From IMG/VR virus record IMGVR_UViG_3300025769_000167, positions 1-52,621 of that record: 52,621 nucleotides of DNA, one strand, 5' to 3'. The notes beneath the pieces were generated by a model. That model saw only the letters and a program-made list of their open reading frames with translations, made no database searches and was not told the DNA's origin. Each line of letters starts with the position of its first letter. Positions within the stretch are counted from its first letter, which is position 1. This document shows, piece after piece, positions 1 through 52,621 of the stretch. Both the position numbers and the translations under genes were made by a program. Source of the DNA: a virus.

Positions 1-34
1 TATAAATTCCATAGGAACGATTATAACAGATTAT

Positions 35-337
35 TTATGCAGGTTTTGGATTGTCTGATTTAACTTTAGCTATGTGGTCTTTCCATGTGGTTGTACCATT
101 GACTGCATCTTTATATTGCATATCAAGTTGGTCGCCAATAGAACCATAAGCTTCTTGTCTTTTTTCTATGTAATCAAACTGTTGTTTATGCCATTTACTA
201 TTACCCAAATCAACCTTAGCTTGTGCATAATCAGCATCAGATAATTCTGACCTAACATTATTAACTTGTTTATATAAAGGTTTAGCAGCTTCTATTTCTG
301 CATTAGCTTCAGTTTGTAATTCTTCTTTTGTTGCCAT
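35..337 (-). CDS. Small tail-fibre-associated protein (100 aa)
   Basis: A charged, helical 100-residue protein at the downstream end of the fibre cluster. Its C-terminal half (IGDQLDMQYKDAVNGTTTWKD, about residues 68-88, then a Lys/Pro tail) resembles a small protein that often follows tail-fibre genes in marine phages; its role there is unknown to me. The ATG is preceded by AGGAGAGAT. Module B has no counterpart at the matching place, so it belongs to the variable fibre-tip cassette. The gene is complete, but what lies further downstream is outside the window. Confidence 0.7.
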   Translation of the reverse strand: MATKEELQTEANAEIEAAKPLYKQVNNVRSELSDADYAQAKVDLGNSKWHKQQFDYIEKRQEAYGSIGDQLDMQYKDAVNGTTTWKDHIAKVKSDNPKPA

Positions 338-357
338 ATCTCTCCTATGTTAGCATA

Positions 358-891
358 TTATTCTGATAATAGTTTATACAAAGTAAAAGTTCCACCACTT
401 ATTTGTGTAGCATCTCCACCTATTGCAATGCCATTATGTGCTTCTGCTACTGTATAAACAAATCCTCCAACATTTCCTGCAGGACTTGTATGAGAACTTT
501 CGTATGCAATATCCTGTACAGTAACATAACTAAACTCACTAGAGTTATTAAAATTATACAAATATAAAATGCAACTTGCATCTTCTCCTGTTGCGTTTCC
601 TACTGGTTGAGAACCTTGAAAATACATTTCAGCTCTATTTTCCTGGTTATAATTTTGCGGTGTTGTGTGTGCTCGTATAACATTAGCAGAAAAATCATAG
701 TTACTTGTTGTTTGTTTTGTTGTTGTACCACTAACATCTTTAGTAACTGTATATCTTAGGTAAGCAGTATCTACTGTGTGAGTTATTCCACTAGCTACAA
801 GCATATATACATCATCAGTATTTATACCATCTATTAACACATCAGTAGTGTTAGAAGAAATTGTTGTTGTGTTTACTTGTTCTAATCCCAT
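358..891 (-). CDS. Fibre-tip / receptor-binding protein, paralogue 3 (177 aa)
   Basis: A Ser/Thr/Asn-rich, beta-strand-rich protein with no signal peptide or membrane segment. It ends in GGTFTLYKLLSE, which matches the ends of the two genes upstream of it (ATVYGLKVG and GVFTLYGLKKT), and all three share an N-terminal Thr/Ser/Asn-rich strand and a central AYFYN/LYLYN-like strand. I read the three as tandem paralogues of one short beta-sandwich tail-tip domain. The start overlaps the preceding stop as TAATG. A role in host recognition is inferred from position after the fibre gene and from the cassette being replaced in module B. Confidence 0.6.
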   Translation of the reverse strand: MGLEQVNTTTISSNTTDVLIDGINTDDVYMLVASGITHTVDTAYLRYTVTKDVSGTTTKQTTSNYDFSANVIRAHTTPQNYNQENRAEMYFQGSQPVGNATGEDASCILYLYNFNNSSEFSYVTVQDIAYESSHTSPAGNVGGFVYTVAEAHNGIAIGGDATQISGGTFTLYKLLSE

Positions 892-1406
892 TAACCTACC
901 TTCAATCCATAAACTGTTGCCTGTTCTAAACTAAAATTAGTTGAACCATCTATTAAAAAATTAACTCCTGTTATTGAAACTGCTTGATGTAAAGCTGCAA
1001 CACCTTTTCTACCAACTGTACCTAATGTACTTTGGGAACTATTTTCCCACATAGCAAAGGTATAAGTCGAACTTGAATGAGGATTAAAAACATAAATAAC
1101 AGTTCCATTACCTACTTGTAATGTATCATCATAAGAAACAGCATCTATTAAATCTCCAGTTTTACTACTTGTATTGCCAAAACCACTATAACCTCTAATA
1201 ATTTTTGAAGAGTGGTCATAATCACTATCAGCTACAACTCCTGAACCATCTATAAATCTCATATTTAAATTAGCACTTGCACCACCTGCATCATAATCAA
1301 CTAAAGTTATTTTATATACATCATAATCTGAACTAAAACAATTTGTTATTGAATGATTAGTACCTGAACTAAAAGTATTGTTACTAATTAATTGTAAGTT
1401 ACTCAT
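891..1406 (-). CDS. Fibre-tip / receptor-binding protein, paralogue 2 (171 aa)
   Basis: Second member of the three-gene set. It is beta-rich, has one YDVYKITLVDYD strand near residue 30 comparable to YDVHFLQAHN in the 191-aa paralogue, a YVFNPHSSSTYTF strand matching the YFYN/LYNF strand of its neighbours, and the shared C-terminal ATVYGLKVG end. The ATG overlaps the previous stop as ATGA and the next gene is coupled by TAATG, so the three should be made together, perhaps as parts of one tip complex. Receptor binding is inferred, not shown. Confidence 0.6.
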   Translation of the reverse strand: MSNLQLISNNTFSSGTNHSITNCFSSDYDVYKITLVDYDAGGASANLNMRFIDGSGVVADSDYDHSSKIIRGYSGFGNTSSKTGDLIDAVSYDDTLQVGNGTVIYVFNPHSSSTYTFAMWENSSQSTLGTVGRKGVAALHQAVSITGVNFLIDGSTNFSLEQATVYGLKVG

Positions 1407-1978
1407 GTTTTTTTAAGTCCATACAGGGTAAAAACCCCACTAGCAATATTGCTACCATTAGACATACAAATTCTTATTCCATCAACAGTTGCAGCTTGGT
1501 CATAAAGACCACCACCATAATTAGATTTATATTTTCCATTAACATTAATTGTTGTTGTTTGCATTGTAACAAAACTTTGTTTAGAACTGTCGTGTAAATT
1601 GTAAAAGTAAGCGTATCCATGACCTTTTTCATTTGTTGCGTTACCTTGATTTAAAGTAAAAAATATTTGATTTATATTAGTATCTCTACTGTCATCTGTT
1701 CCACCATCTGCAGAAAGAGTAAATATTGCTCTTTGATAATCACTGTCAGTATCGTATGTACCACCAACAGAAAATCTTATTGCAAACTGTTGGTCATCAG
1801 TAGCATTTTTAATATTGTGTGCTTGTAAAAAATGTACATCATATTCTGAACCTTTAATATTATCAAAATCTACTTCTGTAACATTACTTGTTATTGTTTG
1901 TTTTTCAATAATTTCTAATGCACCTGATGAAGCACCACCTGCTGTGATTAAAGCTCTGGCTACACCTAGTGGAGCCAT
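1403..1978 (-). CDS. Fibre-tip / receptor-binding protein, paralogue 1 (191 aa)
   Basis: First gene after the fibre, coupled to it by TAATG. The N-terminus (MAPLGVARALITAGGASSG) resembles the start of the glycine-rich tip protein that occupies this exact place in module B (MPLGAARFALQGAG), so the two probably share the fibre-attachment segment and differ in the receptor-facing part. The remaining 160 residues form the beta-rich domain ending GVFTLYGLKKT shared with the two downstream paralogues. Likely outermost part of the tail; sugar or protein target unknown. Confidence 0.62.
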   Translation of the reverse strand: MAPLGVARALITAGGASSGALEIIEKQTITSNVTEVDFDNIKGSEYDVHFLQAHNIKNATDDQQFAIRFSVGGTYDTDSDYQRAIFTLSADGGTDDSRDTNINQIFFTLNQGNATNEKGHGYAYFYNLHDSSKQSFVTMQTTTINVNGKYKSNYGGGLYDQAATVDGIRICMSNGSNIASGVFTLYGLKKT

Positions 1979-2934
1979 TATGCAAACGCTAGTTGACTAA
2001 ATAAAAATGGTGTTGTACCTACAAATACAAATGTAAGTATATCTATAGATGCTGCTGCTGTTGATAATGTTAGTCCTGCACCACCGACAGTCTTTGCAGT
2101 AACATCACTACCACCATTAACGCTTACTGCATCTATGTCCATTGTTCTTGAACCTGTTCCATCTTGTGTTACTACTAAAGTAAATGTTGTTACTCCTGTT
2201 GCAGGTACATTTGTAAAATGCAAGTCATCAACTGCAGTAGCAATAGTTAAAGTACCTGTATTACCAAGTGCTAAATCTATTGCAAGGTCTGTTGCTGATG
2301 TAATAACTTGTGATGTTTCATTATAATCTTTTAATACTGCTGCTGATATTGTTTGGTCAGCACCTGTTACAGCACCTGATAAAGTAACAGCACCTAATGT
2401 TTTATTTGTTAGAGTAGCTGTTTCTGCATCAACATAGTTCTTAACTGCTGCTGTTGTAGGTATCTTTGATTCACTATCATTTGATGTAATAGTTTCTGTT
2501 TGTGTAATAATATCTGCAGGATTAATCATAGCGAAGTCTACTGCACCTGCAGCTATTGTTGTCGCTACATCTTGTGTAGCTGAAGCTAATGTACCTGTAA
2601 CATCTCCTGTTAAAGCTACATCATTTATTCTGTCATGTACATCTTCAAAGTGTTGCTTAACTACTGCGAGTCTAACCTTAGTACCTGATGCGTGTGTTGG
2701 ACCACTATTATCACCATCTAAATCTCTGTTAATAGTAGCAGCAGCGTGGTCTGTTCCTGTTGACCAAAAAACTATTTCTCTGCTGTCACTATCAGGGTCT
2801 ATTACAAAATATGCAGGGCTATCTACGCCTGGGTTATCTGCTAAATTCATTGTACCTGTTGGTCCGCCCGCACTTAACTGTGCAGCTAATGTAGTTTCAA
2901 AAGCGTTTACTATATTAGATTCTTGTGCTGTCAT
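1978..2934 (-). CDS. Tail fibre protein, module A (318 aa)
   Basis: Fibre-like protein with an N-terminal attachment segment (MTAQESNIVNAFETTLAAQL), Ala/Thr-rich repeats such as ALTGDVTGTLASATQDVATT near residue 105, a KIPTTAAVKNYVDAETATL helix near residue 160 and NKTLGAVTLSGAVTGADQ, all typical of phage fibre shafts. The C-terminal third is beta-rich and more diverged from the 319-aa copy at 44788-45747, while the first about 200 residues are nearly the same. GGAGAAG lies just before the ATG. The short gap upstream holds a TATAAT box conserved in both modules, so an internal promoter is possible. Confidence 0.8.
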   Translation of the reverse strand: MTAQESNIVNAFETTLAAQLSAGGPTGTMNLADNPGVDSPAYFVIDPDSDSREIVFWSTGTDHAAATINRDLDGDNSGPTHASGTKVRLAVVKQHFEDVHDRINDVALTGDVTGTLASATQDVATTIAAGAVDFAMINPADIITQTETITSNDSESKIPTTAAVKNYVDAETATLTNKTLGAVTLSGAVTGADQTISAAVLKDYNETSQVITSATDLAIDLALGNTGTLTIATAVDDLHFTNVPATGVTTFTLVVTQDGTGSRTMDIDAVSVNGGSDVTAKTVGGAGLTLSTAAASIDILTFVFVGTTPFLFSQLAFA

Positions 2935-2958
2935 TCTTCTCCATTATATACTATTTTT

Positions 2959-4881
2959 TTATCCAAATCTCATTATTCCAAAACCATTTACTCCAGGTAC
3001 ATTACCTGATGTAACTTGGCTAAAGGTCTCTTGTCTTGTACCTCTGACAGTTAGTATAGCATATTGTGTGACGCTGCCAACATTTGGATTACTTTGTATT
3101 GGGTAGCTTATCTTTTCTACAACACCTCTAACTATCTCAGCAGGGTCATATAGTTCTAAAGTTATAGCAGCTCCTTCTTTTTCTTTTAAAGATTGATAAA
3201 TAGTTTCACCTAAATTCTTAACAAGGATTGGTTTTCTGTATGGTCTCTCTACTCTATCAGATATGTTTACTGGTATCTGTATAACTATAAGCTCTGGTCT
3301 TGCTAATGCTCTTACTTTAAATGCTTTAAACTTAGGAGAGTTAATTTGATTAGGAGATTTTAAAACAACTTTTGCTACAACATATCTTGCTACCCTTTGT
3401 AGCTGTACTGCTTCTTCACCTACTCCTGATAAAACGTTAACTTCTAAATCCCAAGTACTATCAGTACTATCGTTAATAGATTCGTACTTATTTGATAAAT
3501 GTAATTCTACAGTATTGCTATCTGATAACTCTTCCACCTCAAGACTTGCTTCTACAAACTGTTTATTTTCCGCAGTGAAGAAATCTGCAGGGGGTGCTAT
3601 AAGAAAACCTTCCTGTTCATATATAGATGTTTGGTTATATACACCATCTGAACTTACAGTAAACAAAAACTTTTCATTAAGACTTACTATATTATGCACA
3701 GCTCCACCTGCACTAGCTTTATAATACCTAGCTATACCTGATGTAGGTAGATAATATCTCCATAGAAAACTTGTACTAGCTGTTTCTTTTACACCTATGT
3801 AAACACTATCCCTAGTAGTAAACAAAGCGTTAGGTGAGTTATCTTGACTGTCTACGTCCCATTGTTTTATTAATTGATTTTGTGTCAAGATATATAAATC
3901 ATCTGCGACTGTTAGAGTTGCACGGTATAATCTTCCTATGACTTTAGTACCTGTCTGTACTTCTTTAGTTCCATAAAAGACTATACCCTGTGACTCTACT
4001 ATGCAAGTAGGTTGCTCTCCTGATATTTCTGTCTGCCCCTTAGCAGTAAATGTTCCAGCAACATCTTTGATTGAATAGATTCTACCATCAGTAGCAGTTG
4101 CTAATACTACAGCTCCTGCATCTGTTACATCTGTAAAGCTTTGTCCTGAAGGCAATGTTATTATTGCAGAGCCAACAGTTGTAGCTCCATCATAGGAATG
4201 TATTGAACTCCCTATAGTAACTAAGAACTGACCTTTTACTGAAAATATTTTATCATAAATAGCAGCAGACATTTTTTGAGTAGAGGTGCCACCACTTGTC
4301 AGTGTTTCTATTTCACCTGCTGAACCATTGTTAGCTGTTATATAAAGTAAGTCACCATGTGCAGCTAAACCTTTTATCTGATAACCTGCAGTTAAACCTT
4401 CAGTAACTGGACTCCAGTTAGCACCACCATCATCTGACTTGTATAATGTTACATCATCAGATACATATATCCTTGTACCTACTACTGTCATATGATTTAC
4501 AGCAGAAGATAATGCTTGACCTTTTTCTGTAGTGTGTAGTAACTGTACATTGTATCCCTTACCTAAGTCTGTATTAAAAACATCTACACCTTGGCTATCC
4601 CAGAATCTTCTTACATCATCTGGTTTACCATTAGCCTTATGTGCTGAGTCTAAGTTAGAACCACCACTAAAATCATTCCTAGAATATATACGTCCTAAGT
4701 TAGATGTAAAGTCTTCAGGGTTTTGTCTGACGTTAACTCCAGCATCCTGGACTTCTGATGACTGTATAGTCATCTCCCTACCACTACCTATAGCACTTCT
4801 ATATAATTGATTGTCTATACGAAAGTCATAACCTTTTCTTTTAGGGTTATTTTCTTCTGCTTGCGTAGTAAGTCTAGGCAT
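2959..4881 (-). CDS. Tail tube/nozzle-like protein with beta-propeller repeats, module A (640 aa)
   Basis: A large beta-rich structural protein. Residues about 110-320 contain repeated short blades, including a BNR-like LYKSDDGGANWSPVT and recurring LYITANNG, IYSIKD and FYGTKE strands, which suggest a propeller. The C-terminal 150 residues (ISDRVERPYRKPILVKNLGE, then a stretch ending in LTVRGTRQE) form a separate domain. In podoviruses the tail nozzle (T7 gp12) contains a propeller and follows an adaptor gene, as here, so a nozzle or tail-hub role is the best guess. The paralogue at 45772-47694 has the same length and is about 85-90 percent identical by eye. Confidence 0.65.
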   Translation of the reverse strand: MPRLTTQAEENNPKRKGYDFRIDNQLYRSAIGSGREMTIQSSEVQDAGVNVRQNPEDFTSNLGRIYSRNDFSGGSNLDSAHKANGKPDDVRRFWDSQGVDVFNTDLGKGYNVQLLHTTEKGQALSSAVNHMTVVGTRIYVSDDVTLYKSDDGGANWSPVTEGLTAGYQIKGLAAHGDLLYITANNGSAGEIETLTSGGTSTQKMSAAIYDKIFSVKGQFLVTIGSSIHSYDGATTVGSAIITLPSGQSFTDVTDAGAVVLATATDGRIYSIKDVAGTFTAKGQTEISGEQPTCIVESQGIVFYGTKEVQTGTKVIGRLYRATLTVADDLYILTQNQLIKQWDVDSQDNSPNALFTTRDSVYIGVKETASTSFLWRYYLPTSGIARYYKASAGGAVHNIVSLNEKFLFTVSSDGVYNQTSIYEQEGFLIAPPADFFTAENKQFVEASLEVEELSDSNTVELHLSNKYESINDSTDSTWDLEVNVLSGVGEEAVQLQRVARYVVAKVVLKSPNQINSPKFKAFKVRALARPELIVIQIPVNISDRVERPYRKPILVKNLGETIYQSLKEKEGAAITLELYDPAEIVRGVVEKISYPIQSNPNVGSVTQYAILTVRGTRQETFSQVTSGNVPGVNGFGIMRFG

Positions 4882-5873
4882 TAACTGTATGCTATCTTAT
4901 TAACAGTTACTGGTTCAGGGTACCTAGCTCTTAAATCCTTTCGTGCTTGTGTTATCAAAGCAGTTTGGTACTGGAGTAAAGAGTTTCTTATTGTTGATGC
5001 AGAGTTAACAGGAAATGTATTTACACTCATTTGGTCTGTTATATAGTCTGCTGTAGCTGTTGGTATATCTCTACCTGATATTAGTTGAGCTGCTACTCCT
5101 GTCATAATAATAGGTTCGTACTCGTCCTCTAAACCTACTGTAGCTAGAGTATCATCTTCTTGTGTAGGAGTTACAAACTTCTTTTTAAATGTAACAAATA
5201 CAGTATGACCTGAAGCAACACTGTAAAACTGAATTGCTTTAACATTATCAGGACCATTGTTACTATAAGTAATTGTTTGAGAGGCACCGTCATCATCTGT
5301 GTATGTAAAAGGATTTGGTAAATCTATTAACTCACATGAAACACCAGAGAATACTGTACCTGTTTCATCTGAGCCTGCAGAAAAGTTTGTGTTTTGTGAT
5401 ATAGATTTAATTGGTGCTATCAAATGATTATCAGTAGAACCACTAAGAGGTACGTAACCTACCTTAGCTACTATTGATTTAGTTTCTACTGCAAATAAAG
5501 TTGGATATAAATTTTTAATCTGGTCACACACTGCATCAAAAACATTCTTACGTGGAAAGACAGGAGAAATTTTAATTACTTTATCTGCAACATGTATAGC
5601 TGCTGTAGTACCTAATACTCCTCTATCAACAGTTACTTTATTGTTTACAGTATCTAAAGATTTACACCTCATTAATTCTTGTTCACACTCAATGATAGTT
5701 CCTGCATCCATTGCATCTTCTTCTTCTTGTGTTAACAAATCTCCATTAAAAATTATTTCAGTTACTGATGCATTAACCTCAGTCTTTAATGTTGTGTAAG
5801 ATTGTAAATCATCCATAGGTTCTAAGTATTCCCTATAGACTCTATTAACTAAGTCACTTATTTTTTGACTCAT
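4881..5873 (-). CDS. Head-to-tail adaptor-like protein, module A (330 aa)
   Basis: Begins with LVNRVYREYLEPMDD and then alternates helices and beta segments: LLTQEEEDAMDAGTIIECE near 45-63, DAVCDQIKNLYPTLFAVET near 115-133 and a C-terminal RKDLRARYPEP. Position between capsid-associated genes and the propeller-like tail protein, plus size, fits a podovirus adaptor / tail tubular A role or a tail-completion protein. This is inferred from gene order, not from a recognised motif. TAATG couples it to both neighbours. The module B copy is 334 aa, with most differences in the middle domain. Confidence 0.5.
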   Translation of the reverse strand: MSQKISDLVNRVYREYLEPMDDLQSYTTLKTEVNASVTEIIFNGDLLTQEEEDAMDAGTIIECEQELMRCKSLDTVNNKVTVDRGVLGTTAAIHVADKVIKISPVFPRKNVFDAVCDQIKNLYPTLFAVETKSIVAKVGYVPLSGSTDNHLIAPIKSISQNTNFSAGSDETGTVFSGVSCELIDLPNPFTYTDDDGASQTITYSNNGPDNVKAIQFYSVASGHTVFVTFKKKFVTPTQEDDTLATVGLEDEYEPIIMTGVAAQLISGRDIPTATADYITDQMSVNTFPVNSASTIRNSLLQYQTALITQARKDLRARYPEPVTVNKIAYS

Positions 5874-6058
5874 TACGCTGCTCCTTCTTCAACTAATGAT
5901 GTAGCAAAGATTGCTTGACCAAAGCTACCTAATGCAAACCATCCATCATTGGCTGTATTGTTTGGATTAACAATAGGGAACGAAGGTTCTAATGGTTGGT
6001 CAGGAATACTTTCTATATTAAGATTTCTTCCCTCTTTTAATATTAAGAGCATACTCAT
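5873..6058 (-). CDS. Small conserved structural-module protein, module A (61 aa)
   Basis: Unrecognised 61-residue protein. The N-terminus MSMLLILKEGR is identical in the module B copy (48698-48892), and both have a C-terminal LGSFGQAIFA / MAMFGQSHFA segment; the middle is free to vary. The start has AGGAGATACTT upstream. It sits between the capsid-associated 109-aa gene and the adaptor candidate in both modules, so a minor virion or assembly role is likely but unproven. Confidence 0.6.
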   Translation of the reverse strand: MSMLLILKEGRNLNIESIPDQPLEPSFPIVNPNNTANDGWFALGSFGQAIFATSLVEEGAA

Positions 6059-6067
6059 AAGTATCTC

Positions 6068-6397
6068 CTAACTGTGTCTAAAGTGTAATACTATTTCTCT
6101 ATCTGCTGCTTCGGTACCATTAGATGTAACTCTAATGTATCCATTGCTAGCAAAAGCCCAGCCACTAGGGTCTACTCTTACTACATCTCCTGCTGAAACA
6201 GTGTAACTTACTTCAGTACCATCTGTTTCTTTTACGTCTAACCATGTAGTATTGTCCATTGAAAAATCAAATGTGATTGCAGAACCTGTCATAGCTGCAG
6301 GAAACTGTACACCACAGAGAAGCATTCCATCTGTTTGTACACCTAAGCTGTCATTGTTATCTGCTGAAACATCTATTAAAGCTAATTTACTTATCAT
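6068..6397 (-). CDS. Capsid-associated beta-rich protein, possible decoration protein, module A (109 aa)
   Basis: A compact all-beta protein directly after the capsid gene. It has SAITFDFSMDNTTWLDVKET near 39-58, VSAGDVVRVDPSGW near 67-80 and ends IVLHFRHS. Small beta proteins just downstream of a capsid gene are often capsid decoration or cement proteins, which is the reason for this guess. The paralogue at 48901-49233 is about 90 percent identical. Separation from the capsid gene by a conserved hairpin suggests a different expression level. Confidence 0.55.
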   Translation of the reverse strand: MISKLALIDVSADNNDSLGVQTDGMLLCGVQFPAAMTGSAITFDFSMDNTTWLDVKETDGTEVSYTVSAGDVVRVDPSGWAFASNGYIRVTSNGTEAADREIVLHFRHS

Positions 6398-6422
6398 ATC
6401 TTCCTTACTATAGCAGAAGAAA

Positions 6423-6446
6423 AGAGTGGAGGTGGAGTTCCACTCT
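6423..6446 (-). terminator. Hairpin after capsid gene, module A
   Basis: Eight-pair stem with an 8-nt loop between the capsid stop and the 109-aa start, read on the minus strand, followed by a short T run (TTTTC). The same loop occurs in module B at 49259-49282, with one paired position changed A-U to G-C and another changed A-U to G-U. These changes preserve pairing only in the minus-strand transcript. Likely a partial terminator or 3'-end stabiliser that sets capsid mRNA above downstream mRNA. Confidence 0.65.
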
Positions 6447-6462
6447 AATCTTCAATATTAAA

Positions 6463-7587
6463 TTATGCTACTGACTGAATCTTGCAGTGATATGAAGGAG
6501 GTCCGAACTCGAATCCCATCTCCATATAAATTGCTTTACCAATTCTAGCGTTGGCATCTTGGTCTATGTCACGAACAAACATTGTTCCATATCCTGGGAT
6601 ATTTGTAAACACTGTTTGAATGTAAGCTAAGTCCAAGATAAAAGCAGAACCTGCAGGCATGATATCAGGGTCAATAACCATTAGTCCTATTGAACCAAAT
6701 GGTGTAATGATTGTATCGATATCGACACCAGCAACATTTCTATCTCTAGGAATAATTGTTCCTGCTATGTCAACTGTACCTTTAACAAGTTCATTGTTAA
6801 GGTCTAGTAATTGCTTTGGACTCACGCAGAGTACTGGTTGAGACATTGGTGCATGGTTGTCATACATTCTCTTTAAAGCACCTGAAATGGTTTTAAAGGA
6901 TATGACTTGTGATGCTCCAGTTCCGTCACCATCTACGTCATTGTAGTAACAGTTACCACCTAATGGGTTAACTGCTGCAGCATTGTTGGCGTTCTTGTTT
7001 ATGGTAATCCATACATCAAGACCATACATTTCTCTAGTTCCTGAACCAGGTGATGTGTTTGCACCATCTGAGAAAGAACCATTGAATGCAAACCACTCAA
7101 CTTCTCTTGCTACTTTTTCCATTGCTTTTTCCATTTGGAAAGCAAATTCGTCTGCCACTGGGCTACCACCAAAAAGAGCCAATTTATCACCAGCTGTGTT
7201 GCCACCTGTTCCATTGGAAAAGTTTGCAGCGTTTGCTGATAGGTCGAAAGGATTTTGGTTTTGGGTAGATGCCAAAGCGGTATATGTCATTTGTACACCC
7301 TTGTGGAAAATCTGAGTTACATATGTGTATGCAGCTCTATCTCTTCCAAGATATTCTGTTGGTGCATTACCTTCTTGTGCCTTAGTTGGTTCTGAAGAAA
7401 CGGTTGCATTATCTTCTACTTGGACTTGCCAAAATGTAGAGTTCAATACTTTACCGCCATTCAAACCACCAACTGCACTAAGCAAAGGTGTTCTTTGACC
7501 ACCGACTTTAAACAATTCACCAGTGAAGTTATTAATCTGTTGGGCATAAATAGGTGCTGTTGCACTTAATCCACTTATACTTGCCAT
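6463..7587 (-). CDS. Major capsid protein, module A (374 aa)
   Basis: Capsid subunit of the HK97 fold. The layout matches the SU10-like / DUF5309 capsid family: an N-terminal YAQQINNFTGELFKVGGQRTP arm, a long helix-rich segment with EKAMEKVAREVEWFAFNGSF near 150-170, and a C-terminal domain with LMVIDPDIMPAG, FILDLAYIQ, GKAIYMEMGFEFGPPSYHCKI. Length is normal for the family. It follows the scaffold gene and is preceded by GGAGAAGATAAC. The module B copy (49299-50417) is close to 88 percent identical by eye and differs mainly in residues 1-10 and in two short loops near 120 and 210. Confidence 0.9.
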   Translation of the reverse strand: MASISGLSATAPIYAQQINNFTGELFKVGGQRTPLLSAVGGLNGGKVLNSTFWQVQVEDNATVSSEPTKAQEGNAPTEYLGRDRAAYTYVTQIFHKGVQMTYTALASTQNQNPFDLSANAANFSNGTGGNTAGDKLALFGGSPVADEFAFQMEKAMEKVAREVEWFAFNGSFSDGANTSPGSGTREMYGLDVWITINKNANNAAAVNPLGGNCYYNDVDGDGTGASQVISFKTISGALKRMYDNHAPMSQPVLCVSPKQLLDLNNELVKGTVDIAGTIIPRDRNVAGVDIDTIITPFGSIGLMVIDPDIMPAGSAFILDLAYIQTVFTNIPGYGTMFVRDIDQDANARIGKAIYMEMGFEFGPPSYHCKIQSVA

Positions 7588-7612
7588 TGTTATCTTCTCC
7601 TATTATAAATTA

Positions 7613-8080
7613 TTACTTGTCTTCTTTAAGAGTTTCCATCATACGCAACTTAGCGTTAATAGAATCTCCTACTTTTGTGTTGGAATCTGTTACAAATTTC
7701 ATAAACTCATCTCCTATGTTTTGTGGATTTGAATTTACACCAAGTTTATTGAGCTGCTCTACACGTGATTGAGCTTCTACTACATTAGAAGTAAGGTTGT
7801 TGCTAGGCTGTTCAGAACTACTAACTTCTCCAAACTCTTGAGCAACAAAGTCTTTGACTCCATCAACAGTAACATCACCTTCATAGAGTTTTACCACAGC
7901 TTTACCTATGCCCTTCTCTGCATTAAGTCCTAATGAACTTAACGCTGAGTTCATAGCATCGGCTTTAAACTGTCTGTTTTCAGCTTTAAGCTTTTTAAAC
8001 TCTTCTCTAAGTTGTTTGATATTATCTGTTGGTTCGTCCACTATTGTAGTTTCCTCAACTTGTTCTGTATTTTTTTCCAT
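7613..8080 (-). CDS. Capsid scaffold / assembly protein, module A (155 aa)
   Basis: Acidic coiled-coil protein directly upstream of the capsid gene. The coil IKQLREEFKKLKAENRQFKAD covers about residues 20-40, and the C-terminus SINAKLRMMETLK is conserved in the module B copy, as expected for the capsid-binding end of a scaffold. The reading frame stays open upstream to 8176, but the ATG at 8080 is chosen because GATGGAG lies 7-8 nt before it, the module B gene has the matching start, and the upstream part is the conserved untranslated leader. Confidence 0.8.
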   Translation of the reverse strand: MEKNTEQVEETTIVDEPTDNIKQLREEFKKLKAENRQFKADAMNSALSSLGLNAEKGIGKAVVKLYEGDVTVDGVKDFVAQEFGEVSSSEQPSNNLTSNVVEAQSRVEQLNKLGVNSNPQNIGDEFMKFVTDSNTKVGDSINAKLRMMETLKEDK

Positions 8081-8174
8081 ATTTTTTCTCCATCTTTTCT
8101 CTAGCATATTAAATTCCATAACATTAATCGCTAGGTAATTAAAAGGAATTTTCACAAGGGTTTGCGAATAACAC

Positions 8175-8197
8175 ATAACGCACCTCGGCAGCGTTAT
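8175..8197 (-). promoter_or_regulatory. Capsid-operon leader hairpin, module A
   Basis: In the minus-strand leader of the scaffold-capsid transcript, ATAACGC and GCGTTAT form a perfect 7-pair stem around the 9-nt loop TGCCGAGGT. The matching module B hairpin (51007-51029) has one compensatory G-C to A-U change and two changes to G-U pairs; all seven pairs remain possible on the minus strand only. Flanking CGAT and a downstream ACCTTGTGAAA-like stretch are also conserved. It may control translation or stability, or be an RNA-protein binding site. Confidence 0.65.
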
Positions 8198-8246
8198 CGA
8201 ATTGTGTGTGACCCTATTCTAAGCGGAACTCACCACGCTACTATAT

Positions 8247-8274
8247 ATAGTACTACTCTTTAATACTCTGTCAA
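8247..8274 (-). promoter_or_regulatory. Scaffold-capsid promoter, module A
   Basis: Minus-strand TTGACA (8274-8269), 16-nt spacer, TACTAT (8252-8247). The -35 box lies inside the last codons of the 370-aa gene (Leu-Thr of GLTEY). Module B has TTGACAGAG in the same codons. This would give the scaffold and capsid genes their own strong transcript with a leader of about 160 nt. Confidence 0.6.
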
Positions 8275-9372
8275 GCCTATAACAGAACCTGTTTGTGACC
8301 TAGCTGCACCAGATTGTACAGAGCTACCAGATAAATTCTGTGCTGTAACGTTTTGTATTTCAGAAGCTATAGCTTCATTACCAAATATCTGTGCTTCTAA
8401 TACACCCATAGCCTTACCTAGTGTTACATCTCTACGTTGTCTTCTCTGCATACGAGCCAAAGCTTTAGCTGTAGTTGATGCTGTAGCAAAAGTCTTTTCT
8501 GATTGTTGTGTAGTCACACCTGCACCAGTAAGTCTTTGTACTGACTCTAAGTCAAGTGCATCACCTGTAGTTCCTGTGTATACTGCACCTAGCTCTGAAG
8601 CATTAAGCCTACCTTTAAGTACATCTTCACTTATGTTAGGGTCTATAGCTAATGCTAATAAACTTTCTTGTCCCATAGATACAGTAGTGCCTGTCTCATT
8701 TGTAAAATATTCATTGTAAGAATTAATAATAGAATTTTGTAATTCATCATCTACTCTATTAATAACTCTGTCGTGTATTAGCTTTACTCTACCAGCGTAG
8801 CTTTCAGCAGATGTATTGTTAGCTACTGCTCTAGCCCATGCTGATTTACCATTCTGTGAGGCATAACCATTAAGACCATAAGCTGTTAAAGTTGTTAATA
8901 CTTTTTCTAAACCTGATATGTATTCAGATTCACTCATCTTTAATGCACCAGTATTAGGGTCTACAATATTAGCAAACACTCTGCTGTATGCATCTTTACT
9001 ATCTGTACCAAATCTCATCTCTGCTAATGCAAACTCTGCACTACCACCGCTATTGTTATAGCCTGATACATAAGAATCAACTAACGTATTAGCATCTGCA
9101 CCACCATACTTTTGTAACCAAGGTAACAATGTATAAACTTGTGTTCTAGTAGTAGTCTTACCTTCTGTTGTTGTACTAGGTGTACTTGAACTATTATTGG
9201 TTGGTGCAGTTAAAGTTCCACCTTTATAGCCTTCTCTTCCAGGAATATCTCCTGCTAATAAACGTTCCAGTTCATGTCTAGTTTCTTTTCGTGCTATATC
9301 AACAGGACTAAGTTCATCATTAGCTGTTGTACTAAATCTACCGTCTGCTGTATATACTGTAACCTGTGCCAT
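8260..9372 (-). CDS. Internal virion / head protein candidate, module A (370 aa)
   Basis: Unrecognised. Starts MAQVTVYTADGRFSTTAND, then a Thr/Ser linker (about 60-75, SSSTPSTTTEGKTTT), then a mostly helical body. The paralogue at 51094-52170 (358 aa) shares FALAEMR/FALANMR near 140, LALAIDP (about 240) and a C-terminal GAARSQTGSVIGLTEY / GAKKTQQGAVSGLTEA end, but is much more diverged than the capsid. TAATG couples it to the 472-aa gene. Because it is cotranscribed with the giant proteins, an internal head or ejection protein is plausible; no catalytic motif was seen. Confidence 0.55.
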   Translation of the reverse strand: MAQVTVYTADGRFSTTANDELSPVDIARKETRHELERLLAGDIPGREGYKGGTLTAPTNNSSSTPSTTTEGKTTTRTQVYTLLPWLQKYGGADANTLVDSYVSGYNNSGGSAEFALAEMRFGTDSKDAYSRVFANIVDPNTGALKMSESEYISGLEKVLTTLTAYGLNGYASQNGKSAWARAVANNTSAESYAGRVKLIHDRVINRVDDELQNSIINSYNEYFTNETGTTVSMGQESLLALAIDPNISEDVLKGRLNASELGAVYTGTTGDALDLESVQRLTGAGVTTQQSEKTFATASTTAKALARMQRRQRRDVTLGKAMGVLEAQIFGNEAIASEIQNVTAQNLSGSSVQSGAARSQTGSVIGLTEY

Positions 9373-10790
9373 TATCTAATCACTACCCCTCCCATAGACT
9401 GTGACAAAGACCTAGCTAAGTCAGCCATGTATTTCTTATTACCAGTTTTGTATCCGTAATCTAAGAATGATTTCTTTGCATCTTCATAACTCATATTGAT
9501 TGAGTCCATAAATATCGAACTTGTTTCATCTGGTTTGTCACCAAGTATAGAACTGTACTGGTCTCTGTAATTACCTACAACTAAACCATAGTTCAGTCCT
9601 TTGTTTGCGTATCTTTCATACATTGGGTCGCTATCAAATATGTTTTGAAACTCTTGCATACCTGCATTAGTATCTCTGGAATACAGACCTACTAATCTAT
9701 TTTTTTCTGCTTCATCTAATGTATTAAATTTACCTACACCAATTACTCTTTTTAATTCTGACAACGCTAAGTTAGATTGTTTAAAAGTATCGAAGTCTAC
9801 AAACGCATTGAACTTTCCTGGGTTGTCTACCATAGTATCTACTGTTTTAAATACATCATAGAGGTTACTATCCTTAGCTATCTTGTAACCATCAATACCT
9901 AATCTATGTCCAAGATAGTTTTCAAATTGTTCAATCTCTATCTCTCCCATTACTAATGAGGTTTCTAATGCTTTATAAAGTTCAACATTATCTTGTTTAA
10001 AGACATCTGCATTTAAACCTAGTGCTCCTAAAGCAGTATCTATACCTGTTGTTACTTTCTTTTCTAAAGCTATGTAGTCTTGATTAGTTCGCGTTACAAG
10101 CTTACCATCTACAACAACATTGTACTTACCAGGGTTGTCATCTAATGAAGCTATTGTTGCATTCAAATGGTCTAACTTTAATGTAGTAAATCCTTTACCT
10201 ACACCTGCTAATGTGAGTTGTTCGTTTGTTATTGGATTTCCACTTGTTAAAGAATTAAATATCAAACCTATCGCAGGCATTCTTCCTTCTACTTCTTCAT
10301 ACAAGAAAGGATACAGTTGTTCTAATCCTTCCATCGTTTGACCTATCCAGTCACCTAGCTTAAGTCCTTGTGGTGTTCTAGCCACTGTAAAGTTTTGCAT
10401 TGTGAGTCGTGTCTCACCAGTACTACGTATTATATCTGCATCAGGTAAAACAGTAGAAAGACTTGGACCATTACGTTCATTACCTAAACTGTCTGCGTCC
10501 CAAGTACTTGCATAGTCTCCAGGTGCTAGACCTACAGCTTCATACATTACATAGGTTGAACCACCTGTAACAGAACTTACATCATATAAGAAAAATGTTT
10601 TACCATTCTCTGCGTACACGTAGTCAGCAACCATTCTATCTGAATACATCCAGCCAACGTTTCTTGTTTTAGCTGGTATAGCAGAGTTAGCTTCTTCACG
10701 TGTTTCAAATAACGGAGTACCTGGTGATATTCTACTACTAGGATATACTGGTTGTACTATTCCGTCTGGGTCTATATAAAAGTTAGACAT
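9372..10790 (-). CDS. Structural-module protein of unknown function (472 aa)
   Basis: Unrecognised, largely helical after an N-terminal beta-rich section of about 130 residues. Conserved with the truncated module B gene at the window's right edge in its C-terminal part: FDSDPMYERYANKGLNYG (about 388-405), DKPDETSSIF and the final SMGGVVIR. TAATG overlaps join it to the 1515-aa gene and to the 370-aa gene. The position among giant injected-type proteins suggests a virion-internal or portal-proximal component. No signal peptide or membrane segment. Confidence 0.5.
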   Translation of the reverse strand: MSNFYIDPDGIVQPVYPSSRISPGTPLFETREEANSAIPAKTRNVGWMYSDRMVADYVYAENGKTFFLYDVSSVTGGSTYVMYEAVGLAPGDYASTWDADSLGNERNGPSLSTVLPDADIIRSTGETRLTMQNFTVARTPQGLKLGDWIGQTMEGLEQLYPFLYEEVEGRMPAIGLIFNSLTSGNPITNEQLTLAGVGKGFTTLKLDHLNATIASLDDNPGKYNVVVDGKLVTRTNQDYIALEKKVTTGIDTALGALGLNADVFKQDNVELYKALETSLVMGEIEIEQFENYLGHRLGIDGYKIAKDSNLYDVFKTVDTMVDNPGKFNAFVDFDTFKQSNLALSELKRVIGVGKFNTLDEAEKNRLVGLYSRDTNAGMQEFQNIFDSDPMYERYANKGLNYGLVVGNYRDQYSSILGDKPDETSSIFMDSINMSYEDAKKSFLDYGYKTGNKKYMADLARSLSQSMGGVVIR

Positions 10791-13700
10791 TAAAAATCCT
10801 CATCAGGTTGACTATATGCTTGATAGTAGGAATTGTTACCAGTATCAATGTAATTACTATACCACTTTTCTGCGTGATTTTCTTTACTCATTTCTATATC
10901 TTCTAGTACTCTTGCTTTTCCAAGTGACATAAACTGTTGAAACTTACTTCTAGGTTTACCTTGGGATATCTCATCTGCATTTATACCGTAGTCAGTTACA
11001 GTTATATCATCAGTAACTTGTACTTGTGGTGCAGTACGCATTAACTCTGTTGCTTGTGCCTGTGGATTACTTGGATTGACTGTTCTATAGTCTTGTATAT
11101 CATCTATGATTGGACCAACTACTATTTCAAATGGGTCAATGTTTTCTGCAAATCTAATTGTCTTGTCAAGTTTTTCATAATCTATTTGACCAGGTTCATT
11201 AGGTGTGTAATTAGTATTGAATACTTGGTTAGAAATCTTTTTACTTATATTCTCAAACCAAGTAGTCCATACCTCTGATGTACCAAAAGCTAAAGCACCG
11301 CCCCATAAAGACAGTTCATAAATATCTAATGCTATTAAACCTGTTTGTTTTGGTCCTCTCTTACCATAGGATTTAGCTATAGTGTTTCTTAAATTTTGTA
11401 CAGCTCTTGATTTACTACTTGCACTTGTTTCAAACGCAATCCTTTCAGCTATTTCTTCTACAGAAAGAGTACCTAGTTGTCCACCTTTTTGTAATCTCTC
11501 TAGCTTACCTAGGGTATTATAATACTCATCCTCGCCCAACATGGTTATAACATTAGCTGCATCAAGAACATCATCTGCAAATGCTGTAGGTATGTCTACA
11601 TCTTGGAAGGCTAACACTATATCAGTTGCTGCATCATTACTTAATGAGGAGTTATTAATACGTTCTATCGTTACATCATCTAGTAAACCCATAGCTTGTA
11701 ATTCAGTTGTTTTAAATTGTTGTTGAAAGTTTAGTCTGGTTGAGTATGCATCATCTAGTTTAGTTTGATTTATATTTCTATTGACTTCTTCTACTGTACG
11801 TAAAGGTTTTTCATCTGGACTAACTATCTTGTATTGGTCTTTATTAATATCGTATAGTTCTTTAGTACTATCAACAATCTCTGTTACCCTACCTATCTTC
11901 ATTTGGTCATTAGGGTCAAACAACATTAACTCAGGAAAGTTGTCGTAACTAAAATTGTGACCGTGCTGTATCATTCCATCTATCCCACCACCTCTAATAA
12001 ATTTAGTTACTAGAGTCTTATTGGGAGTATCTGTAATAGTTTCTACTACTGCAGTCATTCGCTCTACTAATCTACCAGGTGTTTGATAACTATTAAAAGA
12101 TGCTGAGTATCCTGTGCTACTAGGTTCTATTAAATCAGATGCAATCATAGCATCTATTACTTTACGAGGACTTACGTTTATAGCTTGTGCAGCTGAGAAT
12201 ACATCGAACTTTTCAAACCAACTACCAAACGTAATATTATTAGGTGTAAGTATATTGTTACTGTTTAATCTTACGGTAAAGTAATTAGGAACTCCCTGAA
12301 GTTGTTTACCAGTAATACGACTATACTCATTTACAACTACATCATTTTCAAAAGAAAGACTCATACCGTATAGACCATCTCTATTTCTTGCATCTGCAGC
12401 TATCCTGTCAAATCTTACCTGACCTTGTCTATTGACTATAGGAGAATCATATGCTTCTGCACCAGATACAAAATCATTAATACTTATAGGTGCTCTAGGT
12501 GATACATGTACCATACCTAACTCTATTGTATTCTGATAAGGTTGGTTTAAAACATGCATTAAGTTATCACTTAAGCTTAGGTCGTCTCTCCATGTACCCC
12601 TACGAATACCAGGATATTCTATCTTAGTACTGCCTACGGCTAAGTTATTATTTCTATCAAAGTATCTATCAAAGACTTTTTGATTTTCTTCAGTCATATA
12701 TGCTAAAGATAAATCAGATGTCAACGGTAACATTCTAGTTTCACCATACTCATCTAGTACGTTTAGAGTATCTGCTGCTTGAGCTACACCAGTTATTTGC
12801 CAATACTTATTATGTACTCCACCATTAGGTAAATTAATTTTTTGTATTAAATAATGATTTTTAAGAACATCAGACGTTTCGTCATCATATATAGAGCCAT
12901 CTTCAAACTCAAGACCAACTTCTTCAGCTAATGTAGAGTTAAGCATAGTTCTTAGTTCGTTTAACTTTACATACTTTCCAGTTCTTGTTTCGTATAGTCC
13001 AGGTGTTTGACTTCTAATCTGTGTTTCTAAATTCATATTGACTTGAGATACAATCTCATCTAATGATTGATAGTCAATACCATCAAAAGTAGGTCCAGGA
13101 TTATCAGCAATAAACATTTGGACATTACCTTGTAAGATAGATAATTTCTCTCTTACTTCTCCTAAAAGTTTGTAATCAAGTTGCTCTGTAGGTCTATTGT
13201 CTATTGGCTTTGTAACATTGTCTACACTTGGTCTCATATTGTTAATCTCAAAATTAACTTCATTTATTAAACCTGATAAACTATTTAAAAAATTAGACGT
13301 TTCAAACTGTGGCAAAGAAGTTCTTGCTCTTTTAATTATCCTTTTTATCTCATCTTGTATAGCAGTATTTTTGTTAAAAGGTGTTAAACTGTAGCCTCCT
13401 TGATTAGATTCTATAGTTCCTAATACTTTGTTTTCAACTGTATCGTCTATGATTAAAACTTCTGATTCTAAATAAGGAGTACCACCTGTTGATTCTTTAG
13501 AAAAAGAAAACACTTCTCCATTACCGTCCATCCAACTAACGCTTCTACCACCACCTCTACCTGTAGTAGCATTAATAAGAACCTTATAACCATAATCTTT
13601 AAGCTGTGAAAATATATTTCGTTGTAAAGTAGGAGAAAGATTTAACTGATGCATATGACTTCTAAAAGTTTTTCTACCAGCTTCTTCATATGTTAAGTCA

Positions 13701-15337
13701 AACAACTCTAAGAGAGCTGCAGTATTTCTTAATTCTGTATCAAGATTTAATATTTGAATAGGGTGTACACCTTTGATTTCAATAGCGTATACATCACGAC
13801 CTACATTATTTTTGTCTAAAGCATACTCAGAAGCATAGCTTGGATTGTTAGATGCGTAGCTTAAACTACCTAATCCTGCAGTTCTACTGTTCCATGTCTC
13901 TGATATTTTCCATGGTCTAATACCTGTAGCTGCATCTACTACGTTAGTGCTTCTGTATATTACGAATGAATTATCTCCTGTTTTGTGTAACATATCTGGA
14001 TATTTGTGTAACCCGTCATCTTGATTCACCCAAAAAGGTAACTTAGCAGGGTTAAATAAACTAAATTGTTCTCTAACCGCTGGAGTTTTAAGATACTTGT
14101 GAAGAATTTCAATTTCTTTATCACTAATCTCATTAAAGCTATTACCTGTACTTTCTATATAAACACTATCTCTTACGTAAGGGTCTTTTTCTGATTGGTT
14201 AAAAAGTATATCATCTGGACTAATTAAAAATTTTATGTCAGGTTGGCTATCTATAGATTTACTATCAATAATGTATTTTAAATCTTCTTCTATTCTTTGT
14301 TTCAATGCATCAAAACTTACTACTACGTTTTTATCATCCATTCTTTTTTTTAATAAATATAAATAATTTTGTCCAGGAAATGTTTGTGTAAGCCAGCCTG
14401 TAAAATTATTTTCACCACTTGAATTAAAATATAATCTAGCCATCTCTCTTTCAAAATCTTTACCAAGAGTTTCTCGTACTACAGGAACAGATGCTAAAGC
14501 TCTTTGTAGCTCCTCATCTGTAACATTTGCAGAAACACCTGGTAAGTATTCTGCAAGATAACTTCTAAAATCTAAGTCACCTGCTGCTACTCTTGTCATA
14601 AAGCTTCTAGTTCCTTCACTTTGGTCTCCTATGAATAAAACTTCTTCTACTTGTTGTTCTGTTAAGTCTTGCATATCTCGCATAAATATTTGATACTCAC
14701 TTGCTAATCTTTTGATGTCAACTATACCTGCATCTATACCAGCTTTTGTTGCTGCGTTTATGTCTGCACCAAAATAAAAAACTCCAAAAAAAGGTTGTGC
14801 TCCATATTTTTTCATAGATGTTTCTACTTTACTGTTAACTGGTTGTGCAATAACATGCAAATTATTCTCTCTAGCAAACTGTATTACCTCTATCATTATC
14901 TGAGAAGCTCCGCCTTGTCCTTGCATCTGAGGTTTAATAGTTAACAAGTCAACATATAAAAATGTATCATTAATTAATGTCAGTTCAAAAGGTGGGTTTC
15001 CTTCAGACATATTAGCAAAAGGTTCTGTATCTGTTGGGTCATCAGCTATAAAGTCGCTGTATTTCTGTGCTAGTAGATATTCTAAATCAGCTACATCATT
15101 ACCTAATTCGTAACTCATACCTCTATTTTCATAGCCCTCATCATCTGGTAAAGTTAAAGCATCTGCAGCTGAGGTTTCTAAATTATCAAGTATCTGAAGT
15201 TCCTGTTTAACTGCAGTTAATTCTTTTTCTATTTTTGCAATCTGAGCAATATCAGGTATCTGACCAGATTGAGTTATAGAGGCAAGTTGCTCTTCCAGAT
15301 TTTCTAACTTTGCTAAAAGAAATTCTTTACTTTCCAT
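10790..15337 (-). CDS. Giant polyvalent protein with GNAT-like and two ADP-ribosyltransferase-like regions (1515 aa)
   Basis: Multidomain protein probably packaged and injected with the DNA. Residues 1-55 form a coiled coil. Residues about 115-185 look like a GNAT acetyltransferase core, with the acetyl-CoA loop motif QMQGQGGASQIMIEVI. Residues about 458-635 (YRSTNV, then SLSYASNNPSYASEYA, VYAIEIKG, SEVLIID) and about 940-1150 (VHVSPRAPI, GLYGMSLSFENDVVVNEY, YFTVRL, GGIDGMIQ, PELMLFDPNDQMKIG) both follow the layout of ADP-ribosyltransferase-like domains in phage polyvalent proteins. The last 350 residues are helical with one hydrophobic stretch near 1340. Domain calls are by pattern reading only; catalytic residues are not assigned with certainty. 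Confidence 0.6.
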   Translation of the reverse strand: MESKEFLLAKLENLEEQLASITQSGQIPDIAQIAKIEKELTAVKQELQILDNLETSAADALTLPDDEGYENRGMSYELGNDVADLEYLLAQKYSDFIADDPTDTEPFANMSEGNPPFELTLINDTFLYVDLLTIKPQMQGQGGASQIMIEVIQFARENNLHVIAQPVNSKVETSMKKYGAQPFFGVFYFGADINAATKAGIDAGIVDIKRLASEYQIFMRDMQDLTEQQVEEVLFIGDQSEGTRSFMTRVAAGDLDFRSYLAEYLPGVSANVTDEELQRALASVPVVRETLGKDFEREMARLYFNSSGENNFTGWLTQTFPGQNYLYLLKKRMDDKNVVVSFDALKQRIEEDLKYIIDSKSIDSQPDIKFLISPDDILFNQSEKDPYVRDSVYIESTGNSFNEISDKEIEILHKYLKTPAVREQFSLFNPAKLPFWVNQDDGLHKYPDMLHKTGDNSFVIYRSTNVVDAATGIRPWKISETWNSRTAGLGSLSYASNNPSYASEYALDKNNVGRDVYAIEIKGVHPIQILNLDTELRNTAALLELFDLTYEEAGRKTFRSHMHQLNLSPTLQRNIFSQLKDYGYKVLINATTGRGGGRSVSWMDGNGEVFSFSKESTGGTPYLESEVLIIDDTVENKVLGTIESNQGGYSLTPFNKNTAIQDEIKRIIKRARTSLPQFETSNFLNSLSGLINEVNFEINNMRPSVDNVTKPIDNRPTEQLDYKLLGEVREKLSILQGNVQMFIADNPGPTFDGIDYQSLDEIVSQVNMNLETQIRSQTPGLYETRTGKYVKLNELRTMLNSTLAEEVGLEFEDGSIYDDETSDVLKNHYLIQKINLPNGGVHNKYWQITGVAQAADTLNVLDEYGETRMLPLTSDLSLAYMTEENQKVFDRYFDRNNNLAVGSTKIEYPGIRRGTWRDDLSLSDNLMHVLNQPYQNTIELGMVHVSPRAPISINDFVSGAEAYDSPIVNRQGQVRFDRIAADARNRDGLYGMSLSFENDVVVNEYSRITGKQLQGVPNYFTVRLNSNNILTPNNITFGSWFEKFDVFSAAQAINVSPRKVIDAMIASDLIEPSSTGYSASFNSYQTPGRLVERMTAVVETITDTPNKTLVTKFIRGGGIDGMIQHGHNFSYDNFPELMLFDPNDQMKIGRVTEIVDSTKELYDINKDQYKIVSPDEKPLRTVEEVNRNINQTKLDDAYSTRLNFQQQFKTTELQAMGLLDDVTIERINNSSLSNDAATDIVLAFQDVDIPTAFADDVLDAANVITMLGEDEYYNTLGKLERLQKGGQLGTLSVEEIAERIAFETSASSKSRAVQNLRNTIAKSYGKRGPKQTGLIALDIYELSLWGGALAFGTSEVWTTWFENISKKISNQVFNTNYTPNEPGQIDYEKLDKTIRFAENIDPFEIVVGPIIDDIQDYRTVNPSNPQAQATELMRTAPQVQVTDDITVTDYGINADEISQGKPRSKFQQFMSLGKARVLEDIEMSKENHAEKWYSNYIDTGNNSYYQAYSQPDEDF

Positions 15338-15425
15338 TGTTTGATTTTACTTTTTTAATTGCTTTACGACCTTTAGCTATAAGTACTTGTAATCTAATCA
15401 ACTCAGCCATTTGCTCATCATTCAT
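15327..15425 (-). CDS. Tiny basic protein between lysozyme and polyvalent gene (32 aa)
   Basis: ATG at 15425 inside the end of the lysozyme gene (ATGAATGA) and a stop that overlaps the next start by 11 nt. It encodes MNDEQMAELIRLQVLIAKGR followed by a Lys-rich tail, a short amphipathic helix. It exactly fills the only gap in an otherwise continuous chain of coupled genes, which is the main support; it could equally serve as a translational bridge to the 1515-aa gene. Confidence 0.45.
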   Translation of the reverse strand: MNDEQMAELIRLQVLIAKGRKAIKKVKSNNGK

Positions 15426-16266
15426 TGTAATTACTTTCCATAAAATCTATTTCTTTTAATAAAGCATCCCCTATAAAAGGCTCGTTTAATTTTTCTTTTA
15501 CTTTATTAAAATATCCTTTTGTTGTTTTAAAGGCGTCATAACCTGTTTGTATTGTCTTAGCTACAGCAGCATCTATAAAATTAAGATTACTGTAGTCTTC
15601 ATTCATTGTTATTCTGTTTGTTTCATTGTTGATGAACTCAGTATCAATATCTGGTGGAGTAACTGGTGTTTGAAATGTAGGAATCGATTGAAAAGATTCA
15701 GTAATCTTTTTATCCATTCTTGCGTTTACCCATTCAGTAGCTCCTATATGATTTGTTAAATCTTTTTTTGCTTCAAGATAATAAGCACTATTAGCATCTA
15801 TAAGGTTTCCTGTAGACCAATTATTTATACCACTATACTCATCACCACCAGCAGTAAGTTGTACTATAGCTAGAGCTGCTATGGCATTTGCAGCAGGGTC
15901 ATATAATAAATCTTTTAACTCTCTCTTACTAAGTCCTTTAAACATAGGGATATTAGAGTTTATTCCATTACTAGGTTGTTGTGAAGTAAGGTATGTATAG
16001 TTAGCTTGGTTTAAATTTATTTGCCAGATTCCGTGGTCATAACTTCCATTATTATTTCTAGCACCTCTAACGTTTTTTGCTATACCATCAGTTTCATTGT
16101 CACCTGTTCTATGTTCAGCAAAAGCTAAAGCTATCATAGAATGCATGTCTTCCATAACTTTAGGGTTTTTATTTAATTCGTTACTCTTTATCTCCATACC
16201 TGCATTATTTTCTAGGTAATGAGTAGCTCCTAGTAGGAGGTAATAAAGTTTAGTAGCATTGTACAT
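15418..16266 (-). CDS. Virion-associated lysozyme / lytic transglycosylase-like protein (282 aa)
   Basis: Residues about 38-140 match the lysozyme-like transglycosylase pattern: ALAFAEHRTGD, with Glu51 as the likely catalytic acid, followed by GARNNNGSYDHGIWQINLNQ (about 68-87). Placed among internal virion proteins rather than in the lysis region, it should open peptidoglycan during DNA entry. The frame extends upstream to 16374, but the start at 16266 has AAAGGAAAG just before it and sits at the stop of the 567-aa gene. The hydrophobic 'signal peptide' of the long form is therefore probably an accident of overlapping frames. C-terminal 120 residues unrecognised. Confidence 0.75.
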   Translation of the reverse strand: MYNATKLYYLLLGATHYLENNAGMEIKSNELNKNPKVMEDMHSMIALAFAEHRTGDNETDGIAKNVRGARNNNGSYDHGIWQINLNQANYTYLTSQQPSNGINSNIPMFKGLSKRELKDLLYDPAANAIAALAIVQLTAGGDEYSGINNWSTGNLIDANSAYYLEAKKDLTNHIGATEWVNARMDKKITESFQSIPTFQTPVTPPDIDTEFINNETNRITMNEDYSNLNFIDAAVAKTIQTGYDAFKTTKGYFNKVKEKLNEPFIGDALLKEIDFMESNYNE

Positions 16267-16267
16267 G

Positions 16268-17971
16268 TTACTTTCCTTTGACGTATCTGCCAATATTACC
16301 GATGTTGGTAAGAAGGTTAACAAAAGTATTATTATAAAGAGCTGTATCCCTTTGCCCTTGTAACATATCTCCATACTTATCCTTTACGAACTCATCAAAT
16401 TCTTGACCAATAACAGCACCCATGTTTTCCTGTGAAACTGTTCCTTGCAATTCCAACTCATTTTCGTATGGCATGCCTGATTGTGCTGCTTGAGCTCTTT
16501 GTCTTTCAGCAGCTATTTGTGCTTGTATATTACTCTCATTTGTTTTAAAGTTTTCTTTTTGTATATCATAAGAAAGTTTACTAACGTAATCTGCATAAGC
16601 AGACAATTCGTAATCACTAGCTGGTCTACCTAATCCTTCTTCAATCGCACTACCTATAGTAGCTTTGACAGAATAAGGACTTGGATTTATATATTTAAAC
16701 AATGATTGGTAATTGACACCAGCACCTTCTGATGCTGCAAACTTATCTTTACCATAACCATAATCTTCTAAAGTATCTTTATAGAACTCTTTAATAAATA
16801 CAGTTAAGTTTTGTGCAGTTGCACCTGGTGTTAACAATATAGAATATAAATCTTCTTGTGATATAGTCTCACCATTTAGATTAAATCGTGACATTGCAGA
16901 CTCTATAGCCTGTACAGTACCACCATCATTATTATCTAGAACACCATATACGAAACTAAATGGTTGTAAAAATCCTGATTCTACTAAAAGTAATTGGACT
17001 TCCATAATCTCTTCAGGACTAGCATTAGCAAACAACTGTCTGCCTAATCCATATTCGTATAAAGGTTCTTCACCTTCTCCGTAAACTTCTGGTATAACCT
17101 CTCCTGCAATACCGTAGTATTCTCCTCCAGTAAGACCCATTGCTACGCTGCTTAAATAAGTATCTTCAATAGATACTGGTCCAGTCACAGAACCTACCTC
17201 TTGACCTTGTAGGTTTTGTAAAAAATCTGCAGGGTCTATGTTATTTTTTTCTAACATAATATCTAAACGTTTTAAGTATTCTGTTTTATCTATTTTCCCT
17301 GATTCTAATTCAAGTAATAAACTTTCAGCATTGTCTTTATCATATAACATAAATGCAGATTCTTTGTAAGCATCTTCTCTAGCTTGTTTTTCATAATAAG
17401 CTTTACGTGCTAAGTCTGATTCTTCAGAGTAAGTGTTCAGGACTTCTATGTTTGCATCTTCAAAACTAACTCTAATATCTGCAGGGTTCTTACCTTGAAG
17501 AACTGCTTCTATAAGTAAATCGTGATGGTCTCCTGCAGCAACAGCTATCTTTCTTAAATCTTCTGGTGGGGTTATCTCATAAATATAATTAAATCCTTCT
17601 TGTACTTCTGGTTCTAAACTGTCCCACTCTCTACCTAAAGAGTAAGATATCATGTTTGTGTACTGTGCATAACTCATACCAATGTCTTCTTTTCTAGTTG
17701 GCAAATCTTCTTCACTATATGAAGTTGTTGCAACTCCTGCTACATTCTGTATTGTGTTACCTATAATTCCACCCCACACAACATTAGGTACCCAACCAAA
17801 TATTTCCCAAAATCTCTTTAGTTGTTCTTCGTTAACAGTTTTATTTTGAAAGTTTTTATCTCTAAATATATCTAAAAGATTACCTTTAACTTCTACATAA
17901 GGTATATTTTTTCTGTTATTTAAAACATCTTCTAAAGCTTTTTGTTGTTCAGGCGTTAATTCTTCAGCCAC
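16268..17971 (-). CDS. Internal virion protein candidate (567 aa)
   Basis: Acidic, mostly helical protein between the giant protein and the virion lysozyme. One hydrophobic stretch near 65-80 (IFGWVPNVVWGGIIGNTI). Residues about 315-370 (VQLLLVESGFLQPF, YGVLDNNDGGTVQAIES, AMSRFNL) loosely resemble a peptidoglycan-binding repeat, which would fit partnership with the lysozyme; this is tentative. GTG start, with GGAGGAG before it, lying inside the end of the 2315-aa gene. I suggest an ejection-complex component. Confidence 0.5.
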   Translation of the reverse strand: MAEELTPEQQKALEDVLNNRKNIPYVEVKGNLLDIFRDKNFQNKTVNEEQLKRFWEIFGWVPNVVWGGIIGNTIQNVAGVATTSYSEEDLPTRKEDIGMSYAQYTNMISYSLGREWDSLEPEVQEGFNYIYEITPPEDLRKIAVAAGDHHDLLIEAVLQGKNPADIRVSFEDANIEVLNTYSEESDLARKAYYEKQAREDAYKESAFMLYDKDNAESLLLELESGKIDKTEYLKRLDIMLEKNNIDPADFLQNLQGQEVGSVTGPVSIEDTYLSSVAMGLTGGEYYGIAGEVIPEVYGEGEEPLYEYGLGRQLFANASPEEIMEVQLLLVESGFLQPFSFVYGVLDNNDGGTVQAIESAMSRFNLNGETISQEDLYSILLTPGATAQNLTVFIKEFYKDTLEDYGYGKDKFAASEGAGVNYQSLFKYINPSPYSVKATIGSAIEEGLGRPASDYELSAYADYVSKLSYDIQKENFKTNESNIQAQIAAERQRAQAAQSGMPYENELELQGTVSQENMGAVIGQEFDEFVKDKYGDMLQGQRDTALYNNTFVNLLTNIGNIGRYVKGK

Positions 17972-20900
17972 TGAATACTCCTCCGAGGTTCTCTTCCTCT
18001 ATTTCTAATCTAAAAATATCATACCACAAATAGTAGAAGTCAGGGTGTTGCATCATAAGTTGTTTAGATAATGTACTTAAATACTGTCTTGCTTCTGCAG
18101 CTTCTGACCTACTTAAACTAGCATTAGCTCCAAACTGTGAACGTATAGATTGAAGTACATTTTGTCTAGCTACTAAGTATTTCATTGCACCTTGAATAGA
18201 AGGTAAGTTCTCTATAGCAACTTGGCTACCATCAGGCATCTTAACTGTTTTACCACTTTCATTTGCTAACAAAGCTTGAAACTGTGCTATCTTAGCATCT
18301 ATATCTAATGATTTAGCTACTGATGATGTAGTTCCATAACCAACGAATTTCTTTTGTAAGTCTAATTTAGTTAAATACAACTGTTCAAATTTCTTATCCA
18401 TTGGTACAGATGCATAGACATTAGTATCTAAAAGTAATCTTCTAGCATTTTCATAAGCTAAGGAACCTTGTGCTTGTCTTATAGAACGTTTAAATTCAAC
18501 GTCAGTTAAATCTACTCTTCTTCCTTCTGTAAAAGCATCAGCCCATTGTTGATAATCAAATTCCCCTAAAGGACTGTCAGGGAATAAGTAATAAGATATG
18601 TCAGGATACTTGTCCATAATCTCTTTGTTTGCTTTATAAAAATATCCACCTTCTGTTGTATAAGCTGTTGCTTGTATCTTTTTAGATTTAGAAACAAGTA
18701 ATGCACTAGGGTCAAATCCAAATGTTCTTATAAACTCAGCAGTAGCTGTAACTCTGTCTCCATCTACACCAGCTAACATTTGATAATATGCGTCAGAAAA
18801 TAAAGTATCTGCAAAAAACTTATGTTGTGGGTCATTTGCTTTAGCTTCCCATGGGTCTAGAAATGCTGCACCATCTGGTCCAACTTCATATTCATAATTA
18901 ACTACAGCAGGTGAAGGAGCAACGAATGCTATAAACGCTTGGTATTTTAACATTGAGTTAGCTAACTTACGTGCTTGTTCTAAACTTTTTTGTTCTGCTT
19001 CTGGAGTACTGTCATCATAAATACCTGAAACAAACATAGCCCTTTGTACTTCTTTAACTCTGTTTGCGTAAGCTCTTTGTAGTTGTGGACTTCCACTACC
19101 ACTTGTAGAACGTAATCTATTTAACCATGTTGGCAAAGCTGCCTCTACATAATAACTTGGGTCTAAAGGTGAGTACTGTGGTCTACCATAAGGAAACAAC
19201 GCTTGGTCAATTCCTTTAGTAGAAGGTAATACTGCTGATGCAGGTAGTGATACTAATGGTCCTAGACCAGGTACTACTGAACCAGCTACCATGTTTAATC
19301 CGCTTGCATAGCCTTCTATTCTAGCATTAACACCAGGAGCATCTATATCTTGAGCACCTGTAATAGGATTAGTAATTGCATTTTCTGGACTAGGATTTCC
19401 AAGTTGTCTATCCAAACTGTTGTTTAACCCGAAACCAGGTGCATTATACATTTCCTCTCCACTTTGTGGGTCAGTAGTAAAGAAGCCTTCATCATCTTCC
19501 TCACCAAATATGCTAGGCTTTCTTGCACCTTCAACACCTCGTTGTAGTTTTCTACCAAATAATGTTTTTTGATTCTTTAATAACCTTGTCCACGTACCAG
19601 CAATTTCTAAATAAACTTCTGCGAAAGGAAAAGCAAGTCTTAACATATCAGAGATAGCATGTCTTTTGTTTAAGTCATATAGTAATGATTGTGTTTCTTT
19701 TAAGGAATAAGCTTTAGCTAATGTATCTATCTGCTCTAAATCATCTATACCTATTTGTTTACTAACGTCAGCAAACCCCATGTTTTCTAAATTTTTAATA
19801 TACTTGTTACCACTACCACCTTTAGGTAAACCTCTCATACTTTTTTTAGCAGCTCTCATAATTTCTCTTCTAGCTACTTCATCCATATTGGCGTATGCAC
19901 TTTCTATAAATCTCCAGTAGTACTGTCTAAATGCAGGCGACCTTGACAACTCATTAGTAGATGCACCCATTAAAGTAGAGAACAATGTTTCTAGAACTCT
20001 GTTGTATTGACTTACTCTGTCTCCATCCATATCATATCTTGAAGCTTTAACTTTAAAAGTATTGTCTATCATGTCGCCTTTAAAGTTTTTGAGCCAAGTA
20101 CTATACGAATTAAATTCACTTCTTGTCATGTTCCTATTAAAGTTTCTTTCTACATAATCATTAGCTTTCTTACTAAAGATAGAAATTTTATTAGAAGCAC
20201 GGTCATCTAAAGCATTTATAGAGATATGTTCTATTAACTCTTTGTCCCCTGCATTTTTAATTACATAGTCTATTGGATTCTTTATTTCCAAAACATTTGG
20301 GTCTGAAGTATTTATAAATCGTTTAGTACCATTAGGTAGTATCTCGTATGCTTCGTATTTACCACCAGTTTTAAGATGTATACGTGCAACTATAGAATCA
20401 ACGTACGAATCTGAATAAGCTTTGTTTTTATTAATTAAGTCTTTTAGATATCTACCTTCCTCAGTAGAGTTACCAACATAAGCTTTACGCCATTTTGACA
20501 AGTCTCCATTCCAGAAAGATTGTTTAACTGCATCTACTGACTCTTTATATTTTATAGGATTTTTAACTGGGTCTATATTTATCTTTGCTAATAAAGGAGC
20601 TATAGGGTCATCAGCTAGCTGTAACAACTCTGAGGTCCAGCTACTGTAAAAACCTGCTGCTTCTTTATTCTTTGTTATAAAACCTCTACTCCTTCTAGGG
20701 TCCATACCTAACATCACACCATTATTTGTCTGTGACATGGCTTCTTGATGAAAGAAACTTTTTTCCATAGTCTCATCAAATATGTCTGTTCCACCTCTAC
20801 CATAATTTTCAGTTAACCAATCTCTACTCTTTTCTCTTTGAGTCATAAACAGTTGTCTATTTCTTTGTGGACTTCTACCAAATATCCAAGCAAAAGCAGA

Positions 20901-23900
20901 AACAGGATGCGTAAACACATTGTCTAGTCCTTCTGCCCACATTCTAATTTGCTCTTCTCCTACGACCCTTGTAACCCAAGCTGGACGCAATAGGATAGAA
21001 GGTTTCCAAAGCATCTGCATATATCCATCACCAATCAAAGAAACCATACCATCTGTAATTTGTGCTATGTCATCACCATCTGTATTAAGTTTTACATTTA
21101 CTCTTGTCTTTCTTACTAACCTAGATATAGATTCAGCCATGTTTCTTTCTGCACCTTTTACTTCTAATTTAGCTAAGTCAGTAATCGGTTTAGATAATAA
21201 TTTATCGTAGGCTTCATCTGTTATGTTTCTACTTCTACCAGTTAATCTAAGGTGTAAATCTCTCATAGGTCTAAATACACGTAAGAACAATCTAGCATCA
21301 GGCATTGGTATATAACCTTCATCCCAATACTCAGATAACAAGTGTGCTGTAGCTCTAGGTCTATTAACAGTTTTAAGACTTCTACCTGAAGTTGTTTTAG
21401 TAAACTCTTCATAGATAGCATTGATTACTTCATCACTGCTTTCATCAGTAGGTACTTTACGTATTTGTTCTAAATTTTCTTCCAATACAGTTTTTAATTT
21501 ACCTAAAGTTACTCTTTGATTTTTACTTTGGTAATATAATAAATCTTCCATTATATTTTTTTGTAATGCTTTTTGTACATTGTCTATATCTGAACTACCT
21601 ACAACGTTTAATTTCTTTACACGATTTCTATAAATAAACTCTTGCATTTCTTTTATTTGTTTCTTTGAAGTAGTTTTAGATAAATCAATAACTATGTGTG
21701 GTTTGTTACCTTGATATGCACCTGTCTTTAAAGTACCACGTACTCCTAAGTCTGCATTGTCTAGATACCCTTTAATTGATTTTAAGTTTTTAGATGTAGT
21801 ACCTGAATAAAATATAATAGTTCCATCAGATTCTTCAATGTTTCTTTTAACAACAGATGCTAAATCTTCTTTAGGGTTTATTGAACCCCAATCTTTATTC
21901 CAATAATCAGGGTCATATACATCTTTGCTTTCTAATATTTCATTAGCTTTCTTAAAAGAAGGTACAACTTCTGATATTTCACCATCTAATTTAACAATAT
22001 TTTGTGCAATTCTTTTTCTATCATTAATAAGATTTTGTTTAACTATGCTAAGTGAAGGACCAGAAGAAACTTTAATTACATCTTGTACTGACTCTTGTTC
22101 AGTTCCTTTTTCTATTGCACCATCTTTGCCTTTGCGGAAATCTCTACTTCTATATCTTGTAGTTCTTTGTATTTCTTTATTAACTTGATTTAATGCATCT
22201 TCTTTTAATTTGTTTAAACCAATAACAATTTCTGCATCTTCCATTTCATCAGTACCATAATTTTTACGGTACCAATCTTTATTTACTTTATTAGGTGCAT
22301 ACTGTGCTTTAACTCTAGCTAATTGTGCGTCAAGGTTCTCTATAGCTTTCTCTATAGTATTCATTACTTTTTTAGAATCTTCTATAGTTTGTATTTTATT
22401 TTGTACTTGTAATCTTGTTTTCTTAGGTAATGAGTTTATTTCTTCTTGACTACCACCTAAAGCTTCGTCTCTAAGATTGCTATATTCTTTCTGTGCGGTT
22501 AATTCATCTACAGCTTTACCATCATCTAAGTTAAGTTCTTTCATTCTTGGTGATTGGTTGTCGTATCTAGCTCCCTTAGTCACTTCAAAATCAAGTAACT
22601 TAAAAGCTCTTTTCTCTGTCTGCACTAGGTTAAACAATTCTTTATTAGTCATACCAGTTTTAGACAAAATCATTTCTAACTGTGTAGCTTTCTGTGGATT
22701 AGTAAATACATCCATAGGTATGCTTGTGACACCTTTCACTCTTAAATATGTATTCTGATATCTATAAACTTTATTTGTAACTTTGCCTTTAAAGAACTTA
22801 AAGCCTTCTGCTGTATCTACAAATGCAGTAACTGTGCCATCTGCTATCTCTTTAGTTTTTTCAAAGAAGTAAGGTCCATATTTTTCTGATAAGTCAAATA
22901 CATTCTCAGGGTCAGATAAAGTACCATCTGGTATAGTGTATCCTTTAGAAACTTTACCACCTGTAGCAACACCTATTTCTTCAGCTATATCTAATGCATT
23001 ACGTTCTGCACCTTCATAAAATCCTGATGATATCTCATCTACTAATATCCTAGTTTCTACAGCAGTAGGGTCGTTTGATATCTCTTTAACTTGTGCGACT
23101 ATATCTTCTATTTCTTTTGTAACGACTGTTGTGTCGCCTTTAAATTTTGCTAATACTTTTTCAATAACTGTAATTGTGTCGTCATCAGTTAATATTTCAG
23201 AAAATTCTTCTTTCATCATCTTAGGTATTTGTTCAAATTTAGAACCAGGGAACCACTCAAGTTCACCTAACTCATTAACAAAGTATCTATGTGTCTCGTC
23301 TACACTTGCCATCCATCGTTTAATACCTTTCATTAATTGTGGAGGTAAATCTATAGCTTCAAACTTTTGTCCAATATGACCAAGTACATCATTCCAAATA
23401 TCTAACACGTCTCCCATATTTTGTAATGATTGTGCTTCATCAGGATTTAATATTTGATTTTCAGCTAGTTCTGCTAATTTCTGTAATGCAGGTTCAGCAA
23501 CATCATCATCTACTTTTGCCCACTTCATCCATTGTTTAAAATCAAAAAAGGATTGGTTTAAATCTTTAACATTTAATTTTGGTACAGGAAATTCTGCAAA
23601 TATTCTACCTAATGCACTATCAGCTTGTGATTTACGAACTGCACCCATAAACCCTACTGCTTCTCCAAATTCCCCACCAACTAATCTACCTGCTGCACTA
23701 GAAACAGAACCTCTTAGTGCTAATGAATTAGGGTCTAGTCTTTTAAATTTAACAGCAGTTTCTATTGCTGGTATTAATAAATCAGTAACTTCTTGTGGTG
23801 AGTTAGCTTTCATTAAATTTTTATGCAAGGCAGCATCACCTTGATTTTTTAATAAACGACCAACAGTGTCAAAGTTATCAGCTAATGCTATTTGTTCTAC

Positions 23901-24911
23901 AATTTTTCTACCACCTTTTGTAGCAGTCAAATATTCTGTAGCAGAAGGAACGTGTATAGTTTTACGTACAGCATTATCTATAATGCCTGCACTTTTTAAA
24001 ACATCAGCTTGTGATAATGACCTAACAGCTTTACCTGCTTTGTTTAGGTAACTACCAACTAATATTGATGGGTCAGCTACTAAAGTAAAAGCACCGTCAA
24101 TAATTCCTGACATAATATCGTAACCTTTTGTTCCTGGTTCAAATACAGTAGCTGTTAATGGTGCTGCTGGTGTTAATTTACTTGTACCAAATCTAGTTTG
24201 TATGGTAAGACTTTCGTCACGTTCTCTTTCGTTATTAGTAATATCTTGACCGTAATAAGTTTGTATTATTTTTTTAGCTTCACCTTGGTCTACACCTCTA
24301 CCTACTAATTCTTTATACACATCTGTATCTTCAGCTAATGTAGAGTTAGGAAAGTATCCTTCACCTAAGTTAACCTTTTTACCTGCTGACAAATTCTGTA
24401 ATGCTGTTCTACCTACAGAAGGTCCTAATATATCTCTTACTTGTCCAAGCTCATTACGTGCATCATTACTAATTAAAAGCTGTAGTGATGCACCTAATAT
24501 TCCTTGACTGTCTCTATACTTCTTTTGGTTTAAATATTTTTGATAAGCTAGTACAGGTTTTTTAACTATTTCATCTTGCACAGAATCAAATGCTGTGAAC
24601 GCAGTTCTTATAGTTCCTCTACCTACAGACTTTACTCTATCCCACCAAGTCTTTTCAGAGTCAAGCCATCGTTCAACTATAGTTCCTATTTCAGGAGATT
24701 GTGCTGTTAAGTTCATTAAAGATGCACCGACTAATACATCTTTTGGTAAATAAAAATGTTCTCTAACTAAACCTTGTAGATTGGTAGCAGTCTGTGGTGC
24801 AGACTCAATCATACCTTGAATTACTTTAGCTTGGTCTATTCTTGAATTTTGTTGTGTTTCTTCTATTTCATCTTGTACGGGAGATTGCCACCACCATCTT
24901 ATTTCAGCCAT
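17964..24911 (-). CDS. Giant internal virion protein with interrupted YpsA/SLOG-like domain (2315 aa)
   Basis: Largest gene in the window, between the portal-side small genes and the ejection-type proteins, so probably carried in the head and delivered with DNA. Residues about 625-670 (GAERNALDIAEEIGVATGGK, then VSKGYTIPDGTL) match the first half of circularly permuted YpsA/molybdenum-carrier SLOG domains. Residues about 1000-1125 (DYWNKDWGS, ESDGTIIFYSGTT, KPHIVIDLS, VKKLNVVGSSD) match the second half, with roughly 330 residues inserted between. The rest is helix-rich: coiled-coil near 800-870 and conserved-looking WKPSILLRPAWVTRVVGEE near 1340. No clear membrane segments or protease motif. 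Confidence 0.65.
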   Translation of the reverse strand: MAEIRWWWQSPVQDEIEETQQNSRIDQAKVIQGMIESAPQTATNLQGLVREHFYLPKDVLVGASLMNLTAQSPEIGTIVERWLDSEKTWWDRVKSVGRGTIRTAFTAFDSVQDEIVKKPVLAYQKYLNQKKYRDSQGILGASLQLLISNDARNELGQVRDILGPSVGRTALQNLSAGKKVNLGEGYFPNSTLAEDTDVYKELVGRGVDQGEAKKIIQTYYGQDITNNERERDESLTIQTRFGTSKLTPAAPLTATVFEPGTKGYDIMSGIIDGAFTLVADPSILVGSYLNKAGKAVRSLSQADVLKSAGIIDNAVRKTIHVPSATEYLTATKGGRKIVEQIALADNFDTVGRLLKNQGDAALHKNLMKANSPQEVTDLLIPAIETAVKFKRLDPNSLALRGSVSSAAGRLVGGEFGEAVGFMGAVRKSQADSALGRIFAEFPVPKLNVKDLNQSFFDFKQWMKWAKVDDDVAEPALQKLAELAENQILNPDEAQSLQNMGDVLDIWNDVLGHIGQKFEAIDLPPQLMKGIKRWMASVDETHRYFVNELGELEWFPGSKFEQIPKMMKEEFSEILTDDDTITVIEKVLAKFKGDTTVVTKEIEDIVAQVKEISNDPTAVETRILVDEISSGFYEGAERNALDIAEEIGVATGGKVSKGYTIPDGTLSDPENVFDLSEKYGPYFFEKTKEIADGTVTAFVDTAEGFKFFKGKVTNKVYRYQNTYLRVKGVTSIPMDVFTNPQKATQLEMILSKTGMTNKELFNLVQTEKRAFKLLDFEVTKGARYDNQSPRMKELNLDDGKAVDELTAQKEYSNLRDEALGGSQEEINSLPKKTRLQVQNKIQTIEDSKKVMNTIEKAIENLDAQLARVKAQYAPNKVNKDWYRKNYGTDEMEDAEIVIGLNKLKEDALNQVNKEIQRTTRYRSRDFRKGKDGAIEKGTEQESVQDVIKVSSGPSLSIVKQNLINDRKRIAQNIVKLDGEISEVVPSFKKANEILESKDVYDPDYWNKDWGSINPKEDLASVVKRNIEESDGTIIFYSGTTSKNLKSIKGYLDNADLGVRGTLKTGAYQGNKPHIVIDLSKTTSKKQIKEMQEFIYRNRVKKLNVVGSSDIDNVQKALQKNIMEDLLYYQSKNQRVTLGKLKTVLEENLEQIRKVPTDESSDEVINAIYEEFTKTTSGRSLKTVNRPRATAHLLSEYWDEGYIPMPDARLFLRVFRPMRDLHLRLTGRSRNITDEAYDKLLSKPITDLAKLEVKGAERNMAESISRLVRKTRVNVKLNTDGDDIAQITDGMVSLIGDGYMQMLWKPSILLRPAWVTRVVGEEQIRMWAEGLDNVFTHPVSAFAWIFGRSPQRNRQLFMTQREKSRDWLTENYGRGGTDIFDETMEKSFFHQEAMSQTNNGVMLGMDPRRSRGFITKNKEAAGFYSSWTSELLQLADDPIAPLLAKINIDPVKNPIKYKESVDAVKQSFWNGDLSKWRKAYVGNSTEEGRYLKDLINKNKAYSDSYVDSIVARIHLKTGGKYEAYEILPNGTKRFINTSDPNVLEIKNPIDYVIKNAGDKELIEHISINALDDRASNKISIFSKKANDYVERNFNRNMTRSEFNSYSTWLKNFKGDMIDNTFKVKASRYDMDGDRVSQYNRVLETLFSTLMGASTNELSRSPAFRQYYWRFIESAYANMDEVARREIMRAAKKSMRGLPKGGSGNKYIKNLENMGFADVSKQIGIDDLEQIDTLAKAYSLKETQSLLYDLNKRHAISDMLRLAFPFAEVYLEIAGTWTRLLKNQKTLFGRKLQRGVEGARKPSIFGEEDDEGFFTTDPQSGEEMYNAPGFGLNNSLDRQLGNPSPENAITNPITGAQDIDAPGVNARIEGYASGLNMVAGSVVPGLGPLVSLPASAVLPSTKGIDQALFPYGRPQYSPLDPSYYVEAALPTWLNRLRSTSGSGSPQLQRAYANRVKEVQRAMFVSGIYDDSTPEAEQKSLEQARKLANSMLKYQAFIAFVAPSPAVVNYEYEVGPDGAAFLDPWEAKANDPQHKFFADTLFSDAYYQMLAGVDGDRVTATAEFIRTFGFDPSALLVSKSKKIQATAYTTEGGYFYKANKEIMDKYPDISYYLFPDSPLGEFDYQQWADAFTEGRRVDLTDVEFKRSIRQAQGSLAYENARRLLLDTNVYASVPMDKKFEQLYLTKLDLQKKFVGYGTTSSVAKSLDIDAKIAQFQALLANESGKTVKMPDGSQVAIENLPSIQGAMKYLVARQNVLQSIRSQFGANASLSRSEAAEARQYLSTLSKQLMMQHPDFYYLWYDIFRLEIEEENLGGVFSG

Positions 24912-24912
24912 A

Positions 24913-25242
24913 CTACAAGTCTTTCAGTAAGGCTGCTATCTCCTTGCTAGGCAATACTTTATACATAGCTTGTAAAATCATATTCGCATCAGGAGCTGCG
25001 TTAAATCTATTAAATCCATCTTGTGTACCTGCTAAAGGACTAACCATAGGGTCCTGTTCAGGAGCAGTGACGTCTTGTACAAATCCACCTAAATTACTAG
25101 GTGCAGGTTGTCTTGCTTGTGTAGGTACAATAGGTTCTTCTATCTGTTCTAATGGTGCAGAGTTTCTCAAAGTATCTAACTCTTTAGCTTGTCCTTTATA
25201 GTCATCAGCTTTATAATCTGCAACTTTTCTTTTTCTACTCAA
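24913..25242 (-). CDS. Small portal-proximal protein (109 aa)
   Basis: Unrecognised. A basic start (SRKRKVADYKADDYKGQ), a Pro/Gln-rich disordered middle and a short C-terminal helix (ANMILQAMYKVLPSKEIAAL). TTG start overlapping the previous stop as TTGA. Translationally coupled to portal-side genes and followed 1 nt later by the giant protein. Could be a small head-completion or scaffold-type factor; nothing in the sequence decides. Confidence 0.55.
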   Translation of the reverse strand: MSRKRKVADYKADDYKGQAKELDTLRNSAPLEQIEEPIVPTQARQPAPSNLGGFVQDVTAPEQDPMVSPLAGTQDGFNRFNAAPDANMILQAMYKVLPSKEIAALLKDL

Positions 25243-25445
25243 AATATATTCCCATGTGTATCAGGATGAAATGTAATTTCTATTCTCCCTAAACCAGGAA
25301 TGTAAGTAACTGCTAATGTAGTATATTCTGCATCAACATATTCAGGTACGTTATACTCTTCTGTTACTTCTTCTATTGGTTCTGAAAAATTCCTAGCAAT
25401 TATTTGTGCAAACTCTTCGTTATCACTATTGAACAGGGGGGGCAT
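25239..25445 (-). CDS. Small acidic protein after portal (68 aa)
   Basis: Unrecognised acidic protein (FSEPIEEVTEEYNVPEYVDA near 20-39) with a C-terminal beta segment (YTTLAVTYIPGLGRIEITFH). Its start lies 20 nt inside the portal gene and its stop overlaps the next start, so it is embedded in the packaging operon. Confidence 0.55.
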   Translation of the reverse strand: MPPLFNSDNEEFAQIIARNFSEPIEEVTEEYNVPEYVDAEYTTLAVTYIPGLGRIEITFHPDTHGNIF

Positions 25446-27168
25446 TACCGCCTCCTAACATAGCTTGTAAGTTTGGTGGACCACCTTGTTGTTGTCCAGC
25501 CATTGCTTGTTGCAACATAGCTTGTTCCTGTGGACTTGGCTCTTCACCTTGTGCTGTAAAGTATTTTTCTAATATAGAACCTTTTTGTTTAGGGTTATTA
25601 TATATTTCTACAACAGCAGCCATAGCAGTTTTGTCACCTTGCTGAGAGGCTTGTATTAACATTTGGTCCATAATTTCTTCTGACTTCTGTTTAGTAATTC
25701 TTTCATTGATGTGTGTTATATTTTCTAAACCATCCATTTCTTGTTGCATAGTTTCTTTATCTATAACTCCAGCTTGCATTAACTGCAGTCCTGTAATAAT
25801 TTTATTTGGTGCATCAAAAGAAGCCATAGCACCATACTTTCTTCTAGTAACATAGTTTTTATCTATATCAATAGATGGTGTATAGTTTTCTGAAAAAGCT
25901 GAACCTTTATAAGTTCCTGTCAGAGGTTTTCTTTTGTTACCAAAAAGCACTTCATCTAACTCTAATCTTTTAGAATCTATTTCTTGTAAAGCATATTCGA
26001 GTATTGTGTGATACTCAGTAACCATAGCTCCTACACCAGATTCCAGTTCTTCCAGACCTCTACCAGTTACAAATGAATTAGGTGATATAGCATCGTCTTG
26101 AACTGGATATCCAGCAACAACTCTTAATTGTCTTTCTAATCTACCTACAGCTTCAAATAACTGATACGGTAAGTTAGTAACAGGTTTTACTATTTGTGAG
26201 CCAGGTGATAAATAGTTTATAGCATTTCTACCTTTTCTATATTGTCCTGATTCTATTTCTCCAACTATATTTGTTTCTGTAAATACTGCATCCTCCATAG
26301 CTATAACAGATAAAATGTTTATCTTTGCCATAGAAGCCATGAGTCCAACTACTTGGTCAAACTGACCTTGTATTTTGTCAAAGCTAAATCTTTTAGCTAC
26401 AACAAAAGACGGACCTGATTTAAGAGGATTGGGAACAAAGTCTACTATTTTTTTTGAAGCAACATGTACAACATATGTACCTTCTAGGTTCATATATTCT
26501 AAAATGACATCTCCGTTTTCATCTGAGTTTTCCCAACTACCATCGTCAGAAGTCCTTAGATTGTAACCATCATATGATTGTTCATCAGTATCCTTAGTCT
26601 CATAATATGCTCTAAGCTCTGGGTACATATCCATAAGTTTTCTTATAGGAATTTTTTGAATAATTGCTAACTCATCAGGTTGTTGTGTGTTTCCAAAATA
26701 ACCAGGAAAACAATCGTAAGGGTTACGTAATTCTGCACATGGATACATATGTCCATTCATATCTAATTTTGTTGTAATAACCCATACAGCAAATCCGTAA
26801 CCAGGAAGCCATCTTGAAACTTGAGGTAATTGTAATTCTAATTTTTGCATACTGTCGTATGAAGATAATATTCTCTCTACTTTTTCTTTCTTGCCTTTAT
26901 TCCTAACACTATCTCTAGCATTAGTAATATGCACATCTAACGTTGGGACTTTACCAATTTTTTGAGCTAGTCTATCTAAAGCAGATAGCATAAGGTTAGG
27001 TGCTGGTATTGTATGTGAATCACTAGAATCAAGTCCAGGACCTAATAACTGTTTAATACCATCTTCACCACCATTTAATATAGCTCTAAATCTTGCTCTA
27101 TCTGTTAATGCATCATCATGCATTCGTTTTAAATAGGAAGCTCTTTCGATTATTGCGTCAGGTTTCAT
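25426..27168 (-). CDS. Portal protein (580 aa)
   Basis: Forms the dodecameric DNA gate at the capsid vertex. It directly follows terminase (stop and ATG abut) and has normal length and organisation for a portal: an N-terminal helical region, a central beta-rich wing (YDCFPGYFGNTQQPDELAII near 153-172), the long stem-helix region near 275-305, GRGLEELESGVGAMVTEYH near 370-388 with the typical connection to the crown, and a Gln/Gly/Pro-rich C-terminal tail. Identification rests on position plus overall pattern. Confidence 0.85.
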   Translation of the reverse strand: MKPDAIIERASYLKRMHDDALTDRARFRAILNGGEDGIKQLLGPGLDSSDSHTIPAPNLMLSALDRLAQKIGKVPTLDVHITNARDSVRNKGKKEKVERILSSYDSMQKLELQLPQVSRWLPGYGFAVWVITTKLDMNGHMYPCAELRNPYDCFPGYFGNTQQPDELAIIQKIPIRKLMDMYPELRAYYETKDTDEQSYDGYNLRTSDDGSWENSDENGDVILEYMNLEGTYVVHVASKKIVDFVPNPLKSGPSFVVAKRFSFDKIQGQFDQVVGLMASMAKINILSVIAMEDAVFTETNIVGEIESGQYRKGRNAINYLSPGSQIVKPVTNLPYQLFEAVGRLERQLRVVAGYPVQDDAISPNSFVTGRGLEELESGVGAMVTEYHTILEYALQEIDSKRLELDEVLFGNKRKPLTGTYKGSAFSENYTPSIDIDKNYVTRRKYGAMASFDAPNKIITGLQLMQAGVIDKETMQQEMDGLENITHINERITKQKSEEIMDQMLIQASQQGDKTAMAAVVEIYNNPKQKGSILEKYFTAQGEEPSPQEQAMLQQAMAGQQQGGPPNLQAMLGGGNAPPVQ

Positions 27169-29085
27169 TTAACTCCAAGGTGTCTCGTTCCATTGTACAC
27201 TATTATAGCCATCAAAACTAGGAGTGTATTCTATTCCTATATCAGAATATACTAATTTTGTTAATGCTCTAATAACTTTCATAGGAAACCAACTTGCCAT
27301 AACAACGTCTGATTTGTAGCCTTTACCACCCTTACCCTTAGATGCAAAGTAAACTAATTGTTTTGTATACGTTATAGATTTACTTTGTGCATCTGCGTCA
27401 TAAAAAGGTAGTACTATCATCTGCTCATTAAACATAGGTGCTAAAGCAGTTACTCCAAATTTTTCATCCCATTTGTTTTTATGTGTCTCGTGTCCCTCTA
27501 GTTTAATACCTTGGACATTACAGTATTCTTTTATTCTCTGGTCTTGTCTTATAGCTTTTTGAAAACCATTCTCTTCTATAACCCAGTGGTAACAACCATA
27601 TTTGTCGTGCCACATTTTGATTAGGGCAAAAGCTTCATCTAAACCACCACCCTGATGATTTTCTAAGTCAACTAATGTTAATTTAATTTGGGAAGCATTT
27701 GTCTCTACCGCCCATAAGAAACCTGCTTGATATCCTGTAGCGGCAGGGTCAAGTCCTGCTACTAGATATGCACCTTTAGGAATATGACCTAAACCAATAT
27801 TAGGGTCATAACATTTCTCTATTTGTTCAGGATTAAATAATCTAAGACTGTCACTGTAAGCTTTATTAAGATAAACCATTTCAAAATTCTTTAAACCACC
27901 TGTAGTCATAGCATCACGTTTTCTGTTTATTAACCACTTAAAAGTTCTCTTACCTGACCACAACATACAATCAACATGGTCTTCTTCTTCAAACTCAGGT
28001 ATAACACAAAGGCTATCGTGTGCTTCTTCTACTATAGTTTCCCATGCTTCTGACTCTAAAATTGCAGAGTACAAATCTTCAGGATGCTGACGTGAACCAA
28101 TAAGTACCATAGCTGTGTGTTCTTCTTTTCTTGAACCTAATGTAGTTGTCCACCAGTTTTTTGTATTTTCTCTTGATGCTGGTTGCATAGTAGAGCTGTG
28201 GTCTTCAATGTCATCAGCAATAATTAAGTCACAGTCACGTGAAAGTATCTTACCACCACGACCTATACCTATCATTGTTGGTGATTTAATACCAGCTACT
28301 GTTCGTGTTGATACAGTAAATCCACTACGTGACCACATTTTACCTGCTCTTGTTGCTGGTTTAAATGTTCCTCCTGGACCACAAAAATCTTCTTTAAGTT
28401 TTTCATTTTGCTCTAGTGTATCCATAACTGACATAACAGAGTTCATAGCAATATCTTCGTTACCACCGACCCACATAATACGTATGTTAGGGTTTCTCAT
28501 AATAAGCCAGATAACAAAATGTATTAACAATTCAGTTTTACCATGACGTGGTGGTGACAGTATCATTTGCTGTCCACCAGTTAGTAAAGCTTTGTTAATA
28601 GATTTTATCCAGTTAACGTGAAAGTCTGCAGTTTCAAAAGGTATACCCATTTCAGTTAAAAAGTATCTGTCTCTAAATTCTGCAAAATCTTTTAAAGATT
28701 GTTCTGCATCTTCTGATATCTCCCAGCTTTCAGCTTGCCTATCTTTAGCGTAATCTTCTTGGAATGCACCTAGTAGCCTACTGATATGTGAAGACGTACA
28801 TTTTAATTCGTCTGCTATTTCTTGTCTAGTTAATCTGCCTTGTATTAAATCTAAAGCATATCCTTCATTTACAAACTTATCATATAAAGCACCACGTCTA
28901 ACTTGTGTAACTGTGCCTTTGTTAGATTCTTTTATTTCAGGTTCGTACTCTCTACCTTGTTCTTTATAACGTTGTTTTCTTTTTTGCTCACGCCACTTAC
29001 AAGTATCAGAACAATACTTACGTGCTTTTTGAGGTAACGTATTTTCACATTCTGGTGAAATACATATTATATTTTTAGTTACCAT
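27169..29085 (-). CDS. terL: Terminase large subunit with N-terminal zinc-finger and HTH (638 aa)
   Basis: DNA-packaging motor. The ATPase has Walker A SPPRHGKT (177-184), Walker B LIIADDIE (287-294) and a coupling-type TTTLGSRKEEH segment. The RNase H-like nuclease starts with the catalytic aspartate in VAGLDPAATG (Asp446) and continues with WVIEENG (501-507). Unusually, residues 1-35 carry four cysteines (8, 13, 25, 29) in a CSDTCKWR-type zinc motif, and 82-110 (GRLTRQEIADEL, then CTSSHISRLLGAF) form a helix-turn-helix. No separate small terminase gene was seen, so this front part may do its job. Confidence 0.9.
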   Translation of the reverse strand: MVTKNIICISPECENTLPQKARKYCSDTCKWREQKRKQRYKEQGREYEPEIKESNKGTVTQVRRGALYDKFVNEGYALDLIQGRLTRQEIADELKCTSSHISRLLGAFQEDYAKDRQAESWEISEDAEQSLKDFAEFRDRYFLTEMGIPFETADFHVNWIKSINKALLTGGQQMILSPPRHGKTELLIHFVIWLIMRNPNIRIMWVGGNEDIAMNSVMSVMDTLEQNEKLKEDFCGPGGTFKPATRAGKMWSRSGFTVSTRTVAGIKSPTMIGIGRGGKILSRDCDLIIADDIEDHSSTMQPASRENTKNWWTTTLGSRKEEHTAMVLIGSRQHPEDLYSAILESEAWETIVEEAHDSLCVIPEFEEEDHVDCMLWSGKRTFKWLINRKRDAMTTGGLKNFEMVYLNKAYSDSLRLFNPEQIEKCYDPNIGLGHIPKGAYLVAGLDPAATGYQAGFLWAVETNASQIKLTLVDLENHQGGGLDEAFALIKMWHDKYGCYHWVIEENGFQKAIRQDQRIKEYCNVQGIKLEGHETHKNKWDEKFGVTALAPMFNEQMIVLPFYDADAQSKSITYTKQLVYFASKGKGGKGYKSDVVMASWFPMKVIRALTKLVYSDIGIEYTPSFDGYNSVQWNETPWS

Positions 29086-29351
29086 TTAGTTTTTGCTGCC
29101 CAATATGCAGCCGACATTTTACCCTTCTTGATGTTCTTAGCATGCCTAGCTCTAAATGCTTTATTTCTTTTTGTTCCTTTAGGACTACCCTTAACTCCTT
29201 TTTGTCCAAATCTAATTAACTTAACTGTGCTACCTGATTTAGCTAACACTGCATGTGATTTAGAACCATGTTTAGGAGTAGCTTTAGGTTTGTTATAACC
29301 TGAAAATTTTTCACCTCTATACTCAATTGCCATTTTGTGCCTGTTCGACAT
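29079..29351 (-). CDS. Small very basic protein upstream of terminase (90 aa)
   Basis: Lys/Arg/Gly-rich protein with TPKHGSKSHAVLAKSGSTVK near 25-44 and KGSPKGTKRNKAFRARHAKN near 54-73. This pattern recurs in small proteins next to terminase genes in marine phages. Net charge suggests nucleic-acid binding, possibly to DNA ends or packaging intermediates. The stop overlaps the terminase ATG (ATGGTAA). Confidence 0.65.
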   Translation of the reverse strand: MSNRHKMAIEYRGEKFSGYNKPKATPKHGSKSHAVLAKSGSTVKLIRFGQKGVKGSPKGTKRNKAFRARHAKNIKKGKMSAAYWAAKTKW

Positions 29352-29520
29352 TAATATTATAATCGTCTACAAACTGCTCTACTAACTTATCTATAAGAGG
29401 TGCGTTATGTGGCTTCTGTACAATTATACTTCCACATGCATCTGATAATGACAAAGACCATTTCTTTAAAGATTGTGGACTATGAAATATATTTTGCTTT
29501 ACTTTTGTTTTCTTTCCCAC
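29323..29520 (-). CDS. Small protein (65 aa)
   Basis: Unrecognised. Begins GTG in a TAGTG overlap with the 20-aa gene, and ends inside the start of the 90-aa gene. The N-terminus is basic (MGKKTKVKQNIFHSPQSLKK) and the C-terminus acidic, with one helix LIDKLVEQFVDDYNIN. Its overlap with both neighbours supports expression. Confidence 0.55.
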   Translation of the reverse strand: MGKKTKVKQNIFHSPQSLKKWSLSLSDACGSIIVQKPHNAPLIDKLVEQFVDDYNINVEQAQNGN

Positions 29521-29582
29521 TATTTTTTAGGTTTTCTGCCAGTACCGTATCTTTTTTTCTTACCTTTTTTTCCTATTGGCAC
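29520..29582 (-). CDS. Tiny basic peptide (20 aa)
   Basis: GTG start with AGAGGAG 7 nt upstream, followed by 19 residues of mostly Lys, Gly and Arg and a stop that overlaps the next GTG as TAGTG. The good ribosome site and exact coupling are the support; the composition alone could be chance. May bind nucleic acid. Confidence 0.4.
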   Translation of the reverse strand: MPIGKKGKKKRYGTGRKPKK

Positions 29583-29583
29583 A

Positions 29584-29697
29584 TTATCTCCTCTTTTTAA
29601 TATTGTATTTTATACATCCTAGATTAACACATTTTTTATAATTTGGTGTTATCTCATAATCTTTATAACAAGATGTACACAACAATTTGTTTTTCAT
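29584..29697 (-). CDS. Tiny zinc-ribbon protein (37 aa)
   Basis: Encodes LLCTSCYKDYEITPNYKKC then VNLGC: two cysteine pairs (CTSC, CVNLGC) spaced as in a zinc ribbon, with a basic tail. Stops 1 nt before the 20-aa gene. The ribosome site is weak, but it fills the gap after the nuclease gene exactly. One of several tiny cysteine-paired proteins in this phage. Confidence 0.5.
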   Translation of the reverse strand: MKNKLLCTSCYKDYEITPNYKKCVNLGCIKYNIKKRR

Positions 29698-29704
29698 TAT
29701 TTTA

Positions 29705-30241
29705 TTATAGTAGATTAGCCTCCACTTCCTCTAGCAAGTGATAAGAAACGTTTAGCGTCTTTACGAGCCCAGTCGCGACCAGGTCCTCAATAGGTACGAT
29801 AAGGTTGCGTGAAAAAAAATTTTTATTCTCAGCTTCTATTATTTTGTACTTACCTTCCATTATCCAGTCTACAATGTAGGGTATCATCGCTTCAGGTTGC
29901 CAGTAAAGAAGTTCGCTGGTCGGATAAATCCAGTAGAACATAAAGTCAGCAAATGTTTTAAATTGACACCCTATCTGTTTGCTGCCGTTGTCCTGTACTA
30001 TCTGTATCTCTAGAGCTACGTTACCTGTGTCTTTAGCTTGTGTATCTGTTTTAACTTCAACATAGCGTACACCTAGTTCGTTGCTAATTACCATAAGGTC
30101 TGCACCTTTGAGCTGTTCGTCAGGTCTGGCGTCCTTTACAATGAATTTTCTTTTACCATCATCTTGTTGTGTGTCATAAAATAACTTAACTAATTGTTCA
30201 CCTTTTTTGCCTACCTGTAACTGTTCTTTAAAATCAAACAT
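29705..30241 (-). CDS. PD-(D/E)XK nuclease-like protein (178 aa)
   Basis: First gene of the leftward late transcript. It has the restriction-endonuclease-like core: Glu15 (GKKGEQ), Asp48 (LKGADLMVI) and Glu62-x-Lys64 (RYVEVKTD), in the order and spacing of Holliday-junction-resolvase and related nucleases. Position just before the terminase cluster suggests resolving or trimming replication intermediates before packaging. AAGGAA precedes the ATG. The last 30 residues overlap an alternative open frame that also looks protein-like, so the exact C-terminus deserves a check. Confidence 0.7.
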   Translation of the reverse strand: MFDFKEQLQVGKKGEQLVKLFYDTQQDDGKRKFIVKDARPDEQLKGADLMVISNELGVRYVEVKTDTQAKDTGNVALEIQIVQDNGSKQIGCQFKTFADFMFYWIYPTSELLYWQPEAMIPYIVDWIMEGKYKIIEAENKNFFSRNLIVPIEDLVATGLVKTLNVSYHLLEEVEANLL

Positions 30242-30923
30242 ATTTTTCCTTCTTTAACTTGATTATAATTTTACTATAGCTAAGGTTATAAACATAGGCA
30301 TTACAATTTAGTAGCTTTCAGACATAAGTTGTAAGATTATAGGCAATTCTCAAGCCGATTAGCTACACGGTGTTAACTAGCGTTAAAGGCTATTACTTCA
30401 CATATTTATAAATAGTCAAGTCAAACAAATCATTCACTAAACTTATTTACTGCGTTGGGAGGGAGTGACACAGGGTTCGTTGCGTCTACAACGCACCTCA
30501 AGCGTACTATAAAAAAACATTCTTTTTTCTTACCTTTACTAGCAGTAGTGTGTTAATATAGGACAATAGGAACGGTGGTGTAGGTTACCAATCTATACCT
30601 TCTTGATTGTTCTACAATGCCTGTAATCAATCTATACCACAGTTCTTTTTCCAAACAATTACCAGCAATTTTTTCTCTACTTACGTAATGATATATAGGG
30701 GGTGTCAGGTTAAATCCCCCCTCTCAACACACATGCATAACGCTACGTACGGTGCAAGTGTTAACTATGTACTATATACTACTTCTCTCCTCTTTACACT
30801 ACATATAGTAGGTTCTTTGCTAATATGTCCTATCTTTCCTCTATAACCATACCTTCTGTTAAACACCATAGATAATTGTATTACTAACTCCTCTACGTAC
30901 TACAGAAACAATAACATAGAAAC

Positions 30924-30993
30924 AAACACACAAAATCAATACACTAACAGCCACAACCCAACCACCACCGCTATTAGTATGTTTTGTGTGTTT
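30924..30993. repeat. Inverted repeat with C/A-rich loop
   Basis: Arms 30924-30935 and 30982-30993 (AAACACACAAAA / TTTTGTGTGTTT) are perfectly complementary over 12 bp, with three more pairs beyond one mismatch. The 46-nt centre is rich in CCA/ACC. May be an origin-type hairpin or an RNA structure. Confidence 0.5.
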
Positions 30994-31151
30994 CTTTATT
31001 GTTATTCTTTATTAGTACTGTGTGATTATATATATAGTACTCCAGACGCTTCATAACAGATTAGTAAAGTCAAATTCCTAAAGTAATACTATAAAATAAT
31101 ATACACTCACACACACTCAATAAGTATTACTAATAGGCGGTTTGACTTGAC

Positions 31152-31180
31152 TTAACATGTTAATTGCGTAAGAGTACTAT
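31152..31180 (+). promoter_or_regulatory. Early rightward promoter with palindromic operator
   Basis: TTAACA (31152-31157), 17-nt spacer, TACTAT (31175-31180). The -35 box is half of a perfect 12-bp palindrome, TTAACATGTTAA (31152-31163), a likely binding site for a dimeric regulator. It would drive the plus-strand early genes from about 31187. Confidence 0.5.
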
Positions 31181-31225
31181 ATATAATAAATAGTTATATA
31201 AATAATAATAGAAAGTAGGTGTAAA

Positions 31226-31675
31226 TTGGTACAAGCACTAAAACAGTTATTCTATCTTAAAGATGAGGATATAATACAAAACATATACAAATCATCTAAA
31301 AAATGGCTACCCAATAATATGGTATTAGTCAAATTACGTGGTACTCCTTCGTTCAAATTCTCCCCAGAAGGATTAGGTAAAACTAGGTACATGATAGCTA
31401 GTGTCAAATCTAATGGAGAATTTAAGAATTTAGGGATATTAAAACAATATGAAGCAGTCGTTCAGCTTCAAGAATTGTGTAAACAGTATCCCAAAATTCT
31501 AAATCGTAAGGCGTTCAAGCCTACTAAAAGTGGAACTATGAGTGAAACTTTTCTTAAGGAAATAGGAACTAATGCGATAGCAGAACGTTTCCCTAAAGAA
31601 GTGCCTACTCTACAGGAGGCTAAAGCTTATATGAATGCTGGGTTTAAAGGTAAACCTCAGGACTACATTTCATAA
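31226..31675 (+). CDS. Early protein of unknown function (149 aa)
   Basis: First early gene, TTG start after AGTAGGTG. Basic, mixed helix/strand; YMIASVKSNGEFKNLGILKQ near 52-71 looks like a beta-hairpin and the C-terminal half is helical. No family recognised. It has its own promoter and its own terminator, so it is expressed separately from the following genes; first early genes often encode host-takeover or regulatory proteins. Confidence 0.6.
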   Translation: MVQALKQLFYLKDEDIIQNIYKSSKKWLPNNMVLVKLRGTPSFKFSPEGLGKTRYMIASVKSNGEFKNLGILKQYEAVVQLQELCKQYPKILNRKAFKPTKSGTMSETFLKEIGTNAIAERFPKEVPTLQEAKAYMNAGFKGKPQDYIS

Positions 31676-31689
31676 TTGCCCTAGTTATT

Positions 31690-31724
31690 CTCCCCTTTCA
31701 TTAGGGGAGTTTAACTTTTTTTTT
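31690..31724 (+). terminator. Rho-independent terminator after the 149-aa gene
   Basis: CTCCCC / GGGGAG stem (31690-31695 and 31704-31709), 8-nt loop, then TTTAAC and a run of nine T. Confidence 0.85.
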
Positions 31725-32113
31725 ATCTTAGTATCCAAGTCGTGTAGTCTTACACACCATAATCAGTTCCTATATCAACACAACATCATCATATATAATT
31801 ATTAATATGCATATGCATATGTATATATACATACATTAATCTACTCTATACTATCTCTCTCTCTATACTACTACTACATATAGTGGTAGTAATAATATAA
31901 TCTACGTGCACGTAGTAAAATAAATATTATTTTTTTTTCCAGATATATATTTAAATATATATCATACGCAGGTCAAGGGAGTCAATGCATAGGGGTTGTC
32001 AAATTTCTCTGGTCTATAAGACCCTATGTCGCCTAGGGCAAAATGTTAGATTTTGTTCAAGTCAATTCAAGATTTTATTTTGACACGACTATATAGAATA
32101 TGAAAGGTGCGTA
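31725..32113 (+). other. AT-rich intergenic region with repeats and hairpins
   Basis: No gene seen. It holds TATGCATATGCATATG (31806-31821), an ACTACTAC/GTGGTAGT hairpin near 31868-31888, the perfect 14-bp palindrome CTACGTGCACGTAG (31902-31915), and a folded leader near 31988-32041 in which GGTCT/AGACC (32011-32023) is wrapped by CATAGG/CCTATG, followed by CCCTA/TAGGG. TTGACA (32080) and TATAGA (32092) are only 6 nt apart, so no good standard promoter is visible. Confidence 0.5.
31806..31821. repeat. TATGCATATGCAT motif, copy 1
   Basis: Self-complementary 13-mer found three times, always in gaps before plus-strand genes (also 37231 and 37267). Possible operator. Confidence 0.45.
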
Positions 32114-32596
32114 ATGAAACATAATAAAAAACCTTCTGTACCTAAGTTCAAGAGAACTTATGATGCAGTAGAGAAAGCTGTAATACATACAGAGATACCT
32201 GACCTTAATGGTATCAAAGAATATAAATACCCTGTACCTAATGCTATGCCTAAGACTTCAGTATGCAAGTACTGTAGCAAGAACTTAGTTCGTGGCTATA
32301 TATGCAGGGATTGTAGGGAGTTAGAAAACCCTACCATACCAGTCAAAGATACCTCAGGTATCAAGGAAGGTCTGGTATTATTAGCAGAAATTCGTGCTAA
32401 TGAGAGCATGCAACGGCAGGAGGATATGGAGGAGAACGCTACTATATCTATACCTAAGAAAGAAATCACTTATGATACCTGTGGTTTTTGTGGTATGAGT
32501 ATTGGCTTACAAGATAAGCTATATACTATGCTCGTTACTGTTAAGAAAAGAAAACACAAGAAAAGAATTGCAGTATGTTATGACTGTAAGTTCTAA
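32114..32596 (+). CDS. Double zinc-ribbon early protein (160 aa)
   Basis: Two cysteine clusters: CKYCSKNLVRGYICRDC near 50-66 and CGFCGMSIGLQDKLY near 122-136, completed by CYDC near the C-terminus, each consistent with one zinc site. The N-terminus is basic. Similar arrangements bind nucleic acid or act as adaptors, but no specific family was recognised. GAAAGGTG precedes the ATG. It lies between two folded untranslated stretches. Confidence 0.65.
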   Translation: MKHNKKPSVPKFKRTYDAVEKAVIHTEIPDLNGIKEYKYPVPNAMPKTSVCKYCSKNLVRGYICRDCRELENPTIPVKDTSGIKEGLVLLAEIRANESMQRQEDMEENATISIPKKEITYDTCGFCGMSIGLQDKLYTMLVTVKKRKHKKRIAVCYDCKF

Positions 32597-32597
32597 A

Positions 32598-32808
32598 TAG
32601 CTACCATAACAACTTATCCCTACCTGTTCGTTACCCTTTCGTTGCAGGTAGGGGGTAGCTTGTAGTACATGGTTCATAGTCTGTGTACTACGAGCTATCT
32701 GGGGAGATAGTAAGTATCAAACAATACGATACTTGTACGTATGGTGAAGCCCTAGTCCGTAGGAATTATGACGTCCCTGTTTGTAATGACCGAAGGCTAG
32801 GGTTCACC
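32598..32808 (+). ncRNA. Candidate structured RNA (five consecutive stem-loops)
   Basis: A non-coding, locally GC-richer stretch. Stems: AGCTACC (32599-32605)/GGTAGCT (32654-32660) enclosing CCCTACCTG (32618-32626)/CAGGTAGGG (32645-32653), directly stacked; GTAGTACA (32662-32669)/TGTACTAC (32684-32691), extendable to 13 pairs by borrowing AGCT from the first stem; CTATCT/AGATAG (32695-32710); AAGTATC/GATACTT (32712-32734); and GGTGAA-CCCTAG/CTAGGGTTCACC (32743-32755 and 32797-32808) with one bulged G. It matches no ribozyme, tRNA or riboswitch I know. It may be a stand-alone RNA or the leader of the 51-aa gene. Confidence 0.6.
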
Positions 32809-32827
32809 TATTTATGGAAGGAATAAT

Positions 32828-32983
32828 ATGGAATGCGATAATTGTAGACAAGATAACTACATTGAGTTAGCAATACATAGCAACGTTAAGAGTAGTGTAC
32901 ACGTAATAGTGCAGTGCTTTACATGTGGTTATCAAACTATCAAGAAACAAAATAGTAAAAGGAGGTTAGATAGTGTCCAGTAA
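32828..32983 (+). CDS. Small zinc-ribbon protein (51 aa)
   Basis: Starts MECDNCRQDNY and continues to VQCFTCGYQT, so two CxxC pairs about 25 residues apart form a classic zinc ribbon; the tail is Lys/Arg-rich. GGAAGGAATAAT precedes the ATG. It begins 20 nt after the folded RNA element and overlaps the next gene by 11 nt. Confidence 0.65.
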   Translation: MECDNCRQDNYIELAIHSNVKSSVHVIVQCFTCGYQTIKKQNSKRRLDSVQ

Positions 32984-33197
32984 AGATGACATCTACGTGT
33001 ATGTAGATGAGAACATGAAGAAAGATGAGAACATACTGACTGTTGATTTCTTATTTGAAAGTGATGTAACAGTAGAAGATGCAGTAGCAGAGGTTGATAA
33101 CATTGTATCTTTAGCAGATAACAATGATGAGTTTGTACTACGAGCTCATAGACCAACTATCTATACTGTGTCACCATTCGTAGAGAAGGAGGAATAG
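32973..33197 (+). CDS. Acidic early protein (74 aa)
   Basis: GTG start with GGAGG 8 nt upstream. Strongly acidic (VTVEDAVAEVDNIVSLADNN near 33-52), with short strands at each end. No family recognised. Acidic small early proteins sometimes mimic DNA, but nothing here proves that. The opposite frame is also open over this span because of biased codons and is taken as a shadow. Confidence 0.55.
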   Translation: MSSKDDIYVYVDENMKKDENILTVDFLFESDVTVEDAVAEVDNIVSLADNNDEFVLRAHRPTIYTVSPFVEKEE

Positions 33198-33568
33198 TGG
33201 AAGCTATTAAAGAACAAGAGTACGTAGAGCCTAATCATTGGACATGGGTAGGCGATGCAATAAAGCACAGACAAATCCTAAAGATACAGAACGACCCTTC
33301 TTGGATAGAGGAGAGTGAAGCTAATGGTTGGGTAGTGATTGACAATAGTACAACAGTACCTGATGACCTTTGGATATGTGATATGTGTAACAACTCACTT
33401 GATACTCTACTACCTATAGCAATATGGTGTGGTAGCAGAGCAATGTGTGATGAGTGTAAGACGGAAATAGAAAAAGATTACAGTACTAAATACGACACGT
33501 ATGAGTATTGTAGCTGTGGTTGTTCAGAAGGAATAACCCTTAGTAAAGAACAGGAGGATAATAAGTAA
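33197..33568 (+). CDS. Early protein with zinc-binding cysteines (123 aa)
   Basis: GTG start in a TAGTG overlap. The N-terminal half has a WIEESEANGWVVIDN segment. The C-terminal half carries CDMC near 74-77, CGSRAMCDEC near 91-100 and CSCGC near 114, seven cysteines in total, enough for one or two zinc sites. Function unknown. Its first 16 nt, including the ribosome site, are nearly repeated at the start of the 150-aa gene. Confidence 0.6.
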   Translation: MEAIKEQEYVEPNHWTWVGDAIKHRQILKIQNDPSWIEESEANGWVVIDNSTTVPDDLWICDMCNNSLDTLLPIAIWCGSRAMCDECKTEIEKDYSTKYDTYEYCSCGCSEGITLSKEQEDNK

Positions 33569-34287
33569 TGGGAGACTTTGGCGATTTTATGAAAGACAAC
33601 CCAGAAGAGTACGAACAATTTGCTCGTATTATGGACGCAAAGATGAAGAAGGCAGAGGAGTGGGGACTAGAAAGTATATCTAAAGGACTAGCTATGACAG
33701 AGTTAGACCTATTCGGTGTAGGTATATTCTATGACCCTGACAAAGATGAGGATGGTAATGCTGTAGGTAATAGTGACAACAGACGTTTTCATGTAGGCGC
33801 ACAAGATACTATCGGTGCCATGAAATTCATAGAGGATTACATATGGCAGAGACGTATGAAAGACTTTGCGTTTGGTGTTACTGCTTTCATGCAACAGGTT
33901 ATTAAGGACGTTCGTGATAAACGTACACCAGCTGATAATGAAATACTAGGACATGTCGTTCATCTTATGGAGGACGAAGGTATTGATAGTGCAGACACGT
34001 ACGAAGTGTGTCTATTTATTATGCAGATTGTAATGAGCATGATGTCAGATAGTAAAACCTTTGCTATGATGTACAAACAAGTTGTAGAACATGAGGAACC
34101 ACAGATGATAGCCCTTGGTTATCCACAGTCTATAGCCTCTATCATAGAAGGCTACAAAGATGCAGACCTTACTGATATGAGACACCCAAGTAACATGGAC
34201 ATGTCTCTTACAGATGAGGATATAAAGAACTTCTTAAAAGAAGTAATGCCTGACAAGAAAGACAACAAGAAAAACGAGGAGGAATAG
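33568..34287 (+). CDS. Early protein of unknown function (239 aa)
   Basis: Helical and acidic, with Met-rich segments (LFIMQIVMSMMSDSKTFAMM near 148-167) and a Lys/Glu tail. No motif recognised. Tight coupling to the 150-aa gene and then to the MoxR-type ATPase suggests it may be an accessory factor or substrate of that ATPase system. Confidence 0.55.
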   Translation: MGDFGDFMKDNPEEYEQFARIMDAKMKKAEEWGLESISKGLAMTELDLFGVGIFYDPDKDEDGNAVGNSDNRRFHVGAQDTIGAMKFIEDYIWQRRMKDFAFGVTAFMQQVIKDVRDKRTPADNEILGHVVHLMEDEGIDSADTYEVCLFIMQIVMSMMSDSKTFAMMYKQVVEHEEPQMIALGYPQSIASIIEGYKDADLTDMRHPSNMDMSLTDEDIKNFLKEVMPDKKDNKKNEEE

Positions 34288-34739
34288 TGGAAGCACTTAA
34301 AAGCTACGTAGCTATTACGAAAACAATATTGAATTATCTTAATTCATTAGCGATTTCTAATGGTTACAACAGGTCACTCATGGAGTGGCTATTTAATACT
34401 GAAGGTACAGAGGAGATGAAAGCTATTGACGGAAGGTTTCCAATCTTTCTAAAAATGGCTATGCCTCATTACCATATAGAAGGAGTAGTTGCACCCATGC
34501 ACTACAGAACTGTATGGGAATGTGTACTCATAGGAGATGATGATACAGTTAACGAGAGTGCAACTGTTATCGTAGACATACCAGCAGAAGCTTACGAGTT
34601 ACTGCCTGATGTACCTGAGGTACAAAATATTACTGATGATGTCATGTCAGTATGGGAGAATATAAAACAGGAAGAGATGACAGAGAACTTCATTAAGGAA
34701 GTGGAGGAACTGTTGTCTAAAGAAAGCGAGGAAGAATGA
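34287..34739 (+). CDS. Early protein upstream of MoxR ATPase (150 aa)
   Basis: GTG start in TAGTG, stop overlapping the ATPase start as ATGA. Helical N-terminal part, a beta-rich centre (HYRTVWECVLIGDDDTVNES near 72-91) and an acidic helical end. Not recognised. Its position directly before the ATPase makes it a candidate adaptor. Confidence 0.55.
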   Translation: MEALKSYVAITKTILNYLNSLAISNGYNRSLMEWLFNTEGTEEMKAIDGRFPIFLKMAMPHYHIEGVVAPMHYRTVWECVLIGDDDTVNESATVIVDIPAEAYELLPDVPEVQNITDDVMSVWENIKQEEMTENFIKEVEELLSKESEEE

Positions 34740-35437
34740 CAAACGAAAATACAGTATGGTCTTTACTAGAAAAGGTCATACCACATACACCAAGACTATT
34801 GCTCTATGGTATACCTGGTACAGGTAAGTCATATCAAGCAAGTAATCTTAGTGTTAAGAAAGAACAACAAGTATACACTACTACATTGACTCACGATAGT
34901 ACGGCAGCAGAATTGATGGGACACTATGTTCCTACAGATACTGGTAGTTTTGAGTGGATTGATGGCTTAGGTATTAGAGCTTGGCGTGAAGGTGCAAGAT
35001 TAGTTATTAACGAGATAGACCATGCAGGTGCTGACGTAATGACTTTCTTACATGCCTTACTAGATGACCCACAGTTTGCGAAGTTCACACTTCCTAACAA
35101 GGAGAAGGAAACAGTTAGACCAGCTGATGGCTTTCAAGCAATAGCCACTATGAATGGTGTACCTAGTGACCTAGGTGATGCCTTACGTGACAGGTTCCCT
35201 GTAACAATGAAGATTGATACAGTCCACCCTGATGCACTTAATGTACTACCTAAGAACATACGTGCCGTATACAACGACTTTGAACATGATGCGTTCTCTA
35301 TTCGTAGATGGTCAGCGTTTGCTAACCTTATGAGTAGCGGCTTATCTAAAGAGGACAGCGTTCGTGCTGTGTTTCCTAACGAAAGTTCAATGATATTGGA
35401 AGCACTAGCATTACAAGAACATAATGATACGCAATGA
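34736..35437 (+). CDS. MoxR-type AAA+ ATPase (233 aa)
   Basis: Small AAA+ protein that couples ATP hydrolysis to remodelling of a partner. Motifs in order: Walker A GIPGTGKS (25-32), an MGHYVPTDTGSFEWIDG insert (61-77) as in MoxR/CobS proteins, Walker B LVINEID (89-95), sensor 1 ATMNG (137-141), arginine-finger DALRDRF (148-154) and sensor 2 SIRRWS (188-193). Shorter than usual MoxR proteins, with a reduced lid. The next gene, coupled by ATGA, is a VWA protein, the normal genetic partner of MoxR and CobS ATPases. Confidence 0.85.
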   Translation: MTNENTVWSLLEKVIPHTPRLLLYGIPGTGKSYQASNLSVKKEQQVYTTTLTHDSTAAELMGHYVPTDTGSFEWIDGLGIRAWREGARLVINEIDHAGADVMTFLHALLDDPQFAKFTLPNKEKETVRPADGFQAIATMNGVPSDLGDALRDRFPVTMKIDTVHPDALNVLPKNIRAVYNDFEHDAFSIRRWSAFANLMSSGLSKEDSVRAVFPNESSMILEALALQEHNDTQ

Positions 35438-37170
35438 GTGACCTGTTTAGTAAGGAGTTAGGTGCGTTAAACTTACCTACTACTCTTACTAACCTGTCCC
35501 TTATAGGTGACAGAGTTAGGAAACATAAGGTAGTAAGAAAGCATAACCTAACGCCTACTCCTAACAAGAGTGATTTAGTAATAGCTAGTTACCCTTATCT
35601 TAACAAGAAAGAGAGTGCTACTATATCAATCGCTACTGCAATGAAAAAGTATAATCTGTTTGCTAATATGAAGTTCCGTAGCAATGACAAAGTTGCTTTG
35701 CATACGGCACAGTACATGATAGCTCATAGATATGTTGTAAGCGACCAAGGTAAAATACTAAAAGCCATGGCTAATGGTTTAGGTTATAGTGGAAACCACG
35801 CACAAGTTAAGTTAAAAGAAATACTTGAAGCAAGACAACAAGAGGGTGACAACCTTACTGATAACGAGCTGAAGTTCCTTGACTATTGTAGTGTTCACTT
35901 ACCTTACTGTTCAGAAAATCATAACGATAGAATGAGTTCTACTGCTGTTGATATGTTACTAGAAGGTGCAAGTCTTGGAGAGGTAATGAGTTTTCTTGTT
36001 CCTCATACACCTTTCTATATGCACATTAAGAGACAAGAGGTAGTTAGTTACTGTGTTAGTGCATTACGATTGCACTATCCACCTAACTCTAATATACCTG
36101 AACAGTATTTACTTAAAGATGCTAAGCAGTTAACAGATACTGTTTCTCAACTGTTCAATATATGTGCTCATGCTAAGTCATACGTAAGAAGCCTACAACT
36201 TGTAGGAGAATACAAGTGGCATAGTGAATTACAGAGGTACAAAGGACGACCTCTTAGCAAAACACAGTTACGTAGGAGAGTTAATAAGGTAGTAAGAATA
36301 TTAACTCTTAAAGACTTAGACTATTGGGATAGGAAACGGATGTCTAAGTATGGATTTGCTGATAAAGATGGCGACTTAGATACAGAACAATCTATTCAAC
36401 TAGCAAGTGATGAGTATTTAGAAATGCTCCTTAAACAAAGCTTGACTGATGTTGATGATACTGTATTAACATTGCCTGATAATCTTAGCAAAGAGTTAGC
36501 TGATAATATTAAAGACTCAGCACAACAATACCATGACAGAAACCTTATTGATTACGCTATGGACGAAGGTGGTGTTCATGGTGTAGCTAAGATAAAACCA
36601 TTTGTTCCTAATCATAGGATACAAAAAGCAATTAGAGAAATTACTAGACGTAGTAGTGATACAGGTGTAGTGCCTAAGAAAATGTATCGCTTAACTACTG
36701 ATAGAAAAGTATTCAATGTTAAGTCTACTACCCTAGGTGGTAGCTTAATGATTGACTTTAGTGGCTCTATGAGTTGGAATGAACAAGATGTAAGAGAAGT
36801 AATTGACTTACTTCCTGCTGCTAACATAGCAGGTTACACAGGTTATGGTTACAAGAGAGATGACTGTGATGGCATGATAGAAGTAATTGCTAAAGACGGC
36901 AAATTAAATACTAAAGCTATTAGTAATCTCTATGAACATGGGTACAACTCTGTTGATTTAGATGCACTTAAATGGTTAGCTCAACAACCTGAGCCACGTA
37001 TCTGGATTAGTGACCAACAAGTTGTAGGTGTAGGAAGTGATGGTAGTGCTAGAAACTTACCATTAGAACTACGACATGAGATAGCACAGTTCATGATAAA
37101 GAATAATATAATCCCTATCAAGGCTAAAGAACTTGTTAAAAGATTAGCAAAACAATTAGCTAAACGCTAA
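35434..37170 (+). CDS. VWA-domain partner of the MoxR ATPase (578 aa)
   Basis: A helical N-terminal region of about 430 residues, then a C-terminal von Willebrand A domain whose metal-binding motif DFSGSMS starts at Asp441, followed by a helix (VREVIDLLPAANIAGY) and strands (YGYKRDDCDGMIEVIAKD, PRIWISDQQVVGVGSD). The architecture resembles CobT and other VWA partners of MoxR ATPases, which form metal-insertion or protein-remodelling complexes. No cobalamin genes are nearby, so a phage-specific target is more likely. A terminator follows. Confidence 0.8.
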   Translation: MSDLFSKELGALNLPTTLTNLSLIGDRVRKHKVVRKHNLTPTPNKSDLVIASYPYLNKKESATISIATAMKKYNLFANMKFRSNDKVALHTAQYMIAHRYVVSDQGKILKAMANGLGYSGNHAQVKLKEILEARQQEGDNLTDNELKFLDYCSVHLPYCSENHNDRMSSTAVDMLLEGASLGEVMSFLVPHTPFYMHIKRQEVVSYCVSALRLHYPPNSNIPEQYLLKDAKQLTDTVSQLFNICAHAKSYVRSLQLVGEYKWHSELQRYKGRPLSKTQLRRRVNKVVRILTLKDLDYWDRKRMSKYGFADKDGDLDTEQSIQLASDEYLEMLLKQSLTDVDDTVLTLPDNLSKELADNIKDSAQQYHDRNLIDYAMDEGGVHGVAKIKPFVPNHRIQKAIREITRRSSDTGVVPKKMYRLTTDRKVFNVKSTTLGGSLMIDFSGSMSWNEQDVREVIDLLPAANIAGYTGYGYKRDDCDGMIEVIAKDGKLNTKAISNLYEHGYNSVDLDALKWLAQQPEPRIWISDQQVVGVGSDGSARNLPLELRHEIAQFMIKNNIIPIKAKELVKRLAKQLAKR

Positions 37171-37188
37171 CTGTTGCCGACTAGAAAG

Positions 37189-37222
37189 AGAGAGGTGTCC
37201 TTCCACGCCTCTCTTTTTTTTT
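37189..37222 (+). terminator. Rho-independent terminator after the VWA gene
   Basis: AGAGAGG (37189-37195) pairs with CCTCTCT (37208-37214), with two further inner pairs, followed by nine T. Confidence 0.9.
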
Positions 37223-37230
37223 GTATATTA

Positions 37231-37243
37231 TATGCATATGCAT
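37231..37243. repeat. TATGCATATGCAT motif, copy 2
   Basis: Exact copy of the 13-mer at 31806, in the gap between the VWA terminator and the small helix-turn-helix gene. Confidence 0.45.
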
Positions 37244-37264
37244 AAGTTCTTTTTATTTTTTTTT

Positions 37265-37285
37265 CATATGCATATGCATACGCAT
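37265..37285. repeat. TATGCATATGCAT motif, copy 3, with a fourth degenerate half
   Basis: CATATGCATATGCAT followed by ACGCAT. It covers the -35 position of the promoter for the 80-aa gene, where an operator would act. Confidence 0.45.
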
Positions 37286-37295
37286 AACCATATGA

Positions 37296-37301
37296 TATAC
37301 T
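37296..37301 (+). promoter_or_regulatory. -10 box placing transcription start at the ATG (leaderless gene)
   Basis: TATACT ends 6 nt before the ATG at 37308, so transcription should begin at or next to the start codon. No Shine-Dalgarno sequence is present. Leaderless messages are common in actinobacteria. The -35 region is poor and is covered by the repeated 13-mer. Confidence 0.5.
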
Positions 37302-37307
37302 GTTTGT

Positions 37308-37550
37308 ATGAGTAATATAGAAAACTTGCTTACAAAAGCACTACAGGGAAAACAAGGAGGAGTAACTCCTTGGTATGAGAATATATCTAAAGAAGCTAAA
37401 CCCTTCATTGATGGTATAGAGCAGATGATAAAAGAAGGAAAGAAACCCAACGCATCAAGCGTAACAAGAATACTTAATGAAGAGTTAGGTGTTAAAGTTA
37501 GCCGTTCACGAGTAAGTGCATGGATGTATAAGTTGGATGAGAATGAATAA
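37308..37550 (+). CDS. Small helix-turn-helix protein (80 aa)
   Basis: The C-terminal half (NASSVTRILNEELGVKVSRS, then RVSAWMYKL, about 47-75) has the spacing of a helix-turn-helix with its recognition helix at SRSRVSAWM. The N-terminus is helical and basic. A phage regulator is likely, and the repeated 13-mer in front of this gene may be its own operator. The last 8 nt overlap the phosphoesterase gene. Confidence 0.6.
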   Translation: MSNIENLLTKALQGKQGGVTPWYENISKEAKPFIDGIEQMIKEGKKPNASSVTRILNEELGVKVSRSRVSAWMYKLDENE

Positions 37551-38586
37551 AGAGTTAGCAAAACTATTAGCTGAAGCAGAAAGCAACACTATTAAAGAGC
37601 TAAAAGATACTAATGTTAGATTACTTAAACAATTAGAAAGAGCTAAGGATAAGAAAGCTGACCTGATTGAAGCAGTATATAGTGCGGCTAAAGATGGTAT
37701 ATCAACACTTGATATACCTACTTTAAAAGCTCCACCTAAAAGTAAAAAGAAATACAAAGATGAAGAGATTTGTGTTCCTTTATTAAGTGACATTCAGTTA
37801 GCTAAGACAACTCCTACCTATAGTACTGAGATAGCAGAGGAGAGAGTGCTACGTTATGCTGATAAGATAATTAAAATTGCACGCATTCAGGGTGCAAACC
37901 ATAAGGTAAGAAAGTGTGCAGTGTTAGCACTCGGTGATATTGTAGAGGGAGAACTTATATTTCCTGGACAAGCACATCTTATTGATAGTTCCCTGTATAG
38001 GCAGGTCACTGTTGATGGTCCTAGAATACTATACGGTTTCTTTAGTAAACTATTAGCTGAGTTTGAAGAGGTAGATGTTTACTGGGTTATAGGAAACCAT
38101 GGCTCTCTAGGAGGTAGGGCAAGAAAAGACTACAATCCTGAGAGTAATGCTGATAGAATGTTAGGTAAGATATTGGAAACTATGTTTACTAATGAGAAAC
38201 GTATTAAGTTTATAGTACCAGATAACAACTGGTACTTAGTTGCTGACCTCGGTAGTAAATCTAAGTTCCTTTGCTTTCATGGAGATAACATTAGAGGTAG
38301 TATGGGACTACCATTCTATGGATATAACAAAAAAATTCTAGGATGGAAAGCTCTAGCTTCTAACGGATTAATGGAGGATTTCACTCACGCAGTCTGTGGT
38401 CACTATCATACACCTACTAATTTGTATATCAACGATATACGTGTATGGATTAATGGTAGTACAGAATCACATAATGGATATGCATTAGAACAATTAGCCA
38501 GTATGGGTAGACCATCACAGCATTGTTTGTTTGTTAAGCCTGACAAAGGTGTGACTGCTGAGTATTTAATAAACCTAGAGGAGTAG
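37543..38586 (+). CDS. Calcineurin-like metallophosphoesterase (347 aa)
   Basis: Two-metal phosphoesterase with all expected motifs: SDIQ (Asp83), GDIVEGE (Asp132), GNHG (Asn185-His186), FHGDN (His246) and GHYHT (His287, His289). A Lys/Glu-rich coiled coil precedes the domain. Closest in logic to SbcD/Mre11-type nucleases, though a phosphatase is possible. With the annealing-type protein two genes later it may form a DNA end-processing and recombination pair. The start at 37543 is preferred over 37516 because it makes a short overlap with the preceding stop. Confidence 0.8.
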   Translation: MNKELAKLLAEAESNTIKELKDTNVRLLKQLERAKDKKADLIEAVYSAAKDGISTLDIPTLKAPPKSKKKYKDEEICVPLLSDIQLAKTTPTYSTEIAEERVLRYADKIIKIARIQGANHKVRKCAVLALGDIVEGELIFPGQAHLIDSSLYRQVTVDGPRILYGFFSKLLAEFEEVDVYWVIGNHGSLGGRARKDYNPESNADRMLGKILETMFTNEKRIKFIVPDNNWYLVADLGSKSKFLCFHGDNIRGSMGLPFYGYNKKILGWKALASNGLMEDFTHAVCGHYHTPTNLYINDIRVWINGSTESHNGYALEQLASMGRPSQHCLFVKPDKGVTAEYLINLEE

Positions 38587-38587
38587 T

Positions 38588-38722
38588 ATGTCGCACATAT
38601 GTGTGAGTTGTGGTGATGCTTTATACTGTTACATGGGGTTTTTGCAATGCACTAACCCTATGTGCAGAAGGTATAAAGTAAAACAATTTACTTTAAACGT
38701 AGAGACATCTAAAATAAAATAA
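38588..38722 (+). CDS. Tiny zinc-ribbon protein (44 aa)
   Basis: Begins 1 nt after the phosphoesterase stop. Encodes CVSCGDALYCYMGFLQCTNP then MCRRYK, with CxxC and CxxxxC pairs that can hold one zinc. The tail is Lys-rich. Probably real because of position and the recurring small zinc-ribbon theme. Confidence 0.55.
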   Translation: MSHICVSCGDALYCYMGFLQCTNPMCRRYKVKQFTLNVETSKIK

Positions 38723-38742
38723 CAATTAAGAAGGAGGAGCTT

Positions 38743-39507
38743 ATGGGCTTTGATTTAAACAGTTACGAAACAGTAGAGGATAGACTAAAAAAGTTTTGGT
38801 CTGAATATCCTAACGGAAGAATAGATACATACATACAGAACATGGCTGATGATGGTACTTGGTGTGTCGTAGGAGCACATGTGTACAAAGATATAGAGGA
38901 TGAACGCTCAGTAAGTTCTGGCTATGCACAAGAATTTAAAGGACAGGGTGGCTTTGCTAATAAAGAAGCATGGCTAGAGAACTGTGAAACTTCTGCAATA
39001 GGTAGAGCTTTAGCTAACTGGAAGTACCAAGGTAGTGATAAAGCTAGACCATCAAGACAAGAAATGTCTAAGGTAACGCAGGGTAAAGCCCCAGTCAAAG
39101 AAAGTAAACCTACACCACAGGTAAAGAAACAAGCCCCTGTACAAGATAAAGTTGGTGGTCCAATTAAAATATTAACAGATGCAGGGTTTTCTATAAAGAC
39201 AACAGAACATGATAACGGTACTGTTGCTATAGATAACGTAGGTCTATGGTGTACATGTGGTGGTGGTGTGCAATACATACCATCAAGTGAAAAGAAATCA
39301 GAAAGGTCTCCTGACTTTAGATGCATCATGGCTAGTAAATGCACGACTGGTGACACTGTGGATGGAAAAGTATTTTCTAAATCATGGTGGGTTGATAACA
39401 AAGTTACACCCAATGCATGGAATGATTATGCTTCAGCTATAAATGGTGTTGTATTACCTAGTGCAAAATCTTTGGATGATGTTAAACCTGGAGAAGTACC
39501 CTTCTAA
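38743..39507 (+). CDS. Single-strand-annealing / ssDNA-binding type protein (254 aa)
   Basis: The N-terminal 95 residues follow a family frequent in actinophages, with YPNGRIDTYI (22-31), a strand-rich centre (GTWCVVGAHVYKD) and the signature ENCETSAIGRALAN (79-92). Such proteins are placed next to recombination genes and resemble Sak/ERF-type annealing proteins. A Pro/Lys linker (110-140) leads to a C-terminal domain with Cys170, Cys172, Cys194 and Cys200, a likely zinc site. AAGGAGGAG precedes the ATG. Annealing activity is inferred. Confidence 0.6.
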   Translation: MGFDLNSYETVEDRLKKFWSEYPNGRIDTYIQNMADDGTWCVVGAHVYKDIEDERSVSSGYAQEFKGQGGFANKEAWLENCETSAIGRALANWKYQGSDKARPSRQEMSKVTQGKAPVKESKPTPQVKKQAPVQDKVGGPIKILTDAGFSIKTTEHDNGTVAIDNVGLWCTCGGGVQYIPSSEKKSERSPDFRCIMASKCTTGDTVDGKVFSKSWWVDNKVTPNAWNDYASAINGVVLPSAKSLDDVKPGEVPF

Positions 39508-39522
39508 TTTATCGAAAGCACG

Positions 39523-39553
39523 AGCCGAGGCAGAAAGGATAACATCCTCGGCT
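39523..39553. terminator. Hairpin between convergent early and lysis genes
   Basis: AGCCGAGG (39523-39530) pairs with CCTCGGCT (39546-39553) over a 15-nt loop. Lies exactly between the ends of opposing gene sets. No clear T run on either side, so termination may need a factor. Confidence 0.55.
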
Positions 39554-39565
39554 ATGCTATTTGAA

Positions 39566-39853
39566 CTATTTGCTAATTTGTTTTTTAGCGTATGTCTTGA
39601 CAACTGCTAGTGCAGCACCACCACCAGCTAACGCAGCTAACTCTAAAGTATTTGCGTCAACGGATATTAAAGGTGCGACAACTAAAGCTCCAAGGAATGC
39701 TTCAACGAACGTCCATAATGTTCGTTCCAACATATCTTTTAAGTCTTCACTCATCTTATACTCCCACGAATCGGACCAAGGTGTCCACGCTACATCCTTC
39801 TTGAATGTACCATCTTGGTTTCTTGCTCTCTTTGATTTCTCAAACAAACTCAT
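39566..39853 (-). CDS. r1t-type holin candidate (95 aa)
   Basis: A basic N-terminus, then two hydrophobic segments (WTFVEAFLGALVVAPLISV near 47-65 and LELAALAGGGAALAVVKTYA near 70-89) and a KKQISK tail. The small-residue-rich second helix ending in Val-Lys fits the r1t-like holins of Gram-positive and actinobacterial phages, which let the lysin reach the wall. ATGA overlap with the lysin gene supports a holin-lysin pair. Confidence 0.7.
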   Translation of the reverse strand: MSLFEKSKRARNQDGTFKKDVAWTPWSDSWEYKMSEDLKDMLERTLWTFVEAFLGALVVAPLISVDANTLELAALAGGGAALAVVKTYAKKQISK

Positions 39854-40446
39854 TGTATCAATCTACCTTTCAACATGGCGTTAGTTTTAATAACATTACC
39901 ATTGATTTCTTGTAGTTTATCAAAGACTGTGCTAGCTAAGACAGTATGGTCTTTAGCTTTATTATCAACAGTAGGTTTACTTTCTAATAATTTATTTATA
40001 GTTGTGTACTCAATACTTACTGGCTTACCTTGTAGTAATTCACCTGCTACTTTTCTGTACATTTTCTTGTACGCCACAGCACTTGAACCTATGAAGCCGT
40101 CCTTAGATACATCTAAATCTTGTTGACTTTCTCCGACAATAAGACAACCCGAAGTATGCTCATCGGTGTTGCCAGTGTGTATCAGTATATAAGTAAAGTT
40201 AGGTACGTTCTGTACATGAAGCATACCATAGTGTGCGTTCTTGTATCTCTCTGTGTACTTAGCGTGGAATCCACCAGTCTTTCTAAACTCTATTGCGTAT
40301 TCACCTTCAGGTATGCAGGTCTCATGCATAACTTTTACTACTTGATACTGGTCTTCTAATGTATAACATTCAAATAAACCATCTATAAACAACAATCCGT
40401 TGGTAGCATCTGTACCAAATTGTGTCCTAACTACTGTGAGCTTCAC
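39850..40446 (-). CDS. DUF5675-type lysin candidate (198 aa)
   Basis: Residues about 1-115 match the DUF5675 pattern: a beta-rich start, CIPEGEYAIEFRKTGGFHAK near 45-64, then MLHVQNVPNFTYILIHTGN near 74-92 and SGCLIVG near 98-104. The conserved His and the Gly-Cys pair recall L,D-transpeptidase-like active sites, and the family occurs in lysis cassettes, so cell-wall cleavage is likely but its chemistry unproven. GTG start with GGAGG upstream. The C-terminal 60 residues may bind the wall or be a linker. Confidence 0.65.
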   Translation of the reverse strand: MKLTVVRTQFGTDATNGLLFIDGLFECYTLEDQYQVVKVMHETCIPEGEYAIEFRKTGGFHAKYTERYKNAHYGMLHVQNVPNFTYILIHTGNTDEHTSGCLIVGESQQDLDVSKDGFIGSSAVAYKKMYRKVAGELLQGKPVSIEYTTINKLLESKPTVDNKAKDHTVLASTVFDKLQEINGNVIKTNAMLKGRLIQ

Positions 40447-40556
40447 TTAAACCTCCATATTTACAGTGACACATAGTTACATGTGTTCCATTCTTATCTA
40501 TATAAGTATAGCATTTATTTTGTGCCACAACATCCACCACCACAACATCCACTCAT
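40427..40556 (-). pseudogene. Cysteine-rich microprotein with an apparent 1-nt frameshift
   Basis: ATG at 40556, with AAAGGAGAG 6 nt upstream, encodes MSGCCGGGCCGTK and then stops. One extra A in ACAAAATAAATG would explain this: in the +1 frame translation continues as NKCYTYIDKNG, then HVTMCHCKYGG, and ends at 40427, giving about 42 residues with seven cysteines and no early stop. Either a sequencing or assembly error in the A run, a real mutation, or a programmed +1 shift. The end overlaps the lysin gene start. Confidence 0.45.
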
Positions 40557-40557
40557 G

Positions 40558-40746
40558 CTACTCTCCTTTCCTAAATCCTATTGTTAATAGCCATACAGCT
40601 AATGTAATTAGGGTAGCAAGTCCTGTCACTTGTTGTGCAGAACCAGTCAATGTTAATGTTGCAATAACTAAACCGACAAGAGTCCAACTAAGGTTAAGTG
40701 TTTCCTTAATCGCATCTATTATCCAGTTGCCTAGTTTTTTAAACAT
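40558..40746 (-). CDS. Small two-helix membrane protein, holin-like (62 aa)
   Basis: Amphipathic start (MFKKLGNWIIDAIKETLN), then two hydrophobic segments (LSWTLVGLVIATLTLTG and ATLITLAVWLLTIGF) and a short basic end. Size and topology fit a holin or antiholin. It overlaps the acidic secreted protein gene by 8 nt, so the two are made together. Confidence 0.6.
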   Translation of the reverse strand: MFKKLGNWIIDAIKETLNLSWTLVGLVIATLTLTGSAQQVTGLATLITLAVWLLTIGFRKGE

Positions 40747-42451
40747 TACCTCTCCTATATATAAAAGCAGCCATAGTAGCTATTCTAGTCAGAATTACAG
40801 GGACTACAACTTCTTGAGCTTTTTCCTTTTGGTCATTAGTCATGTCATTACCTATCTCACTAAAGTTTATGTCCTCTATATCAATGTCTATAAAAGTTTG
40901 TATTGGGTTTTCTATGAAGGTTTCAAACTGTACCTCTGTTACAACGTCAGCTAATGTATAGTTCTCTACGTCTGTATTTTCTACAGCACGTGCAACGTAC
41001 TCTTCTACTGCTTCAGCTATAACCTCATCATCTTTAACAGACTCAGCAATGATAGCTACATCTGTTGCTTCTACTTGTAATACTTCTGCTACAACTTCTA
41101 TCTGTTCTTCAGTAAGTTCTTCAACATCTGCAATAGCTTCTTCTACAACAGCTTGTACTATCTCTTGTACTTCTTCAGTAGCTTGGTCTAAGTTCTGTAC
41201 ACCGACATCATTAACTTGTTCTAGTACTTCAACAACTTCTTCAACGGTAGCTTCTACTACTACAATGTTTTCTATAATTTCTTCTACTTCAGCTACCTCA
41301 ACTGCAACTTCTTCTTCAGTTAGTTCTAAGGGTTCTTCATCTTCCACTCTTGGTAGTGTTGTGGTTGGCGTATCTTCACTAACAACTTCCTGTATCGGCT
41401 CATCCAAAACTTCCTGGACATCCTCTTCAATCTCTTCATCTATAATCTCCTCTTCTATTTCATCTTGTATTGGTATTTCCACCACGATTTCGGGTGCAAT
41501 GTCTTCCAAATCAAATTCAATAATCTCGAACTCAATAGGTAGTTCTTCAAATTCCAGTACTTCTTCTTCAATAACTTCCTCTTCAGGTGGGTCCAGTACA
41601 ACAACATCATCCTCAGGAATGAGGACATCCACATCTTCTTCAATCTCTTCAACGATTACCTCCTCCTCTATAATATCATCTTCAATATTTTCTTCAATAG
41701 GTTCTGGTATATCACAATCACCACGCTCTATCTGTGCATTAGTCATAAAGCAACCAAACATATCTTCATTATCTATACGCTCTTGGTCACGCTCTATGGT
41801 GCCATCATTGACGTCAGCTTGTGTGTAAGTTTTATCAACACCTTCTACCACTATATCTACAATAATTTCTTCAGGTGTAGGAGGTGGTGGAGGTGGAGGT
41901 GGTGGTGGAGGTGGAGGCAAAGTAGTAGTAGTGGTAGTAGTGGTTGGAGTAGGAGTAGCATAAGTAATAGATATATCATCTAGTCCTACATAGTCACTAT
42001 AAAAATTAAGGTTTATTTCTTTTATAAATTTGCCTGATGTTTCTGTATAACTAAACTCTTTATCTTCCCAAGCAGGACTTTCATCAGGTTTATTAGCAGT
42101 AAATGTATTAGCTATCCATCCACTATCTGTGTCATCTGTATATAAATACTTTATATCCCAGTCATTGTTAAGCCCACTAAGGTCAACAGCAAAAGTTTGT
42201 ATGTCTGTTCTTTCCCACCATAATCTAAGAACATATCCACTACCTGAATTACGATTGTATTCTAAACAATAACCATCACATAAATGAGTACCATCATAAA
42301 GATTTGTTACAGAGTTTTCTGCACCACCACTATCGTAAGATATTACAGATGTCCAACCATTTTCATCAAAAGATTCTGTGACTGTTGTTACTTCATTTGC
42401 AAATACAGGTGTGGGTATTAATAAGAATAATGCAAGACATAGTCTCCACAT
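40739..42451 (-). CDS. Secreted acidic repeat protein of the lysis region (570 aa)
   Basis: Order: signal peptide (1-19, MWRLCLALFLLIPTPVFANE); a beta-sandwich-like domain of about 150 residues with two cysteines close together (HLCDGYC); a Thr run and a run of Pro; then about 330 residues dominated by Glu, Val and Ile in short repeats with TTTLP linkers; and a hydrophobic C-terminal helix (VVVPVILTRIATMAAFIYRR). It should cross the membrane and remain anchored or span the wall. Similar Thr/Pro linkers are frequent in actinobacterial surface proteins. Role unknown: spanin-like bridge, superinfection exclusion or surface remodelling are options. Confidence 0.6.
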   Translation of the reverse strand: MWRLCLALFLLIPTPVFANEVTTVTESFDENGWTSVISYDSGGAENSVTNLYDGTHLCDGYCLEYNRNSGSGYVLRLWWERTDIQTFAVDLSGLNNDWDIKYLYTDDTDSGWIANTFTANKPDESPAWEDKEFSYTETSGKFIKEINLNFYSDYVGLDDISITYATPTPTTTTTTTTLPPPPPPPPPPPPPTPEEIIVDIVVEGVDKTYTQADVNDGTIERDQERIDNEDMFGCFMTNAQIERGDCDIPEPIEENIEDDIIEEEVIVEEIEEDVDVLIPEDDVVVLDPPEEEVIEEEVLEFEELPIEFEIIEFDLEDIAPEIVVEIPIQDEIEEEIIDEEIEEDVQEVLDEPIQEVVSEDTPTTTLPRVEDEEPLELTEEEVAVEVAEVEEIIENIVVVEATVEEVVEVLEQVNDVGVQNLDQATEEVQEIVQAVVEEAIADVEELTEEQIEVVAEVLQVEATDVAIIAESVKDDEVIAEAVEEYVARAVENTDVENYTLADVVTEVQFETFIENPIQTFIDIDIEDINFSEIGNDMTNDQKEKAQEVVVPVILTRIATMAAFIYRRGNV

Positions 42452-42618
42452 TACATTACAAGTGCTGCTACAACTCCACCTATTGCTACAATTAAAGTTA
42501 GTACTTTATAAAATTCTGCTTTATCTAGCTTTGCATCTAGCTTATCTTCTATTTTGTCTAGTCGTTCAATAACCATATTAAGAAGTTCCTTTTGTGTATA
42601 GCCATTGTTGTTTGTCAT
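42451..42618 (-). CDS. XhlA-like coiled-coil membrane protein (55 aa)
   Basis: A charged coiled coil (MVIERLDKIEDKLDAKLDKA near 15-34) followed by one membrane helix (FYKVLTLIVAIGGVVAALVM). This is the layout of XhlA-type proteins that work with holins in Gram-positive phages. Its stop overlaps the next ATG as TAATG, and its ATG directly follows the previous stop. Confidence 0.6.
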   Translation of the reverse strand: MTNNNGYTQKELLNMVIERLDKIEDKLDAKLDKAEFYKVLTLIVAIGGVVAALVM

Positions 42619-42756
42619 TTATGGTAAATCATCTCTAGATAGGAAATCCCATTCCTTATCTATGTTACTATCTAGGTCGTAGTTGCTTATTCTTTTAAGA
42701 TAAGAACTAATTTCTTTTAAAAAATAACCTAGTAAAAATCCAATTATAAAATCCAT
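42619..42756 (-). CDS. Small membrane-anchored protein (45 aa)
   Basis: An N-terminal hydrophobic helix (MDFIIGFLLGYFL), then a basic and an acidic segment ending WDFLSRDDLP. Stop and next ATG abut (TAAATG). Unrecognised; perhaps part of the lysis set. Confidence 0.5.
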   Translation of the reverse strand: MDFIIGFLLGYFLKEISSYLKRISNYDLDSNIDKEWDFLSRDDLP

Positions 42757-42775
42757 TCTTGGATTATAACACAAC

Positions 42776-43498
42776 TTAATCTTTTTTTAATTTATGATAC
42801 CCACTTTTAAATGTATAAATAACTTTATACAAATTAACTCTTACATCTAATAAAAATTTTTCTCTTTCTTTTTTATTAGTAATCAATTTATATTTATTTT
42901 TTAATCTTTTATAAGGAACTAAATAACATATTGGCTCACCTGCTTTAATAAGTATCTCATCCTTATCTGATGTGTATAGTAACTGTGCATTTATTTCATT
43001 ATGTACATCTGTTCTAACAACTCCATAAGCTATTGTCCAATCAGGATTATTAGCATACAACATAGGAAACTGTCTTACACTATATCCTTTAGGTGTTTTA
43101 AATTTCCAAGGAAGATTTAATTTAAACACTGCTCTTATATTTTTATCACCGTAAGGGTCACGAAATTGTTCATGGTCGTGAAACTCTACATCTACTGCTT
43201 TTTCTAATCTAGTTTCCCACTGCCATTCATTGTCAAAGTTATATAATCTTATCCATATATCACAAGGTGCAACTACAACAAGACCTTCATCAAATATTTC
43301 ATGGAAACTAGGACATCTCTTAACAGTTCTTAATCCTGGTTTCTTTTTAGATTTAAACTCATCAGTATTTGAATCTGTATGTGCATCTCCAGGAGTTTTT
43401 TTAAACCATTCAGGTATAAATTTTTTTCCTGGTTGTGGTTGTAATTCTTCTATATGTAGTAATTCTTCTAAAGTAGAAGTATATTTTAATATTGTCAT
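42776..43498 (-). CDS. DUF6065-like conserved phage protein (240 aa)
   Basis: Matches by eye a family seen in marine phages: KFIPEWFKKTPG near 26-37, RTVKRCPSFHEIFDEGLVVV near 57-76, a DIWIRLYN strand, NLPWKFKTPKGYSVRQFP near 128-145, and a C-terminal IKAGEPICYLVPYKR. Beta-rich, no signal peptide, function unknown. Present in module B only, between the fibre-tip genes and the lysis region. Confidence 0.6.
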   Translation of the reverse strand: MTILKYTSTLEELLHIEELQPQPGKKFIPEWFKKTPGDAHTDSNTDEFKSKKKPGLRTVKRCPSFHEIFDEGLVVVAPCDIWIRLYNFDNEWQWETRLEKAVDVEFHDHEQFRDPYGDKNIRAVFKLNLPWKFKTPKGYSVRQFPMLYANNPDWTIAYGVVRTDVHNEINAQLLYTSDKDEILIKAGEPICYLVPYKRLKNKYKLITNKKEREKFLLDVRVNLYKVIYTFKSGYHKLKKD

Positions 43499-43520
43499 GT
43501 TTCCACCTTTTTTAATTAAA

Positions 43521-43916
43521 TTATTCTACCCAAGTTTGTGTATCTTCATCCCAAGTATAAGGGTGTGTATCGCTATTGTCTAGTAGAAAAGGATGTGTAG
43601 TTGGAGGTTTCCATGACCAGTCATCAGTATCTAAAGTCCAACTAGGATAGGGTTTTTGTCCATAAAAAACATCATTAGTAGGGTCATATACACAACCTAC
43701 TCCTGCATAGTTTCCTCTAAATGGGGTTCCACCATCTGTATGTGTATTTAAAATTGTATTGACAGAAGTTCTTTTGCAAGTTTGTCCTCTAAAATCTCCA
43801 TACCATTCTTCCCAAGAACTAAAACCTTCAGGTAAATCATCTAAAGCATCTTCTTCGTTACCTACAATAACTTCAGTAACAATATTATTTTCATCTAAAA
43901 ATGCGTAGTGTGCCAT
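43521..43916 (-). CDS. Tail-fibre-associated conserved protein (131 aa)
   Basis: Starts MAHYAFLDENNIVTEVIVGN, contains NYAGVGCVYDPTNDVFYGQ and PYPSWTLDTDDWSWKPP, and ends YTWDEDTQTWVE. This is a widespread small family in cyanophages and pelagiphages, usually near tail genes, of unknown role. The start at 43916 is chosen over 43925 because it makes TAATG with the preceding stop and matches the family start. Confidence 0.7.
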   Translation of the reverse strand: MAHYAFLDENNIVTEVIVGNEEDALDDLPEGFSSWEEWYGDFRGQTCKRTSVNTILNTHTDGGTPFRGNYAGVGCVYDPTNDVFYGQKPYPSWTLDTDDWSWKPPTTHPFLLDNSDTHPYTWDEDTQTWVE

Positions 43917-44779
43917 TATGACCAACTCACCGTACCAGTACCTGCTGTTACAGTTGTAACACTATCTGAACCAACAGTAGAAGTTGACATAGTTAAACCT
44001 GATTGTGCAATAGTAACTGTATTAGGATATCTTAAAATAACAACACCTGAACCACCTGCTGCTCTGTTTGCGTTAGCACCGCCACCATAATTAGCTGAAG
44101 TTCCACTACCTGAACCACCTGAACCTTGTGTAGGAGAAGCACCCTGCGCTCTACCTCCACCACCACCTGCTCTAGTTACACTAGAACCTGTTATAGAAGA
44201 AGCTAAACCATTTGCACCATTTCCTGCAGTTTGATAGTTAGCAGCGCCGTTACCATTACCTGACGCACCGCCACCGCCTCCGCCGCCTCCACCTGCCCAA
44301 GGGGATGATGTTACACCATTACCGCCATCTCCACCTTGTGTTGCAGCACCTGAACCTCCGCTACCAGTGTGTCCACCTCCACCACCAGAACCACCTGAGT
44401 TAGCACCACCAGTACCACCGCCACCTCCGCCAGTAGATGTGATATCAATACTTAAACCTGAATTTTTAAAGTAACTATTAACTCCATTGTAGCCACTTGC
44501 ATAACTGCTAGGAGGCGCACCTGCACCTGGTCCACCAATAGATACATTAAAACTCGTACCATCAGCAGTAATTGTTAAAACGCTTTCTGTACTTGAACCA
44601 TCTCCTGAAGTTTCTGAAGCATAAGAGTTACGATAACCACCTGCACCTCCGCCACCACCGCTATCGGAAACATATTGTGAACCACCACTACCACCACCGC
44701 CTGCAATAACTAAATATTGTAAATCAAATTCTTTAGTTCCTGCACCTTGTAATGCGAATCTAGCTGCACCTAATGGCAT
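43916..44779 (-). CDS. Glycine-rich tail-tip adhesin, module B (287 aa)
   Basis: N-terminal attachment segment (MPLGAARFALQGAGTKEFDL), then LQYLVIAGGGGSGG and about 180 residues of Gly runs separated by short Ser/Ala/Asn segments, closing with GGSGVVILRYP. Such Gly-rich domains form packed polyglycine helices in phage adhesins (S16 gp38 type), with receptor loops between runs. It replaces the three beta-rich tip proteins of module A. The C-terminal 30 residues (TIAQSGLTMSTSTVGSDSVT) are Ser/Thr-rich. Confidence 0.75.
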   Translation of the reverse strand: MPLGAARFALQGAGTKEFDLQYLVIAGGGGSGGSQYVSDSGGGGGAGGYRNSYASETSGDGSSTESVLTITADGTSFNVSIGGPGAGAPPSSYASGYNGVNSYFKNSGLSIDITSTGGGGGGTGGANSGGSGGGGGHTGSGGSGAATQGGDGGNGVTSSPWAGGGGGGGGGASGNGNGAANYQTAGNGANGLASSITGSSVTRAGGGGGRAQGASPTQGSGGSGSGTSANYGGGANANRAAGGSGVVILRYPNTVTIAQSGLTMSTSTVGSDSVTTVTAGTGTVSWS

Positions 44780-44787
44780 ATTACTCC

Positions 44788-45747
44788 TTAACTAAAATCT
44801 AATAGTGCATTTATTAATGGTGTTCCTGCATCAAAAAATAAAAAGGTAACTAAATCTACATCATTAGCACCTGTGCTAAGTGTAAGTCCTGCTGCACCTG
44901 CAGTCAGTCCTGTTACATTTCCACCACCATTAACTGTTATTGCATTGATAGCCATAGTTCTTGAACCAGTACCATCTTGTGTTGCTTTCAATGTAAATGA
45001 TGATGTTCCATTTGTAGGCACATTTGTAAAATCTATATCTGTAACAGAGTGTGCTAGTGTAACTGAACCTGTATTACCATTAGCTAAATTTATTGCTAAT
45101 GTTGTTCCAGAAGTAACTGCAACATCTGTTTCTGCATAATCTTTGAGTGACACAGCACTTATCTCTTGGTCAGCACCTGTTACAGCACCTGATAAAGTTA
45201 CAGCACCTAATGTTTTATTTGTTAAAGTAGCTGTTTCTGCATCAACATAGTTTTTAACTGCTGCTGTTGTAGGTATTTTTGTATCACTATCGTTAGATGT
45301 AATAGTTTCACCTTGTGTAATTAAATCTCCTTGATTTATCATAGCAAAATCTACTGCACCTGCAGCTATTGTTGTAGCTACATCTTGTGTAGCTGAAGCT
45401 AGTGTACCTGTAACATCACCTGTCAAAGCTATGTCATTGACTCTGTCATGTATATCTTCAAAATGTTGTTTGACTACTGCGAGTCTAACCTTAGTTCCTG
45501 ATGCGTGTGTTGGGTCAGTACCATGCTTACTATCTAAATCTCTTGTTACTGTAGCAGCGGAGTGGTCTGTACCTGAAGACCATAAAACTACTTCTCTGTT
45601 ACTGTCATTATCAGGGTCTATAACAAAATACGAAGGACTATCTACTCCTGGGTCATCAGCTAAATTCATTGATGTACCACCACTAGCTAACTGTGCAGCT
45701 AAGGTAGTTTCAAAAGCGTTTACTATATTAGATTCTTGTGCTGTCAT
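44788..45747 (-). CDS. Tail fibre protein, module B (319 aa)
   Basis: Counterpart of 1978-2934. The first 200 residues are close to identical, including MTAQESNIVNAFETTLAAQL and NKTLGAVTLSGAVTGADQ; the last 110 are clearly diverged (SVTDIDFTNVPTNGTSSFTL against AVDDLHFTNVPATGVTTFTL) and end differently. This is the usual pattern of a fibre whose tip must fit a different adhesin. The same TATAATGGAGAAGAATG start region is present. Confidence 0.8.
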   Translation of the reverse strand: MTAQESNIVNAFETTLAAQLASGGTSMNLADDPGVDSPSYFVIDPDNDSNREVVLWSSGTDHSAATVTRDLDSKHGTDPTHASGTKVRLAVVKQHFEDIHDRVNDIALTGDVTGTLASATQDVATTIAAGAVDFAMINQGDLITQGETITSNDSDTKIPTTAAVKNYVDAETATLTNKTLGAVTLSGAVTGADQEISAVSLKDYAETDVAVTSGTTLAINLANGNTGSVTLAHSVTDIDFTNVPTNGTSSFTLKATQDGTGSRTMAINAITVNGGGNVTGLTAGAAGLTLSTGANDVDLVTFLFFDAGTPLINALLDFS

Positions 45748-45771
45748 TCTTCTCCATTATATACTATTTTT

Positions 45772-47694
45772 TTATGCAAATCTCATTACTGCAAAACCTT
45801 TTACGCCAGGTATATCGCCTGATGTTACTTGGCTAAAGGTCTCTTGTCTTGTACCTCTGACAGTTAGTATAGCATATTGTGTGACGCTGCCAACATTTGG
45901 ATTACTTTGTATTGGGTATGTAATTTTCTCTACAACACCTCTAACTATTTCTGCAGGGTCATACAACTCTAATGTAACAGCATTACCTTCTTTATTTTTA
46001 AGTGCTTGATATATTGTTTCACCTAAGTTTTTTACCAATAATGGTTTTCTAAATGGTCTTTCTACTCTATCAGAAATGTTTACTGGTATTTGTATCACTA
46101 CAAGTTCAGGTCTTGCTAATGCCCTTACTCTGAATGCTTTAAACTTTGGAGAGTTGACCTGATTAGGAGATTTTAAAACAATTTTTGCTACCACATATCT
46201 TGCTACTCTTGATAACTGCACTGATTCTTCTCCTACTCCTGATAAAGCATTTACTTCTAAATCCCAAGTGCTGTCATTACTATCATTAATAGCTTCGTAT
46301 TTATTTGATAAGTATAATTCTACAGTGTTGCTGTCTGATAATGCTTCTACTTCAATACTTGCTTCAACAAACTGTTTATTTTCTGCAGTAAAAAAATCTG
46401 CAGGAGGTGCTATAAGAAAACCCTCTTGTTCATAAACAGATGTTTGTTTATATACACCATCTGCACTAACTGTAAATAAAAACTTTTCATTTACACTGGC
46501 TATATTATTTACTGTACCTCCTGCACTAGCTTTGTAGTATCTAGCTATACCTGCTGTAGGTAAATAATATCTCCATAAAAAACTTGTACTTCCTGATTCT
46601 TTTATACCTGTGTACACACTGTCTCTAGTAGTAAATAAAGCATTCGGTGAATTATCTATGCCATCAACATCCCATTGTTTTATTAATTGATTGTTAGCAA
46701 GTACATATAAATCATCTGCGACTGTTAAATTTGCACGATACAATCTTCCAATAACTTTACTACCTGTTTGTAATTCTTTAGTACCATAAAAAACTATACC
46801 CTGCGATTCTACAATACAAGTAACTTGTTCTCCTGATATTTCTGTTTGACCTTTTAAAGTTAATGTACCTGTTACATCTTTAAGAGAATATATTCTTCCA
46901 TCTGTTGCTGTAACTAAAACAACAGCACCTGCATCTGCAGCATCTGTGAATGTTTGTCCTGAAGGTAATGTAACAATAGCTGAACCCACAGTTGTCACAC
47001 CATCATACGCATGTAAAGCATTACCTATGCTTACAATTAATTGTCCTTTTACAGAAAATATTTTGTCATATACTGCTGCCGACATTTTTTGTGTTGATGT
47101 ACCACCACTTGTTAAAGTTTCTATTTCACCTGCTGAACCATTGTTAGCTGTTATATAAAGTAAGTCACCATGTGCAGCTAAACCTTTTATCTGATAACCT
47201 GCAGTTAAACCTTCAGTAACTGTACTCCAGTTAGCACCACCATCATCTGACTTGTATAATGTTTCATCATCAGATACATATATCCTTGTACCTACTACTG
47301 CCATGTGATTTACAGCAGAAGATAATGCTTGACCTTTTTCTGTAGTGTGTAGTAACTGTACATTATATCCTTTACCTAAGTCTGTATTAAATACATCTAC
47401 GCTTTCACTATCCCAAAATCTTGTAACATCATTAGGATTGCCATTTGCTTTATGTGCATTATCTAAATTAGAACCACCACTAAAGTCATTCCTAGAATAT
47501 ATACGACCTATGTTTGATGTAAAATCTTCTGGGTTTTGTTTAACATTTAAACCTTGGTCTTGAACATCTGATGATTGTATAGTCATCTCTCTACCAGGAC
47601 CAATAGCACTTCTATATAATTCATTGTCTACACGAAAATCATAACCTTTTCTTTTAGGATTACTTTCTTCTGCTTGTGTCGTTAATCTAGGCAT
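45772..47694 (-). CDS. Tail tube/nozzle-like protein with beta-propeller repeats, module B (640 aa)
   Basis: Same length and layout as 2959-4881. Changes are spread through the propeller region and the last residues (GDIPGVKGFAVMRFA against GNVPGVNGFGIMRFG), while some stretches are nearly unchanged even at the DNA level (47113-47403). Role as for the module A copy: tail nozzle or hub by analogy with T7 gp12. Confidence 0.65.
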   Translation of the reverse strand: MPRLTTQAEESNPKRKGYDFRVDNELYRSAIGPGREMTIQSSDVQDQGLNVKQNPEDFTSNIGRIYSRNDFSGGSNLDNAHKANGNPNDVTRFWDSESVDVFNTDLGKGYNVQLLHTTEKGQALSSAVNHMAVVGTRIYVSDDETLYKSDDGGANWSTVTEGLTAGYQIKGLAAHGDLLYITANNGSAGEIETLTSGGTSTQKMSAAVYDKIFSVKGQLIVSIGNALHAYDGVTTVGSAIVTLPSGQTFTDAADAGAVVLVTATDGRIYSLKDVTGTLTLKGQTEISGEQVTCIVESQGIVFYGTKELQTGSKVIGRLYRANLTVADDLYVLANNQLIKQWDVDGIDNSPNALFTTRDSVYTGIKESGSTSFLWRYYLPTAGIARYYKASAGGTVNNIASVNEKFLFTVSADGVYKQTSVYEQEGFLIAPPADFFTAENKQFVEASIEVEALSDSNTVELYLSNKYEAINDSNDSTWDLEVNALSGVGEESVQLSRVARYVVAKIVLKSPNQVNSPKFKAFRVRALARPELVVIQIPVNISDRVERPFRKPLLVKNLGETIYQALKNKEGNAVTLELYDPAEIVRGVVEKITYPIQSNPNVGSVTQYAILTVRGTRQETFSQVTSGDIPGVKGFAVMRFA

Positions 47695-48698
47695 TAGTAC
47701 ACTATATTGTTAATCGTAACTGGTTCTGGATACCTAGCTCTTAAATCTTTTCTAGCTTGTTGTATTAAAGCTCTTTGATAACTCAATAAAGAGTTTCTTA
47801 TTCTTGTTGCTGAATCAACTGGGAAATTTGATGTAGAAAGTTGGTCAGTTATATAATCAGTTGTTGCAGTAGGAATATCTCTACCACTAAGCATCTGTGC
47901 GGCAACACCAGCCATAATAATAGGCTCGTATTCATCTTCTAATCCTACTGTGGCAAGTGTGTCTGTTTCTGAAGTGGGGTCAATAAATTTCTTTTTGAAT
48001 GTTACAAATGCAGTATGACCTGCTGCTATACCTGAAAATTGTAATGCGTGAACTACATTAGGACCTGTTGTGTAAGTAATTGTTCTTTCTGTAGATGTGT
48101 CATCTGTATAAGTAAAAGGGTTAGGTAGGTCTATTAATTCGACAGCTACTCCTCTAAATACAACATTTGTTGTATCTGAGTTAGCAGAAAAGTCTGTGTA
48201 CTGTGATATAGATTTTATAGGTGCTACTAAATAGTTATTAGTTCCTGGAGCTGAGTAAGAACCTAGTAAAGTAAATCCATCTCCAACAACAACTTCTAAT
48301 GTTTCTGTAGCAAATAAAGTTGGGTATAAGTTTTTAATCTGGTCACACACAGCATCAAATACATTCTTACGAGGAAATGTAGGTGATATTTTAACAACAC
48401 TACCATCTGGGTGTGTTGAAGCTATCGTTCCTCTTACACCTCTAACTACTGTTACTTGATTATTTACTGTATCTAAAGACACACAACGCATGAGTTCTCT
48501 TTCACACTCAATAATAGTTCCTGCATCCATAGCATCTTCTTCTTCTTGTGTCAGTAAATTACCATCAAATGTTATTACTGTATCTGATGCACTTAATTCT
48601 GTACCTTCATTTAATACTGTGTAAGATGTTAAATCATCCATAGGTTCAAGATATTCTCTATAAACTCTATCAACTAATCCTTGTATATTTGTACTCAT
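47694..48698 (-). CDS. Head-to-tail adaptor-like protein, module B (334 aa)
   Basis: Counterpart of 4881-5873. Conserved ends (VYREYLEPMDD and RKDLRARYPEPVT) and the DAVCDQIKNLYPTLFA helix; the central part near 135-215 differs most (YSAPGTNNYLVAPIKS against PLSGSTDNHLIAPIKS). TAATG links it to the tail gene. Confidence 0.5.
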   Translation of the reverse strand: MSTNIQGLVDRVYREYLEPMDDLTSYTVLNEGTELSASDTVITFDGNLLTQEEEDAMDAGTIIECERELMRCVSLDTVNNQVTVVRGVRGTIASTHPDGSVVKISPTFPRKNVFDAVCDQIKNLYPTLFATETLEVVVGDGFTLLGSYSAPGTNNYLVAPIKSISQYTDFSANSDTTNVVFRGVAVELIDLPNPFTYTDDTSTERTITYTTGPNVVHALQFSGIAAGHTAFVTFKKKFIDPTSETDTLATVGLEDEYEPIIMAGVAAQMLSGRDIPTATTDYITDQLSTSNFPVDSATRIRNSLLSYQRALIQQARKDLRARYPEPVTINNIVY

Positions 48699-48892
48699 TA
48701 TGCAACCTTATCTTCTGCATTTATTGCTTTAGCAAAGTGTGATTGTCCAAACATAGCCATACCAAAAGTAGCACTACGTACTTCACTAATAGGTACTGCA
48801 TCTTCTAAAGGATAAGATTCTTGAATAGGTGCAGAACCTTTAGAATCAATATCTAAAAGTCTTCCCTCTTTAAGTATTAAGAGCATACTCAT
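48698..48892 (-). CDS. Small conserved structural-module protein, module B (64 aa)
   Basis: Counterpart of 5873-6058, with identical MSMLLILKEGR and a related MAMFGQSHFAK end, but low similarity between. The poor middle suggests that only the two ends make fixed contacts. Confidence 0.55.
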   Translation of the reverse strand: MSMLLILKEGRLLDIDSKGSAPIQESYPLEDAVPISEVRSATFGMAMFGQSHFAKAINAEDKVA

Positions 48893-48900
48893 TGTTGCTC

Positions 48901-49233
48901 CTAACTATGTCTAAAGTGTAATGTTAAACTTCTATCTGCCGCTTCGTTTCCATTAGATGTAACTCTAATATAACCATTGCTTGCAAAAGCCCAACCTGAT
49001 GGGTCAACTCTTACAATATCTCCTGCTGAAACAGTGTAACTTACTTCAGTACCATCTGTTTCTTTTACATCTACAAATGTGCTGTTATCCATTGAAAAGT
49101 CAAATGTAATTGCAGAACCTGTCATTGCTGCAGGAAACTGAACACCACATAAAAGCATACCTTCAGTTTGTACTCCTAAAGAATTATTATTGTCTGCTGA
49201 AATGTCTATTAAAGCTGTTTTTGATTTAATCAT
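48901..49233 (-). CDS. Capsid-associated beta-rich protein, module B (110 aa)
   Basis: Counterpart of 6068-6397, about 90 percent identical. Changes cluster in STFVDVKET and the final RSLTLHFRHS strand. Possible capsid decoration protein. Confidence 0.55.
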   Translation of the reverse strand: MIKSKTALIDISADNNNSLGVQTEGMLLCGVQFPAAMTGSAITFDFSMDNSTFVDVKETDGTEVSYTVSAGDIVRVDPSGWAFASNGYIRVTSNGNEAADRSLTLHFRHS

Positions 49234-49258
49234 ATCTTCCTTACTATAGCAGAAGATA

Positions 49259-49282
49259 AGGGCGGAGGTGGAGTTCCACCCT
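49259..49282 (-). terminator. Hairpin after capsid gene, module B
   Basis: Counterpart of 6423-6446 with the same 8-nt loop; one pair changed A-U to G-C and one A-U to G-U in the minus-strand RNA, keeping the stem. Confidence 0.65.
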
Positions 49283-49298
49283 AATCTTCAATTATTAT

Positions 49299-50417
49299 TT
49301 AAGCTACTGCTTGAATTTTACAATGGTATGAAGGAGGTCCGAACTCGAATCCCATCTCCATATAAATTGCTTTACCAATTCTAGCGTTTGCATCTTGGTC
49401 AATGTCACGTACGAACACAGTTCCATATCCTGGGATATTTGTGAATACTGGTTGTATGTAAGCTAAGTCTAAGATGAAAGCAGTGCCTGTTGGCATGATA
49501 TCTGGGTCAATAACCATCAATCCGATTGAACCGAATGGTGTAATGACTGTATCAATATCTATACCAGCAACATTTCTATCTCTAGGAATGATTGCTCCTG
49601 CTATATCAACTGTACCTTTAACAAGCTCGTTGTTAAGGTCTAGTAATTGCTTTGGACTAACGCATAGTACAGGTTGCGACATTGGGGCATGGTTGTCATA
49701 CATTCTCTTTAACGCACCTGATATAGTTGCGAAAGAGATGACTTGTGCTGAACCAGTTCCGTCACCTGAAGCGTCATTGTAGAAACAGTTACCGCCTAAT
49801 GGGTTAACTGCTGCAGAGTTGTTGGCGTTCTTGCCAATGGTAATCCAATGGTCAAGACCATACATTTCTCTAGTTCCTGACCCAGGTGTTACGTTAGCAC
49901 CATCTGAGAAAGAACCATTGAATGCAAACCACTCAACTTCTCTTGCTACTTTTTCCATTGCTTTTTCCATCTGAAAAGCAAATTCGTCTGCCACTGGGCT
50001 ACCACCGAACATAGCCAATTTGTCACCAGCTGTCACTGTTCCGTCTCCGTCTGAAGAGTTCGCAATGTCTGCTGATAAATCAAATGGGTTTTGATTTTGG
50101 GTAGATGCCAAAGCGGTATAGGTCATTTGTACACCTTTATGGAAAATTTGAGTTACATATGTGTATGCAGCTCTGTCTCTTCCAAGGTATTCTGTAGGTG
50201 CTGCACCTTCTTGTCCTTTAGTTGGTTCAGATGAAACGGTAGCATTATCTTCTACTTGGACTTGCCAAAATGTAGAGTTTAATGTCTTACCACCGTTTAA
50301 TCCACCAGCTGCGGATAATAAAGGTGTTCTTTGACCACCGACTTTGAACAATTCACCAGCGAAGTTATTAATATTTTGTGCATAAATCGTACTGTTTGTT
50401 AACGATATTGCTGCCAT
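49299..50417 (-). CDS. Major capsid protein, module B (372 aa)
   Basis: Counterpart of 6463-7587, an SU10-like / DUF5309 HK97-fold capsid subunit. Core identical over long stretches (VQVEDNATVSSEPTK, GGSPVADEFAFQMEKAMEKV, GFEFGPPSYHCKIQ). The N-terminus is two residues shorter and the 117-130 loop (SADIANSSDGDGTVTAGD) is rebuilt. Two intact, near-full-length capsid genes in one window are explained most simply by two genome units. Confidence 0.9.
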   Translation of the reverse strand: MAAISLTNSTIYAQNINNFAGELFKVGGQRTPLLSAAGGLNGGKTLNSTFWQVQVEDNATVSSEPTKGQEGAAPTEYLGRDRAAYTYVTQIFHKGVQMTYTALASTQNQNPFDLSADIANSSDGDGTVTAGDKLAMFGGSPVADEFAFQMEKAMEKVAREVEWFAFNGSFSDGANVTPGSGTREMYGLDHWITIGKNANNSAAVNPLGGNCFYNDASGDGTGSAQVISFATISGALKRMYDNHAPMSQPVLCVSPKQLLDLNNELVKGTVDIAGAIIPRDRNVAGIDIDTVITPFGSIGLMVIDPDIMPTGTAFILDLAYIQPVFTNIPGYGTVFVRDIDQDANARIGKAIYMEMGFEFGPPSYHCKIQAVA

Positions 50418-50436
50418 TTTTATCTTCTCCTATAAA

Positions 50437-50916
50437 TTATTTTTTATCTTGTTGTTTAAGAGTCTCCATCATACGCAATTTTGCATTGATAGAATCTCCT
50501 GGTTTTGTATTTGGATTTCTAACAAAATTTACAAATTCTTGACCTACGTCTGTAGGCTCAGCATTTACACCAAGTTTATTTAGCTGCTCTACACGCGATT
50601 GAGCTTCTACTACATTACCTGCTTGTTGAGGTACTGCTGCTGGTTCAGCATTAATAGCATCACCAAACTCATTTTGTACAAAGTCTTTGATAGATGTTAC
50701 ATCCATCTCGCCCTCATATAATTTAGTTACAGCTTTACCAATACCTTTTTCAGGTTCTAGTCCTAATGACTCTAAAGCGCTACCCATAGCCTGAGCCTTG
50801 AATGCTTTGTTCTCAGCTTTGAGTTTTTTAAACTCATCCCTAAGTTGCTTTATATTATCATTAGAATCTTCAGCTTGTTCTGTAGCTGCTTGGTCTAAAT
50901 TGTTTATATCTTCCAT
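50437..50916 (-). CDS. Capsid scaffold / assembly protein, module B (159 aa)
   Basis: Counterpart of 7613-8080. The coil IKQLRDEFKKLKAENKAFKA, the GIGKAVTKLYEG segment and the capsid-proximal SINAKLRMMETLK end are kept, while the region near 80-105 differs (Ala/Pro-rich here). The start at 50916, with GATGGAG before it, matches module A; the frame is open up to 50961 but the extra part is leader. Confidence 0.8.
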   Translation of the reverse strand: MEDINNLDQAATEQAEDSNDNIKQLRDEFKKLKAENKAFKAQAMGSALESLGLEPEKGIGKAVTKLYEGEMDVTSIKDFVQNEFGDAINAEPAAVPQQAGNVVEAQSRVEQLNKLGVNAEPTDVGQEFVNFVRNPNTKPGDSINAKLRMMETLKQQDKK

Positions 50917-51006
50917 TTTTATCTCCATCTTTTCTCTAGCATATAAATAATCCCATAACATAATCGCTAGGTAATTAAAGGGATTTCACAAGGTTTTAAA
51001 AATACA

Positions 51007-51029
51007 GACAACACACCTTGGTAGTGCTA
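51007..51029 (-). promoter_or_regulatory. Capsid-operon leader hairpin, module B
   Basis: ATAGCAC / GTGTTGT stem around the loop TACCAAGGT on the minus strand, including two G-U pairs; counterpart of 8175-8197. A second hairpin, GTGCC/GGCAC, lies upstream near 51055-51075 in this copy only. Confidence 0.6.
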
Positions 51030-51081
51030 TCGAAATGCAGCCCTATTTTTTAAGTGCCGATTCCTGCCAGGCACTACAATT

Positions 51082-51108
51082 AGTATAGCAGATTTATGCC
51101 TCTGTCAA
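51082..51108 (-). promoter_or_regulatory. Scaffold-capsid promoter, module B
   Basis: Minus-strand TTGACA (51108-51103) inside the final Leu-Thr codons of the 358-aa gene, with TATACT at 15 nt or TACTAA at 17 nt spacing. Same placement as in module A. Confidence 0.55.
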
Positions 51109-52170
51109 GCCACTTACTGCACCTTGTTGAGTTTTCTTAGCACCTAGCTGTACAGCACTTTCAGACTCTGCTTGTGCTGCTAATGTAGATACTTGTTCTG
51201 CAAACTGTGTATCAGGTGCTGCACCCATCTCTGCAAACTCTAATGCTGTGTATTCTGTTTTCTCTCTACCGAATCTTCTAGCTAATCTTGAAGCAGTCAT
51301 AGCTCTAGCAGTAGCTGTTTCAAACTCACTAGCTGCTCTTTGTGAAGTAATACCTCCACTAACAAGTCTTTGTACTGCGTCATAATCTATTTCTTCTCCA
51401 CTAACTCTTTCAAACGTTGCACTTATTTGTGAGACGTTTAATCTTTTAGTAAGTATTTGTGCATTAACTTCAGGGTCTATAGCCAAAGCAACTAAAGCTG
51501 ATTCACTCATATCTACAGTCTCTCCTAATTCATCAGAGTAATACTGTGAGTATTGTCCAAGAACTTGTGCTTTCTGTTCTTCAGGTAATGAAGTTATAGT
51601 ATCTGATACTGCTTTAACTCTATTTCTTAACTCATCAGGATTAACATTGTTAGCTAATAATTTAGGAAATATTACATCTAAGTTTTCTTTTGCATATCCA
51701 CCTAAGTTATATTCTTGTAAGTGAATAGCAACAGCTTCTTTATTCTGTAAGTACTGTGCCTCTGTCATTCTAAGACTTCCATCATTTCTTTTTATACCCT
51801 CAAACATTTCGCTGTATTCAACTGTTGAACGCATATTTGCTAGGGCAAACTCTGCTTTACCTGTATCAATAAAACCTTGTGTATAAGAATCTATTAGTTT
51901 CTCTCCACGTACTGGGTCTAACTTTGTGATGTATGGCAATAATACTTTGGCTTGTTCTCTGCTATAAGGAGATAAATCTTCTTCTTTAATTGGTGTAGAA
52001 TCTGTAGTCTCTCCTCCACCTGTAAAGTTTGAGCCACCTGCTGTAGTAGATAAAGCAACAGCTTCTGACTTATCTGTTGTATAGCCATTAGCTAACATGT
52101 CATCTAACTTAAGACCTGTACCTTCTAACTCTATACCTGTTAAATCATCTTTTCTATATACTGTTACCAC
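51094..52170 (-). CDS. Internal virion / head protein candidate, module B (358 aa)
   Basis: Diverged counterpart of 8260-9372: shared FALANMR, LVALAIDPEV, AVQRLVSGGITSQRA and the GLTEA end. GTG start in TAGTG with the preceding stop. Much lower similarity than in the capsid genes shows that this protein evolves faster or was exchanged. Confidence 0.55.
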   Translation of the reverse strand: MVTVYRKDDLTGIELEGTGLKLDDMLANGYTTDKSEAVALSTTAGGSNFTGGGETTDSTPIKEEDLSPYSREQAKVLLPYITKLDPVRGEKLIDSYTQGFIDTGKAEFALANMRSTVEYSEMFEGIKRNDGSLRMTEAQYLQNKEAVAIHLQEYNLGGYAKENLDVIFPKLLANNVNPDELRNRVKAVSDTITSLPEEQKAQVLGQYSQYYSDELGETVDMSESALVALAIDPEVNAQILTKRLNVSQISATFERVSGEEIDYDAVQRLVSGGITSQRAASEFETATARAMTASRLARRFGREKTEYTALEFAEMGAAPDTQFAEQVSTLAAQAESESAVQLGAKKTQQGAVSGLTEA

Positions 52171-52621
52171 TATATGCTCCTAACTACTGGTCCACCTAGG
52201 GACTTGTTCATTTCACTTGCTAAGTTATAAGAGAAGAACTTGTTGTTACTGTTGTATGCTTTCTGTCTAAAGTTTTTACCAGCATCTTGGAAACCATTAT
52301 TAAGTTCTTCTAAGAACTCTGTGCTAGTTTCATCAGGATTATCTCCGTATATAGATGCGTATAGTTTAAGGTATGGACCAACTATCTTTCCATAGTTAAG
52401 ACCTTTACCTGCATACTTTTCAAAGTAAGGGTTGTTATCAAATATAGTTTGTAGATACTCTTTGACACTCTCTTCACCTTCAGTTGCATACAGAGTAGCT
52501 ATAGTTCTCTTTTCACTTTCAGCTAATCCATTGTATACACCTGCACCGAGAATCTCTGTTCCCTTTGCCTGTGCTTTATTGTTAAAGATATAGTCTGATA
52601 AATCTAATCCTGAACTATCAA
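52170..52621 (-). CDS. C-terminal part of the 472-aa protein homologue, module B (partial)
   Basis: Only the last about 149 codons are present; the gene runs off the right edge. It contains FDNNPYFEKYAGKGLNYG, GDNPDETSTEF and ends SLGGPVVRSI, matching FDSDPMYERYANKGLNYG, GDKPDETSSIF and SMGGVVIR in the module A gene at 9372-10790. TAGTG overlap with the next gene is kept. Confidence 0.7.
   Translation of the reverse strand, partial: DSSGLDLSDYIFNNKAQAKGTEILGAGVYNGLAESEKRTIATLYATEGEESVKEYLQTIFDNNPYFEKYAGKGLNYGKIVGPYLKLYASIYGDNPDETSTEFLEELNNGFQDAGKNFRQKAYNSNNKFFSYNLASEMNKSLGGPVVRSI

Follow-up and report, generated by a model that had tools for sequence, protein, structure and literature searches.

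Background

GOLLD, a giant and ornate RNA of phages and prophages, combines a conserved 3' region with a less conserved 5' region and has a linker into which elements such as tRNAs can be inserted (PMC12286853). Its architecture is the closest to that of the RNA described here, though the Rfam match fails. The resemblance, one of architecture and not of identity, lies in a phage-encoded, long and very structured RNA with a conserved 3' and a variable 5' region. GOLLD is, however, longer than 800 nt, whereas the units found here measure 214-640 nt and are composed of repeated hairpin cassettes with shared arms. A second phage-encoded structured RNA, ROOL, contains pseudoknots and has no known partner (PMC12286853). 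The family studied here is likewise phage-encoded and includes pseudoknots, but it is modular and variable where ROOL has one fixed fold, and it has no Rfam match. A trait of both GOLLD and ROOL is assembly into RNA-only oligomeric cages. The Rfam models of GOLLD and ROOL were unmatched in the window (the whole stretch of DNA analysed, 52,621 nt), in 13 array loci at the gathering threshold and in 14 loci at E-values up to 1-2. Unlike in GOLLD and ROOL, scans of the window and of eight loci with ARAGORN and Rfam yielded no tRNA (and no tmRNA).

The manA, wcaG and other marine cyanophage motifs were found by comparative genomics and are proposed cis regulators (PMC2864571). The present RNA is also a structured motif of marine phages that was found comparatively; it differs from these proposed cis regulators in that the window has no Rfam match. 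Mobile regulatory cassettes of T4-type phages (PeSL), reportedly described by Arbiol et al. in 2010, are intergenic stem-loops linked to modular genome shuffling. Repeated intergenic stem-loops are found here as well, but their loops are large structured domains, the array occupies mostly one locus per genome and there is one promoter-like motif per whole array.

With this work, marine phages gain a large and widespread class of structured RNA without a counterpart in Rfam or the literature searched. The part of the literature that was covered contains no description of the element, though one may exist elsewhere. The RNA domains of this class are traded between genomes as modules in a defined socket, comparable to protein domains or gene cassettes.

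Sequences and alignments

The window corresponds to positions 1-52,621 of IMG/VR record IMGVR_UViG_3300025769_000167. All sequences compared are metagenomic contigs, given below by L numbers. Relatives, both close and distant, were found by scanning IMG/VR with the neighbouring proteins, including the 51-aa protein encoded downstream of the element. Stems P3-P5 of ten relatives, with the window left out, were aligned (A6) as the basis of covariance model R2. A6 was chosen because MAFFT misaligned P5 in alignment A3.

The element in the window

The element lies between two cysteine-rich genes and comprises the following features.

32114-32596, + strand: upstream gene, 160 aa, cysteine-rich (CxxC motifs), syntenic in L025
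32598-32808, + strand: entire structured RNA element, intercistronic; the preceding stop codon ends at 32596 and the following ATG is at 32828
32600-32659, + strand: P1, linker-type hairpin; outer arm A (GCTACC) with B (GGTAGC) around an inner hairpin at 32618-32653, from the fold
32600-32605/32654-32659 and, inner, 32618-32627/32644-32653, + strand: P1 helices, MFE fold
32654-32699, + strand: P2 cassette with L arm GGTAGCTTGTAGTACA, short interior and R arm TGTACTACGAGCTATC, a unit recurring across phages
32656-32659, + strand: UAGC toggle, common to P1 (register II) and P2 (register I), overlapping AGCT at 32657-32660
32660-32672/32681-32693, + strand: P2 helix in the MFE fold, 13 pairs
32694-32711, + strand: P3 hairpin, GCTATC-TGGGGA-GATAGT, helix 32694-32700/32705-32711
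32712-32734, + strand: P4 hairpin, helix 32712-32718/32728-32734, followed by conserved CTTGTACG
32743-32808, + strand: P5, the 3' core; outer stem, GUARGA, inner stem, CCCUGUU loop, CCGAA, outer stem
32743-32748/32803-32808 (GGTGAA/TTCACC), CCCTAG/CTAGGG and inner stem, + strand: P5 helices, MFE fold
32775-32781, + strand: conserved apical motif CCCTGTT, within P5
32828-32983, + strand: downstream gene, 51 aa, cysteine-rich; query for relatives

The stems proposed in the initial annotation are present. The region 32598-32808 folds with an MFE of -80.9 kcal/mol, whereas dinucleotide shuffles average -57.05 (sd 4.4; z -5.42) and 0 of 200 fold as well. No non-overlapping 211-nt tile on either strand of the whole record has as low an energy (runner-up -71.8). 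The GC content, described as higher than in the surroundings, is 45% versus 36% in the flanks, and 1.1% of windows attain 45%. The region had also been described as free of reading frames. A 47-aa GTG frame does cross it; this frame is broken by a 1-nt insertion in L010 and by large insertions in L005 and L028, and a coding reading of the element was rejected. The last stem, GGTGAA/TTCACC, indeed precedes the ribosome site: P5 stops short of that site and leaves it uncovered, 19 nt separating the element from the downstream ATG. The 160-aa upstream protein gave no match in a family search.

Conservation in relatives

In L025, whose upstream protein is 53% identical, the same genes flank approximately 300 nt folding at z -5.8. 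The layout of P1 recurs with other sequence in L025, L035 and L037, and in P3 the loop UGRGGA is conserved, with C-G/G-C/A-U covariation in the relatives. Across A6, 95.9% of the cells are in standard pairs and 13 of the 39 pairs are changed on both sides. Double-change cells number 46 versus 15.1 in shuffles, with a covariation score of 0.349 versus 0.153; as the sequences are related, the shuffle counts overstate independence, here and in the payload families below. When the pairing partners were slid by 1-3 columns, the signal collapsed. R2, built from relatives alone, matches the window at 32694-32808 with 72.6 bits (E 8e-15), and a scan of the whole record gave no second match above E 0.3. 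From the covariation in A6 and the R2 match, we therefore conclude that the element is a conserved RNA structure.

A covariance-model search had been proposed as a check in the initial annotation, and stems broken without compensation had been named as the refuting result; the latter were searched for in the relatives and none were found. The claim that the element resembles no known family likewise holds: Rfam, at the gathering threshold and at relaxed E-values, gave no credible match, stray microRNA and sRNA scores lying far below gathering. A new structured phage RNA is thus strongly supported by the negative Rfam result and by helices kept through double changes in relatives. No credible DNA match was found in isolated phages and plasmids, and neither the cassette arm nor the 51-aa gene was matched in bacterial genomes. 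The terminase of the window shares 56% identity with those of L231 and L178, and these three therefore belong to one phage lineage. An affinity with Streptomyces phages (terminase, 24% identity) was discarded as too weak for naming a host.

The 3' core consists of an outer stem, GUARGA, an inner stem, CCCUGUU, the inner stem, CYGAA and the outer stem, and was found in 44 distinct copies. Its outer stem has a mean of 11.2 pairs versus 6.0 (sd 0.46) when the 3' strands are permuted between the 44 copies. R2 finds the core in the arrays of other phages as well (L182, L183, L191, L178 and others, E 6e-6 to 1e-4). The AGUA facing GAA in the core resembles a loop-E motif. Pairing of GTA(R)GA with (Y)GAA is A-C in 7 of the 44 copies, and is therefore not claimed.

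Hairpin cassettes and exchange of their interiors

Beyond the reach of the initial annotation, the window RNA proves to be a single member of a modular family. The P2 stem belongs to a hairpin cassette with arms TAGCTTGTAGCACATA/TGTGTGTTACAAGCTA that is present in more than 100 marine phage contigs. More than 100 IMG/VR contigs contain its L arm TAGCTTGTARYACATA, in at least 120 stretches, and behind most copies lies the complementary R arm; the reversed arm pattern gave almost no matches. In 139 cassettes, oriented by their wobble pairs, the arms contain 146 G.U and 0 A.C pairs, and one strand is therefore consistently RNA-like. Each record has 1-5 cassettes, mostly at one locus. Based on a rough gene call, they are mostly intergenic and tend to be co-directional with the genes. 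The cassette stems measure about 21 bp, flanks included.

Close relatives hold different interiors at one and the same site. With flanks approximately 97% identical, an insertion of about 105 nt stands in place of the P2 loop in L005, L004, L008 and L022, and in L006/L028 (flank also ~97% identical) the P2 stem is duplicated with a spacer, a tandem duplication. The interiors, or payloads, cluster into about 75 families at thresholds set by hand. A given interior can have different flanks, and can also be placed in the order R arm, interior, L arm instead of L arm, interior, R arm. Some sequences serve both as interior and as linker, and identical interiors are found inside unrelated stems (e.g. 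fam0 in TAGCTTGTAGCACATA/TGTGTTACAAGCTA and in TAGCTTGAAGGATA/ATCTTTCAAGCTA). As a separate observation, AAATATCTACAACTACAA is found repeatedly in loops of hairpins that differ in other respects, both in P2 interiors and in linkers (e.g. in the L025 and L063 arrays).

Two payload families were analysed for structure of their own. In fam0 (13 distinct sequences), 98.2% of the cells pair and 12 of 21 pairs have double changes, and 0 of 500 shuffles reach either value. In fam3 (12 sequences), 94.6% of the cells pair and double changes affect 20 of 31 pairs (0 of 500 shuffles). A crossing helix in fam3 forms a predicted pseudoknot, with one covarying pair, in three sequences, in the crossing helix itself. 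An extra 3-bp pseudoknot in fam0 was unsupported by changes and omitted. On these sequence comparisons, the fam0 and fam3 interiors are structured RNA domains above a generic stem. Change of whole stems is hard to explain other than by conserved structure, though kinship inflates the counts.

The exchange of interiors could instead be the main event. The arms would then be sites of homologous recombination, comparable to the mobile regulatory cassettes of T4-type phages, and the RNA structure a by-product of inverted repeats. Interiors do swap between identical arms, L028 carries the tandem duplication, and some interiors recur as linkers. However, the wobble pairs point to one strand, covarying helices and a pseudoknot belong to the payloads themselves, payloads move between unrelated stems, and a promoter-like motif and terminator are present (see below). 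Recombination is likely real, yet it leaves the strand bias, the payload covariation, the moves between unrelated stems and the transcription signals unexplained, and we regard it as an unlikely explanation of the element as a whole.

Some payloads have loops resembling those of tRNAs. The fam0 interior (e.g. L050 4581-4667; L121 5121-5207, - strand) has a covarying 5-bp stem and a conserved 7-nt loop, YTCATWA. By analogy with the anticodon loop of CAU-tRNA, which it resembles, this loop could act as a decoy for nucleases cutting tRNA-Met. Several interiors have at their end a 5-bp hairpin whose 7-nt loop (TTGAACT, TTGGAAT or TTCAAAT) is T-arm-like, the one in L124 being canonical, GGTTCAAATCC.

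L005 3826-3945, L146 3899, L124 3229, L069 1302 and L191 1331: T-arm-like hairpins

A general surplus of tRNA-like 7-nt loops in the payloads was considered and rejected as weak (16 versus 11), and the tRNA-like loops in the two payload families may be a coincidence.

Putative transcription units

In several phages, the array starts shortly 3' of a promoter-like motif, GACAACATATAATTACA, and the outer stem of the core is followed by U5-9. Scanning IMG/VR with GACAACATATAATTACA alone returned 34 contigs, and in 27 of them the array lies behind the motif. Among previously unseen GACAACATATAATTACA contigs, 19 of 26 have the array, while the other 7 match inside unrelated sequence; because of common descent, the 19 arrays do not represent 19 independent events. 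Seventeen distinct units from motif to U-run were delimited, 214-640 nt in length, with fold z-scores from -2.4 to -9.3. In many relatives, the array would be its own transcription unit, with the promoter-like motif in front and the core plus U-run as putative terminator. Neither an GACAACATATAATTACA-like motif nor a U-run was found for the window copy, which is therefore probably part of an operon transcript, and may later be released from it or left in place.

Such operon-borne hairpins could be intercistronic processing or stability elements, as are substrates of the RNase III type, without a role in trans. The length of the cassette stems (~21 bp with flanks) and their intergenic, co-directional position in the window and many contigs agree with this. 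On the other hand, interiors of processing hairpins would need neither conserved sequence nor pseudoknots, and relatives have putative transcription units separate from the operons. We consider this explanation quite unlikely.

Two pairing registers

The AGCT at 32657-32660, positioned as claimed in the initial annotation, had been read as pairing either in P1 or in an extended P2 of 13 pairs. The alternative is real, and the extended P2 has 19 pairs (32654-32672/32681-32699, centroid fold) rather than 13. The competition between P1 and P2 exists too, but P3 is also involved, with GCTA (32694) at the 3' end of P2 being common to P3. Four arms, A (GCUA, 32600), B (UAGC, 32656), C (GCUA, 32694) and D (UAGU, 32708), can pair either as A:B plus C:D or as B:C. 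With these pairs enforced, the ensemble energies in the window are -86.54 and -86.65 kcal/mol, respectively, a gap of 0.1. The same four arms are present in L025, L040, L035 and L037, where the stem sequences are quite different and the gaps between registers amount to 0.8, 0.8, 1.7 and 4.5 kcal/mol. The relatives' register I also allows pairing of A with D, in the fashion of a four-way junction. Judged by these calculated energies, two mutually exclusive conformations are real and conserved as a possibility. Both registers are possible because neighbouring hairpins have UAGC/GCUA arms in common, and these shared arms stem from the general design of the array.

The two states had been likened to a switch. 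They are mutually exclusive and retained in relatives; regulatory switching is unsupported. A cis-acting leader or riboswitch would toggle between the P1/P3 and extended-P2 registers and thereby control the 51-aa gene downstream. The small energy gaps (0.1 kcal/mol in the window, 0.8-4.5 in relatives) and the ATG 19 nt downstream favour such a reading. A riboswitch would be expected to combine one class of downstream gene with an expression platform; here the gene that follows is not constant (L034 has an inserted gene, and the array lies elsewhere in L050, L135 and L231), and neither register covers the ribosome site. Elsewhere among the phages, the core itself appears to be the terminator closing a separate unit. 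Payloads change freely, whereas an aptamer would be conserved, and there is no ligand or readout in sight. We therefore judge a riboswitch very unlikely.

Proposed function

The reading we favour, and consider somewhat probable, is that the window RNA belongs to a new modular family of phage noncoding RNAs with swappable, trans-acting domains. By the sequence data, an array consists of a variable number of hairpins followed by the conserved 3' core, and the UAGC/GCUA ends let arms pair within a cassette or across the linker. The cassette interiors are structured RNA domains traded between phages. The RNA would be expressed during infection and may act in trans: the core would bind a common partner or drive assembly, and the swappable domains would present decoys or ligands to host molecules. 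Since such molecules differ from host to host, rapid exchange of the domains would be accounted for. If the domains act in trans, the approximately 75 families would form a catalogue of RNAs for which host tRNAs, ribosomes and defence proteins are candidate targets.

A more specific version of this noncoding RNA family is offered tentatively, and we hold it to be rather doubtful. It would be a phage-borne, integron-like repertoire of RNA domains, in which a noncoding RNA driven by a promoter keeps its 3' core and stem socket constant and receives dozens of different structured domains by exchange between phages, selected by host targets that vary, for instance tRNA-cleaving or RNA-sensing defences.

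Other features of the record and its relatives

Another repeated intergenic cassette, AATTAACCCCTTAATTTATTAAGGGGATTAATTAATTAGATTGGAG, lies before several genes in L041-L062, 5' of the 51-aa gene (e.g. in L046, L051 and L059). Made up of a terminator-like hairpin and a ribosome site behind it, this cassette has the appearance of a mobile regulatory unit. In the window, 44788-52170 repeats the structural gene order of 1-9372, with a 640-aa protein that is 87% identical between the two sets. The record of 52.6 kb (relatives 42-45 kb) may be a genome joined with a fragment of a related phage, or contain a duplicated block. At 34736-37170, an AAA ATPase (Pfam AAA_5) adjoins a 578-aa protein with a DFSGSMS motif; the two are kept in relatives and are possibly a MoxR/CobS-vWA pair.
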